This document shows positions 1 through 64,000 of a DNA stretch of 64,000 nucleotides, piece after piece. The notes under the pieces were generated by a model, which searched no databases, was not told the DNA's origin, and saw only the letters and a list, made by a program, of their open reading frames with translations. Origin of the DNA: Bolinopsis microptera (lineage: Eukaryota; Ctenophora; Tentaculata; Lobata; Bolinopsidae); assembly GCF_026151205.1 (NCBI RefSeq), contig NC_087072.1, positions 20,240,103-20,304,102 on the forward strand. Reading direction: 5' to 3'. Each line of letters begins with the position of its first letter. The stretch's first letter is position 1. The position numbers and the translations under genes were made by a program.

Positions 1-690
1 AGGAGGACTGAGGAGAATGGCTGAGGAGGATGGCTGAGGAGGAGGACCCAGGAAAAGGCCCCAGGAGGAGGAGGAGGACTGGGGAGGAGGACAACTGTTG
101 AGGACTGATGAGGAGGACTGAGGACGAGGAAGAGGAGTAGGAGGAGGACTGAGGAGGGGAGGAGGAAGAGGACTGGGGAGGATCAGGAAGACCCAGGAGG
201 ACCCAGGAGGAGGAGGAGGAGGAGGACCCAGGAGGAGGAGGAGGACTGAGGAGGACTGAGGAGGACTGAGGAGGAGGACTGACGATGACTGAGAAGGAGG
301 AGGACTGAGGAGTACTGAGGAGGATGGCTGAGGAGGATGGCTGGGGAGGATGGCTGAGGAGGATGACTGAGGAGGATGACTGAGAGGGAGGAGGAGGAGG
401 ACTCAGGAGGAGGACTCAGGAGGAAGAGGAGGAGGAGGACTCAGGAGGAGGACTTAGGAGAAATGAGAAGGAGGACTGAGGAGAACTGAGAAGGAGGAGG
501 AGGACTGAATAGGAGGAGGAGAAGGAGGGGGACTGGGAGAGGACTGGGGAGGAGGAGGACTGATGAGAAGGATGAGGAGGAGGACCCAGGAGGAGGAGGA
601 CTGAGGAGGGGAGGAGGAAGAGGACTGAGGAAGATCAGGAAGACCCAGGAAGAGGAGGAGGAAGAGTAGGAGGAGGAAGCATCTAAATGT
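1..690. repeat. GGA-rich polypurine tract
   Basis: The + strand is almost entirely purine, built from irregular runs of AGGAGG, GAGGACTGAGG, AGGACCCAGG and GAGGATGGCTG. There is no fixed long period; it looks like a decayed mix of trinucleotide and 12-15-bp repeats. Open frames across it translate to Ser/Pro or Gly/Glu runs and are not genes. Such tracts can form triplex or G-tetrad structures (general knowledge, not seen here). It runs off the left edge, so its real size is unknown. Confidence 0.9.
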
Positions 691-699
691 TATTTCCAT

Positions 700-936
700 T
701 TTTGTCCGTTTTTGTCCGTTTTTGTCCGCTCTATTTTTTGTCCGTTTTGAAAATATAGGGTACCGAACGGACAAAAAACATGATCCCCCTATAACAGCAA
801 AAATTGAACATTTTATTTAGCAATTTAGGTGTCCATTAATGTCCGCCTATGTCCGCCTATGTCCGTTTATGTCCGCCTATGTCCGCCTATGTCCGCCTAT
901 GTCCGCCTATGTCCGTCTATGTCCGCCTATGTCCTG
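700..936. repeat. GTCCG-core minisatellite (10-11-bp units)
   Basis: Positions 700-745 hold repeated tttttgtccg units. Positions 841-930 hold nine head-to-tail 10-bp units, mostly gtccgcctat with a few single-base changes. Both arrays share the GTCCG core. Reverse-complement cggac units follow at about 961-977. A cytosine run (about 982-994) separates this from the MITE end to the right. Confidence 0.85.
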
Positions 937-994
937 TCCTTTTTGGATTCTATGAGACAAGCGGACATAGACGGACGTGACACCCCCCCCCCCC

Positions 995-1117
995 TTTAAA
1001 ATCACCTAATTTGTTCAATTTTAGGGAGGGGCACCAAAAGGGGAGGGGGCGCCAACAGGGGGGCGCTTTTTTCGGCAGGGGGGCGCCAACAGGCAACGTT
1101 ACGCCACTGCTTTGACA
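995..1117. mobile_element. hAT-like MITE, right part only
   Basis: From about 995 the sequence matches the MITE at 45140-45373: the stretch starting aaaatcacctaatttg, the GGGGGCGC-rich middle and the terminal cgttacgccactg (1097-1109). The next 8 bases, ctttgaca (1110-1117), would be the target-site duplication. The matching left terminus and second duplication are not found, because the GTCCG minisatellite sits where the left half should be. The element interrupts the transposon-related frame at 1110-1512. Confidence 0.7.
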
Positions 1118-1512
1118 ATCCTTTTGTTGTACATGTTTTTCTTCTGTCTCTCATGGCTAGTGTACATGCTCATTGGAGATCCAAGAGCCTTACTGGAAGG
1201 AGCTTGAGCATGAAATACTTTTACATCTAAAAATGCCCTTTCCAATGGGTTCCATACACTCCTAGCACTAACATCTAACCTAGCTCCATCTGCTTTGTTG
1301 GCCCCTGCAGGAAGTTCTCTCCCATTGACAGGGATAAGGAGAGATTCAGTGGCAACATCTTTACAGCCAGCAGTTTCTAAGAGCTCTGCTAACACATCTC
1401 TCAATGAATTGTGGCGAAGAGATACATACCCACCCCTTTTGCATATTAATGAGTGGTTTATTGAGTTATCACTTCCACATACACATTTTCTTGCAGCATC
1501 TATTATTAACAT
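1110..1512 (-). pseudogene. Transposon-associated ORF fragment, cut by MITE
   Basis: This 130-codon minus-strand frame has the pattern ICKRGGYVSLRHN, then GANKADGARLDVSAR, then FLDVKVFHAQAPSS. I recall similar sequence in long transposon-related ORFs of invertebrates, often near reverse transcriptases; its biochemical function is unknown to me. The frame ends exactly at the hAT-like MITE (1109/1110), so the C-terminus is lost. No host-gene function is inferred. Confidence 0.55.
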
Positions 1513-1574
1513 TGATTATTATATCATTGATTATTTATTGGGATTGATTATTACATCATTGATTATTTATTGGG
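1511..1574. repeat. 32-bp tandem duplication
   Basis: Two adjacent 32-bp copies (1511-1542 and 1543-1574) of an AT-rich unit starting attgattatta differ at one base. It lies just 5' of the transposon frame on the minus strand. Confidence 0.85.
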
Positions 1575-1715
1575 ATTCTACAGTCTCCAAAACAAAGTAC
1601 GAAGGTAATTTATTTTTGAGCTTTGATTTGGTGACTGCTTCATCAATGGGCTGGTAGGTATTTGTTTTTTAGCAGTGTTGAAAATTGAAGCAATTATAAA
1701 ATGTATATCTCTATC

Positions 1716-3323
1716 ATATGGACACGTTCAAAAAAAGGTGGCACTAGAGATTGATTTTTTTAAATGCGTTTTAAAAATAGTCATTGCTCTTTGTTGGTTG
1801 ATATATCTATCTATACCTTTAGAAATTCGATTAAATTTCATGATCCTGAAATCACGGAGTCTCTAGTGCTTATATCACAGGAGTTATCGTTATTAGTGTG
1901 CCAATGAGTCAAAAGTCACACAATTAGAAATGCAAGATGAATCAACACTAGATAATCTGAAAAGTAATATTCACAAAGAAGCCAAAATTGATATGGTGAC
2001 TATAATGCATGTAAGGAATGGAATGTCTTAGATGAAATTGTTATTGGTGCCAAAATGAGTCAAAAATCACAACTTAAACGTTGGAAATGAGCCTATTTTG
2101 AGCAGTGATTATTGAATCATATAACGTTTTTATTGGCTTTCTATCATTTTTTAGGGTACAAAATAGTATTAAATAGTATTAAAACCAGTTAATATGATTC
2201 AAAAGTCACATTTTCGTTAAAGGTGCGCTATTAAGTCACACTATAATAAGCCTTAAATTAAGTGCACGATATGACAATTTATATTCATTCTATGAATCTT
2301 ATTATGTGATTTTTGAATCCATGTCTAAGCTTATACCATATTGAAGGTCTTTGAGCGATAATTTTTGATCTGGGTGCTTAAATGATTCAAAAATCACATA
2401 AATCTAGCTACCAAATATGTAATTTTCTTTAAAGTGTGACAATTAAATCATATGTAATGTTCAAGTTGTAATGACATTTTGAAAGGAAAGGTAATGAATC
2501 GATAATCACATTTCAAAAATCCAATTAAGTATTATACGTTACTGATTGATTCATTTGTCACATTATGGAGACAAAATTATCATGGCTTGAGTAGTAAAAG
2601 TACTTGCCTAATTTACTCAGTTTAAAATCAGTGTTTTGTGATTATTGATTCCACTATTACTCTAATAACGATCTTCTCCATGACCATAAACAAGTGTCAC
2701 AACAAATCACTGCAGATTTACTATGAATACCAACCTGATATAGAGCCAAAAAGTGATACATTCCCCTGATACAGCATCATTTCAATACATGCTCATTTAT
2801 GTGATTTTTGACTCATTATGGCACTTTTAACCATCTAAATTCTCTAAATATTAGTTAGCATGCTATAATTGTGATCGATAGAGTTCATTATTACAATCAT
2901 TCCGTTGATATTCATATCACATTCATCATTCTAAAATAATTAGTCAGAATTAACCCTGTGTGTGATAATTGCATCATAACTCCACATTTAACCGGTGACT
3001 CTTTGCACTTTTAACACTCAACTATCTCAAAAAGGTTCAATAATCACATTGAGAAGCAGGACACACTCACAGAATGTAAATTCATCATTAGAGGTGCAAG
3101 AAATGAATATTTTGTGATTTCTGGCTCATATCTGCACAATTAACAGATATAAAGAGATGAATGACTTAATTATGTGACATTTGACTCTTTTTGGACCACA
3201 TATTAAAATTTGGTTAACTTTCATAGCATACTCCTTGAGATACAAGTATTTTAAAATGCTTCACACAATTTTGGCAGTGAAAAATCAATCTCTAGTGCCA
3301 CCTTTTTATGAACGTGTCCATAT
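1716..3323. mobile_element. 1.6-kb non-coding TIR element with repeated GATTCAAAARTCACA motif
   Basis: Positions 1716-1760 and 3280-3323 are inverted repeats of about 44 bp beginning atatggacacgttca, with one or two mismatches. There is no coding frame between them. About 14 degenerate copies of GAKTCAAAARTCACA occur in both orientations, for example at 1906, 2057, 2196, 2302 (reverse), 2384, 2547, 2811 (reverse), 3035 and 3174 (reverse), spread over the whole interior rather than only near the ends. A target-site duplication is not clear; a TA dinucleotide is possible. It is probably a non-autonomous DNA transposon of unassigned superfamily. Confidence 0.7.
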
Positions 3324-3357
3324 ATGCTAGTACAGAAAACATACTTACTTGTACTTG

Positions 3358-3720
3358 AAAAGGTCTCCTCCTAGTTGTTGGAGTGGCCTGCACCACATAG
3401 TAACTCTTTTCTCCGGTGGATTAGACCTCTCCAGTGAGCCCTGTCTGTAGCTTATTGTTATGCATCTTCTATCGTGATGTTATTGACACCTGTGAAGATT
3501 GCTGCATCCTCCCGGACACATGACAACCAGTTTTTCCGAGGTCTACCTCTTGGCCTTTTACCATGCTTTGGGATCCAGTGCAGAAGATAGTTCTTCTGGC
3601 ATCCTCACCACATGGCCAAACCATCGGAGTCTAGCTGCTCGTATTTTTATTATAACCATTGACACAAAGGCCATAATCTTTCGCCAGCTCTCCAATATCC
3701 ACCATTAAGCTGCATTTTAT
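3358..3720 (-). pseudogene. LINE fragment (RTE-like), 3' end
   Basis: The minus strand reads RAARLRWFGHVVRMPE followed by a Gly/Arg-rich tail, with frameshifts. It is the same family as the better copy at 34842-36000 (there ARLRWYGHVVRMPE, then RLRGRPRKGW). The nucleotide match includes the shared end, ggtctcctcctagt. It is the extreme C-terminal segment after the reverse transcriptase. Upstream, YGLCVNG-like residues hint at an internal deletion in this copy. Confidence 0.7.
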
Positions 3721-4566
3721 ATCGTTGAACTACACAATATAAACTAAATTATGTTTTAGTGTAGACTTTTTGTCACAACAAGACTGCAACATATATAGTA
3801 ACAACTATTATAAACAGAACCCTTAATGTTCTGTCTATTAAAAAATTTCTTCTAATCCTAATATGAGCTGATTTTAAGTGCTGATTTTATCATTAGTTTT
3901 TACACATGAACTGTGAATTCTGAACAACCAGTTTTACGTTTACTAATTAGTTTAGTATCATGAGTAGTACAGTATTTAGTTGTATTAGCTTACATTTCTT
4001 CTTGTCGTATTTTTTGTTGTTTTGACATTTTTTGCAATTACATTTTTTGGGTCATATTTCGTAAATTTTATTTCTCTGTTTTTGTTTTAATGTTATTTTA
4101 AATTTCTTTCCGTCGTTAATTTTTACGCATGTTTAACAATTTTATTACAGAACTGAAGAAGACGTTGTTACATGGAATGATTATTTCAATTCAATAAAGT
4201 TTCTAGCCTAAAGTTTGCTGCTTCAATTTGTTCGCAAGTTAAGAGTCTAAAGAGAAATTCTCCAAGAGAAATCAAGTTCAAATGCGACTCATAAATATAG
4301 CCCCCTTGAACTATTTACCTAATATGAGCCTTGTTTCTAAAGACCTAACTGAACTAGCGTTTCGGTGTGTGCAAAAGCTTTTAGGCACGCACATTTCTTA
4401 CCCCGTCAGTTATCTGTCCTTCCAAACCCAAACTAGCAGTCAAGGACAAAAAGTCATACACCAAATGGGCATTATATTTTATGAATTGTTTTACATCTTT
4501 ATCCTTTTTATTCTGTAAAATGTGCTAAAATTAAATTTCTTGTTTCATTGAAAATTTCTTGTTTCA
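3721..4566. other. Unassigned AT-rich sequence between LINE pieces
   Basis: No convincing gene. An aataaag signal lies near 4194 in + orientation, and an 18-bp tandem duplication (aaatttcttgtttcatt) sits at about 4532-4568. It may be an insertion that split the LINE fragments on either side, but no terminal repeats or target duplication were recognised. Confidence 0.5.
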
Positions 4567-4818
4567 TTAATCAACGGGGGCGATGTTAGCCCGCTTAAGT
4601 ACATCAGCATTAGATACATGATAAAACCATTTGATTTCCAGGATTCTCCTCAGACATCTATGATGGAACACCTCAAATCTTTTCATCTGCGTCTGTGTGG
4701 TATCCCATACCTCACTTCCATAAAACAGTATAGTGAGAACAGCCGCTTTGTAAATCCTGATTTTAGTTGGAGTCTTGATGTTGCGACTGTACCATATACT
4801 GCTAAGCTGATAGAATAA
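4567..4818 (-). pseudogene. RTE-like LINE fragment
   Basis: The minus strand encodes KTPTKIRIYKAAVLTILFYG, then EVWDTTQTQMKRFEVFHHRCL. This is colinear with the C-terminal part of the copy at 34842-36000 (TKIRIYKAAVITILLYGAEVW). The fragment is cut on its upstream side by the 3' tail of another LINE and resumes at 6180-6300. Confidence 0.75.
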
Positions 4819-6179
4819 TAATAATAATAATAAATTAATGTTATTTTTATACAGCACCAAAAGGTTAAATAATTTAAATTTAACCCTTATGCACAGCTGT
4901 AAATGATACTTAAATTAACGAGAGTGTGCATCTTTGCCTTAGATGGAGGTGGAACAAGAAACTGTTCAGAAAACAGGCGATAAAAACTGTAAAATATAAC
5001 GTGACTAAATAAGGCAGATGCACCTAACAAGCAGATATCCAAGAAGGGTTAGCAGGTTTTTTAACAGAGGACTAGAGGAAAGGATAATGACTACAAGAAA
5101 TCGCAGTATGAAACTCAACAGCCTAACAAATTTAAAAATCAGGTTTATAAAAATGAAATTCCCTGATATATTAAAAATTCTATAAAAACTCAATAAAAAT
5201 TCCTTAAAAAATCCATAGAAATTCCATAGACTCCAAATATACAAACAATCTGAAGTTTCCAATATACAATAAAAATTGATTGAAGAAGTTTACTGCAGAA
5301 CAGTAACTGATGATAAAGATTATATCTGAAAATCCAATACAGTCATACCAAACAATCTGGGCAACATAAAAGTAGAGACAGTAAAAAAGAGAAGAAAAAG
5401 ATGCTCTAGTACTTGAGACAAAATATAAAGAATAAGGTAGCTTTCTCCCAGGTGCCAACCCAAAAAATGGTGTCCCAGGATAGAGCCTCCTTTTCCGACC
5501 TACACTACAATTTTGTTAGCAGACACAGTGAAACGCAAAAAAAAGATTATTATCTTAAATTTTGCCCAAAAATCCTTGAAAACTAATAGCCTAAAATAAT
5601 TTAATTTAAAGCGTGAAATTGACCTGCTATAAGATAAACATTTTAATTAAATTTTAACCTTCAATAAAGGATTAGTTACTCAGTACAAATCAAAGGACTT
5701 TCTAAACAGGTGAGCTTTAAGTTTTCCCTTAAAGTCCTTGATGTTTACACATTTCGTGATTTCTTGAGGAAGATTGTTCCATATTCTTGGAGCAGATGAA
5801 GAGAAGGCTCTGGGTGGACTGTTTATGGGGCAATGAAGAGGCATATCTCTTCCACCACTGGAATTGTACTGAACAAGGTTTGACAGGTATGAAGGTGCTA
5901 GCCCATGGAGCAGTTTGAAAGTTAACAGGAGTATTTTAAATTCAATACATTCTTTTACCTTGAGCCAATGAAATTCTTTTATGTAGGGATCAACTTCTTC
6001 TCTTTTCTTTAGACCTTTGACTAAGCGGCATGCTCTGTTTTGCAGAGATTGTAGCTGTTTCAAAACAGAATGATTAGCTCCAAAGTAAAGTGCATTACAG
6101 TAGTCAAGGGAACTGATGATAAGAGATTGCACGATGATTTGCATTTGAGTTTCAGAGAGGAATGGTTTCATTTTTGCCC
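4819..6179 (-). mobile_element. 5'-truncated CR1/jockey-like LINE nested in RTE-like LINE
   Basis: The minus-strand frame from about 6172 to 5680 holds the C-terminal part of a reverse transcriptase ORF: SLIISSLDYCNALYFG, LQSLQNRACRLV, then FSSSAPRIWNNLPQEI, a pattern typical of CR1/jockey-type ORF2 ends. The 3' UTR ends at about 4819-4832 in an (ATT)n microsatellite, as CR1/L2 elements do. The flanks at 4818 and 6180 are consecutive parts of one RTE-like ORF (IPNASGA, then QLSSIWYSR), so this LINE inserted into it. Target-site duplication was not resolved. The 5' end is truncated and no intact ORF remains. Confidence 0.75.
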
Positions 6180-6300
6180 CAGAGGCGTTTGGAATTCGAG
6201 CTAATAGTTCTTTGTCAATTGTTCCATTCGCACTGATGATTGCACCCACGTAAGTGAAATTGCTGACCTGCTGTATTGGGAAACCATCCACATTCAGAAT
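6180..6300 (-). pseudogene. RTE-like LINE fragment, upstream part
   Basis: The minus strand reads GFPIQQVSNFTYVGAIISANG, then TIDKELLARIPNASGA, matching EPVEQVSNFVYLGANISGDG in the copy at 35,400-35,520. It is fused in frame with the nested LINE to give a misleading 203-codon chimeric frame. An 18-bp direct repeat containing attcagaataaaacaaa lies at its upstream edge (6293-6330). Confidence 0.7.
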
Positions 6301-7069
6301 AAAACAAATTCAGAATAAAACAAATGTTATATTCAAATCTCTTTATTCAACAATATTAAATCATTATAGAACCTAATTTGTGGCATGATCCTTATGTTAG
6401 TGCTATTCTGTTAGCTGATGCTGACAGGCACAATTTCCCTGTTATTGGCATTGCAGTGTTCACGGCATGTATTGCGCGAACGCGAACGACCGAAATTTCC
6501 CTTAAAATTATTTTGCTTCTAAAATGTTGGCTCTAGTAATTAATAAATGTGCAATGTAATCGTAAAATAATGCAATTGAATAAGACCTTGCGCGCGGCGC
6601 TAGGCTTAAGTAAAATACAATTTTAAGTAAAATAAAATTTTTATTTTCCACAGAAGAATCAATACATATTGAATTATAAATATCCGATAATTCCATTAAT
6701 AATCATTAAAAGTTGCTTTGTCATCTGTAAAATCAAAAACGAAAAGCCGTACGCTGAACGCGCGCGGCATTTTTTCTGCAGCTGCCTAGCTTTAAGCTTG
6801 TAGCCGCTAACATCAAAGCCGCCGCGCGCGCCCAGTGCTGGGGTGCATTCTCATTAACAATTAAACTTGGTCAAAGATATTTATATACAATTCCTAAATT
6901 AAATCAATAATCATGTTAATATGAGTATTCAACACTACTCGACAACAATTATTTGCCGGCCCATCAACGATTCAGTTGCCGAAACAAAAATCAAATGTTT
7001 GCTCTTTCGTTTCGGGGACTGTTTGAACTCAGTACCATATCCGACTAATCATACTTTATAATGGTTAAA

Positions 7070-10000
7070 TTATTATCAAACATGTCAATCTTACAAATGT
7101 CAACAATCCTAAAATGATTTAGAACCTAAACGTGATCCTTTGTAAGATTATATGTCCCAAAAGTCAAATTGACTTGTACTCAAGTATAAAGTCGAACAAT
7201 TTACTCCAATAACCACGGTTACTAGCAAGTTCTCTCAAATGAAGAATATCATCATACGACTCCAGCAAGATGAAACGCTTCCAGAGGTCAACCTTCAGGT
7301 GGTGCAGGAGGTTACGTCTGTGAGCCCCGAGTCTACCAACTTCACTACACATCTCGACAGCAAAGCACAGCGCAGCTTGAGCTGGTGATCTTTCATCGCT
7401 CCTCAGTATGTGTCCTAGCATCTTCCACCTAGATAACTCAGCACGCTCAGACATAGGGGTAGAGTTACTCTGTTTGTATAGGGTATCTTTGGACATCATA
7501 CTGCGTGGCCAGCTGACATTCATGATCTTTCTGAGGTGGTTACGGTGACATGCATCTAGTTTGTCCCAGTACGATTTAGGCATTCCCCAGCAACTAGAGT
7601 TATACATGAGGATAGATACTACTTGGGCCTCATAGACCTTCAGCTTCTTCTGTAGGGGGATCTTACTCTGGCACCAGACCTTCTTGAAGTTCTGGAATGC
7701 TACATTGGCTAACATGATTCTTCTGGTGACATCTTTCCTACTTTCTAGCAGAGAACCCAACAACTTGCTACTGCACCATTCTTCATTCATTCTAAGGGGT
7801 TTACCATCATCCATGACATCATCTTTCCCAGCTATGTAGATGTGTACAAACTCTGTCTTTGATTCATTAATATTCAGATTCCACTCTTTGAACACCTTAG
7901 TAGCGACAGGGAGGAGGGCTTCTAGAGCATCTTTGTCTTCACCAAGATAGTCGATGTCATCAGAGTAGGCATCTTCTTCAGGCATGCCACTAGGACTAAT
8001 AGGAGGGGTTGGGCGCAGCGTCACGGCACGCAGGTGGTAGCAGGCACCAGCTAGAGTGATTGTGAAACAGAGGCCTGAAACACTATCACCTTGGGGTCCT
8101 CCATTGGTGCTGATGAATTCAAGGGAGGTAGCGTTGTTGACTCGCACCTTGATCTTGGTGTTGCTCAGGAGGAATCTCACTAGTCTGATCTCATCTCTTG
8201 TGCACCCTGCGTCCTCTAGGAGGTTGAGCACAGTCTGCCTACTGATAGTATCGAAGGCACTGGACATGTCTAGGCCCATCTTGTGGAAAGACCACTCTCT
8301 TTCTTTTACGATGCTGATCAACATACGGTGACACCATACCAGGTCTCCACAGCTTCTCTTCTGCTTGTAGGCAGCTTGCCATGGACCTGTGTAAGCGTCT
8401 ACCTTTGCTTCAATTCTCCTGAGTGTAATGAGGGATAGCAGCTTACGAGCACAGTTACATAGTGTCAGGGGTCTGAGGCTTTTCAGTTCACCAGGAGTCT
8501 TGCCAGGCTTTTGAAGAGGGGTGATGAAACATTCTCCGACAGCGTCAAGGAACAGGTTCTCTTCAAAGCAGGTGTTGATGATTTTGGCGTAATGGACACA
8601 TAGCGCACTCCCACCATACTTGAGGAGCTCATTGGGGGTATTGTCAGGTCCATTGGCTTTGCCGTTCTTGAGGCGTTTAGCAGCGGTTTTTACCTCATAT
8701 TCTGTGATAGGGCAGTCGAGGGGAGAAGGGGGACCTTCAAACGGATCAAGGGCAGGTTCATCTCCAGTCAGCTGTTCTTCATACCAATCGCGGAGTACTT
8801 CAGCTTTAGCGAGGTCTGTACCAATGGGGTACCCATCCTTATTGTGGACAACTATAGGCTTTGTCTCTTTGGTCTTAGCTAAGGATCTCACAGCTTCGAA
8901 CATTTGACGCGTGTCGTCAGTTGATGAAATTTCTTCAGCTAACTGGTCAGCCTTAGCACACTCTAGCTCCTTCAGTCTCTTTTTGATGTCTTTACCGAGC
9001 TTATTTCTCCGTCCTCGCAGTACAGAGCTATCACAGGGCTTGTTGGTGCTTGCCAGGGCGAGGCGTATATCGTGTCGTTCTGCGACTAGGGCAACAACAG
9101 TAGGGTCATTAGAGAAGAAGCACTTATTCTTAGCCTTCCTGTAGCCTAGGGTCTCAGCAGCTGACTTATGAACTTCACCCAGTACTACTGCAAAGTCCTT
9201 GTTGGGATCACCTGAGGGTATTACAGTAGAAAGTCTACTAGCAATGTCATGTTCATACATTCGTTTACAATCGGGGTCTGATGTGAGCCTGCGAGTGTCA
9301 AACATTTTAGGACGTTTAGGAGCTTTAGCGTAGAACAGGGGGCGTTTAGACAATTCAATCGTACATATTACAAGCCTATGGTCAGAGCTAAACACCATAC
9401 CGTTGTGCGACCTAGCATCTCTGAGCAGACATTTACTTCTTCTTTTACAAAGAATATAATCTATCTGAGTAAACACTTTACGCTTTTTACCAGACTGACC
9501 TTTGACATTAACCAAACCCTCGTAAGTGGTCCGATGACTCGCACGGTGAAGGAAGGCAGTATTAGCAGCAAACAAGTCGTTTCTACACATGAAGTTGAGA
9601 AGGTAGTGACCGTTGTGATTCCTTTTACCCATACCGTGCCTGCCGACATAATCTGACACACCATTTACATAGTCTGAGTCATCAAGCTTACCCAGCCTAC
9701 CGTTGAAATCTCCCATCACAAACAACTCGTGTCTTGAAGGAACGACAATAGCTGAACTGACTTGCTTGTACAATTTCCTGACAATTTCTGGTCTGAGTTC
9801 TGATTTGGTGTTGGTTGGGCAGTACACATTGACGGCTCTAAACATGACGGGTTCACCGTGCTTTACAGGCAATCTGAAATCTATCCACGCAACACGGTCA
9901 CTAACACGATGATATTGAACAATGTACGGTACTAGCCGCTTTGATACCACAAACCCCAGTCCTGCATAACAGGCATCCTTTTGTTCAATGATAATCAACT

Positions 10001-10276
10001 TATTGCCACAGGGTAACATTGCTTCAGATGGCTGAGTGATCTTAGTTTCTTGAAGGGCTATAACGTCTAATTTATATTGAGTACAGTCACGTCCTAATAT
10101 ATGTTGGTCTACTTCTTTGCTCAGCCCACGAACATTGAATGTTGCAAGGGCTAGAATGAGTGAGAGAGGGATCAACTTAGGGACGATGAGTAGAGGGTTA
10201 GATGCTGCAGCAGGGGTAATCTGTGTCTCCCTGCTTCTGCTGATGTGCCTGACGTCATCACTGGTCATTCCACCTA
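7070..10276 (-). mobile_element. Full-length compact LINE with 12-bp TSD
   Basis: The same 12 bases, ataatggttaaa, flank the element at 7058-7069 and 10277-10288. The unfilled target is seen once in the opposite palindrome arm. Transcribed from the minus strand, the element has only about 8 bp before its ATG and about 94 bp after its stop. Single ORF, very short UTRs and an APE-type endonuclease fit RTE-like non-LTR elements, though the clade is tentative. Complete length, intact ORF and clear TSD suggest a young insertion. Confidence 0.85.
7164..10268 (-). CDS. LINE ORF: APE endonuclease + reverse transcriptase, 1034 aa
   Basis: One uninterrupted frame encodes the enzymes for target-primed reverse transcription. 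The endonuclease at about residues 40-300 has FNVRGL (Asn45), LQETKI (Glu74), GDFN (Asp187, Asn189) and SSDH (295-297), the usual catalytic set of apurinic endonuclease-like domains. The reverse transcriptase at about 500-800 has MGLDMSSAFD near residue 664, GGPQGDSVSG, and YSDD near 767. YSDD replaces the common YADD but keeps the catalytic aspartates. A C-terminal thumb-like region follows. There are no stops or frameshifts, so the protein could be functional. Small frames on the other strand are shadows. Confidence 0.9.
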   Translation of the reverse strand: MTSDDVRHISRSRETQITPAAASNPLLIVPKLIPLSLILALATFNVRGLSKEVDQHILGRDCTQYKLDVIALQETKITQPSEAMLPCGNKLIIIEQKDACYAGLGFVVSKRLVPYIVQYHRVSDRVAWIDFRLPVKHGEPVMFRAVNVYCPTNTKSELRPEIVRKLYKQVSSAIVVPSRHELFVMGDFNGRLGKLDDSDYVNGVSDYVGRHGMGKRNHNGHYLLNFMCRNDLFAANTAFLHRASHRTTYEGLVNVKGQSGKKRKVFTQIDYILCKRRSKCLLRDARSHNGMVFSSDHRLVICTIELSKRPLFYAKAPKRPKMFDTRRLTSDPDCKRMYEHDIASRLSTVIPSGDPNKDFAVVLGEVHKSAAETLGYRKAKNKCFFSNDPTVVALVAERHDIRLALASTNKPCDSSVLRGRRNKLGKDIKKRLKELECAKADQLAEEISSTDDTRQMFEAVRSLAKTKETKPIVVHNKDGYPIGTDLAKAEVLRDWYEEQLTGDEPALDPFEGPPSPLDCPITEYEVKTAAKRLKNGKANGPDNTPNELLKYGGSALCVHYAKIINTCFEENLFLDAVGECFITPLQKPGKTPGELKSLRPLTLCNCARKLLSLITLRRIEAKVDAYTGPWQAAYKQKRSCGDLVWCHRMLISIVKEREWSFHKMGLDMSSAFDTISRQTVLNLLEDAGCTRDEIRLVRFLLSNTKIKVRVNNATSLEFISTNGGPQGDSVSGLCFTITLAGACYHLRAVTLRPTPPISPSGMPEEDAYSDDIDYLGEDKDALEALLPVATKVFKEWNLNINESKTEFVHIYIAGKDDVMDDGKPLRMNEEWCSSKLLGSLLESRKDVTRRIMLANVAFQNFKKVWCQSKIPLQKKLKVYEAQVVSILMYNSSCWGMPKSYWDKLDACHRNHLRKIMNVSWPRSMMSKDTLYKQSNSTPMSERAELSRWKMLGHILRSDERSPAQAALCFAVEMCSEVGRLGAHRRNLLHHLKVDLWKRFILLESYDDILHLRELASNRGYWSKLFDFILEYKSI

Positions 10277-10465
10277 ATAATGGTTAAAATACAAAGTAAA
10301 AAGATTTTCCTCGATGGGCCGGCATTCGCAACCGCGAAACGTTTTGAGTACGACAAACGATGACACCACCACCAGCCGTTAATTGATAAGTCCATGGGTG
10401 ACGGGATAAAGTTAAAGTAAGATGTGTAATTTCATATTGCCTATCACCTATCACCTAAGTTACTT

Positions 10466-10499
10466 TGCATATACTACTTCTATAGAAGTAGTATATGCA
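10466..10499. repeat. 34-bp perfect palindrome
   Basis: tgcatatactacttcta is followed immediately by its exact reverse complement, with no spacer. It lies in the left arm of the giant inverted repeat and is absent from the equivalent place in the right arm (about 11717), so it arose after the arms formed, perhaps as a small insertion or template-switch product. Confidence 0.9.
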
Positions 10500-12345
10500 T
10501 TCTAGAATTCTAGTTACACGATAGCGATCTCAGTTCCCAATAACGTGTGACCCAACAGAAGGGATTGTGGAAGGACATGTACATTTTTCATTAACACGTG
10601 CCCTGATTACATCCTCCGTTGAGCCACTATACGGGGATCGTTGATTGCCAGTCTGTAGTCAGATCGTTAATAAATTATACTTTAAAATTGGTTGCCGGGT
10701 GATGGTGTCAGTGAGAGACGTTAAGTTAGGTGAACATTGGTACAAAAATATAATAATATAGCAGTTTATCTCAAAGTTAAAATCACTATTTGTTAAAGTA
10801 TACAAACAGTTCTATTCAAAAGAACAAAGTCCGAGAGCAGAGAGAAGATTTGGAGACTATACACGCATATGTGGGGTTTAAATTTGGTATTAGTAATTTT
10901 AGGGTTCGACCGAAAATGTTGGTCGGTTGGTTAATAGGGAGCAGTCACTGTCATTAGAATTATCAGATTAGGAGCAACAATTAGAATCAAATTGGACATA
11001 TTAAGCTGCACCTTAAGATTTTGCAACAATGTCTGGCTGTGTGGGCGGCGAGCTGTGTATATGGTTGAATTTATTTATAAATGTAACATAATACAGGCTC
11101 TAAAAAGCATTACTAGCAATTGTGCTCTTTACCCTCTATCTTACACAATTTGAAAATTTTAGTCATGCGCGCATTCACCTAACCGTGTGCTTTCGCGCCA
11201 CTTCGGGCGCCTTTTCGGGCGCCACTTCCAACTTCGGGCGCGCCCGCCGTGAGGCACAGGAGGGACTAAATGCAAAAAAACTGCTGTTAACTGCTGCTCA
11301 CTGCTGCTGTCGAACCCTAAAATTACTAATACCAAATTTAAACCGCACATATTTGTGTGTAGTTTTGAGTTTCCAAATCTTCTCTCTGCTCTTGGACTTT
11401 GTTCTTTTGAATGGAACTGTTTGTATACTTTAACAAATAGTGATTGTAACTTAGAGATTAACTACCATATTATAATATTTTTGTACCAATGTTCACCTTA
11501 ATTAATGTTTCTCACTGACACCATCGCCCGGCAATCAATTTTAAATTAAAATTTATTAACGATCTGACTAAAGACTAGCGATCAACGTTCCCCGTAGCTC
11601 AACGGAAGGGGTAATTAGGGCATGTGTTAATGAAAAATGTACGTGTCCTTCCACAATCCCTTCTGTTGGGTCACACGTTTATTGGGGATTGAGATCGCTA
11701 GCGTTTAGCTAGAAGCAGTATCTGCAAAGTAACATAGGTGATAGGTGATAGGCAATATGAAATTACAAATCTTATTTTATCCCATGGACTTATCAATTAA
11801 GGGCTGGTGGTGGTGTCATCGTTTGTCGTACTCAAAACGTTTTGCGGTTGCGAATGCCGGCCCATCGAGGAAAATCTTTTTACTTTGGTTTTTAACCATT
11901 ATAAAGTATGATTAGTCGGATATAATATTGAGTTCAAACAGTTCCCGAAACGAAAAAGCAAACATTTGATTTTTGTTTCGGTGACTGAATCGTCGATGGG
12001 CCGACAAATATTTGTTGTCGAGTAGTGTTGAATACTCATATCTACATGATTATTGATTTAATTTAGGAATTGTATATAAATATCTTTGACCAAGTTTAAT
12101 TGTCAATGAGAATGCACCCCAGCACTTGGCACGCGCAGCGGCTTTGATGTTAGCGGCTACAAGTTAGGCAGCTGACGATAAGATGCCATGCGTGTTCAGC
12201 GTACGGCTTTTCGTTTTCGATTTTACAAAGCAACTTTTAATGATTATTAATGTCAAAATTATCGGATATTTATAATTCAATACATGTATTGATTCTTCTG
12301 TGGAAAATAAAAATTCTATTTTACTTAAATTGTATTTTTCTTTGA

Positions 12346-13611
12346 ATGTACACTGTAGTTCGGAAATGTAAACCAAACTCTTTTGATCAGCCGCGCCGAA
12401 CCTGTGTTGCATTTTGGCTAGGAACGATATTTTTCCACGGGATCAAAAGCATCTGATAGATATTACTCCCCCTATCAGAAACAACTAAAAAGTCGATTTT
12501 GAGAAAATTTCCATGAAGACCCCCCCCCCCCTGCCCCCTTAACCAATAACCACCTCTGGACACTCCCCAGCTCCTAAATGATACCCGACTTCCATGAGCC
12601 GTAACTGAATTGCTATAGATCTGGTTTATATATCTATGATAGTTTATTTAATATATGTATACTATTATATAGTAGTATATATATATACTAATTGTTTTAT
12701 ATATCAGTATGCACCACAACATGTCGTCTGTGGGGCTTTGATAATTAGTACTTACTGGTGTTTACCTATCATTCAGATTTTCCTGTTTAACATGTAAGGT
12801 AAGGACTACAAAGGAAGAGTAGGAGCTCATCACACCTATTTGCATGATGTGTTAATAAAAGACCTTATAATTATTACTAATTATAATAGTGTGAAGACTA
12901 CTCGGCTACTTGATTTATTTCTTGTGTTTGCTGTATTTAGTTTTATAATATAACAATAAGATTCAATTAATTAGGAGAAATAGTTGACTCTAAGTTAACT
13001 GTACTGGTTTCAACGTGTGGCACTGTGTCGTAAAACTTGCAGAGCTGTGCTTGAATGTTGAATGTGTCATACAATACATAGTTATTTAAATAATATTTCA
13101 TTGTACAAATGTTGACTCAAATGAGTGGTAGTATGATGATAAAGCGAATTTATCGATCCTACCGCTCTAGTGACTACTGCTCAAAAAATTGGACAAATTA
13201 GGTGATTTAAGAGGATACTAGTTTTTCAAAATTGCCCTTAATTCAAACGACAGGGCCCTTAGCTTTGGTTTCTCAACTTTTGGTCAAATGGAAATGTACT
13301 GTAGTTAGATTCAGTCAGAGACAGGTATAGTACTGCAGTATGTAATGTCTAGTAGGACAAAGACGCAACATGTCACTTGATGTGTTAACTACCATATTGC
13401 TAGAACAGCGAACTTATCATGACACTAAAAAGTACCCCCCTCTAATGGCAACCCCCCCCCCTCCTAGTGTAGACAGAGATTACTATCGATTACAATGTTG
13501 GTTAATGAATTCCTATGTTTTAAAGCTGAAGTCAGATTGCACAGTTGTAATATAACACATATTTCTTCAGATGATAGATTATGTATGTACCCCCACCCCC
13601 CTGTGCTTGTA
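12346..13611. other. Intergenic, no gene recognised
   Basis: Contains cytosine runs (about 12520-12538 and 13447-13457), an AT-alternating stretch at about 12640-12690, and otherwise unremarkable AT-rich DNA. It would include the promoter of the Rab gene that starts at 13612. I could not identify a TATA box or initiator with confidence. Confidence 0.6.
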
Positions 13612-16600
13612 ATGGCCGCTAGGAGATCAGTTTCAAACGCCAGTCAAAAGAATCCACTGCACTTTAAGTTGGTTCTTTTGGGTAAGTCTTTTTTAAAACC
13701 CATCTTTTCGTTGTTGTTCTATAAATTTAAATATGCCTAATTTATTAACCTAAGTTTCAATATTTTAGAATAATAAGTCGTTAGAAAGTTAGAACTAACA
13801 GTTAACCTCTCTTTACAGGCGATGAAGGGGTTGGTAAGTCGTGTATAGCTCAAAGATTTGTCAGGAGACAGTTCAATGACCACAGCTCCCCTACTATTGG
13901 AGGTAAACATTACTTTTCATCTTTTCAGTTGTCATATTATATTATTATAAAGTTGAAATGCAAATAGAATAGAATGGGATAGATTTTTTTCGATTTTAGA
14001 ATACTGAGTAAGAGAGTTACAATTTTAATAGGAATCTTAATTATAAAGATTAAAACACATCATGGCTAAATTCGAAATTATCCCACTATTCCTGTTAAAT
14101 AACAACACCATCCTTTTCAGCATCCTTCTTCAGTCAGACCCTGTGTTTGGACGACAACAAGAAAGTGAAGCTAGATATCTGGGATACCGCTGGTCAGGAG
14201 AGATATCACAGTCTGGCTCCTATCTACTACAGGGGAGCAAGTGCAGCTGTCGTTGTGTACGATCTTACCCGACAGGTCAGAGACAAACTGGACATTTTAG
14301 TTTGTTGGAGCTTCTTAAATCAGAATAGAATAATACTATGTGTTAACTGTTCAGTAATATAAGTAAGTTATGGAGATGTTTAATTTCGGATTAAAAATGC
14401 TCAGATTTTGGAAATCAGATTGGTGGACAGTTGATAATGTTCATATAAGAAAAAGTTGGGAAATATCTTAGCATTTCTAATAACAAGCAAATTACGTGTT
14501 TGAACAGTTTTACGATCTACATTCTACAGGACACATTTGAGCATGCTCAGAAGTGGGTGGATGAGTTGAGACAACAGGTCGGAGGAGAGATCGCTATCGC
14601 TCTGGCTGGAAACAAATCTGACATGGCAGAGAGCCACATCACTGTTACTACTTCGGTTAGTCCACATGATATGTTTATCGGCTTCTTCGATCACGTGGTC
14701 ACAGTATCAATCACGTGGTCATAGTGTGGCAAATATTGAAATTCTATGTTCTTAGTATTATAACTTTATGAGTTTACAGATTATACATAAAGTTATTGTT
14801 TTAATCAGAATACTGCATTTTCAGTATATTTAAGTTACTCTTATCTGATGACTTGTCAGATCTTGTTTTCTTTACAACATCTTCAGATTTGTGTAATTAA
14901 ATCTAAACAATTATTATGAATTATACAATTCTGATATCATTTTGTTTGACAATAAGGTGGTCTTAGCTAGGTTTTATTAGTTTGTTCTATTACTACACAA
15001 TGTTTTAGTAAGAATTGAGGGAGCCAGTTATGTCAGTAATAAAGAAACATAACGATTATCTTTGGTTTATGTGGCAAAGAAGCCTTTTATAACTCTTTAT
15101 TCCATTGGGAAGTTTGATTAGGTTTTTAAAATAGGAAAATGTTTTGATAAATTTTAAAAAATATTGTATTTGATAAATAATTAATTTTGGTGGGGAAATA
15201 TTTATCATATATTTTTCACATAGTGCGATGATATTTTGTAGACATGTGTGATGATGTGATGTCATACATTTTACTTAACTTAACTTTACTTTGCTTTGCT
15301 TTGCTTTACTTTACTTTACTTTACACACCCTTTTCACATCTTATGGATCAAGCTGTATACTGTAAAGTCCCTATCGTGTATAATATTGCGCAGTTACTAT
15401 CATTATACATCATTGTAGGAAATCGCTGAACTTGCACAATATTTTAGAGAATTTATAAAATGGTCCATTTATTAATGTCTCACGTTATGATATAATGGTT
15501 TACTTTGAGACAAACGCCTGCAAAATAGAATTCAGTGTGAACAGTGTCATTGTCAAAGTTTCTCATATCTGGTTTCCCTGACTTTTTAAACCTCAAGGGA
15601 GTTCATCGAAAGAGATAAGAAATGTACAGTGGTCAATGAAACCGATAAATTTGTGCCATACGTCACAATTCTTTGTAACCAATCCATTGTGTCATGTGTG
15701 TTGCGAAACTGGTCGCATATTTCGCAACGTCCAATCTTTTAAATGTGATTTGATCACCATTTTATATCATCTAACTGATTTGTGGAGCTACAACAGTAGT
15801 ATTAGAAACAGAGTTAGATAACTTTTAAAGGATGACCGTGGTCTGGGAACACTTTATTTAAGTGGTCACTGTAAATTAATTAATGAGGATTTGTTTAGAC
15901 TGTTACCATGTAACCACTGATTGTATTGTTTTATCAATATCATGAAACAATCCGTTCTATTGTTCAGCTCCTGCAGTTGGAAACTAGATTTAGAACAACT
16001 CGTTTTTAATGTATAATTTTGGTTGAGCATGAAATGTCGATGTCAATTATTTTTGGCTCAAAATACTTGTTTTTATCTTTTCTCCTTGTATAATCCATAT
16101 AATGATTATTGTATGGAGATCTAGCCCTCATAGAATTATACTGAATCACATTCCCAGAGCAGGATAAATATTATATTATTACTTTGAGATATTTCATTGT
16201 TAAAGTTAACGAGTTTATTGTTTTTAGGTAGCACAAAGCTACGCTGACGATGCAGACTTGATGTTCTTCGAAACTTCTGCTAAAACTGGAGATAACATTG
16301 AGGACACTTTTCTGGCCATTGGTATGCTTAAAATATTTGTAATATGTCTGAACACGGAAAGTGATAGGTAGCTAGCAAAATTTAGTTTGAGTCAAACACG
16401 TGTGCAATCTCCCCACTATTACCCACATATTTTATTTATAAAATATGTGATTATAATCATGATAATTTGCAAACAAAATTGCAGTACAATTCTTCTAATA
16501 TTTTGATTATCTCATCACATGATGAGATCATGACACACTGGATTAGCTCAACAGTCACACAATACGGCATGTTTCCAGTTTTGGTTTAATAAGATAACAG

Positions 16601-17247
16601 TCACACTCATTAAATACCTCAGCAAGGAAGCTGTGCTCCGCTCATACAGAAGTAGTAGAACCCAGCAGAATACTTTTAGACGAGGAATCTGGTCAAACTC
16701 AGGTAAATTCCGGGAATATTATCCGTTACATTCAGGAGATCTGAAATATGTACTAGGTGGGAACTCAGTGAGATACGATGTTTGTTTGTTTGCACCAGTT
16801 GGCACAGTTCCAATACTTGCTCAAATATTGCCACAATCATGACATTTGATGTGCGATTGTGTATAATTGTAGAGTGTAACGCAAGACATTTCTACTCATT
16901 AAGATATTTAACGTCTATTATTGCGCTATAATTTGATACTCGAATTACTTCTCAAATTTCGTTTTTTTTCAATCATCTGATAACATTTTTGTCGCCAATT
17001 TCTTGCCACATTCGGTTGCCTCCTGTACTTGATGACATACTAATGCAGATATTGGCTCAGTGGTTGTGACACGTTATTACACTAAACCGATTAGCCTTAA
17101 AACATGTCAAAATAATCTTGCCACGCCTATTTGCACAGCGTATATCTGCTCACTAATATTTTAATTTCAGCGAGGGTGTTGCTCGAGTTTCTCATCCACC
17201 GCTACCCCACAACAATGAGAGTTTCAGACCTCCACTTCGACCAATAA
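13612..17247 (+). CDS. Rab5/Rab22-like small GTPase, six exons, about 201 aa
   Basis: Exons 13612-13681, 13819-13902, 14121-14275, 14530-14655, 16228-16321 and 17171-17247, all with GT..AG introns and matching phases. Motifs: P-loop GDEGVGKS, switch [32 protein letters not shown], and ETSAK. The switch II text and [13 protein letters not shown] place it in the Rab5/21/22 endosomal group; the paralogue cannot be fixed. The start at 13612 is preferred to an in-frame upstream one because it gives the normal short Rab N-terminus. Oddity: the last exon as joined ends in LHFDQ with no cysteine pair for prenylation. A missed exon that changes phase would open a proline- and arginine-rich alternative frame. 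An aataaa lies at 17933. Confidence 0.85.
15002..15325 (+). mobile_element. 5'-truncated LINE copy in Rab intron 4
   Basis: The sequence from gttttagtaagaattgaggg matches 57808-58098, the C-terminal coding end and 3' UTR of the LINE broken across 48-58 kb. It ends in a pentanucleotide tail of ttact/ttgct units (about 15273-15324). A short direct repeat, tacaca (14994-14999 and 15322-15327), may be the target duplication. It is a dead-on-arrival copy and does not affect the flanking splice sites. Confidence 0.8.
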
Positions 17248-18743
17248 TCAAACGGAATTCTAGTTTTGTACGTACGAAAATATAGTATTCGCTTGACCTA
17301 AGCATTCGAGAGGCAATGTTTGGGAGATCTCATCCCGATTGAAAACTCGAAACAGACGAATTTTTGAGACGATTTTGTGAAATCATATGCTCCAGGAAAA
17401 TGACATTTTAGACTTATTGTGAATGTGATATTATGAAGCACGGCGATGACAGAAAACAGAAACATTAATTTTATGAGGCAATTCTTGTCAGATTTGTTGA
17501 TAGGATGTGGTTTGGTGCACAATTGTAGATCTGAGACTTCTTTTTCCAGTGTTTCGAATTCCGATCTTGTGATAAAGATATTTTCAGTAACGCGCTGTGA
17601 ACATAAACATTTCTTGTGATAAAAGCAAATCTATTTTCGCGCAAGTGCGTAAGTTATTTATTTCTTAGCTGATCGAGCGAGCTAGGCTAATTTTATATTT
17701 CATCATAGTGATTAGTGTTACGCAAAAGTATAGTTTAAGGAGTGTGACAATGACAAATTGCGTTATCATGTGAAGTTGGCCCCTGGTATGTAATTTGTAG
17801 TGTCTGTCGTCACCTCACTTTGATACGTGGCCGGCTAGTTACTCGTATTGCAGATGAAGCAACAGCGTACGTACATCGACGAGTGGTCGAATGCGCGGGT
17901 ACGGGAAACTATCACGTGTCAAAATAAAGCGTGTCTCCTCCGCCGAAATACATACCACATAGTTCACCTTCATTCGACAGCTATTGTAGGTCACTGTCAT
18001 CTTTAAATGATGGACTCAGCTGAATTTATATAATGTTAAAATATAATGCATAAGGAATTATATAATTATCTTGTTTGGTTGGTACTATAGTGAAGTTATG
18101 ATATTAGAAAAATTGTTGACATACGTTGCATGCCAATTGTTCACTGCCGGTTAATTTTTTAGAAAATCATTCATCGAGCAAGTAAAGTGAAAGAATTGGG
18201 AAAAAGCTTTAATGAGAGATCAGCAAGCATCAATTAAATATGCATCAGCGTAACCTTAACGTTTTCATATTTGTTTACGTGGATATCGGACGTTAGCTAG
18301 CTTTCCTTATTTTTAGATTTTTCCACTCTTTTAATCAGGGAACGAATAATTGTCCCAACAAGAAATAAATCGTCTTTTTCGGAATCGCGATCGTACGGTT
18401 AAAACTTAAATGTCTACCAACCGTGTTTCTAAAATAGCTCATACATGCGCCCATATTTTTAGACCACGACACATTTTATTGGATCAGAAAATTGCTTGAA
18501 GTCCAGCATGTTTAATTTTTTCATTTGTGATATCGTATTGATAATGGTATTCTGTTTTGTAAATATCTCCAAAATAAATATTATGTTGCAAATTTAATAC
18601 CAGAATTTGTTTCTGATTTAACACAAATTAAACCAATCATCCATGCAAAATATTTCAAAATAGTATCACTACACGATCTCTAGGCAATAAACAAAGTCGG
18701 CCCGGGTTAAAATCATAGTCCATATCAGTCTTCACACTAGTCA
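17248..18743. other. Intergenic between Rab and small secreted-protein gene
   Basis: No coding exon supported. It holds possible poly(A) signals for both convergent genes: aataaa at 17933-17938 (+), and tttatt at 18475-18480, which is AATAAA on the minus strand about 265 bp past the stop of the gene at 18744-19969. Otherwise AT-rich with no repeats noticed. Confidence 0.5.
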
Positions 18744-19969
18744 CTACGCACGTGTCATGGCTCTCCAGGAGTGACTAATTCTGTTGGCACCTGTGTTCTT
18801 GGTATCTTTCTCTTCCGTGTCCTTCTTTTCCTGGCCCCTTTTCGTCTCACCTATGTTGCCGTGGTGTTACTGTTAGTGAAAGTTATTGACTTGATAAAAT
18901 GAAACAATTATATGGGAGCTGAGATCAATGCGTCATAACGTAGTATTGAAATGCTACATTATTAATATTATCACGAAATAGAACTTTACTCAAGATTGAT
19001 GTACAAAATTGTGGTTAATTCCACGATTAGTGATTGGCGTTGATTGAATTAGAGCCTTTTCCCCATGAAATTGGCAGTTGGCACCCATTTTAATGTACGT
19101 AATATATATATTTAAACTAATTACAACACTACAAATCTATTACATTTATTGAGGATGACTGTAAAGGTACATTTTACCGACATTTGAAGTCAAGGCGTTG
19201 TTTTACTGATAGTTGTGGCTGACTAATAATATATATATATATATATATTAATAACATTCAGAAAAGTTACCACTACTAAAATTTGCTCGACAGACGAACC
19301 ATTTTATTCTTTACATATGTCGACTTTTTGAATAGTCTAAGAAATACTCACTTCCATAATAGCCGTCAAAATTCCATTTAGTATTTCCTCTAGACGGGCG
19401 ATGTGATTGTCTTTTCAGTCTGAAAAACTGTCTCCTCCGTCGGTCAACTTCTACATTCTCCTCTGGAATACTGGCCTCATTTTTATTGACTGTGTTTTGT
19501 GCTTCATCATCAAGTCCTTAAATAACATAACTTTAGTTACTGGATGGCCACAGTGTGATATAATATGGTGGCAGTATAAAGTTCTGTGAATAGAAATACA
19601 GAAAAAATAGAGATCAAACTTTTAAATTATATGCTGATGATTAAAAATAACTTAATTTTTAAATTCAGCAAAAGTTAGTGATAGCTAGTAGTATTGAGTG
19701 TTGTACCTGAGTTCTCCAAGTCCTGTTGGAAGCTTTTATTCGTTAATAGCACGAATCCCACAAGTAGCAATAGCCTGCAGGAATGTTTGCATCATCATCT
19801 CAGATCAAATGAATGGGGAAACTTCATGATCAATCAAACTGTTAGAAGAAGCAATCGTTCAGATTTAAAGTCGAATTATTTGGACATAAACTTCCATCCA
19901 TAGAGACTTCGGAAAAATAAATAATTTTACTCACGATCTGAAAGTTGAAATATTCCCCAGGTGGTTCAT
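18744..19969 (-). CDS. Putative small secreted basic protein / peptide precursor, 124 aa
   Basis: Four minus-strand exons join with correct phases and GT..AG borders: 19969-19935, 19774-19707, 19516-19352, 18850-18744 (TAG). The first join creates a leader with the hydrophobic core LLLLVGFVLL at residues 13-22, a credible signal peptide. The rest is hydrophilic: an acidic stretch, then RRRRQFFRLKR at about residues 59-69, QSHRPSRG, WNFDGYYGSETKRG, and a Lys/Glu-rich tail. The dibasic KR sites would release a peptide of about 22 residues starting with Gln. There are no cysteines in the mature part. I recognise no family. A non-coding 5' exon may end at 20026. Phase agreement over three introns supports the model; expression is unknown. 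Confidence 0.5.
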
Positions 19970-22900
19970 TTGGAGCGATCTGTGTAGTACACTACTAGTA
20001 CTAGATCTGCTTAGGAGCTCGACGAATCTGAAATGCAATATGCACTATCGACTGTTTTTGTAGCAATATATGTCAATGGGATTGGGGTGGTTTACAATTG
20101 ACAATTATACCGTCATAAACAAAAGTTTAATTCTATCTAACCACGTGACCACTCATTACCAAACTTCAAACTACAAAGGAGGGAATTGTCTGTATTGTCC
20201 AGCCTTATGATTTGATGATATTTCTAATCAAATCACGAATAATGTGAGCTACCCTCCTTGACGCAGTTGTAGGACTGCTTTATCAACGAAGAATGGGGCA
20301 TTATTTATGGCCAGGAAAACGCAATTAGTTTGCAGTACAATTCAATGATCTTACAAAGATGGTAGAGCAAGATTATTGCTGTTCTGCATCATAGGACTGA
20401 ATCATTCTCTAACATAGGAACCTAACCTAAAGGTTAAAGATAGGCACTAGATCGTCCATTAAGATTGGATCCATTAGGGCCCATTATTTATAGTATTGTA
20501 ATAGGCGTCGACCACGCTAATACTAATAGTCTGAATAGCTTTGAGCTTAAAGCCAATAAATTTCTAGACTTATACCTAAATTCTATTAAGTCCGTCGGGA
20601 TATTAAATGACACTTGCAATCGCATTCGTATTCGTAATTTCCGTATGAACCAATTTGTAATTTGAATTTTTGTAATGCCACTTAGCTTAGCTAAGACCAA
20701 CCTACCTGTGACTAAAGCTCTAATATACAAAAACAATACATTATATCTTTATATTAAGATACAAGAAAATGCGAGTCTCTATTTGCGGTCGAAATTTGTC
20801 CAGAACAAGAAATGCGGCCGCTTTTTTTTGTGCATGGCCGCTCAATTTCCCGATCCGTGATGGCGTATTTTATCATTTTCTATACAACCTGGGGACCCCA
20901 GTTTTTACTGTTTATAAGTATGCAGATATGGCGAAGTGACAGGCCGAGCGCCACCAAGTTAATATAATTCCATATTGAATTTGAAAATCGTGTATATTTT
21001 TAAAAACCATATGCTTATTGTTTATGCAACCTGACACCCGACACGGATGTGTGCAAAATAGTATAAGTAACTCAAAATAATAATAGTATGCTATCAATTA
21101 GTGCCTAGTGGGATATGTACATGGTGAAATTAACAATGTACTTGGTCAGTTCAGCGCCGCGCGCCAACAATAGCTAATTCGGATTATTACGCAAAATAAC
21201 TTTGCGCAGGTAGTCACGTGGGCGATTACAGTGTGTGCAGGCAGGTACGGTCGCGCGCACGCTCGCAGGTACGGTCGCAAAGCTACCATATACAAAAAAA
21301 AAACCTCGTTCGCTAACCCTTGTCCTTGACTCTTTTGTGCCTTCGGCACTTTGAGTCATGGATCGGGAAAAAATCGGTGTCACCAATTGCGTTTCTGCTT
21401 TATAATACATATTAGCATAAACGATGGTTATTGGTTAATAATGATTTTGTCAAAATTTAAAATGTTCAACTGTTAACTGAGGGACTTAAAACTGCAGAAA
21501 CAATGCGATTTATTGCGCATTCCTATATAAAAATGGAATCACATTTCTAAACCCAACGCTTTTGTAGAGTTGTCAAATCAGGAACTACAAAGTACAAAAC
21601 AACAACAAAGCAAAGGTGTTACAAAAGGACGATAACTGGACTAGTATTCGAAATATATGACATAACCGAGCCTATTAAAAGTAGAAGTTGTAACATTTTT
21701 GAATTTTGATCATTTTCTTAAAGACTCTGGCAGCTCAGCAGCTGCACACATAATATACTTTAAGATCAACATTTTAAAATCCTCGGACAGTTTTCAAAGA
21801 TGTCCGCTTTGGTGATGAACTTTAATAGAATTTGTTGCCCATTAATGATCATTAATGACAATGTCAGTGTTGGCAAAATAAAAAATACTGACATTAATGG
21901 TCGTTGCATTCCCCCCAAGATCGAGATTGTAACAGAGTTAGTACAGCTGGAGAGGATTAGCATCGCTAAATAATCCAGTAACTCTGACGGTGTAAAGCCG
22001 TAGTACATACACATTACATTACACTTATCAGACGTTGTTATTGTTAACATTCAACTTAAAAAGGAATGAAAAATACACTAGCTTATTATGTTTAATATTA
22101 CTACCTTTCGATCCATAATACTGGTACACAGAACCTTTATTGTACAACTATATCACCAGCTAATAACTTGGTCCAGCAAATTATTTCCGATTTTATACAC
22201 AATAAATCAAACAAAGGCATATTGACATTCAACCAATGAAAAAGTAGCATTGATTGGCGAAGTTAAGAGTATAAAATACACGTATAATCACACCAATATA
22301 TTACATAATATAAATATCATCAACTTTTATTGAGACATTCGCACGTAACTTGCTATACTTATATAGTAGTAGTACTGTTTCAGAGCAGAGAAAACTTATA
22401 GCATATCATTGTTGAATTGGTCTTATCTGACTTTGACTGGAATGTTTATAGACAATAATCGGACATTCCAATAAAAATGTCCATCATGCTTTGTGACAAT
22501 TTGGCAAAATACCAATTTTCTGAAATCCAGGGTATAAGGGAAACCTGCTGATCAATCCTAAAATCAATTTTAATGTGAGTGGAAATTAAATTCATGCTTT
22601 AAAAACTACCATCATATTACCGGATGTTACAGGTGTCTACATAAATCCACCAATATTTACAAAATAGCATATAAATAAAGAAGAAATACAATATATTTAA
22701 CAAACAAAACCAACAGGTGATCAAGGTATATCACCTTAATCATATACAAGGTGCAGAGAACGTTACCATGTTACCATGGTTATCACGTTACCATGGTTAC
22801 ATGTTCTTTTGCACAAACAACACCCCAAATGCATGTTCACCGTCTTTCCATATTTCAATTTCTTCTCGTTCTAAAGAGCATTTTAATGACCAACTGTTGC

Positions 22901-23102
22901 ACGCCCTCTATCTTTCTCATTAAATAAGCTCACGAAATTGTAAAGTTGACCGTACAGAAACATTCTCTCGAAATACATCACATCTCGAACAATCCCTGAC
23001 GCAATGTTAACATGGGGACTTGTATGTTTAACCTACTGACGGCGCTCAGAGCTGGACGGATATGATCCGATAAATAGAAACCAGTTCGCTGACCATGACC
23101 AG
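19970..23102. other. Intergenic, no gene recognised
   Basis: Three kb of AT-rich sequence without a convincing exon. Noted: an inverted 15-base pair of ends (tttcccgatccRtga at about 20848 and its complement at about 21353-21366) that may bound a 0.5-kb element; a GC-rich patch at 21150-21275 with a repeated aggtacggtcgc; and a small cluster of gttaccatgg units at 22764-22805. A 94-codon hydrophobic minus-strand frame at 21766-22050 has no splice or family support. Confidence 0.5.
21327..21358. repeat. Hairpin with TTCG loop
   Basis: gactc and gagtc plus gtgc and gcac pair around a cttcg loop, giving an interrupted stem of about 12 bp, followed shortly by gatcgggaaaaaa. It has the same plan as the hairpin at 24815-24848. 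It could be a conserved end of a repeat family or an RNA-level hairpin; function is unknown. Confidence 0.5.
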
Positions 23103-26100
23103 TTACACAAAGTACTCTCGATACGACGTGCCGATATCTCGGTAGTCCATCCTAACGTCGTCCTCAGACCCAGACTCACATCCGTCCCCCGTCATTGCTT
23201 TGTCCTCGTGACCTGGGCGAGAGGGACTGCCCTCACATAGCTGATCTTCCAGTCGTCTCCTAACCACTCTAGGTTCAGCCTCTGTCTCCATGGCAACAGG
23301 ATCTGAAGAAGATCACGAAATTTAGTGACAGTTGTAAGAGGTTTATAATTTTAGAGATTGTAGCTTGTATTTATGAGCGTGATAGAAATTTAGAAATTAT
23401 TTCAGTGTTACTTTTAATCGGATTTGCAGTAAAAGAAAAGATCAGAAATTCACCAAATGCTTCTCTGGATATTGAGTAAATTTCTCAAAATCTAGTAATA
23501 TAATATAACCTAATTAAGCTTTTAAATTAGGCGTGTCGAAAGGTGATAGTAGATATCGTATATAAGATAAATTAGTGGTAGAGATTAGTGGCATATTAGA
23601 TTGGAATGATACGACGCATAATTAGGAGTATTGAGGGATGACCTACTTAATTCTTTGAATGACAGTGGATGAATGTGGAGTCCGATCATCATGAAATATT
23701 TCAATATCATTGCTGTGATCAGGTACAAGTGTGCTATCGCTTTGAACAGGTACAAGTGTGCGATCACTGCAGGCATCACTATAATTATCACAATCAGGAG
23801 TTTCCTCACTCTTATTAGCAACAACTGGCCTTCCACGTAGTTTTCCTGTGATGAAGAAAATGCAGACGATCTTTTAACTAGAATGTTTAGTGACATTTAA
23901 ACAAGAATTTCGCCGCGGTAACACCACGCACGATCAAATTTCCCTACTGCATACAATTTAATTGTTCTACTTTATTGTATCCCAGAGTGGTGTTTGGCGC
24001 ATGTACAATGTATGATGTAATAATCGTTTATATTATATTAGGCGTGCAGAACTTGAAAAATCCTGCGCGCATCTGAGGTGTCGCCGTTTATTTGTGATCT
24101 GTATGTGGTTTGGTTGTAGATCATTTCATACTTTGCGCGGTTTTGTTTCGTGTTAACAATAACGATATGCATATCATGTCACGTCATATAACTGCATCGT
24201 ATGCCAACTTATTGACTGTAATAAAATATGCTGTTTCGTCTTAGTTATTATTTGTATCTAACATAAACTAATACATTTTTATATGTTATATTATGCTTAC
24301 TCGACACATCACAGCACCATCGACTTATCAAGCCTTTTATTTGATATAGGATTCTTTAAAAGCATACCGCAATCTTGATATTACAGTATTACAGTTGCTT
24401 CTTGAATGTAACTGTAAAGTAACTTCTATTCTCAACTATGTATTCCAATGCTTTCTACCATTCAGTGTCGATGAACTGTTAAATAATCAGCCCACAGCCA
24501 CGAGTCAGCTGATATCATAATTCTATTTGTTTTGACTTGCTGAATTTTATCACTCGGTAATTTATTAAGCTTGTTTCACCAAAATAACACTTATATTGAT
24601 GATTATATATAATCCGTTTGTAACAGTCGTCAAGCACCAAAAACTCGTTGCTATGCCTGTAATTAATTAACTCATAACCGGCGTCGCGCGCACAAAATAG
24701 ACTCCTTTTATACACATAATTATAGGGGAGTGGTCTATATTGCGAAGGAGCAGACTTTTGTCATCAACGTAGGACCGTCGGGCCACCTCATATATCCAAA
24801 CCCGATTACTTATTCCCTACGATCTTTTTGCCTTCGGCAAGAGTAGGGAAAAAAATTAGGGTAGATTAGTGTCTACAATTATGTGCCTAATTCCTGTTAT
24901 ATGGGTAGCTAAACAAGGAAGCTGAGAGGCTCCGTACAGACCAACCTAAAGTTAAATCGTACTTTATACTTAGAACATAGCTGTAGATTGGACAGTCTAA
25001 GGTTAGATTCATATATTAAGCCGATGGCACAACTCCAAAAGTTGCCAACACCCATCAACTTTAAAAGAGACCAGAGAAGTTTAACAAGTTATGTGATGGC
25101 TTGAACTTTTCAACTACCTGGCCCAGGAAAATTTTAACGAACAGTCTGATTTTGCCGTCTGTTTTGTTAAAATAAAGCCTATATTTGGTAAATAGGACCA
25201 GATTGTTTATTTAAAAGAACAATTCTCGTGCCCGGGTGAACTGAATATTTCTTACAAAATGAAGAATTCTAGTGATGAGTGAAACTTTTAACCGACGAGA
25301 GACTGTTTTACATGATACTAACCGATAAAACTGGACAAGGAAGTGTATCTGGGGGGACTTGACTGCAACATCTCCAGAACTTTCCGCTTCTGTCCAACAT
25401 TAACAGTAACATCTGACTTCAAAGGAGTACAGGTATTCAGTATTGGGGTTGAATGCAGCTGAGTGCTGTGTAGCAGAGTGCTGTCTAGCTGGGTGCTGTT
25501 CAGAGGTGTGCTGGTCTTACAGGGGGTTTTAGCCAGCCCGGCGAGAGGGTTCTTGTGGAAGGAAAAGGAGTTGGTGATAGAAGTGGTGATAGAGCTGACT
25601 GAAGGTGATGCTGTCGCTTTGGGAGTTGATGACGTCTTGACCTGAAATATGAGTATTGGTTGTTATTATCACACTTTTGTTATCGGACAAAGACTTCTTG
25701 CTTTTGTTCCGGGACAAGCGGGAAATTTTGAGATCGGCCAGATTCAAATCGAGTCTTTGCGCCACCCGCATCAGTGGTTTACGGTTTGGCTATCGCGCGC
25801 GCTGGATGGTGATATTCTATGCTGTGGAAATGGGGGCACAAGCCACCAGTAGATGAATCCATAAATTTGGAACATGGGCACATCGCAGTATTGGCCGTAT
25901 CTGAGTGCTGGGAAGGCTCAGTTCGGTTTTCTAAGATGGATATAGCCGTAAGCTAGGCCTAGGAACCATCAAAAGTCGTATAAAATTACCCATGGAATGA
26001 CCAGAAATGAACGAAAATGAACATTCTTCTCAAAGTGCTCATAATGGTTTGAAATGGGTCGGAAAGTGTTTACATTGGTACTAGGACCACTCAAACCAAG

Positions 26101-29100
26101 TTTGAGAATCACTGCATGTCTAGAACCGATGTGAGGGTGGTTCCAACTTCCAAATTTGATTTTTGTAACCATTTTGGGAACATGGGGACATCGGAGTATT
26201 GGCTGTATTTGAGTGCTGGGAAGCCTCAATTCGTTTTTCTAAGATAGATATATAGTTCAAAGCTAGGCCTAGGAGCCATCAACAGTCGCATAAAATTATC
26301 CAGGTTCATGGAATGAACGAAAATGAGCGAAAATGAATATTTTTCTCAAAGTGCTCAGAATAGTTCAAAATTTATCGGAAGTAGTTCATATTGGTCCTAG
26401 GACCACTCAAACCAAGTTTGGAAATCACTGCACGTCTAGAACTGATGTAAGGTTGTTTCCAATTCTGCCCTAATAGTCCTCCCGAGTATCCAGATTTTTA
26501 GAAAGAAAACCCCAATTCGGTTTTCTAAACAGTTGCGCAAAATCGAATCAAATTGATTGTGTTTATATTGGTCCTAGGACCACTCAAACCAAGTTTGGGA
26601 ATCACTGCATGTCTAGAACCGATGTTACCAATGTTCCAAAATGTTCCAATTTTGGCACAATAATCCTCCTGAGAATCCAGATTTTTGGAACATGGGGACA
26701 TCGAAGTATTGGCTGTATTTAAGTGCTGGGAAGCTTCAATTCTGTTTTCTAAGATGGATATAGGTAAAAACTAGGCCTAAGAGCCATCAAATGTCAAATA
26801 ACATTACCCAGGTTCATGGCATGAACGAAAATGAACAAAAATGAACATAGTCCTAAAAATGCTCAGAACGGTTTAAAATTGGTCGGAAAGTGTTTATATT
26901 GGTCCTAGGACCACTCAAACCAAGTTTGGGAATCACTGCATGTCTAGAACCGATGTTACCAATGTTCCAAAATGTTCCAATTTTGGCACAATAATCATCC
27001 TGAGAATCCAGATTTTTGGAACATGGGGACATCGAAGTATTGGCTGTATTTAAGTGCTGGGAAGCCTCAATTCGATTTTCTATGATGGATATAGGTAAAA
27101 ACTAGGCCTAAGAGCCATCAAATGTCAAATAACATTACCCAGGTTCATGGAATGAACGAAAATGAACGAAAATAAATATTGTCCTAAAAATGCTCAGAAC
27201 GGTTTAAAATTGGTCGGAAAGTGTTTATATTGGTCCTAGGACCACTCAAACCAAGTTTGGGAATCACGGCATGTCTAGAACTGATGTTACCAATGTTCCA
27301 AAATGTTCCAATTTTGGCACAATAATCCTCCTGAGAATCCAGATTTTTGGAATATCGGTTCTAGACATGCAGTGATTCCCAAACTTGGTTTGAGTGGTCC
27401 TAGGACCAATATAAACACTTTCCGACCAATTTTAAACCGTTCTGAGCATTTTTAGGACAATTTTCATTTTCGTTCATTTTCGTTCATTCCGTGAACCTGG
27501 GTAGTGTTATTTGACTTTTGATGGCTCTTAGGCCTAGTTTTTACCTATATCCATCTTAGAAAACCGAATTGAGGCTTCCCAGCACTTAAATACAGCCAAT
27601 ACTTCGATGTCCCCATGTTCCAAAAATCTGGATTCTCAGGAGGATTATTGTGCCAAAATTGGAACATTTTGGAACATTGGTAACATCGGTTCTAGACATG
27701 CAGTGATTCCCAAACTTGGTTTGAGTGGTCCTAGGACCAATATAAACACTTTACGACCAATTTTAAACCGTTCTGAGCAATTTTAGGACAATATTCATTT
27801 TTGTTCATTTTCGTTCATTCCATGAACCTGGGTAATGTTATTTGACTTTTGATCGCTTCTAAGCCTAGTTTTTACCTATATCCATCTTAGAAAACCGAAT
27901 TGAGGCTTCCCAGCACTTAAATACAGCCAATACTTCGATGTCCCCATGTTCCAAAAATCTGGATTCTCAGGAGGATTATTGTGCCAAAATTGGAACATTT
28001 TGGAACATTGGTAACATCGGTTCTAGACATGCAGTGATTCCCAAACTTGGTTTGAGTGGTCCTAGGACCAATATAAACACTTTCCGACCAATTTTAAACC
28101 GTTCTGAGCAATTTTAGGACAATATTCATTTTTGTTCATTTTCGTTCATTCAATGAACCTGGGTAATGTTATTTGACATTTGATGGCTCTTAGGCCTAGT
28201 TTTTACCTATATCCATCTTAGAAAATCGAATTGAGGCTTCCCAGCACTTAAATACAGCCAATACTTCGATGTCCCCATGTTCCAAAAATCTGGATTCTCA
28301 GGAGGATTATTGTGCCAAAATTGGAACATTTTGGAACATTGGTAACATCGGTTCTAGACATGCAGTGATTCCCAAACTTGGTTTGAGTGGTCCTAGGACC
28401 AATATAAACACTTTCCGACCAATTTTAAACCGTTCTGAGCAATTTTAGGACAATATTCATTTTTGTTCATTTTCGTTCATTCAATGAACCTGGGTAATGT
28501 TATTTGACATTTGATGGCTCTTAGGCCTAGTTTTTACCTATATCCATCTTAGAAAATCGAATTGAGGCTTCCCAGCACTTAAATACAGCCAATACTTCGA
28601 TGTCCCCATGTTCCAAAAATCTGGATTCTCAGGAGGATTATTGTGCCAAAATTGGAACATTTTGGAACATTGGTAACATCGGTTCTAGACATGCAGTGAT
28701 TCCCAAACTTGGTTTGAGTGGTCCTAGGACCAATATAAACACTTTCCGACCAATTTTAAACCGTTCTGAACAATTTTGAGACAATATTCATTTTTGTTCA
28801 TTTTCGTTCATTCCATGAACCTGGGTAATGTTATTTGACTATTGATTGCTCCTAGGCCTAGTTTTTACCTATATCCATCTTAGAAAACAGAATTGAGGCT
28901 TCCCAGCACTTAAATACAGCCAATACTTCGATGTCCCCATGTTCCAAAAATCTGGATTCTCAGGAGGATTATTGTGACAAAATTGGAACATTTTGGAACA
29001 TTGTTAACATCGGTTCTAGATATGCAGTGATTCCCAAACTTGGTTTGAGCGGTCCTAGGACCAATATAAACACTTTCCGACCAATTTTAAACTGTTCTGA

Positions 29101-32100
29101 GCATTTTTAGGACAATATTCATTTTTGTTCATTTTCGTTCATTCCATGAACCTGGGTAATGTTATGCTACTTTCGATGGCCCCTAGACCTAGCTTGCAAC
29201 TATATCCATCATTTACAATTATTTTTGGCACTATTTAGAGCTTATTAGGGCAAATAAATGCATGGCACACTTTTGGCACAATTTTGGCACATGTTCCAAA
29301 AATGTTCCAAAAATCTGGATTCATCAACTCCAAGCCACGGCGTCGTTAAGTCTTAATGTTGATCAATCATCGGTATCTTTAGGAAAATATGCCAATTCTT
29401 TTGTCGCGAAGATACCAATAATATCTCAGCACAAATAGAAAATTAAATTTGATTAGACGATATTCCTAAATCAGTTCGTATCGGGATAATTGAACTTACG
29501 TGTAAAAGTTTGGAAATGCTATTGCCAATGTTCCTCCGAGTGCTTTTTGTTCTTATCATTGGCGAATGACTCACATTGTTGAGCTCCATAATATAATGTG
29601 GGTATTCTTTCTCGAACTGAAACATTGTACGCATATATTAACAGGCGAGTCATGTATAAAACTGTCATACGAGTACAATGTACATTATATACGCATATAT
29701 TAACAGGCGGGTCATGTATAAAACTTTTCTGTCATTAAAACCCAGTGACGTGGCAATTTGCATTTCGCAATGATATATGACACATCATTTGCGCGGAAAA
29801 AATGTTGGCACAACACCAACTGGAAGAAAAACAAACAGGAAAACATATAAACTATGCCCAACCCTATAAAATTTTTGGGAGTAAAGTTACAAAATTAAGT
29901 TTTAAACAGGTACCTTTTTTAAGCGTGAATTCTTGTCCTTGCCCTCAGGCATTTGCTGAAATGCCTGAAAAAAGAATACAATTCAGTTTCTGAAGAATTC
30001 CCACGATAGTTCACAAAAAACTACCATAACTTACCATGCATGATAGTTAAAACATATGATTAAAATAACCTCCTGAACAGTTTGTGCTTCCCAAAACTAA
30101 CCGCCCTGTCCGCCAATGAAGCATATCGTTAATAGCCCAACCAATTGGCAATTCATTAAATATGTTAAAAACAGGGCGAGTTGGACCACGCCGGAGAAGC
30201 CGCAGCAACTGCAGCATAACGGATTATCGGAAACATAAAAAAGCTCCACAAGTAACATTTTGTACACTCTGGAACAGTACACACGAGGTACACACTAACT
30301 TTGTATAGCTCTAGGAGGTGCTGTTTAGTTTGGGAATAAACAACATCCTTGTGGAGATCTCCGCTCATCTTGACACAGTTGCTGGCTATTTCCACTGGGA
30401 TCTCCTCGCATGATTCCCCCCTCTGAAGGCGAGCTTGGTATTTGCTCGCTGTCTGTTCCAGATCTCTTGGTACCTATGGCACAACTCTGTTAGTGGAAAT
30501 GGACGGAGGTAAAAATAGAACATATTTCACATTCCAACTAATAGTAAATGTAACTTTCGAGCAAGTCTGTTATTGTTAAAACATGGAAAACTGGGACGAA
30601 ACAGCCACTGGCGGGGAGAGACAATTGAAATAGTACAGCTAGGTCTCATCAAGATCTGTCAACAAAGTATATCTTACACCCAGTTTGGTCCCAGTGTGGA
30701 TATACCAGACATGTACAGCCCCAGGGGTGTATCATCAATCATGTACCATTAGACGGACCCTCCGTTTAAATACAGGTGTGGATATCATCAGATTAAGCTA
30801 TTATTTATAGACTGAATGTTTCTAATTTTATCAGTCTATAATATCATGTCCTATCTTAAGGTCTAGATTTATTTAGACCTTAAGATAGGTCTAAATAATA
30901 GTGGCTATATTAAACCTTTAAGTCCTACATTATTAGCGTCGAGATATCCGCGATAATAGCACGGCTTGACACGACTTCTTTATTTAATCTCTTGCTTTGT
31001 TAAACGTTTTGTTTAATCCCACATGAATAATTAACAAGACACGAGTCTGACGCTCTACCAGGCAGCTTGCAATCCAGCCAGCCAATTAAAATACACTGAA
31101 GTCAAATATAAAACAATTACCCTACACTTCTCAGCTTTACACGGATCAATCTAGCTGCCCATCTTGGTCTGGCTCTATGATTTAGTTAGGTTGGGTTTAA
31201 CTTGGAGACTTTGTATATAACAGTGAGCAAGTGTTGAGAGTATGCGCAGTATGTCCAGGAAACAATCTCCTGGATCAGAGAGAGGGAGCCCTGGAGCACT
31301 TGAACCCTACAGTGTTATATAACAGATAGTGTGCCCTACGTCTATAGCAGAGGGCACGGATGTGTGGCTTCCTCACTCGTACATATATATTGTACCGGGG
31401 ACGTTTCTTGCACCGCAATTATGTACAGTGTGGTGATGATCTATATTTTGACAGGAACTAACAACTCTGATTCTATGAATTCGGACCAAACTAGGGTTTA
31501 CAAAAATTTCAAGTTATGATTTCAAAAATGTAATTTTACAAAAATGCCGTTCATGATCAAAATGTGTATGTTATTGTGTAGCAGCATCGCTATAAATTGC
31601 ATGGTTGAAATCTGTAACAAATTTATATGTAATTGCAAATTCCAATTTAGATTAAGACACAATCAATGCATCTAAAACATCATCATTACGGACAAACCTT
31701 GAACAAGGTATCCGAATTATTTATAAGATACGCAGTGTATGTCACTAGATCGTCTAGCGGGTCAGACATTGTACTGTTTCCCAGACACATGTTCGCTGCA
31801 GTCTCCATCTGCTTTGATTTTAGGATGTGGGGAGCGAAGATCAACCCCAAGTTGTGGTAGTCCATCAGAGAGTGGGGGTTCAGTGCTACTTCCGAGAGGA
31901 GCATTAACAACATCTGTGGGAAAGAGGGGTGTTAGTCAGAGAGTGGGGGTTCAGTGCAACTTCTGAGAGGAGTATTAACAGCATCTGTGAGAGGAAGTGG
32001 TGTTAGTCAGAGAGTGGGGGTAATTATTGATAACTGATATAAACTAAACTAATTAGCTAATTCCACATATAAATGGCCATCTCTCATTGATAAATTTGGA

Positions 32101-35100
32101 ACTGAATACTAAATGATAACTCCAGTCCTATTATATAATAACAAAGGATTCATGTGAGCAGATTGGTAATACTACTATCTATAGATCAGCTGTGATAACT
32201 ATCTTGTATTATAATCTCTAGAGGAAAGAAACCTGCTGACAGTTCTGTTTCAGGCTATCTTAACCGGAAATTTGATCATTTGATCAACTTGGACCAAGTA
32301 ATGTTTATCAAATCTGTGTATATAGAGAAACTAGTGTCTTTCTTAAACGTGCTTTATATTTCAATTCAATATGGAAAATTCGACTATTAAGCTTTTCTTT
32401 CTTCTCCAATTAAGAATTTTTTTCTTCTCTTAAGAATACAGTATATTTGATCATATTTCAATATACAAAAGCATGAGAAGTTATTGATAATGATAAGCAT
32501 GGCAGTCAAAATGTTGAATCTGCCTGAAAAGGCCGTATACTTATAACAGTTAAAAATGTCAGCCCCGACAGAAAATCCCTAAAAATTGCATACCTTTAGA
32601 AACATCCTGTTTTCCTCCGGTAATAGCAGCAACACAAGTTGTAGACACTTTAACTTCTTTTCCCCGTCCGCTAACTCTGAAAATAACATAATTTTACAGT
32701 TTAGTACACCCCCACATTACTTCATTACACTGTGGACTGTGGGGTGAAAGCTTGTGTAACAATGTAAACATTAGTAAACGTGAAGTTGACTGGCACTGCA
32801 ATGTAGCGCTGGTGCCAGGGCGCCGTTATCTCCAACTAACCCATTAGATCACACCCACAGATTCAGAGCAGGTTACAGGGTTAAGTGAGTCTACATTGGA
32901 GGAGCAGGTAATTGAGGAAACACGTGACTGCATTTAATATCGCTAATTGCGTTACTATTTTATAATACATTCACACAGACTCAAGCCATTTTTTGGGAGA
33001 AAAGTACATGTCTTTTTGTGGAAATACCTGTACAAAACGTTGTGGAATTTTATGCAGCAGTAATATTAGGAATGTGAAGTTGATAGATTTAATTATGGAA
33101 GAGAATGCAAGCTAAAAATTAGCATCAGAGATTACAATGCATATCATAATTTAAGGAATGCAAACGTGTAATTATTGATCAATGATCCCAATCTGAAATA
33201 TTACATTTTACACATCACGCACCTCACGCACCTCCCGATCACCTCACGATCACCTTACTTAAGACTGCTATTTATAATACCCCTGACTAAGAACATGATT
33301 AAATCTGAAAAGTCGTACATTTTAAATTTATCTCCCTAGAAAAATAAGAATAAAGATCTGCACATCCGGTAACTGTAATTATAGATAGAAAAATACATTG
33401 ATATCGAACAATAAAGATAGTTCAGAATCTCAACTATCACGTACTAGCGATCTCGATGTGAATAGGAATGTGTTTTTCACACAGTAGAGGTTCGGGCAGC
33501 TCAGCAACATACTGCTTCAGTACGGACGCTGCATCGTGGACTGTAAACTCCTCCTGCTCCGACCAATCGATAACGTTACCGTGACTATCCAACAACTTCT
33601 TGATGTCTTTTATACGCTTGTTGGATCCACACTTCCGGAATATTCCCTCGTAGTGCACGTCTGAAGAAGGAGGGACATTAGTTTATAGATTGTAAGAGAA
33701 TTAGATACTTAGAGATTACATAATATGGCTACGCGACAATAAGGTGCCTTGAGATTTAGCTACCTAAACAATTAACAAGCAGATAAAGAGATAAATCACC
33801 GTGAGACCCCGTATCTTAGGGGGCCTTAGTGTCGGCCACTGTATTATATAATTAACAAATGGGGGTGAGATTAATTGTGCAGAAAGAACAGCGAGCTGGT
33901 ATGCAGGACCGTGGGTTATTTTATTCTATGGACAAAGATATACTATATACCAGGTATGTTTTGTTATTTTAATTTTTTTTAAAGAGCAAGGAATACGCTG
34001 AAAGTATTTTGTTAGGCACGAGTTTAAATTTCTTATCATTTTCGTGGTATTCCCGCGAGATTTTCTATTAAAGTGTAATCTGAGTCCAAACAACAGCTCT
34101 CAAAACGTCATTACAGCTGTAACGGTGTTTGTAGCAATGTTATAATATCGGCTGTAATGTTTTGCGGAACAAGTCTTCACATTTTGAAAATATTGGTGAA
34201 TCTACTTTAAATGCTGTCTAAGAAATATAATAATATAACAATACATTTTAAAAGGAATAGAATTGACAGAAGACGTCCAAGTAATGAATCAGGATCCCGG
34301 GTCCTAATGATAGAACTTCTCGAGCTATTAAGGGGACCGGGGGTTTTAATGAAGACCCCCCGGCCCCCCCCCCCCCCCCCTTAGGGAACCGGGTATCTAG
34401 GGGGTATCAGCTAGAGTAGGAATGTGTAAGATGTTAAATATGTCCCAAATTATGCGCTAACTCCGCCAAGTAGTCGGGTTTGGATAAATAAAAAATAAAA
34501 TGCATTTTCACTAGATTGAAATGCAAATTATAATAAAACAATCTGGTGGATTCGTGTCGTGTTATTGAGTCTCATGATTCAAGTTTCAACAACATAATTT
34601 TTTAATACTTTCAACACTGCTATATAACAAATAATTTGAGATCATAAATACGATGTTGTAACATTGAAATGTTGAGTAATTCCTTTCCTGATAAGAGCAT
34701 TTTTCCTAGTCGCATCAAACGGGATCAATACAAATTTACACAAGAATACATTGCAACCATGCGACTCATATAAACAATATATTCCAATCCGGATTTTACA
34801 CTTTCAACACTACTATAATATGACAAATAATTTGAGAATATGAGTACATGCTACATGCTACATGAAGAGGTCTCCTCCTAGTCGTTGGAGTGGCCTGCAT
34901 CACACACATCTCTTCTAACATGTTCCTCCATTCCACTCGCTTTAAAGTTTAGAGCCAACTGTTTTACTGCATCTCTGCTGATGTTATCGACACCTGTAAA
35001 TTCCGCCGCATCCTCGAGTACACAGGCCATCCAGCCTTTACGGGGTCGTCCTCTCAGTCTCTTTCCATAGTTTGGTTTCCAATCCAGTAAGAAATTGGGA

Positions 35101-38100
35101 AACCGCGTCTCTGGCATTCTGACAACATGTCCGTACCACCTTAGTCTAGCCGCACCGATGAAAGTTTCGATAGACTTAATTCCAGCACGCCTGAGAACTT
35201 CTTCATTGGAGACATGGAAGAACCACTTTATCTTCAAGATTCTTCTCAGGGAGGTCAGATGGAAGACCTCAAACCGTTTCATCTGCTTCTTTGTTGTGTT
35301 CCAAACTTCAGCTCCATATAACAGAATGGTAATAACAGCAGCCTTGTAGATACGGATCTTGGTGGGCGTTCTTATAGTTCGACTGTTCCATATCTTCCAA
35401 AGCTGATGGAACGCACCATTAGCACGCTGGATCCTGATGTCAAGATCTCGGTCAATGGTACCATCCCCACTGATGTTGGCACCAAGATAAACAAAGTTGC
35501 TGACCTGTTCAACAGGTTCTCCCTCCACTGTTAGCTTTATACTGTCTCTTTCGGTGTAAGGTCGCTGGGACGCACACTTGCTGATCGCCATGCATTGTGT
35601 CTTTTCAGCGTTGATCTTTAACGCAGCATAAGAGGTGTAATAAGCTATAAGATCAGTGGACTCTTGTAGCTCTTCTTCAGTATTGTCCATCACTGCCAGA
35701 TCATCAGCGTAGTCACTATCCATGATAACTTTTTCATCTGCACCCTTTAGTTCCTTTTGCAGTACTGCACCATGACTGATTGCCTTGTGAACCTCGGCCA
35801 AAAAGATTCCAAAGTTCAGACAAAAATTAAATACAGGAGGGCCCTGGATATCACCCTGTCCAGTGCCCGAATTAACAGAGAACCAATCAGACAACCAATT
35901 TCACCATTAACCCTGAAAGCACTCATGGTTCCGTTGAAGAATGCCTGAAAGATTCTAAAATATTTCTCAGGAAGTCCATAGTGTCTCATGCTTGACCATG
36001 AGTATGACGTAGAAATGTTTATTTACATTAGAATCTGTCTTCACTGAGTCTATTGCTCAGGAACAATCAGAAATTTTATTGAAAGAAATGTAATAAAATA
36101 TGTCCGGCAAAGCTTTATTTCAATTTCCTAAATTATATAACAATTTACTAATTATATCGGTAATTGATAACAATTAAAATGCAGCTAAATCTCCTCAAAT
36201 AATCTCAGTAAATAAAATCTGTGCCACTGTTACAAACTGAACTTCTTTCTAGTGTTTAGTTTCACCACAACTGATATTATGGAGCTTAAACGTCGCTATA
36301 ATTTAAATTTTAAAACTGTCATATTTTGATTGCTTCAAACTGGCCCTTGTAAAATTTCTATAACGGCCAAATCCTGGCCTGGCACAAAATAATGTCACCC
36401 ATCCGCCTTGCAAAGACAACTAAGGAAGACGGCAGCATTTGTTTATTATGGAAAATAGTCCCACAGAAGACTCGACATTTGAACTGATGAAAACAATAAT
36501 TATATTTTGCACACAATATGATTTGAATATTATGCTGTAACATAATGCAGGAAAATATTCCGGTTTTTTTTTTCATATTATATTAAGCCACCCTAATTTC
36601 GCATGTCCTGCATGTCGATTTTTGCTTTAAACGAATTAAATTTGTAAATCTCCACGATCAGTGAAACATGAGGCTACGTCCAGAATAGATAAATATGCTT
36701 GCAAGATTTCTTATCGTTTTGCTTTACTTAGTTGTTCGCTAAACTTAAGTTGTACACTCGTTCTAAGTAATAATATCATATTTTGCTATTCCGTCTTTAC
36801 AATTATATTATATAATGCGTGATACACTTCTGACAGTGTATCTTTAATAAAATTAATGTTGTTATTTTGAATATTTTCTGATCTCATGAATGGAAAAATT
36901 GTCGGGGGCCGGGACTAAGTTAATGATTCTTCACTGTCCTTAGAACCGAACAAAATTCGATTTTGTAGGCCAGTGGTAAACGTGGTCATTATTCAACTGA
37001 ATCTAAAGCCACGTCCAGGTTGCACTTGTTCATTCCATTTCTTATCGTTTTACTTTTAAATACTCCGAACTAAAGTTTTACACTCGTTCAACTATCTCGT
37101 ATTCTGTTATTCCTTCTTTTGAATTAGATACGCACTTCTCACTGACAATATTCTCAAAAACTTTCTAAAGAATGTTCATTTCGGGCACGTTGAACAAACT
37201 TCGTTAAGCTCCGGTTGGATAATGACCACGTCTAACACCAGGCTTCTACCGGATTCTTTAGAGCTCTAACAGAATTCTAGCCGGCAGCCTGGATTTAGTC
37301 ACAAGTAAATTAGATTAATTATTAGATATATTGCCATTTTTATTATATTTGCCATTCCTTCTAGAGTTCGTTTCTCTGAATTTTATTTTCATTTTGTAAG
37401 GTTGCAGACAGTGCAGTGTGGTTATTGGTGGTGAGATCTTGTCAGGATGGACGTAAGTAGCACTTTTAAAGTGAACATTACAAAATTTCTTTACATTGCT
37501 TACGAAAAATTAGTCGCTGCAGTTATTTATAATTGTGCATTAATTATCATTATGATTTAAGATTCCGAAACAAATTATGCAAGTGAAGCTGTTACTTTTC
37601 TTCCTGCTTTGACATTTGTTTCAGACTGAAGAAAGAAAAGTGGCTGCAACGCAGAAGAGGAACAGGTCGTTCCTGGCAGTATTGTTGGTAGTACTGGTAA
37701 TACTCGCAATAATCATCGTGGTAGTCGTGGTTGTAGAAACCAGGAAGAAAGGCGACAGTATGGCGGTTGCATCTGATAACGATGTCTGTACTAACATTGG
37801 CGCTGATATTCTGAGAAGCAAAGGAAGTGGGGTGGACGCTACAATCGCTGTCTTGCTCTGTTTAGGAGCTGTTCAGCCACAATCTAATGGGATCGGAGGA
37901 GGAGGTTTTATGTTGGTTCATACCAAGGACGATGATAAGGTCATCAATTTCCGTGAGAGAGCCCCGGCTGCCTCAAGTAAAAGTATGTTTAACTCGGATG
38001 AAAACATGGCTAAAGACGGGGGGTTAGCAAGCGCTATTCCCGGAGAAATCCTCGGTTATTGGAAAGCACATCAAAAATATGGCAAATTAAAATGGGAAGA

Positions 38101-41100
38101 CTTGTTCAAGCCTTCTATCGAGATACTAAATACAGGTATTGTGGTGACCGAACATATGGAGAGGGCCTTAGAAAACCTTAAAGATAAGTTGATTGATGAC
38201 GTTAACTTTAAATCAACGTTTTTTAAAAGTATCGATTCCGATGGTTTTAAACCTCTAAAAGCAGGAGAAAAATTTACGAATCCGATGCTGGCTTTAGCAT
38301 ATCAGAAAATATCTGAAGAAGGACCTGATGGATTCTACAAAGGCGAGATTGCAGCCAATATCGTCAAAGCCACCGAAGCGACAGGCGGAATCCTTACCTT
38401 AAAAGACTTGGAAGGCTACACTGTAACGATCGATGAGCCGTTTAAGTTTGAATATAGAGGACAGAAGATCATTTCAGCTCCTCCTCCAGCCTCCGGTCAC
38501 GTGATAGCACTAGCGCTACAAATCCTTGACAATTTCGATATTCCATCGTTTAGTAAGGTGAAAGCTTGGAACTATATATTAGAGGCAATGAGGTTCGGTT
38601 ACGGCATGAGGAGCAGAACAGGAGACCCAATCTACTCTACCAAAACAAAAGAAGTTGTAAAGTTGGTCCAAGGGAAAAACTACATGGAGAAGATAGTAAA
38701 AGATCACTTCTGGGGAGACAAGTTGATCCCATTTAAATATAGAAAAATGTACAGTGACCCTATCTACACCAACTATGACGGAACCCACACCACACATGTA
38801 TCTGTACTGGGCCCTGATGGAGAAGCCGTTTCTTGTACGTCCACTGTAAACTTGTGGTTTGGATCACGTGTCATGACTGATAACGGAATCGTTATGAACA
38901 ACGAAATGGACGACTTCTCCATACCAGAGAAGCTTAATGCATTTGACTACCGGCCCTCGCCTGAAAACTTCATACTTCCTGGTAAGAGACCTATGTCTTC
39001 CTCCTCCCCCTCAATTGTGTTCGACAGTGACGGGAAGGCAACATTTGTGACGGGGGCAGCCGGTGGCTCTAGAATCATCTCATCAACCTTACTGTCGCTG
39101 ATAAATGCCATGGACTGGAAAATGACCCTAACGGACAACTTGAAGGCAGTTAGAATCCATGATCAGCTGAGTAACAACAAGACTTATCACGAAGATTTGG
39201 ATTTTATAACGCCACTTGACCCTGAAATAGAAACTGGTTTAAGCACTTTAGGATACAATATGACAGCTATAGAGGGTGTGAGAAGTGCTGTAACCAGCGT
39301 CTCCAAGCTTTTAGGCATAACAGAAGCCACAGGTGACCCGAGAAAGAAAGGAACTGGAATTGTCATCAATTAATTTACAAGTTATGTATTTAAGTTTTCA
39401 TAATTATCTACAGATTTTTACCATCTTTAACTCTAAGTTTTGGGGCGTAGCTTCTCTGTGGTGGCTCCAAAGATCTACAATCGTCGGCCTGATACCATTT
39501 CATCGGCTCAATCACTGGAATCATTTAAAGCCCTTCTAAAAACGTTTCTGTTTAAACTGCCCCTTCATAAACTTGAAAAACTTTATTGATAATTTTATTT
39601 TAGTCAATATTGGTGTTCGATTTTTACATTTAAGTATCATTTTCTGTCATTAGACTTAGCAGCAATAGCAGCAAATCTGGGGAAACTTTGAAATACACCA
39701 ATTTGAAGCATTTAACCCCCCCTTAAAAATCACAGATTATGAATTTTAGTAATCTGAATATTTACATAGGTCCAAAAATGTCATAGCTTCATGATAGTGC
39801 AACGAAAAAAATCTCAGAACATTTTGGTGCGGAGTTAGGTGGTTAAGTAGTCGAAAAATGACTGATTTGTTAGTGGACATTTTTTCATACCTCTAACACC
39901 CAAACCCTTACTACAGTGAAGATATAAGTACTACAGTTAAAATTGATGGTCATTATTGAACAAAAATGGTTCATTGACACATAGTTGAAGAAAGAAATTA
40001 AAAAAGTTAATAATTGGGTCTGTGGAGTGGTATATATATAATGTTTATGTTATAGTGTATGCCTGCGCGCGCGTACTTAACCATCTGTAGACCAACATAT
40101 TTAGTTTATGCTTAATTTCTTTATATATCATGTCACCACTAGAGTGCCCAATACTTTTAGTGAAGGTCTGATGTAAAACGGTTAACCACCAACTGTGGTA
40201 TATCAGAAAAACCCATATGTGTATGAGTGCGCGCGCGCACGTACTTAACCACCTGGTATGGCACAGCATTGAGTTATCACCATAATTCCAAAAACAGAAG
40301 ACACTATTCAGGTGCCCAAAACTTTTGGTTATGGTCCTGATACCATAAAACCTTAGATGTGGCCTCAATGTGGTTAAAACATGTTTATTTTGGACCTTCG
40401 GTCAACAGAAGCCACCACAAATTAACCATTATTCAGCAACCACCGAACTTTTGGTGCCTTATTTGTATTGATATTTGATTATGAGAGATAGCTGAAGGAT
40501 AATAAGTGATTTTAAAGATAGTGTAACAGAATGTGTGGCCGTATGGCGGTTAAAACTTCCAAAAACACTGATTTAGGCCAATTTTAGACCTTTATTAACC
40601 ATGATGGACGCAACACAGGACTCAGCAATGTTTCTGTGCATATAAATGAGCTGGTAGTTATATCTAGATAATGTAGCATGGCCAGCTATAGCTTTACAAA
40701 GCTAATGTGTGCTCTAAAAATGGTTAATTAGTGCAAATATAGGGTATTTTCGAGACATTTTAACCACCTTAGCTGCACATTGATCAGAATGCATGAACTT
40801 CGAGTCAATTATGCATTTGCAAACAAATATACATTCAATCGGATAGCAATCCATTATCTGAAGTTCATATTGTGGTTAATGTCCACTTTAATAGATGCCT
40901 TGTTCAACAGCCTAGCAAGTCATATAGCCCTTTTAACCACTTTTATGACAACATTTCTTGATAACTTTTATCAAAACCCTTCAAATGTTCTTTGTTGACC
41001 AGAAAAAGTTGACTAAAATCATTAATATTGTTTTGATTGGTGGTTAACAAAATATTTTGACGTTTTAACCATCTTTTTAGCACTTTTTACGAATATTAAA

Positions 41101-43744
41101 CCACCTAAAATTAACCATACTATTGAATTGCACATCTGTGATGAAAAATTATCATCCATGTACAAATGAACAACCACCACTATACATCTATAACCAGAGC
41201 AATATTTATTGCTCATCGTTCATCTTCCATTTAACCACCATTAGGACCACAAAATGCCCCCAATGAGGGTTATTAACTTTTGTAATCATTGCACCATGGG
41301 ATGATCTCAATATAATGACTACTCAGTTTATAATATCATATCTCAAAATGGTGGTTAACCCTAAAACTGGTATTTTAACCACCATAGTGGCCACATGGAG
41401 GATTCATTAACCTCAATTATTCAACATAACTGTACTGCAGTGTTTTGTGCGCCAGAAAAACATCACCCCAACATTGAGATTAACCACAATAAGCTGCAAT
41501 ATCATGTTGAAGTCGACATACACAAATTTTGTGAAAAAAGTCAATGTCCACCAAGTTTCCCCAGATTTGCTGCTATTGCTGTTAGCGATATATATTTTCA
41601 AGCATACGTTACCAGTCCTTATCTTATTCAAGTACTTTTCTGGGATGTTTAGATTTTAACACTGCTGAGTATAAGTTTTATAGTGGTGTTATTAAACTTC
41701 AATTTATTATTATTATTCTATGATACAACTTATTGTTTCATTGATTAGAGCAATAGACTATATACAACAAACCAGTATTTTAGCTTTAATCTGAAAAATA
41801 TGAAATGAAATGAAATGAAATGAGGTATTTATATCCCGCTCATATGATTAACCAACAACACAAGGAAGGTGGTTAACCATGTCAGAGCGGCTGACTGTGA
41901 GTGATGTGAGCAAATGTGTAAAAATGAACAAGAGTGTAACGTAATATTAATATAAGACCAAGACAAAATTAAAACATCTTTTATTTAAAACCACACTAAA
42001 CTAAAAAAAAAAGAAAAAAAGCAGAGACCATACAATACATGTAGGTATAATAAAGGTTAGTACAGTGACATAGAAAGGTAGAGAACTTAGACATAAAATG
42101 GAGTGCGGTAAGAGATAAAAGCCAAGGTGTCTTGCAAAATGAAGACAAATGGAAAGAAAAAACAGCAAAACTGATTATATAAATGGTTCTTTAACATTCG
42201 CTTGAAGGATTTGGTATCAGTAATACATCTCAACATCAGTGGAAGAGAGTTCCATGCAATCGGTGCATGGCTTGAGAAACGTCTGTCATCAACTTTGGAA
42301 TTTTTATTCTTTGGTAACTTGAGCATGAGATGGTCATCAGGTCTCTTCGACCTGGTCATGGTCATGGTGTTTGAGAGTTCTTTATCCGCTACATCCAAAT
42401 CCAGTAGTGCTTTGAGGTAATCAGGTGCAGTACCGTGAACTGATTTGTGGGTTAATAGACAAACTTTAAAGAATATTCGTTGGTCTATAGGGAGTATGTG
42501 GGCCTTCTTATAGAAGGGAAACAAGTCCGTGGTTCTGTCTTCTATGTTATAGATGAAACGAACTGCCCCATTAAGGGTGGATCTAAGTTTGTTTAGTCTG
42601 GTCTTGGGTAGATTCATGTATAGAGAATTACAGTAATCTAACTTAGATATAACCAGTTGTTTCACCAACATCAATTTAATGCCTTCATCCAGGTAACGAC
42701 CAATAGTTCTTAGGTTCATCATTGTCCAGCTACATTTCCTTTTGACATTATTGATCTGTCTTTCCATATTTAAAGTTTCATCAAATTTGACACCCAGACT
42801 GTTCCAGCTGTCTCCTTTGCACTCCGTAGGTAGAATTTCAGTGCTTCCAAATTGCAGTCTGACACTGAGTTCACACTTTTTTAGAATATGGCTCTTTCCT
42901 AACACCAATAGTTCTGTCTTACTTTCATTCAGTTTCATGTAATTCTTCACCATCCATGCTTTTATTTCTGCGAGACATTTGTTTGTTCTGTCTTGGACAT
43001 CAGTGAACTGTACCACACGGTTTGGTTGAAATGAGATGTACAGTTGAGAATCATCTGCATAGAGCTGTATCAACAAAATAAATTATAATATTATCTCATT
43101 ATATCAAAACTTCAAACAACTCACTTTGCTTCAAAAATATTAGCAGCTTCTTTAACTTAGTAGGCATCTCTTTTGGTAGGGGACGACCAAAGATGATTTC
43201 ACTGTCTCCTGAAGAGTTATCATGTCTTCATAATTCACTAATCGGTAACAAGACAAATTTACAAATTCAGAAAGTATCGTATTAATCTTTTCTCAAAAAT
43301 TTATAAGTGTCAAAATAGTAAGTCACAAACCAGTGTTAGTTTCATTTCCATTTTGAAACAAAGTTTTAGCAGCACTTGTTATGTCAAAGAACACGTTTCT
43401 TCTTACAAGGGATGAGTTGTCTGGGGACCCTTGTTCGTCACTGGTACTGCTTTTCTTCTTGTCTGGACTTCTGCAAGAAAATATAATGTTTATACACATA
43501 AGAAAATTCAATTGAATATGTATCCAAATACTGAGCTGCGGGTCATCAAAATAGATCTGAATAGATAACAATTGAATTTTAAAATGTAGATTAAGCACAC
43601 TGATATAGATATAATGAAAAAGATTACAAGTCTTAAGCCATATTCTCACCCAACAAGTTCAGAGTAGTTTGGAATATCGATGATCTGTGAAATTAGACTC
43701 AATATTATCATGAAAATGCTTTCTGTTCCTTTCAGTGTATCCAT
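23103..43744 (-). CDS. ARHGAP19: ARHGAP19-like Rho GTPase-activating protein, 12 coding exons, 617 aa
   Basis: Minus-strand exons: 43744-43650, 43470-43331, 43208-43125, 33660-33445, 32676-32594, 31913-31698, 30473-30300, 29616-29500, 25641-25323, 23845-23647, 23464-23454, 23302-23103. All joins are GT..AG and in phase. The N-terminal region resembles ARHGAP19 (IIDIPNYSELVG; EIIFGRPLPKEMP). The RhoGAP domain spans about residues 84-278, with the arginine finger in YEGIFRKCGS (Arg115), ELPEPLL, LQLVLLLLPEENR and YHNLGLIFAPHIL. Such proteins speed GTP hydrolysis by RhoA-type GTPases, affecting cytokinesis and actin. The tail is Ser/Thr-rich, then acidic. The exon at 25641 could end at an in-frame TAG (25318), but a gttagt donor just before it joins in phase to later exons; both ends are possible. 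Intron 3 is about 9.5 kb and contains a gene on the other strand. Confidence 0.88.
23454..23464 (-). other. 11-nt microexon of the ARHGAP19-like gene
   Basis: The exon ending at 23647 stops in phase 2, while the long open frame after the acceptor at 23303 needs phase 1. Between them the minus strand has atatccag, then the 11 nt agaagcatttg, then gtgaat. Including it restores the frame and yields a 66-codon final exon. Skipping it gives a stop after a few codons. Inferred from phase only. Confidence 0.55.
24815..24848. repeat. Hairpin with TTCG loop, second copy
   Basis: ccctac and gtaggg pair at the base, and ttgcc and ggcaa pair at the tip around ttc, followed by gggaaaaaaat. It lies in intron 9 of the ARHGAP19-like gene. 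The stem differs from that at 21327-21358, but the loop and the A-run after it are alike. Confidence 0.5.
25847..29330. mobile_element. Palindromic 331-bp satellite element with 8-bp TSD (hAT-like)
   Basis: Interior: a tandem array of an approximately 331-bp unit, marked by the palindrome gtcctaggac at about 26394, 26571, 26902 and 27233 in one orientation and, after a switch at about 27355, at 27407, 27728, 28059, 28390, 28721 and 29052 in the other. Central units are nearly identical; outer ones diverge. Ends: inverted repeats sharing gatgaatcca and ttggaacat (25852-25875, 29302-29325). Flanks: identical 8-bp caagccac at 25839-25846 and 29331-29338. An 8-bp duplication fits hAT transposition. 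No transposase is present. It sits inside intron 8 of the ARHGAP19-like gene. Confidence 0.8.
29629..29725. repeat. Direct repeat of 35 bp, 62-bp period
   Basis: acgcatatattaacaggcg and the next 16 bases occur at 29629-29663 and 29691-29725 with one change. It lies just upstream of the exon-8 acceptor of the ARHGAP19-like gene (minus strand). Confidence 0.8.
30850..30889. repeat. Perfect 16-bp stem hairpin
   Basis: cctatcttaaggtcta (30850-30865) and its exact complement (30874-30889) flank an 8-base loop. It lies in intron 6 of the ARHGAP19-like gene and may be a minute inverted-repeat element. Confidence 0.85.
31865..32021. repeat. 72-bp tandem duplication covering an exon acceptor
   Basis: A unit starting cagagagtgggggttcag repeats at 31865 and 31937, with a partial third at 32009. 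The first copy is the acceptor and 5' part of the RhoGAP exon 31913-31698; the second copy carries an equivalent acceptor and start (minus strand, around 31985) with substitutions. Only the inner copy continues into the conserved domain. Confidence 0.85.
34842..36000 (-). pseudogene. RTE-like LINE, 5'-truncated, frameshifted
   Basis: The minus-strand frame 35894-34878 encodes reverse transcriptase (GTGQGDIQGP; SDYADDLAVM), the connecting region (EQVSNFVYLGANISGDG; TKIRIYKAAVITILLYGAEVW), and a tail ending GHSND. A frameshift near 35897 separates it from an upstream piece with YGLPEKYFRIFQAFFNG up to about 35990. The 3' end carries a catgtag heptamer repeat (34842-34864), as RTE elements often end in short tandem repeats. 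The endonuclease half is missing. It lies in intron 3 of the ARHGAP19-like gene, in the same orientation. Confidence 0.85.
36010..37446. other. Intron/upstream region without recognised features
   Basis: AT-rich DNA between the LINE remnant and the GGT start; it must hold the GGT promoter. Two loosely similar stretches around 36700-36800 and 37030-37130 share ttatcgttttactt and acactcgtt and may be an old duplication. No exon recognised. Confidence 0.45.
37447..39373 (+). CDS. Gamma-glutamyltransferase, type II membrane protein, 584 aa
   Basis: Exon 1 is just ATG GAC (37447-37452, donor gtaagt). Exon 2, 37625-39373, carries the rest, so the gene is almost intronless. Gamma-glutamyltransferase cleaves glutathione and gamma-glutamyl conjugates outside the cell. 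A cytoplasmic N-terminus is followed by a membrane anchor at about residues 18-39 (LLVVLVILAIII and valines). Family motifs: GVDATIA, SNGIGGGGFM, RERAP, GHVIALALQIL; the autoprocessing/nucleophile Thr at about 392 in THTTHVSVLG; STVNLWFGS; NNEMDDFS; SSSSPSIV; GAAGGSRIIS. Length is normal (human GGT1 is 569). It lies in the large intron 3 of the ARHGAP19-like gene on the opposite strand. Few introns might mean a retrocopy, but one intron remains. The paralogue is not assigned. Confidence 0.93.
39440..39590 (+). pseudogene. LINE 3' coding end fragment
   Basis: The frame reads VVAPKIYNRRPDTIS, SAQSLESFKALLKTFLF, then a stop, matching the usual C-terminus of CR1/RTE-type ORFs (APxxWNxLP, SFKxxLKxxLF). 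It starts only about 70 bp after the GGT stop codon and may have entered the GGT 3' UTR. Confidence 0.6.
39656..41585. mobile_element. 1.9-kb non-coding TIR element dense in TTAACCAC motifs
   Basis: Terminal inverted repeats of about 29 bp beginning cagcaatagcagcaaatc lie at 39660-39688 and 41553-41581. Both are flanked by ttag (39656-39659, 41582-41585), a possible 4-bp target duplication. Inside there is no coding frame, but about 20 copies of TTAACCAYC/GRTGGTTAA occur in both orientations, for instance at 39836, 40076, 40181, 40243, 40370, 40759, 40873, 40933, 41039, 41097, 41231, 41350 and 41374, spread end to end. GC-alternating patches (gcgcgcgc) occur at about 40065 and 40229. Superfamily unassigned. 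Confidence 0.75.
41800..43080 (-). pseudogene. 5'-truncated CR1/jockey-like LINE in intron 3
   Basis: The minus-strand frame 43076-42087 begins within the reverse transcriptase at LIQLYADDSQLYISF and continues with KLNESKTELLVLG, SLGVKFDETL, LVISKLDYCNSLYMNLP and FSSHAPIAWNSLPLMLR. The 3' UTR ends in a tgaaa pentamer run (41804-41823). The frame is free of stops but lacks the first half of the ORF. Its 5' end lies about 45 bp from the donor of ARHGAP19-like exon 3 (43124). Confidence 0.85.
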
Positions 43745-44284
43745 CTTGACTAGAATATACTATAAGTCAGAAAAATGAGAGAAATTGAATACTAAACGTA
43801 ATGCATATATATTTATATATCAAGAGTGTAAGTCTAAATTAAAATGGTTCAATATAGTAGAAACTCTTACGGGCATTTTCTGCTCAATAATAATATGCTA
43901 GGGACCAATTTTTTCCATCAACTTTATAAAAAAGTATAAGATGGTTAGAAGTGGTAGGAATTTAGGATGGGTATAGAAGGTAGGTAAGTTTTTCGTGTCA
44001 CAAAGGAAAACATGTGCTCCTTCATATTATCACCCGATGGTCGCGCATACATCTGTTATACATTTTGCTATGTATTAATATTTTTTGTTCAAGCTTTTGT
44101 TTACTTCATGCAATACAAACTTCTTATTTTGTTGTGGGTGCTTGGTGCTACCACAGACTTGGCTCCCGATATCAGTAATCCCTTTATATATTGTTGCATA
44201 AATTATGATGTTGATGTTATGTTGAACATGATTGCAGAGAGATTGAATTATTACACGAAATGGACGATAGATGTTATTATGATT

Positions 44285-44458
44285 GACATTGTATTACCTA
44301 CCACAGATTTCACGTCTATCAATTTGTTTAATGCAACATCTTATGTAAGCAACCATTCGTTCACATGGCTTGACATTGTATTACCTACCACAGATTTCAC
44401 GTCTATCAATTTGTTTAATGCAACATTTTATGTAAGCAACCATTCGTTCACATGGCTT
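44285..44458. repeat. 87-bp tandem duplication
   Basis: Two adjacent 87-bp copies (44285-44371, 44372-44458), each starting gacattgtattacctacc, differ at one base, so the duplication is recent. Confidence 0.9.
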
Positions 44459-44729
44459 TTGTTCTTCAAACTTTTAACTGCATATCACCACACAGGCTAC
44501 GGTGTCCGGTCATTTAACGTTTTACAATTAAATAATTGACAACATGGCAAACTCTCCATTTTGTGCTCCATAGCACCCCAAGAATGGTGAATGAAGAAGC
44601 ATTATTTGATATTTTGACCAACATGAGACGATCGCTAATTGTAATTTTATATTTTAAAAATGCAATGCCTACGAGTATGGTTCATGGAGATTTAGCGTCC
44701 GCTAACCGTTTCAATTCTTGTTGGACCAA

Positions 44730-44762
44730 AAATAGGCCAAAAACCATATTTTTGGCCTATTT
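44730..44762. repeat. 14-bp stem hairpin
   Basis: aaataggccaaaaa (44730-44743) and its exact complement (44749-44762) are separated by five bases, at the left edge of the next LINE fragment. Confidence 0.85.
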
Positions 44763-44765
44763 GTT

Positions 44766-45648
44766 GTGCCCTCTCAGTCAGATTTAGGAGTCGCAATAAA
44801 CTCCAGGTTTAATTGGGGTGCACAATGTAAAGCGCTTTTTTCCAAAGCTAACTCTAGACTTGGACTACTTAAGAGAACATGTCATTTCACTACTGATAAA
44901 AGGCAGAAAAGATCGTTCTATTTAGCGTTAATTAGGTCTATATTTGAACATTGTTCTGTCATATGGTCCCCTCAATCTGCAACTCATCTTCAACAGTTTG
45001 TTGCTATCCAAAAGAGGGCTATTAAATGGATCAATGGTGAACCCTACTCCAGTTATAATGACGATAAACTTGTTACAGAGCAAAAGAAACTAAATATTCT
45101 CCCTGTTAAACAGAAGTTTATTTATAACAATCTTATGACCAGTGGCGTAACGAAGGGCCCCACTGGCCCCCGCTGTCAGCCCTACTTAACTAAAGTACTA
45201 GCAAAACTGCGCGTTTTGCTCTAGATACACACTTTTTTTGATATTTTACCGGCGTATCCTCTAAAATCACCTAATTTGTTCAATTTTAAGGGAGGGGCAC
45301 CAAAAGGGGAGGGGGCACTAACAGGGGGGCGCTTTTTCGGCGAGGGGTGCCAACAGGCAACGTTACGCCACTGCTTATGACCTTCTATAAAATAGTGAAT
45401 AGCATAATTCCAGTTTCGATCCTTACTTATATAGTCCTATGCCGCGCCGTCCAGAGGGCACCCGATACACTAGGCACAATGCTCAAATAATTAATAGGTC
45501 GGATACTTCAACTTACATGAGTACCACTGTGCCCTGCTCGGATGCCTTCCGAAATAGCTTCTTTCATAGATCTATGCTGAAATGGAATAGTCTACCAGTA
45601 TGTATCCGGCAGTTAGAGCGGATTTCTAATTTTAAGGCCAACCTCTGA
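44766..45648 (+). pseudogene. LINE 3' fragment interrupted by a MITE
   Basis: The frame from 44766 carries the post-RT region: SDLGVAINSRFNWG, LIRSIFEHCSVIWSP, LQQFVAIQKRAIKWI. It stops being LINE sequence at 45139, where a MITE begins, and resumes after 45381 (FYKIVNSIIP). After a frameshift near 45430 it continues to the C-terminus (MLKWNSLPVCIR, stop 45648). If the MITE and one duplicate 8-mer are set aside, the frame reads through the junction, so the MITE inserted into an already present LINE. Confidence 0.8.
45132..45381. mobile_element. hAT-like MITE, complete, 234 bp with 8-bp TSD
   Basis: The element 45140-45373 has perfect 13-bp terminal inverted repeats (cagtggcgtaacg / cgttacgccactg) and is flanked by identical cttatgac at 45132-45139 and 45374-45381. 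An 8-bp duplication and CAGTGG-type ends are typical of hAT non-autonomous elements. No coding capacity. A partial second copy is at 995-1109. Confidence 0.92.
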
Positions 45649-46097
45649 CTGCCGATACAGTCTGGCCAGACTAGCTCAACAGTCTTATGAGTCTCAGAAA
45701 TGTGTTTTTGTTGGTTACAATTCTGTCCGTCCAATTTCCTATCCGCTTGTCTTCTTCTATTTTCTTTTATCAGTTGTGACGGAATTGTAATGAACAAAAT
45801 CCTTATAATTATTTATGATATATTTGCTTTCATGTTATTGTTTGTCATTCAAATTTGGTAGACGGTCCCAGCGTTAATGTGGCTCTTGCTATGTGTTGGT
45901 TCAGCCGAATTAATTATTATGTAATCAAGTTTATTTTTCACTTTTAGTTAGTTGTCATCAGGCAAAACATTAAGCAACTTATATTGCAGTACCATTTATC
46001 AATTAGTATATCAAAATATGTCATTGTAATTTTGCATGGCTGAAATGTAACGCTTAATTTATATATATAATAATTAATTGAATTTTTAAATTAAAAA
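45649..46097. other. LINE 3' UTR and AT-rich spacer
   Basis: Probably the 3' UTR of the LINE fragment ending at 45648, followed by AT-rich DNA. The next LINE begins near 46098. Nothing else recognised. Confidence 0.4.
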
Positions 46098-48410
46098 ATA
46101 TGCAAATGTTAAAACTGAAGCAACCGATATATCTGATCACGATATGGTCAACGTCCTACTCTCCTTCAACCCTGGTGTGATGGAATAGGCCCATGCTACA
46201 TATCTTGATGAAATGAACTTTCGAGCATTAGATTTCAATCAAGCTGATTTTCCCCGACTGAATGAAGTTTTTGAAGCTATTGATTGGGATGAACTGAGAG
46301 ATGCTGGTACGTTCGAGGAATTTCCTGCCAAGTTCACGGATAAAGTACTAAACACGTGCATATCGAACATTCCCAAGAAACGACCTCCAACAGGCAAGCC
46401 TAAGCTCTACAACTCTCTCAGAAGACGGAAGTCTAAGCTTAAAACTCGTCTCTCCGCAGCAAGGTGCGCCGATGACAATGCCCGAATTAAGAAACTTGAA
46501 GACGAGATCGGGCTGGTGTGCTATGAGATAAAGGAGGCCATAGTCAACCATCTCGACCAAGGTGAAAGGAGAGCGGTGGAGCGGATCAAAAGTAACCCCA
46601 AATATTTCTTCTCCTATGCCAAATCATTCTCCAAAGTGAAACACAACATCTCTACCCTCCTTAACGGCAATAAGGAACTAGTAACGGAAAGAACTCGCCA
46701 ACATCCTTCAACAACAGTTCTGCTCCGTTTTCAGCGACCCTAACTGTCCCGACACAGCAGTCCCTACATTTGCGGTACCACCCCTTATCAGTAGAGACAA
46801 TGACATTGTGTTAATACCTGATAGTATCATGAAAGCTATATCTGAAATCAAGCTAGACTCTGCCCCTGGACCCGATGGAATACCAGCTATTCTTCTCAAA
46901 AGGTGTGCTACCAGCCTTAGTGTCCCGATTTATCTTATGTGGTCAGAGTCCATGTCATCTGGTATAGTGCCAAGCTTCTACAAGACGGGTTATGTTTCGC
47001 CACTATTCAAGAAAGGCAGTAGATGTGAAGCTGGAAACTACAGACCTTCCACTTTGACCTCCCACGTTGTAAAAGTGTATGAAAGAGTGGTAAGGAAACA
47101 TATGGTTGAGTATTTGGAAGCCAACAGTCTCTTGACCAATAAGCAGCATGGTTTCAGAGCGAATAGGAGCTGCTTGACTCAAATGCTCGGCCATTTTGAC
47201 GACATCTACGAAGGGTTTACTCGTGGTGAAGATACAGATTCTATATATCTGGATTACGCTAAGGCGTTCGATAAAGTCGACTTAAATCTTCTCATCCACA
47301 AGCTGAAAAAATATGGGTTTCATGGCAAGCTCATAGAGTGGATAAAGTCCTTTCTCTTTGATCGCGAACAAGTCGTGGTGCTTAATGGGGTTCACTCGGT
47401 TATCGCAAAGGTTTTAAGTGGTGTTCCCCAGGGAAGCGTTTTGGGGCCGCTTCTCTTTATCTTGTTCATCAATGATCTAGAACAAGTAGTGGACTCATCT
47501 AGGGTGAGTTTTTTCGCCGATGATACTAGAGTCTCCAAACAGATTGGCTGTTTTGAAGACTGTCAGTTGTTACAAGAAGATATCTATAAGATTCTTGACT
47601 GGTCACGTAGCAACAACATGAAGCTTCACGAGCAGAAGTTCGAACTGTTAAATCACCTTCATAACAGTAAGAGCTCATTCCCCGAGCTACCCTTCTTTGC
47701 CGAAACACTGCGTTACAAAGTATCCAGTCAGGACATACTTTATCCTGTCGAAAACGTCCGAGATCTTGGAGTTATGGTTTCAAGTGATCTTAGCTGGTCG
47801 ACACACATCGGCAACATGGTACCCAAAGCAAGGAGCACGCTATCTTGGGTATTCAGTGTGTTCAAAACTCGTGACAAGACCGTAATGACTACTCTCTACA
47901 AGTCACTAGTAAGAAGCTTACTAGAGTATTGCTGCCCACTCTGGAGCCCTACCAAGGTGACTGAAATTCAGCTGATAGAGGGGGTGCAAAGAACTTTCAC
48001 CAGTCGTATTGGCGGTCTTCAACATCTCAACTATTGGGAAAGACTCGTACAGCTTAAATTGATGTCTCTACAGCGCAGAAGGGAGAGGTATATCATACTG
48101 ATGATGTGGAAGATTCTCCATAATATGGTACCAAACTGCTGTGATATCAAGTTCAAGGTGACCCCAAGACACGGGGATGTAGCTGTCATACCCTCATTGT
48201 CAAAGTCAAGTTCCTTACGCAACCAGTCACTGTACGACAGGTCTTTTGCAGTTCAAGGACCGAAGCTGTGGAACAAAGTGCCTCACACAGTAAAGGCTGA
48301 TTCATCCTTTGACATGTTTAAGTGTAGTTTGTCGAACTTTCTTGCTTTGATACCGGACAACCCTCCGGTCGCTGGCTACAGCTGCAGTTGGTCAAACTCA
48401 CTCAAGTTGC
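46098..48410 (+). pseudogene. Jockey-like LINE, 5'-truncated, nearly complete RT
   Basis: It begins with the end of an APE endonuclease (ATDISDHDMV, 46114-46143), has a TAG at about 46183, then a linker and, after a frameshift near 46700, a long reverse transcriptase frame: SAPGPDGIPAILLK, GFRANRSCLTQM, YLDYAKAFDKVD, GVPQGSVLGPLLFILFINDL, FFADDTRVS, LGVMVSSDLSW, SLLEYCCPLWSP and KLWNKVPHTV. The catalytic FADD is kept. At about 48410 it runs straight into the next LINE without a stop. Confidence 0.85.
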
Positions 48411-49982
48411 CATGGAGTACATCTGCACTTAAACGAATGAGAAAGAATAATGATAAAGCATGGGCTGAGTTTGATATTAATCCATCTGATGTTAATTTTA
48501 GTTATGCAAGTAGCAAACAACATACTTATGAAGTAGCAGAAATTAAAGCTAAAGTTAACTACGAAAAGAAAATAACATCTAATCTGAAGCAGAATTGTAA
48601 GTCTTTTTACTCTTATTTACGAAATAAACGTCAAATTAAATCAAGTGTGGTTTCTTTGGATAGAGGAGATGGTACACGCACAGATAGTTCGACTGAGTCA
48701 GCTGAGGTACTCGCAAGTGCCTTTAGCTCTGTTTTTGTGCGTGAACCACCTGGCCCTCTCCCTAAAACTGAGAATTTAAGACCTGACAATGAGAGTATTG
48801 ATGATATTGATGATATGGAAGTCAGCAGTTCTGATATAAAAAAGCAACTTTTAAAGCTTAACATTTTTAAGAGTTCTGGTCCGGATGGTGTTCATCCGAA
48901 GTTGTTGAAATCGCTAGCTTATGACAACAATTTTGTTGAAGCTTTAACTAAATTATTTCAAAAGTGTTCAGATACAGGATCTTTACCTGCAGTGTGGAAA
49001 TCTGCATCTGTTGTAGCATTGTTTAAAAAGGGTATTAAATCGGACCCCTTAAATTATAGACCAGTTTCATTAACTTGTATTTTGTGCAAAGTGTATGAAA
49101 AGTTGGTGAGAGCACATCATGTATTAAATTTTCTAGAACATCGAATTTCGAGGCACCAGCATGGATTTGTTAAGGGTAAATCGTGTTTATCTAATCTTTT
49201 AGAGACATTTGATGCACCCCGGCGAACGCCGCGGGCTTCATATTGCTGCGCGTGTTAAAACAAATTTTCGGCATAAATTTGTCAGGAGATCGACTGTAAT
49301 TCCGTTTACGAACCTTTTAAAGATATTTGACAGTGCCGATTCTATCCCGTAAAGGATTTTCAATAGTGCCGAGGAAAAATAAAACATCAAATTCATTCAT
49401 CTGAACATTAGTAAAGGTTATAATGATATCAAATCAAGATTTCAAACGCGTACAATCATTAACTCTAATCAAGTATTGTCAACTGTGATTAAAGATCATA
49501 GCAAAGTATGCTATCCTATATGTAAGCTACAATGAGGAAGAAACAGCATTATACAACAGTATTACAATAATAAATATAGATATAATACCAAAATGTAACT
49601 ATTACTGCTAATAAATACAGTTTAAAGATAAACTTATCAAATTTAAAATTGACACGAAACTAATACGCGGTTTATATTAGAATGCAACATAAACACTAAA
49701 CACATCAAATAGAAACAAAAGAAGATATCTCGCACTGTCAGTCATTACATATTACAATTATATAAATAACACCGAAGAACTCATATATCAACAGCTCGAG
49801 TAGCGCACACTACTAGTACTAATCTAGAGTGTCTGACAGTGGCAGGGGAAGCGTCCAAGGTTCGATGCCGCGACCGTGATCTTTTAAACATTTTGTGAAA
49901 GTCGTCTTTGTTTAAGAAGGTCCACTTCCAGTAGCCCATTTTCTCCCCACATAACATTTCTTCATCCTCAGCAAGACCTGTT

Positions 49983-52443
49983 TTATTTTCCATTACAGTA
50001 ATTCCATGTTCCAATGAAATCTAACTCTTCAATTTTAATATCAGCGGTCGGATCCTGAAATATGGAAGTGAAACTCAGTAAATTTTTACAGTCAAGTAAT
50101 ACTATAACTTCTATTCGTAAAATTTTACAAGATTTGTTTCCAGTTTCGGACAAATTCACAATATTACTACATAACAACTTAGTAATGTAAGCAGTAAGGG
50201 CCCTCTCCAAATTTTAATCTGTAGAAGTGCACGTGCAAATAACGCGCGGCTTCAATGCAAAAATACGTGTGTGCTCTTGGCGCGCGCTAAAACTCTGCGC
50301 TGAAAATATTGGTTTGGTACCACAACCAGAGTTTTAAAATTCCCGCCAATTTCAAACTCCAGAAAAAGAATCCCAAATTTTGGGACAGCCTAAAACATAT
50401 TCTGATTAATGCTTTTCGACTTTATTTGTCCGTAAACTGACAACTACAGCAAATCTATCTTCTCTACGAACTGGGCCCGAGTTACTTGTTTTAAAATACA
50501 GCAAATCCATCTTCTCTACGAACTGGGCCCGAGTTACTTGTTTTAAAATACAGCAAATCCATCTTCTCTACGAACTGGGCCCGAGTTACTTGTTTTAAAA
50601 TACAGCAAATCCATCTTCTCTACGAACTGGGCCCGAGTTACTTGTTTTAAAATACAGCAAATCCATCTTCTCTACGAACTGGGCCCGAGTTACTTGTTTT
50701 AAAATACAGCAAATCCATCTTCTCTACGAACTGGGCCCGAGTTACTTGTTTTAAAATACAGCAAATCCATCTTCTCTACGAACTGGGCCCGAGTTACTTG
50801 TTTTAAAATACAGCAAATCCATCTTCTCTACGAACTGGGCCCGAGTTACTTGTTTTAAAATACAGCAAATCCATCTTCTCTACGAACTGGGCCCGAGTTA
50901 CTTGTTTTAAAATACAGCAAATCCATCTTCTCTACGAACTGGGCCCGAGTTACTTGTTTTAAAATACAGCAAATCCATCTTCTCTACGAACTGGGCCCGA
51001 GTTACTTGTTTTAAAATACAGCAAATCCATCTTCTCTACGAACTGGGCCCGAGTTACTTGTTTTAAAATACAGCAAATCCATCTTCTCTACGAACTGGGC
51101 CCGAGTTACTTGTTTTAAAATACAGCAAATCCATCTTCTCTACGAACTGGGCCCGAGTTACTTGTTTTAAAATACAGCAAATCCATCTTCTCTACGAACT
51201 GGGCCCGAGTTACTTGTTTTAAAATACAGCAAATCCATCTTCTCTACGAACTGGGCCCGAGTTACTTGTTTTAAAATACAGCAAATCCATCTTCTCTACG
51301 AACTGGGCCCGAGTTACTTGTTTTAAAATACAGCAAATCCATCTTCTCTACGAACTGGGCCCGAGTTACTTGTTTTAAAATACAGCAAATCCATCTTCTC
51401 TACGAACTGGGCCCGAGTTACTTGTTTTAAAATACAGCAAATCCATCTTCTCTACGAACTGGGCCCGAGTTACTTGTTTTAAAATACAGCAAATCCATCT
51501 TCTCTACGAACTGGGCCCGAGTTACTTGTTTTAAAATACAGCAAATCCATCTTCTCTACGAACTGGGCCCGAGTTACTTGTTTTAAAATACAGCAAATCC
51601 ATCTTCTCTACGAACTGGGCCCGAGTTACTTGTTTTAAAATACAGCAAATCCATCTTCTCTTCGAACTGGGCCCCGAGTTACTTGTTTTAAAATACAGCA
51701 AATCCATCTTCTCTACGAACTGGGCCCGAGTTACTTGTTTTAAAATACAGCAAATCCATCTTCTCTACGAACTGGGCCCGAGTTACTTGTTTTAAAATAC
51801 AGCAAATCCATCCTCTCTACGAACTGGGCCCGAGTTACTTGTTTTAAAATACAGCAAATCCATCTTCTCTTCGAACTGGGCCCGAGTTACTTGTTTTAAA
51901 ATACAGCAAATCCATCTTCTCTACGAACTGGGCCCGAGTTACTTGTTTTAAAATACAGCAAATCCATCTTCTCTACGAACTGGGCCCGAGTTACTTGTTT
52001 TAAAATACAGCAAATCCATCTTCTCTACGAACTGGGCCCGAGTTACTTGTTTTAAAATACAGCAAATCCATCTTCTCTACGAACTGGGCCCGAGTTACTT
52101 GTTTTAAAATACAGCAAATCCATCTTCTCTACGAACTGGGCCCGAGTTACTTGTTTTAAAATACAGCAAATCCATCTTCTCTACGAACTGGGCCCGAGTT
52201 ACTTGTTTTAAAATACGACAAAGTTAACTGCTGAATGTTCCCGGTCAAAAATTAATTATAGTTTATATTAAAATATTGTCTATTGTCTATGTTTTACTAT
52301 AATGCTGGGAGCCTTGTTGTAAATAATAGGGTACATACCATTCCTTGAAAGTCGTTATTTCGGAGTGAGCAATCATTTTGTTGACTAGCGAATCTAAATT
52401 GAAATAGTCGAATATCACTCAATTTCAGTTGCAGGTCGACATC
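49983..52443 (-). CDS. Possible two terminal exons inside the TIR element
   Basis: The minus strand has an open 35-codon block, 52443-52339, between an acceptor (ttttaag) and a strong donor (gtatgt). A 24-codon block, 50054-49983, begins after atatttcag and ends at TAA. Phases match (0-0). Residues include KLSDIRLFQFRF and IEELDFIGTWNYCNG. The intron between them would contain the whole minisatellite. No upstream exons or family were recognised. It could be the end of a captured gene or a degenerate transposase, or chance. Confidence 0.25.
50447..52216. repeat. 52-bp minisatellite, about 34 copies
   Basis: Head-to-tail 52-bp units starting cagcaaatccatcttctcta, each containing the palindromic gggccc and ttttaaaa. 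Copies are nearly identical; only a few differ (for example near 51660, 51810 and 51870), which indicates recent expansion. 52 is not a multiple of three and no frame stays open. There are no unique spacers, so it is not a CRISPR array. Confidence 0.95.
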
Positions 52444-53037
52444 CTTAAAATTAGAGAGCAAATAATTTTATTTTGTACTCTACTTCAGTCAATATAAATA
52501 GAAATTACAGCAATTTGAAGTAACAGCATATCAAGCTATATCATACATAATTATGAAAGCCTCGCAGAGATCTCGATTAAATCTGTAAACGTACATTTAA
52601 CGGTAAGATATATAGATAGCGCGCAATATATGCGCACGCATAAAACCAATATGGCTGCCACACAAAGCTACAAACTGGAACAAGAAATGAAAATTGTGAA
52701 TTCAACCAGCTTGGATACTATTATCCAACGCGACATTGGTTTGGGCGCATTATCGACACGTTTTAAATGCGCGGAACATTTTTGTGCGCGGCACTAGCAT
52801 TTTAAATTTTCAAAATTCAAATCATAGCCAGAGTTATGGTTATTTTTCAAGACAAATTTTGAGGCAAATTTTACGTGTAAATTATTCATTTTTCATTCAT
52901 GATCACTCATAATTTGAACAATTTACCTTGGATTGAATTGAACTCTTCAGTATTCGATGATTAAAACAATTGTTTTAAGAACAGAGTAGTTTTAAAGCTA
53001 AACATTCGCAATTTGTCTTAACAGGAGTCTTGGGAGA

Positions 53038-53285
53038 CACAGGGGGGGCTGGAACAAGGTTTTCGATCAAACGCTGCCATTTGTAGTCAAACGTCGCCAA
53101 CATTTGCTCTCGTCCAATTAAATCGCTGCATTTGCCTGCCATTATGCATAATTGGATTACATATATTCGTATGCAAAGCTTGGCTTTCATAATGCAGCGA
53201 TTTCATTGGACGAGAGCAACTGTTGGCGACGTTTGACGACAAATGGCAATGTTTGATCGAAAACCTGGTTTCAGCTCCCCCTGTG
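53038..53285. mobile_element. Foldback MITE, 248 bp
   Basis: The two halves are inverted copies over about 95 bp each, from the end cacagggggRgctgRaac inward through caaacgtcgccaac and tcgtccaat to cgctgcat, around a short centre. Flanking gaga (53034-53037, 53286-53289) is a possible 4-bp duplication. It lies inside the right end of the 4.1-kb TIR element, so it inserted into it or was carried with it. Confidence 0.8.
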
Positions 53286-53700
53286 GAGAATTATAAAAAT
53301 GAAATTTAAACGTTTTAGCGGCGCATGAAGCCCGCGGCGTTCGCTGGGGTGTGATGACATTTTTTGACATTTTAGATGAAGGTGTCCCGGTTGATCTTCT
53401 ATACTTTGATTTAAGTAAGGCATTCGACACAGTCCCCCACTTTAGACTTCTGTCTAAATTGGAAGGCTTTGGTGTCAAAGGAAAGGTTTTAGACGTTATT
53501 AAAGATTTTCTTACAGACAGGACTATGATGGTTTCTGTAGAAGGACAATGGTCCGAGGTTAAACATGTTTTATTTGGTGTTCCTCAGGGGTCAGTTCTAG
53601 GCCCTTTCCTATTCATTCTGTATATTAATGATTTGCCTGACCTTGTAAAAATAAGATAAAGTTATTTGCTGATGATCTTAAATTAATTGGTAATGCAGCT

Positions 53701-53852
53701 AACCACGGTATTGTAGCGCGATGCGTTACTGTGCCGCGCCGCGCACTCAATAAGGCCAAGGCTTCTCACAGCGATCCTGGTTAGATCGGCGAGATGCGCT
53801 ACTGTGCCGCGCCGAGCTGCCATGAATTGACATCGTCAATTAAACCACGGTA
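53701..53852. mobile_element. 132-bp SINE-like insertion with 10-bp TSD
   Basis: Sequence 53711-53842 is flanked by identical aaccacggta (53701-53710, 53843-53852), which is LINE coding sequence. Inside, gcgMtactgtgccgcgccg occurs twice about 72 bp apart, so the element looks dimeric. A long duplication suggests retroposition. A related half copy in inverted orientation is at 58104-58150. No clear tRNA boxes were recognised; cctggttag is weakly 5S- or tRNA-like. Confidence 0.65.
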
Positions 53853-53892
53853 GTGTTGCTGAAGATATCGAAGAATTAGAAGTTTGGGAAAC

Positions 53893-55523
53893 TCCCATAT
53901 ATATAAAGGAAAAGCAACATGTATTAGGTATCTTTATCGACTTATCAAAGGCATTTGACACTATCAGTCACGATAAACTTCTCATAAAACTTGACAAATA
54001 TGGTATAAGAGGTAACGCAAACGAGCTTATTGGAAGTTACCTATCTAACAGACAGCAGTACGTTTTAGTTTTAGGTGAGGAATCTGATAAACTCCCTGTT
54101 ATTTGTGGAGTACCACAAGGTAGTGTTTTAGGACCGCTACTGTTTATAATTTACATAAACGATATCTATAACTCATCAGACCTAGGAAAATTTATACTCT
54201 TCGCTGATGACACCAATATATTTGTAGTCGACAAATCTGTCTAGAATCTCTACCAAAAAGCTAATACTATAATGAATTCTGTTTACAATTATATGAAATG
54301 CAATCTTCTCCACATTAACATCAAGAAATGCTGTTACATTCACTTTACACCAGGAAAGAAGGATGTAACTAGTAGTAGTAGTAGTAATTTTTTTATTTTT
54401 TTATTTATCTAGACACTTATTTTACTTCGGTGTATTCCAACAGCCACAATGTTACACAAGTGCAACCAGCCAATTACAGGAAGCCGAAGGATCTTTTTGG
54501 CCAGTGACGGTTAAGGTAGTGTGTACCATACTTTCTTCGTCCGAGACTTTGCTGCAATGTGCAGCTCCTCATTTAACCCTCACTCCCGATTTCTCGAGTA
54601 TTCGGCTGAGTAGACCGGGGGGCTGCATAGACCATTCATGATCCTTAGCTGAACGTCGGCGACGCTCACCCCACGACCAGGCAGTCAGTGGGTTTCGAAC
54701 TCGCAACCTAACGATTGTAAGACAGGCGTTCTAACCAGCTGCGCTACCTAATAGTAATGATCTTATTTTAACGTTGAATAACACAGTCATTAAACGTGTT
54801 GATGAAACTAAATTCCTCGGCGTTATTATAGATAAAAACTTTAACTGGAAACCTCATACTGCATATCTTAGTTCTAAATTAAAGTGTGAAGTCGGTAAAC
54901 TCTGCCGTATGAGAAGATTTATACCTAAAGAGCTGTATAATGACCTCTACCACACCCTCTTCTAATCTCATCTAGGATATGGGATCTCAGTTTGGGGAGG
55001 CATATCGAACAATAGGCTTGAACCAATATTTAAAATTCAAAAAAAGTGCACTCGTATTCTATTTGGTGATCAAGAGGCATACAGTAATAAGTTCAAAATA
55101 TGTGCTAGAACCCGCCCAATTGGATCCCAAAAACTTGGAGCCGACTTCTATAAACGAGAATCAAGTAAACCCCTTCTCAGCAGAAACAAAATACTCTGCG
55201 TGCATAATTTGTATAAGTACCACTGTCTACTTGAAATGTTTAAAATAATCAAACTTCACACTCCAATACCGATGTACAATCTATTTCAAAAGTCACCCCG
55301 ACGTGATAACTACTTTATTAACCCCGCTGCAACCAATTTGTTTGTATATAAAGCCTCGAATATGTGGAATAAATTCCTTAAACCTTCTAGTAAGATTGAC
55401 TTCTCGTCCCCAATTGCACTTGTTAAAGGTCGCATTAAAACTATGCTACTCAATGCTCAAAAAGCTGGAAACACTGATGAATGGTCAGAACTCAACTTTG
55501 ATGGAAATGACATGTGCCTATAA
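53893..55523 (+). pseudogene. Third LINE, 5'-truncated, interrupted by a SINE
   Basis: Reverse transcriptase text: GIFIDLSKAFDTISHDKLL, GVPQGSVLGPLLFIIYIND, FADDTNIF, then a TAG at about 54242 and NLLHINIKKCCYIHF. A SINE occupies 54389-54751. The ORF resumes: RVDETKFLGVIIDKNFNW, a TAA at 54963, GYGISVWGG, KIQKKCTRILFGD and a C-terminus ending NDMCL. The family differs from the surrounding LINE. It inserted into piece 2/3 of the LINE at 48411-58098. Confidence 0.85.
54382..54758 (-). mobile_element. tRNA-derived SINE
   Basis: Read on the minus strand from about 54747, the head is ggtagcgcagctggttaga (box A like), then a tRNA-like body with gttgcgagttcgaaac (box B like, about 54690-54705), then a roughly 250-bp body. 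It ends in an A-rich tail of aaataaaaaaat type at about 54389-54403. Flanking tagtaat (54382-54388, 54752-54758) is the target duplication, within coding sequence of the host LINE. The RNA polymerase III promoter boxes are intact enough to name it a tRNA-derived SINE. It is not a functional tRNA gene. Confidence 0.85.
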
Positions 55524-57039
55524 TAAGAACACACAAACTAGTCCAGATAGATTTCATTCTACACACACAAAATAACACACACAATACACACCACATTCAA
55601 ACATAGAAACTATATATTCACGCATATAACACAGAACACTGATCAGCTCATCCGCTTTACACTGGTGTCTGGACTTGTCTGGAGTGTTCGTCTGGAACGT
55701 GGGACGGACTCACAAATATATTGTGTAAACGTAGCGCGCGAAACTTAAACATTGTATAACTTTATCATTTCATTACCCAGCGTGATTTACCGCGCCAGAA
55801 TAATGAAATGGCGCCGCGCTATATCCGTAAACTTGCAGTCATTTATATCTTATATCTTATATTTTGTATCTCTTACTACGTAACGCGAAAATAAGTTGTA
55901 TCACACTCCCGGTTTTGGACCCCAATGTTAACCTTGCAGCAACTGTGTCAGCCCAATATACTCTAGAAGTATGATCACACCTATTTTAATGAACAAGAGA
56001 CCCATAATTAATATAATCAGATACTCGTCAACAGCAGCAGTTCCCGTCCGTGTGATGTGTTGTCCTTCTCCTTTCTGTGTCCCCGTCGTTTTGTTTTGTG
56101 AAATGTATTGTAGTAGTGTTTTAATATTTAAATCGAACGTAACTCAATAGTTAATGATAACAAACACAAATACTATTTTAAATAATTGATTAATATCGAT
56201 TTATACCAACAACCAAACATTAATTATTCTTTAATAACCTTTTATATATACATGTGTTAAACGATCCATGGCATATCTAAAATTCGATAATGAACTTCAT
56301 ATTATTAGTGCTGCGTGCTGATAAATATTTTGGGAATCAATCCACCCAATCGTGGCGATAACATACTTTTGTGCTTGGCCGGTTTTAGGTTTGAGTTTGT
56401 GCTCCAAAAGTGGTAAATCGGGTGCTAGTAAAGCTCTTGCAGGCAACTGGCTCCTTTTGCCAACTGCTTTTGGTTTAAGCGCTGACTCACATTTGGAACT
56501 GGCACGGGTATAATTGTAATATCCTACGAAGTCAGCATGTCATATTATTTCGCAAAACTCGTTTAAATATCTTGACAATATTTACAATTTAAAGTTTATG
56601 GTTTTAGGTTTAGGCGCGGCGCACCGCTTATATGTTATAGCTCAATCATCTTATATTTTCAGCGCTGTGTTGCTACACGCTGTATGCTGTATAACATGTG
56701 GACCCAGTGCGGTGCCGCGCCTTAGCAGCAAAAGAGTTATTTATTTTAAAATTTATTTTTGTATCTAACAAAAATGATGTAATGTTTTTAATATGACGTA
56801 GAATTAAACATTAAAGCTATTTCCGTACAGCCTAAGTATGCTCGTTAGAAAAACTATCAACAATGAACATGCTAGCTTTCTTTATTTTTGTAAGTCGCGT
56901 CTGCTGACATCTTGGGTTGTACTGGATGTAACAAGTTTATTATCGGATGTCTACTTATATTTATTATGATATTATTATTCATTGTAATGGCAATAAAATT
57001 TAAATTTTGTTTTACTTAAAATTTTGTTTTACTTAGTAT
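55524..57039. other. LINE 3' flank and unassigned sequence
   Basis: Follows the stop of the third LINE. No further gene. GC-rich patches with gcgcgc and gccgcgc occur at 55733, 55790 and 56615-56720, and a 17-bp tandem repeat (aaattttgttttactta) at 57000-57033 directly precedes resumption of the host LINE. Part may be the third LINE's 3' UTR. Confidence 0.4.
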
Positions 57040-58103
57040 TTGGCTTTTACAATTTAATCCTGCCAAGTGCAAAGTAGTGCACATTAATTTTAACAACAAT
57101 CCTAATTTAAATTATAAGGTAAATGGTATAGAACTTGAAGTATCTGCACAGGAAAAAGATTTGGGGGTTATTACCCATAGCTCCCTGCTTTGGAACGAAC
57201 AGATCAAAGCATGTATCGCTAAGGCAAATCGTATGATTTGTTGGATTGTAAGGAATTTGGTTATTAGAGAAAAGGTTGTTATGATTGCTATATATATAAA
57301 GCTTTAATAAGACCTCATCTTGAGTATTGTGTCCAATTGTGGAATCCACCTGCGGCTCATGGAAGTTGGGGGACTGTTTTGGAGCTGAAGAGCGTCCAGA
57401 GGCGGTTTACCCGTCTGATTGATGAGGTGGGTACTCTTCCTTACAGCCGTAGACTGGAAATCCTCAATTTGACAACGCTGGCAGAGCGGTGAATACGTTG
57501 GGACCTTATTGAAGCTTTTAAGGTTATTAATGGTATGACTGATTATGGTTCAGACTTGTTCAGACCAAGCAGATCAGGTCTTAATCTGGTTTCATCCAAT
57601 AGATGTAGTAAAAGTGTGACAAAGGTCAAGAATATCCAGAAGTCTTTTCTCCCGGAGCGAGTTATTCCATATTGGAACAAACTCCCTCCGGACGTCAAGA
57701 ACTCTGTGACAGTTTTAGGTTTTAAAATTAAATTAGAAGGATATAAGATAGATATGATTTCTAAAAGTATTACAAATGATTGCTTTTTTTGGAATGTTTC
57801 TAATGAAGTTTTAGTAAGAATTGAGGGAGCCAGTTATGTCAGTAATAAAGAGAAACATAACAATTATCTTTGGTTCCATCCTTATGTGGCAAAGAAGCGT
57901 TTTATAAATCTTTATTCCACTGGGAAGTTTTTAAAATAGGATAATGTTTTTGATGAATTTGTTTTTTTAATATTGTATTTGATAATTAATTAATGTTGGT
58001 GGGGAAATATTTATTATATAATATTTTTTCACACAGTGCGATGATAGTTTGTAGACATGTGTGATGATGTGATGTCATAAATTTTACTTTACTTTTTTTA
58101 AAG

Positions 58104-58150
58104 CATAATTGAGTGTGCGGCGCGGCACAGTAACGCATTGCGCTACAAAT
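58104..58150. repeat. Partial copy of the 132-bp SINE-like element
   Basis: The reverse complement of this stretch matches about 43 bp at 53711-53755 (gtagcgc, gcgttactgtgccgcgccg, actcaat) with a few changes. It sits right at the 3' end of the broken LINE. I do not think it pairs with 53711 as the terminus of one element. Confidence 0.6.
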
Positions 58151-59429
58151 TACTTTATTATTCCAGGAGCTTGAAAAAAAGCGCCACACACAGCTACATA
58201 CATGACAGCTAGCTATGATTTAAGCGTCTAACACGTCGTGACCTTCATTTTCGTTTCACTAAGTGGTGAAAGCCGCGAACTCGTTCGTGCGACGCGGGGC
58301 TACAAAGTGCAGAGGCAAATTTGATATGTATCGTATGAAGTATGTTTATAACTTGCTTGATTTTGCACTATAAGTTATAAGTTGGCGTTCGACGACCAAA
58401 ATGTAACGGTGATCGTGAATCGCTTAAGATTGCTTGACCATTGTTAATGGTCTGGCCTTAACGGGTGATACTCTTAAAATATCTGTTCCATATATTGGAC
58501 CGTCGACGAGTCCAACTCGGCACACGTCCTGGTAGGTTGTAAACCTACAAGTCTGGCCCGGCGCGCGCTACTTCGTAGCACTTGCCATCTGCGCGCGCTA
58601 CTTCGAAGAAATTTAGACATGTAACATCCGTCAAAAGATTGCACGTTCGATCAAGGTATTTTGATAAAGCTATACTATTCACGCTATTCTGCTTTTTGCG
58701 GACAAATAAAACAACATTGTTTTTGCATTTTGAGCTTGTTATTTTCTTACAAAAGTTGAAATTAGTATTTCAAGTAATTTGTATTAATAAATATATTAAT
58801 TTTGATTGAAGGACTTTGCCGCTTTGCCGCACCTCGCGAACTATTAATTTTTTGGCAATTTTGATAATATTACACTTTGCAAGGTTTTTGCCGCATGTTC
58901 AATGTTGCCACATGTTCAAAGTTGTGATTGCGTGATAAAATGGATACATATGCATAGGGCCGTATACATATAGGGAATACAGTACGGCTCATCGGGCGGT
59001 GCTCCTTTTACCTAAGACCATATGCACCAACAGGCAATGGGGTCATGGCGCCTTAAAACATATTTACAACGTCTACATCTTTTATTTGCTATGAGGTCTA
59101 AAAATCATTAAACACGGCTTGTAGCTCAGAGCTCACACGGTTTTCAAATTCTACAAGTATGATACACTTTTCTGATATATGTCATCTTGGTTCGTATTTT
59201 GAGCTGGAGAGAACGAAGAGGCTCCCTTCAATATGGTCCTTCCACTGAAGGAAATTTGGGTAGACTTTGGGATTACATATTACTTACTTCTGGTACTGTG
59301 TGAGGTTCTGCAGTTCTATAAAAAGTTGTGAGATTGATTTGATAAATAGGGCTTTGTTATATTTTCATTTTGACATTAACATACAAAATTATCACTCAAA
59401 GTACTCCTTTTTGTTAGTAACAAGGTGAA
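58151..59429. other. Intergenic region upstream of OGFOD1-like gene
   Basis: No exon recognised. It contains small hairpins (gaccattgttaatggtc at 58436-58452; gtaggttgtaaacctac at 58532-58548) and two gcgcgcgctacttcg units at 58561 and 58592. The promoter of the OGFOD1-like gene should lie here. A candidate splice acceptor (aacaag) ends at 59424, five bases before the ATG. Confidence 0.5.
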
Positions 59430-60905
59430 ATGGCGGTGGCAAAGAAACGCAAAATTTTTCCTAGTATGCATTTCCTGAATGGACTTGAGCAGGATGATGT
59501 AATATCAAGCCTAAAAGAACATTATGGGCAATCACAAAAGGCTTCTAAAACTGAATGTTACAATTTGAATGTGGATCCGTTTAAAGTGTGCACCTTTCAT
59601 GACATCCTGAAGAATGACTCTGCCATGGGATTACTAGAAGAGATTCAAAACATGGACTTTACATTTAAAGAAAATGATCTACTGTCCCTCCACCAGACAA
59701 TTGATCTTAATGATGTTAAAACGCCCTGCATTTCAGCAGTCAGAGATTTCATCTACACTGAAGTTAAAACTGTCATTGAAAAAGTAACATCTTCATCTTT
59801 CAACAACACAGTGGATATGCATGGAATAAAGTTCATGCAACACGATAATTTACTTTGCCATTCAGATTGCTTGAATACAAGACATACAGCTTTTATTCTG
59901 TACTTAGTTCCTAAAACATGGAGTCCTGAATCTGGTGGTACTCTGGATTTGTTCAACTCAGACAAAGATGGAAATCCAACAGACGTAGGGAAATCTTTGT
60001 GTCCTAAATTTAATACATTTAGTTGGTTTGAAGTTTCAGCAAAATCATGGCATCAAGTTTCTGAGATACTTGAGGACGATATTAGGTGGTCTATTAGTGG
60101 TTGGTTCCACTCAGAAGATTCCCCAATTGTTAATCCAATTGTCGATGAATTTGTTATGCTGCCAATACTGCCCATGGATAGTGACCTTGATGTACTAAAA
60201 TCTTGGATATCCCTCAAGTATCTCAACTTGGAAATCAGCTCAGAGGTTCAGGAAAAATTCCAAGAGGATTCCGAAGTATCTCTTGGAGAGTTTCTCAATC
60301 CTGAGAAATATTCTGCTCTATGTGCGGCTCTACAATCTATGGATTGGGCGACAGTTGGTCCCAGAGACAAGAAAAAGTACCAAGTGTGTAACAAACAAAG
60401 TGCCACAGTGTTAGAGTTTATGGAATTATTGAAGACTGATGCATTTGCTCTACTTTTATCCCATTTTACTGGGCTACCTCTTTCTACCAATTACGACGAT
60501 CCAGACTGCGATGATTTTTCCAATAAACCCTTTGGAATGATATCATCATCAGTATCACGATGGGATCATGGGTTTTACTCTCTTCTCTGTGACCAAGAAG
60601 TTGACAACCTTCCTGATCTCCTTCATATATTTTACCATACGGAGGTACATCCAGAGTACGATGTGGACGCTGGAGGATATGTATCTTTCATATCTCACTC
60701 CGATAAGGAACCTCTGCTGGTGATACCGCCTCAAGATAATACTATTTCTCTGGTGTTTACTCGCACTGATGAGTTTGGGTTTACTAAGTATATCAACGCA
60801 AAGTTGCCCAAACCCTTCTACTGCTTTAATGCACGTTATGTTTCCAGAACACCTAATGAAGAACGTGGTAATTCAGACTTATCTAATGAAGTTAGTCATC
60901 TATGA
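59430..60905 (+). CDS. OGFOD1: OGFOD1-type prolyl 3-hydroxylase, single exon, 491 aa
   Basis: 2-oxoglutarate/Fe(II) dioxygenase; the family hydroxylates a proline of ribosomal protein uS12 (RPS23) and affects translation and stress granules. The catalytic domain is in the N-terminal half. The iron ligands are visible: His144 and Asp146 in LLCHSDCLN, His208 in SWHQVSEIL, and the 2-oxoglutarate-binding Arg219 in RWSISGWFH. Other family text: TAFILYLVPKTW, SGGTLDLF, FNTFSWFEVS. The C-terminal half keeps the second, degenerate double-stranded beta-helix domain (FTGLPLS, DHGFYSLLCD, LVFTRTDEFGFTKYINAKL). Length is slightly below human (542 aa). No intron is seen in the whole coding region, unlike its intron-rich neighbour FNTA, which starts about 390 bp downstream on the same strand. 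Confidence 0.93.
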   Translation: MAVAKKRKIFPSMHFLNGLEQDDVISSLKEHYGQSQKASKTECYNLNVDPFKVCTFHDILKNDSAMGLLEEIQNMDFTFKENDLLSLHQTIDLNDVKTPCISAVRDFIYTEVKTVIEKVTSSSFNNTVDMHGIKFMQHDNLLCHSDCLNTRHTAFILYLVPKTWSPESGGTLDLFNSDKDGNPTDVGKSLCPKFNTFSWFEVSAKSWHQVSEILEDDIRWSISGWFHSEDSPIVNPIVDEFVMLPILPMDSDLDVLKSWISLKYLNLEISSEVQEKFQEDSEVSLGEFLNPEKYSALCAALQSMDWATVGPRDKKKYQVCNKQSATVLEFMELLKTDAFALLLSHFTGLPLSTNYDDPDCDDFSNKPFGMISSSVSRWDHGFYSLLCDQEVDNLPDLLHIFYHTEVHPEYDVDAGGYVSFISHSDKEPLLVIPPQDNTISLVFTRTDEFGFTKYINAKLPKPFYCFNARYVSRTPNEERGNSDLSNEVSHL

Positions 60906-61294
60906 GTCATGAAGTATTTAGAATTGCGACCTAATTTTCATTGGAAAGGGGCTTCAATCTTATAGGTTTACAGAAGTTGATTTTTGATGATAGAATTGAC
61001 ATATTTTTACTGTATTTATCACTCATGACCAACATTTATTTTATCCTGTTTTAAATTTTGTTCATCAGTTCTATGGTAGGGTGAATATAGAGTTAATAAT
61101 ATAACTTATTTAAATTTTATTTATAATATGTGATATTCTGTGTATCCTTGAAAAATTAACGAATTAAATTATACAACATGTTCTTGAAAATAGTCACGTC
61201 AAGTGCAAGTGGGACTTAATTCGTTATCTTATCAACTCTTATCTATAATATATATTTCTCTTTTTATTAATCTCCTCACTCCTAGCACAGTGGA

Positions 61295-63566
61295 ATGACT
61301 TTCTACGCTGATAAACCAGATTGGAAGGATATAACTCCCATTCCGCTGCCGTACAGTGAGAATGAGCCGGTTGTTCAGATCATGTACTCTGATAGGTAGG
61401 CTCGTATTTTATCAAAGAAAAAAAAACTTTTTTCTTGGTGGCGTTTTAAACTGATCACATTATCAGATGACAACTGCATATCAATATGCCAGAATAAAAC
61501 TTCTTTTTCCACTTATCGACGAACCAATTATAATACCTAGAAATCGAAATAATCATCAGGTTCAAAGATGTGTACAGCTACATGGCGGCTATAATGCAGA
61601 ATAAAGAGTACAGCGAGCGTGCACTGGCCCTCACCACAGACGCTATAGAGTGTAATGCTGCTAACTACACAGTCTGGCACTATAGGCGGGAAATCCTCAG
61701 ACATCTTAAAGTGTGAGTCTTAGTTTTTTGTGGAGCTTTACTTAGAAGTTTTAAACCCATTTTGCAAATAATTTTCTGTTTTTTTCGTCCGGTTTTCTAT
61801 AAATATTCACGATCATTTTATCTACATCAGGGATCTCCAAGACGAAATGACGTTCACAGAATCCGTAATCGACGATCAACCGAAAAACTACCAGGTCAGT
61901 CCAGGATAAGAGCTATCAAGTTGGTCGGAGCCTGTTCATACATTAATATTTCATAAACTACCAAGGTCAGAAAGGAGATTAATTTCAAGTCGCCATGATA
62001 ACCGTTCATCTAGCATCCTGTTCTGTACAAGTATCCTTAGTAACGCTAGTAACCTAAGTAACACTACACTATCCAGGTGTGGCATCACAGAAGATGTATT
62101 ATAGAGATGAAAGGAGATCCATCTGGAGAGCTAGAACTCACTGAATACACCCTGTCAAGTGACGCTAAGAATTACCACGCATGGGATCACCGACAATGGG
62201 TGAGCAAGCTGATGTTTCTTGTGTTACTCCTACTTTGTTTTCTTTTCTATGCATTATTTCAGTTTTAGAAGATCATGTCTATGATAAGTTACGTAAATTA
62301 TACTTTATTTTTGTTGCTATTTCGTATTTAAACCCTATGACTAAATAAATTCACAGGTGCTATCTCAATATAAAATCTGGGATAAAGAACTCGAGTATAT
62401 TGACGAATTGTTAACAAAAGATTTGAGGAACAACTCAGCTTGGAATCACCGATACTTTGTCATTGAAAATTCAGTGAGTGCCCTTATTGCAACATTTGTA
62501 CCTACCAAAAAGTGTTAACTCCCATTATTTGATTATCACAGCTTTGTTTGAAAATAAAACTTTCAGTGCCATCCTCATGATCATTCAAGAAAATTGCAGT
62601 CAAAACAGTGGAATTTGGGCCCACTGGTAAAAATTGCAGGTTTAATTATCCAATCTCATTTGACTGATCACGTCAAATAGGTCTTTTTTTATTCTACTTA
62701 CGACCAATGATTATACCAGCAAGGGTGGAGTAAAGAAACTGTCAATAAGGAGCTGGAGTACGCTGGCACTTACATCAAGAAAGCTCCCAACAACGAGTCC
62801 TCCTGGAACTACGCTCGAGGAATCATCAAGAAGAACAAGATGAAATACTCAGACTTCCCCTCTTTCAAGGTATGCTTCCTTGTGTTTTCGTTCCAGCTTC
62901 TGCATTTCATCCATTAATGTTCTATTATAAATCACACAGAATGCACTATAATAATGCTCTACATATACAATACCACTAAATGCAGTTAATTTTAAGTATA
63001 ATAGTGTATGTATATTGTATACACTATTAGTTCTCAATTTACGGTTATAATCCGAACAAGCTTACACTTAAATCACAAATTTACAATACGCTCGAAGTTT
63101 ACTTCTTCCACTGTATTTTCTAAAATGGCCCCCATTATGCCATTTACTAGAACTCACTAACACCCCTTCTCTCAAGAGTTGTGTGTAATGTGTGTACAGT
63201 GAGTTATCTGTGTATTTTAACAGACCCCTTCTCTCAGGAGTTATGCGGAGGTATGAACGAGTCCCACATTCCATCTCCCTTCCTTCTTAGTACACTAGCT
63301 GACATACATGTAGAAGAGGGCAACAACACCGCTGCTAGCAACGTAAGAATATTGAGCAAACGCAGCATTTATGATTTAGATTGGGGGACAATGTGACGAC
63401 AAAATACCATCCTAATGAACTGATTGATTTGTTATTTTCTGAGATTTCTATTGAATTTTACTGAACCATTTCTTTTCCACAGGTATTCGAAAAGTTAAAA
63501 GATCTGGACAGTATCAGAGTGAAGTACTGGACTTTCAAGCAAAACCAACTCCCAGTTGGTTCTTAA
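61295..63566 (+). CDS. FNTA: Farnesyltransferase/GGTase-I alpha subunit, eight exons, 298 aa
   Basis: Exons 61295-61395, 61560-61712, 61831-61894, 62077-62199, 62357-62473, 62720-62869, 63238-63342, 63483-63566; every join is in phase. The alpha subunit pairs with a beta subunit to prenylate CaaX proteins such as Ras and Rho. Tandem prenyltransferase-alpha repeats are visible: [48 protein letters not shown]. The functionally important Lys and Tyr of PKNYQ are kept (Lys103, Tyr105; Lys164 and Tyr166 in mammals). The N-terminus lacks the proline-rich extension of mammals and the protein ends soon after the last helix, so it is shorter than the human 379 aa. The acceptor-like cctagcacag ends 4 bases before the ATG, which suggests a 5' UTR intron or trans-splicing. 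Confidence 0.95.
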
Positions 63567-64000
63567 GAGTCAAGGAACTCGGAGAGAATCCGTATTGCTA
63601 GGTGTTGTCCCCGTTTGAGTTGTTGAGCTAACAGACGGGCTGTTATCATATTGTATTAGCTGATACGTGTTGTAAAGGGTGACATGTGCAAAGATGAGAG
63701 CGTCTCTAAATATTATATTTCCTTCTTTTATTTTGTAAATTTTGTAATTTGATAATAATTGATCTCTTGACCAACTTTGTTTGATATCGTGCTTTTCTTT
63801 TAGGATATAATAAGTACATCGCAACATGAATTTCAGTTTTAAATTAAAATTCGTAATTTCTAAATCACTAGTCAGCAGACATCTGTAAAATAACTACCCT
63901 GCTTAGCTCTAGAAAACATGACGTAACCAAGACAATATGAAGACAAACAACAAGACACAACGAGGGGGAAACCCCCATCACAACCCCTCAAAAAGAAGAC
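63567..64000. other. 3' flank of FNTA, no gene recognised
   Basis: AT-rich sequence past the FNTA stop. It should include the 3' UTR. No clear aataaa was found close to the stop, and minus-strand frames here have no support. Confidence 0.5.

Follow-up and report, generated by a model that had tools for sequence, protein, structure and literature searches.

The window analysed here, 64,000 nucleotides of the Bolinopsis microptera genome (contig NC_087072.1, positions 20,240,103 to 20,304,102), holds a palindromic array of 331-bp tandem units that is very probably one copy of a non-autonomous foldback-type DNA transposon (Table 1). The element begins CAGTAGATGAATCC at 25847 and finishes GGATTCATCAACTC at 29330. 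The preliminary description of this DNA had recorded inverted ends with identical 8-bp caagccac flanks, which we confirm to the base, and 331-bp units with an orientation flip, which we place near 27352. The outer units of the left arm (25869-26462) share 80-81% identity with the 331-bp unit. Across a spacer of 52 nt, the inverted arms 26559-27293 and 27346-28080 differ at 25 of 735 positions; alternative pairings of the arms reach up to 800 nt. Two neighbours in the right arm, the units from 28008 and from 28339, have identical sequences.

Table 1. Features of the probable foldback element and of the putative gene around it (window coordinates; TSD, target-site duplication).
Feature	Coordinates	Strand	Details
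Whole foldback element, core-less copy	25847..29330	+	3484 bp; based on ends, TSDs, and family of 77 exact left ends
TSD, left copy, caagccac	25839..25846	.	Identical to 29331-29338, read directly
TSD, right copy, caagccac	29331..29338	.	Read directly
Left end CAGTAGATGAATCCATAAATTTGGAACATG, CAG-type terminus	25847..25876	+	
Outer divergent units of left arm	25869..26462	+	1.9 copies, period 316 bp (Tandem Repeats Finder)
Left arm	26559..27352	+	2.4 copies of 331-bp unit, 97% matches (Tandem Repeats Finder)
735-nt inverted repeat, 5' arm	26559..27293	+	
Inversion point	27347..27358	.	Core here in 28 of 29 copies read through, absent in window copy
735-nt inverted repeat, 3' arm	27346..28080	-	
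Right arm	27347..29210	-	5.6 copies of 331-bp unit, 96% matches (Tandem Repeats Finder)
Right terminal segment, ends GGATTCATCAACTC	29205..29330	+	Reverse complement is GAG-type terminus
Putative last coding exon with stop codon	25318..25641	-	ORF and acceptor site
Putative intron holding the element	25642..29499	-	3858 bp; 366 bp minus element and one TSD
Putative coding exon preceding the intron	29500..29637	-	ORF and donor site; 5' edge not fixed
ORF with RhoGAP-like segment, assigned to same gene	31689..31931	-	PF00620, E 0.0015, 18.9 bits (curated cut-off of 24.5 not reached)
ORF with RhoGAP domain segment	33440..33682	-	PF00620, E 1.9e-16, 60.7 bits

Judging from the sequence, this copy probably occupies the last intron of a RhoGAP gene, filling 90% of that intron. 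Its earlier placement inside a gene has the support of inference: the RhoGAP ORFs, the splice signals (donor ACAC/GTAAGT, acceptor TTTCAG/GT), and a frame that stays open over the join point to it, and the two exons flanking the element (29500-29637 and 25318-25641) have no Pfam match. The ORF at 33440-33682 matches Rho GTPase-activating protein 7 and myosin-IXb in the PDB (each E 6.5e-06). No Rfam match reaches the gathering threshold in the window, and a plasmid collection searched with 30000-36000 gave no match. A hairpin in the pre-mRNA, proposed earlier for the intronic copy as a potential siRNA source or ADAR target, is also what folding predicts: a very stable structure of ~730 bp with 718 pairs across the centre and a minimum free energy of -1295.9 kcal/mol, far below the -361.5 to -389.0 kcal/mol of six 2-mer block shuffles. 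The probably intronic copy offers a natural test of how the host handles a nearly perfect ~730-bp predicted RNA hairpin within a gene.

A search for further copies, proposed in the preliminary description, revealed a dispersed family with the termini CAGTAGATGAATCC and GAGTTGATGAATCC. The exact 30-base left end has 77 matches in the genome, compared with 0 for the reversed pattern used as a control, and the right terminal segment has at least 42 (40 scored of 70 candidates), of which 40 span the whole segment and two are 41-bp pieces. Among 32 two-ended copies, picked non-randomly by strong matches or presence of the right end, 27 have exact 8-bp TSDs (25 out of 30 in the first set and both of the later-completed copies). 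One further TSD is exact after a 3-bp offset, one matches at seven of eight positions, and three copies have none (C13_10700, C10_13108, and C9_7474). The exact 8-mers are private to each copy, and when ends from different copies were paired, none of the 870 combinations had a matching 8-mer. Because left ends and TSDs recur and neither control does, chance is excluded, and these dispersed copies with private duplications bear out the description of the element as transposable.

The 32-copy TSD table excludes ten copies of which one end or both were absent from the sequence retrieved (C8_7257, C1_17387, C3_14667, C1_9130, C7_17073, C13_7402, C4_6156, C1_3599, C10_8531, and C2_13826); where an end occurred more than once, it uses the outer of the two for the left end of C2_11387 and the first of the three for the right end of C11_1453. 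The 29-copy structure table additionally excludes three copies retrieved at their ends alone (C1_219, C10_11612, and C7_8904). For the 331-bp family itself, the paralogues compared, those of copy C3_216, gave no strict empty site. The flanks of this copy lie between two 184-bp-family repeats; the paralogue at C2:17739848 is uninterrupted but different at the TSD, and the match at C11:7110672 drops in identity ahead of the junction.

All 29 copies read through consist of a plus block followed by a minus block with one flip, which upholds the palindromic architecture with satellite-like arms. Arm length varies from 1 to 17 plus units and from 2 to 10 minus units. The core between the arms is long (~960 bp) in 17 copies and short (~123 or ~390 bp) in 11; the window copy has none. 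The core lies in the minority orientation in one of the 17 long-core and two of the 11 short-core copies. Translation of the core of one copy gave no long ORF. By eye, the ORFs of at least 90 aa in eight inserted stretches are retroelement-like, low-complexity, or without assignment, and none is transposase-like.

The arrays in this family change in place, as the identical neighbouring units of the window copy show. Elsewhere, a unit together with its nested insert, 2432 bp in all, is tandemly doubled within one copy, the two versions being 98.9% identical over 2452 columns. When the divergent copy C8_15923 is excluded, 85 of 214 units have their nearest unit in the same copy, whereas 200 shuffles of the labels averaged 29 and never exceeded 45; with it included, units within a copy are on average no closer than units between copies. 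The unit also shares 21 of 22 positions with a subterminal stretch of the right end, whereas shuffled sequences reach at most 15.

The original foldback class, represented by the FB elements of Drosophila and the TU elements of sea urchin, has inverted arms of tandem repeats; FB and TU arms are built of short repeats, and TU has 8-bp TSDs. Foldback transposons are a known kind, able to breed satellite DNA, and the 331-bp family has the inverted arms of tandem repeats, the terminal TSDs, and the variable, mostly non-coding middle by which they are recognised. The nearest described element is Tetris, a foldback transposon of Drosophila virilis (PMC4079207). According to the passages of that paper used here, Tetris likewise has long inverted arms in which satellite-like units (~220 bp) vary in number, a non-coding middle domain, a stretch common to unit and outer domain, and a transposase source that was not found; the number of units varies between alleles, which we count as a further likeness, and its TSDs are 8-9 bp in three complete copies, compared with 8 bp here. 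The comparison is one of descriptions rather than of sequences. Our family differs in its CAG/GAG ends, its 331-bp units, and its phylum, and the same passages report Tetris units in arrays of up to 66 copies as well, whereas we saw none such for the 331-bp unit. A second comparison is with the TCAST transposon-like elements of Tribolium castaneum, for which the relevant sections of PMC3411249 describe a non-autonomous DNA transposon whose inverted repeats contain segments of a satellite monomer, with locations near genes and a predicted hairpin. Unlike our family, with its 8-bp TSD and up to 17 units per arm, those elements duplicate 3 bp (ACT), have arms of no more than roughly one monomer, and measure at most 1181 bp (PMC3411249).

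On the foldback reading, a transposase supplied elsewhere would recognise the ends and mobilise the element. Unequal exchange or slippage may lengthen or shorten the arms, and recombination between the arms may flip the core or, through foldback, delete it, as in the window copy. An autonomous partner was not found: a degenerate short-end pattern excluding the known family occurs at 14 places (control, 3). All four of the places fetched were rejected as partners. At C1_5335 and C7_15119 the sequence upstream of the motif is common to both, so the motif is no element end there. The place at C7_2684 shows a single weak likeness to the right end, with flanks that do not match; C11_11143 lacks any such match and contains an ORF of 1336 residues that looks retroelement-like by eye. 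No paper joining ctenophores with foldback elements was found in the collection of papers searched, and the present family places foldback transposons with satellite arms in a probably deep animal lineage. With dozens of copies at known sites, and TSDs intact in most of those read, the step from arm to array becomes traceable copy by copy.

Which superfamily moves these elements is a separate question. It is possible, though we would not lean towards it, that this is a classic non-autonomous hAT element with incidental satellite units, moved by a resident hAT transposase. The length of the TSD fits, one terminus starts CAG, and hAT dimerisation domains are abundant in the genome, with at least 150 matches (150 scored of 366 candidates). 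However, 8-bp TSDs are also made by P, Merlin, and other superfamilies, and the hAT TSD consensus has T as its second letter and A as its seventh. Among the 25 exact TSDs, T2 occurs in only five and A7 in six; the commonest letters are instead A2 (11 out of 25) and T7 (13 out of 25). By eye, none of the hAT matches listed falls within any of the 32 copies, and none of the four short-end places fetched, out of 14, yielded an autonomous copy with CAGTAGATGAATCC/GAGTTGATGAATCC ends. The label hAT-like in the preliminary description drew solely on the 8-bp duplication and the one CAG terminus, and with the T2/A7 bias absent and no transposase seen in the copies, we treat hAT membership as possible but not as established.

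Two sister families share the asymmetry of CAG and GAG ends and the 8-bp TSDs with the 331-bp family. Family B has units of 326-329 bp and exact 8-bp TSDs in all three copies read, and its GCCAGCCG site is uninterrupted in two of three paralogous repeats examined, which represents an empty site. Family C has units of 184 bp, and the TSD aacagaag lies on both sides. The right-end motif is weak in the B unit (16/22; shuffled maximum, 15) and within chance in the C unit (12-13/22; shuffled maximum, 14-15). We considered the presence of the end motif in every unit as a general amplifier of transposase sites; it holds in the 331-bp family, and we reject it as a general rule because it is weak in B and fails in C. 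A more speculative reading, to which we give limited credence, is that these are members of a ctenophore clade of at least three foldback families (331, 326-329, and 184 bp) with distantly related or unrelated units, CAG and GAG termini, 8-bp TSDs, and an unrecognised type of transposase. Their arms would be satellite nurseries in which arrays grow, homogenise, and flip the core, and new satellite would therefore arise within mobile palindromes and not at centromeres.

A relationship to P and Galileo, the latter resembling the foldback elements of Drosophila, with movement by a THAP-type transposase, appears somewhat improbable. The 8-bp TSD fits P, and the THAP transposase of Galileo is known, whereas none was found for the 331-bp family. 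Galileo, a member of the P superfamily, has long foldback-like inverted repeats and internal tandem repeats with extra transposase binding sites; the passages of PMC4079207 used here cite such sites in Galileo units, to which the 21/22 motif of the 331-bp unit is a parallel, and Tetris, the nearest architecture, is compared with Galileo by its authors. Against this, the motif is weak in the B unit and at chance level in C. The P-type transposase profile PF21787 has no match in the genome, a result that says nothing on absence because no control genome matched either.

The foldback reading could also be correct in general and the window copy misassembled, with the mirror junction at 27352 an artefact and the real copy possessing a core like its relatives. 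An error at this junction has to be considered because a 26-mer spanning it occurs only once in the genome, with up to two mismatches allowed, and every copy read through except this one, 28 out of 29, has a core. We regard such an error, which the preliminary description had named as a possible refutation, as unlikely: a folded-back read would yield near-identical arms, and these differ at 25 positions. A sister-family palindrome (L073:127-1462) also has little between its arms, which are 551 nt long, 93% identical, and 109 nt apart.

That a chromosomal satellite array was simply inverted by recombination, with the 8-bp repeat arising by chance, is extremely improbable despite its tandem 331-bp units with 96-97% matches, given that 27 of 32 places share the ends and have private exact 8-mers. 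One array built of 323-bp units, a subtype of the repeat (L020, at C1_3599; 5.6 copies), has no ends within the 4.3 kb fetched and was a candidate free satellite. It retains a core trace (48 bp, 83%) adjoining the array, and so looks like a decayed element. The suggestion that the element could seed free satellite DNA stays a hypothesis. In a hand count of 100 listed places out of 324, drawn from C1 and the beginning of C2, 78 lie between known left and right ends, 13 beside one end, two in a chimeric repeat, and seven without a known end. We also considered a link with the GC-rich chromatin-loop motif of ctenophores, because loop promoters are rich in transposon insertions according to the relevant part of PMC12221973.

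The window element (start CAGTAGATGAATCC, end GGATTCATCAACTC) is genuine, mobile, and clearly bounded; by structure it belongs to the foldback class, a known kind of element that is met here in a new place. The preliminary description had reported 331-bp arrays that change orientation between 8-bp flanks, and direct reading bears this out, with the flip at ~27352. Inward from divergent outer units with a period of 316 bp (1.9 copies) come a plus-orientation block of 2.4 units of 331 bp and, after the flip, a minus-orientation block of 5.6 such units. The closest mirror arms measure 735 nt, with 25 mismatched positions between them, and are separated by a spacer of 52 nt. The minus units that begin at 28008 and 28339 are neighbors and show no differences; the remaining neighbor pairs show 13, 8, and 11, and the outermost pair 93. 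The arm junction occurs once genome-wide, even with up to two mismatches allowed.

Features of the window and their positions
Feature	Position	Strand	Detail
Purine-rich repeat tract	1-677		impure, GAG/AGGAC-type
Long ORF, reverse transcriptase domain	7164-10280	-	PF00078
TSD caagccac	25839-25846 and 29331-29338		identical on either side of the element
Foldback element	25847-29330		3484 bp
Predicted hairpin	26559-28080	-	718 pairs across the center; longest perfect helix 176 bp
RhoGAP-like ORF	31689-31931	-	E 0.0015, below cut-off
RhoGAP ORF	33440-33682	-	E 1.9e-16
Long ORF, reverse transcriptase domain	46685-49255	+	PF00078
52-bp tandem array	50445-52216		34 copies, 99%

The genome searched comprises 264.65 Mb in 232 contigs, in which the window is C1:20240103-20304102. 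For the ligand-binding stretch of one of its glutamate receptors, three PDB matches reach E 1e-58 or better, all of them chains of ML032222a, a Mnemiopsis receptor. Complete receptor ORFs score highest against kainate receptors of vertebrates, the ML032222a chains being confined to the ligand domain (212 bits for ML032222a in one search, and no such chain among the 60 matches listed in another). A 128-residue piece of ML032222a is 77% identical to its closest place in this genome, which is therefore probably not that of Mnemiopsis. The element's initial 30 bases have 77 exact matches (44 forward and 33 reverse), and the reversed pattern, used as a control, has none; by our own count, a variable place within these left ends reads GAATCC in 59 and GAATTC in 18. 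There are at least 42 matches to the right-end segment (40 of 70 candidates scored). A 24-base piece of the 331-bp unit occurs at 324 places (151 + 173; control, 0), with positions known for the first 100. Target-site duplications (TSDs) were tabulated for 32 copies with both ends. An exact 8-bp TSD flanks 25 of the first 30, compared with 0 of 870 cross-copy end pairings, and both copies completed later, giving 27/32 overall. In copy C10_15018 the 8-mer is present behind three extra bases, in C5_7823 the agreement is 7/8, and in three copies (C13_10700, C10_13108, and C9_7474) a TSD was looked for and none was found. The left ends and TSDs together support the mobility that had been proposed.

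Counting matches of ≥250 bp as units, we find plus units followed by minus units in all 29 copies read through, with 1-17 plus and 2-10 minus units per copy. The core, the non-coding stretch between the arms, is long in 17 copies (about 960 bp where whole), short in 11 (eight of about 123 bp, three of about 390 bp), and absent only from the window copy. Its orientation is the minority one in 1 of the 17 long cores (C9_7474) and 2 of the 11 short cores (C2_18025 and C3_13670). C9_7474 (L045, C9:7473822-7476959), whose core is inverted and whose flanks are unlike each other, is perhaps a recombination product of two copies. The divergent 8-kb copy C8_15923 (L019, C8:15922300-15932299; TSD gaaatatg) carries 17 plus and 5 minus units, mostly 77%-91% alike to the window unit. 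Separately, a dispersed repeat read in three genome stretches (L032, L034, and L035; C1:17387340, C1:9131182, and C7:17073659) contains the left end of the family in its GAATTC variant, preceded each time by CATCAGAAGATG; it looks like a chimeric element.

The arrays of this family change in place. C11_14974 contains two tandem copies (period 2432 bp) of a unit with an insert of 2162 bp, 98.9% alike over 2452 columns, with seven mismatches and one gap; from its reading frames, judged by eye, the insert looks like the end of a GIY-YIG retroelement. The left end of C2_11387 is doubled, 42 bp apart. In C11_1453, the right end and flanking DNA are tripled at a spacing of 176 bp (L002 6154-6506), and this tripling may be a first step toward a new tandem array outside the element. 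We compared 232 full-length units, or 214 after omission of C8_15923, which we take to be internally divergent. Without that copy, the mean distance is 0.031 within copies versus 0.039 between copies, and 85 of the 214 units have their nearest neighbor within their own copy, compared with 29 on average and 45 at most in 200 shuffles. With it kept, the within-copy means (0.043 for adjacent and 0.061 for non-adjacent units of one arm, and 0.053 for units of opposite arms) are not separated from those between different copies (0.049 and 0.053).

The preliminary description had called the element hAT-like. The hAT TSD consensus has T at position 2 and A at position 7. Among 25 exact TSDs this bias is absent (T2 in five and A7 in six; the commonest bases are A2 in 11 and T7 in 13), and no transposase was seen in the copies, so the assignment stands unproven. 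Translation of the core of one copy gave no long ORF, and ORFs of ≥90 aa in eight inserted stretches, inspected by eye, resembled retroelement pieces or low-complexity sequence or were unassigned, with none resembling a transposase. The genome has at least 150 matches to hAT dimerization domains (150 of 366 candidates scored); among the matches listed, none was seen by eye to lie inside the 32 two-ended copies. The four of 14 candidate places that were read held no partner element with the same short end.

Two sister foldback families occur in the same genome. Family B, with 11 exact left ends and three copies read, adjoins copy C1_17387, where it has ends CAGAAGATGAATCC / GAGTTCATGAATCC, TSD gccagccg, and arms of 329- and 326-bp units that are 95% inverted over 891 bp. 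An insert-free version of these surroundings with a single gccagccg is found at C7_17073 and C1_9130, two of the three places looked at; the exact uninterrupted string was not found in C3_14667. A second copy measures 853 bp (TSD agcaatac), and the third (L073; 1336 bp, TSD ccaatttc) is a near-palindrome with arms of 551 nt (93%) and a spacer of 109 nt. The 52-bp repeat of the window also adjoins this third copy (L073:1587-3663; 99% over 506 bp). One copy of family C was read, at C6:10215200-10225260 (stretch L065, C6:10215200-10225199). Its two arms contain 21.3 and 20.5 units of 184 bp, with unit matches of 99% and 94% within arms, and are 96% inverted over 3875 bp; its ends are GAGAGCACGTTTCC / CAGAAGACGTTTCC, with the TSD aacagaag on either side. 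Aligned as doubled units (454 columns), the units of the 331-bp family and family B agree at 62%; against the 184-bp unit of family C, the 331-bp unit gives no match. Each of the three families has 8-bp TSDs and ends in one CAG and one GAG terminus, and they may form one clade.

The plan of the window element is that of Tetris in D. virilis, which has long inverted arms, ~220-bp tandem units that vary in number and multiply within the element, a middle domain that is non-coding, and, in its complete copies, TSDs of 8-9 bp; no transposase was found for it (PMC4079207). A second case is the TCAST elements of Tribolium, in which each arm holds roughly one monomer and the duplication is 3 bp long (PMC3411249). 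By analogy, the window element would work like both. The literature searched yielded no report of foldback elements in ctenophores and, at title and abstract level and with partial coverage, no description of the 331-bp family, which is good material for studying the origin of satellites.

The window element appears, from sequence, to sit within a 3858-bp intron. GTAAGT directly follows a minus-strand ORF ending at 29500, TTTCAG directly precedes one starting at 25641, and the joined frame is open as far as a stop at 25318; a domain match was sought in the exons on either side and none was found. Without the element and one TSD, this putative intron would measure 366 bp. The minus-strand RNA of the hairpin region has a predicted folding energy of -1295.9 kcal/mol, versus -361.5 to -389.0 for six 2-mer block shuffles. 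The further proposals of the preliminary description, that such arrays could seed satellite DNA and that a transcribed hairpin might be diced or edited, stand as hypotheses. Elsewhere in the window, the two ORFs with a reverse transcriptase domain belong to retroelements, probably of the non-LTR type.
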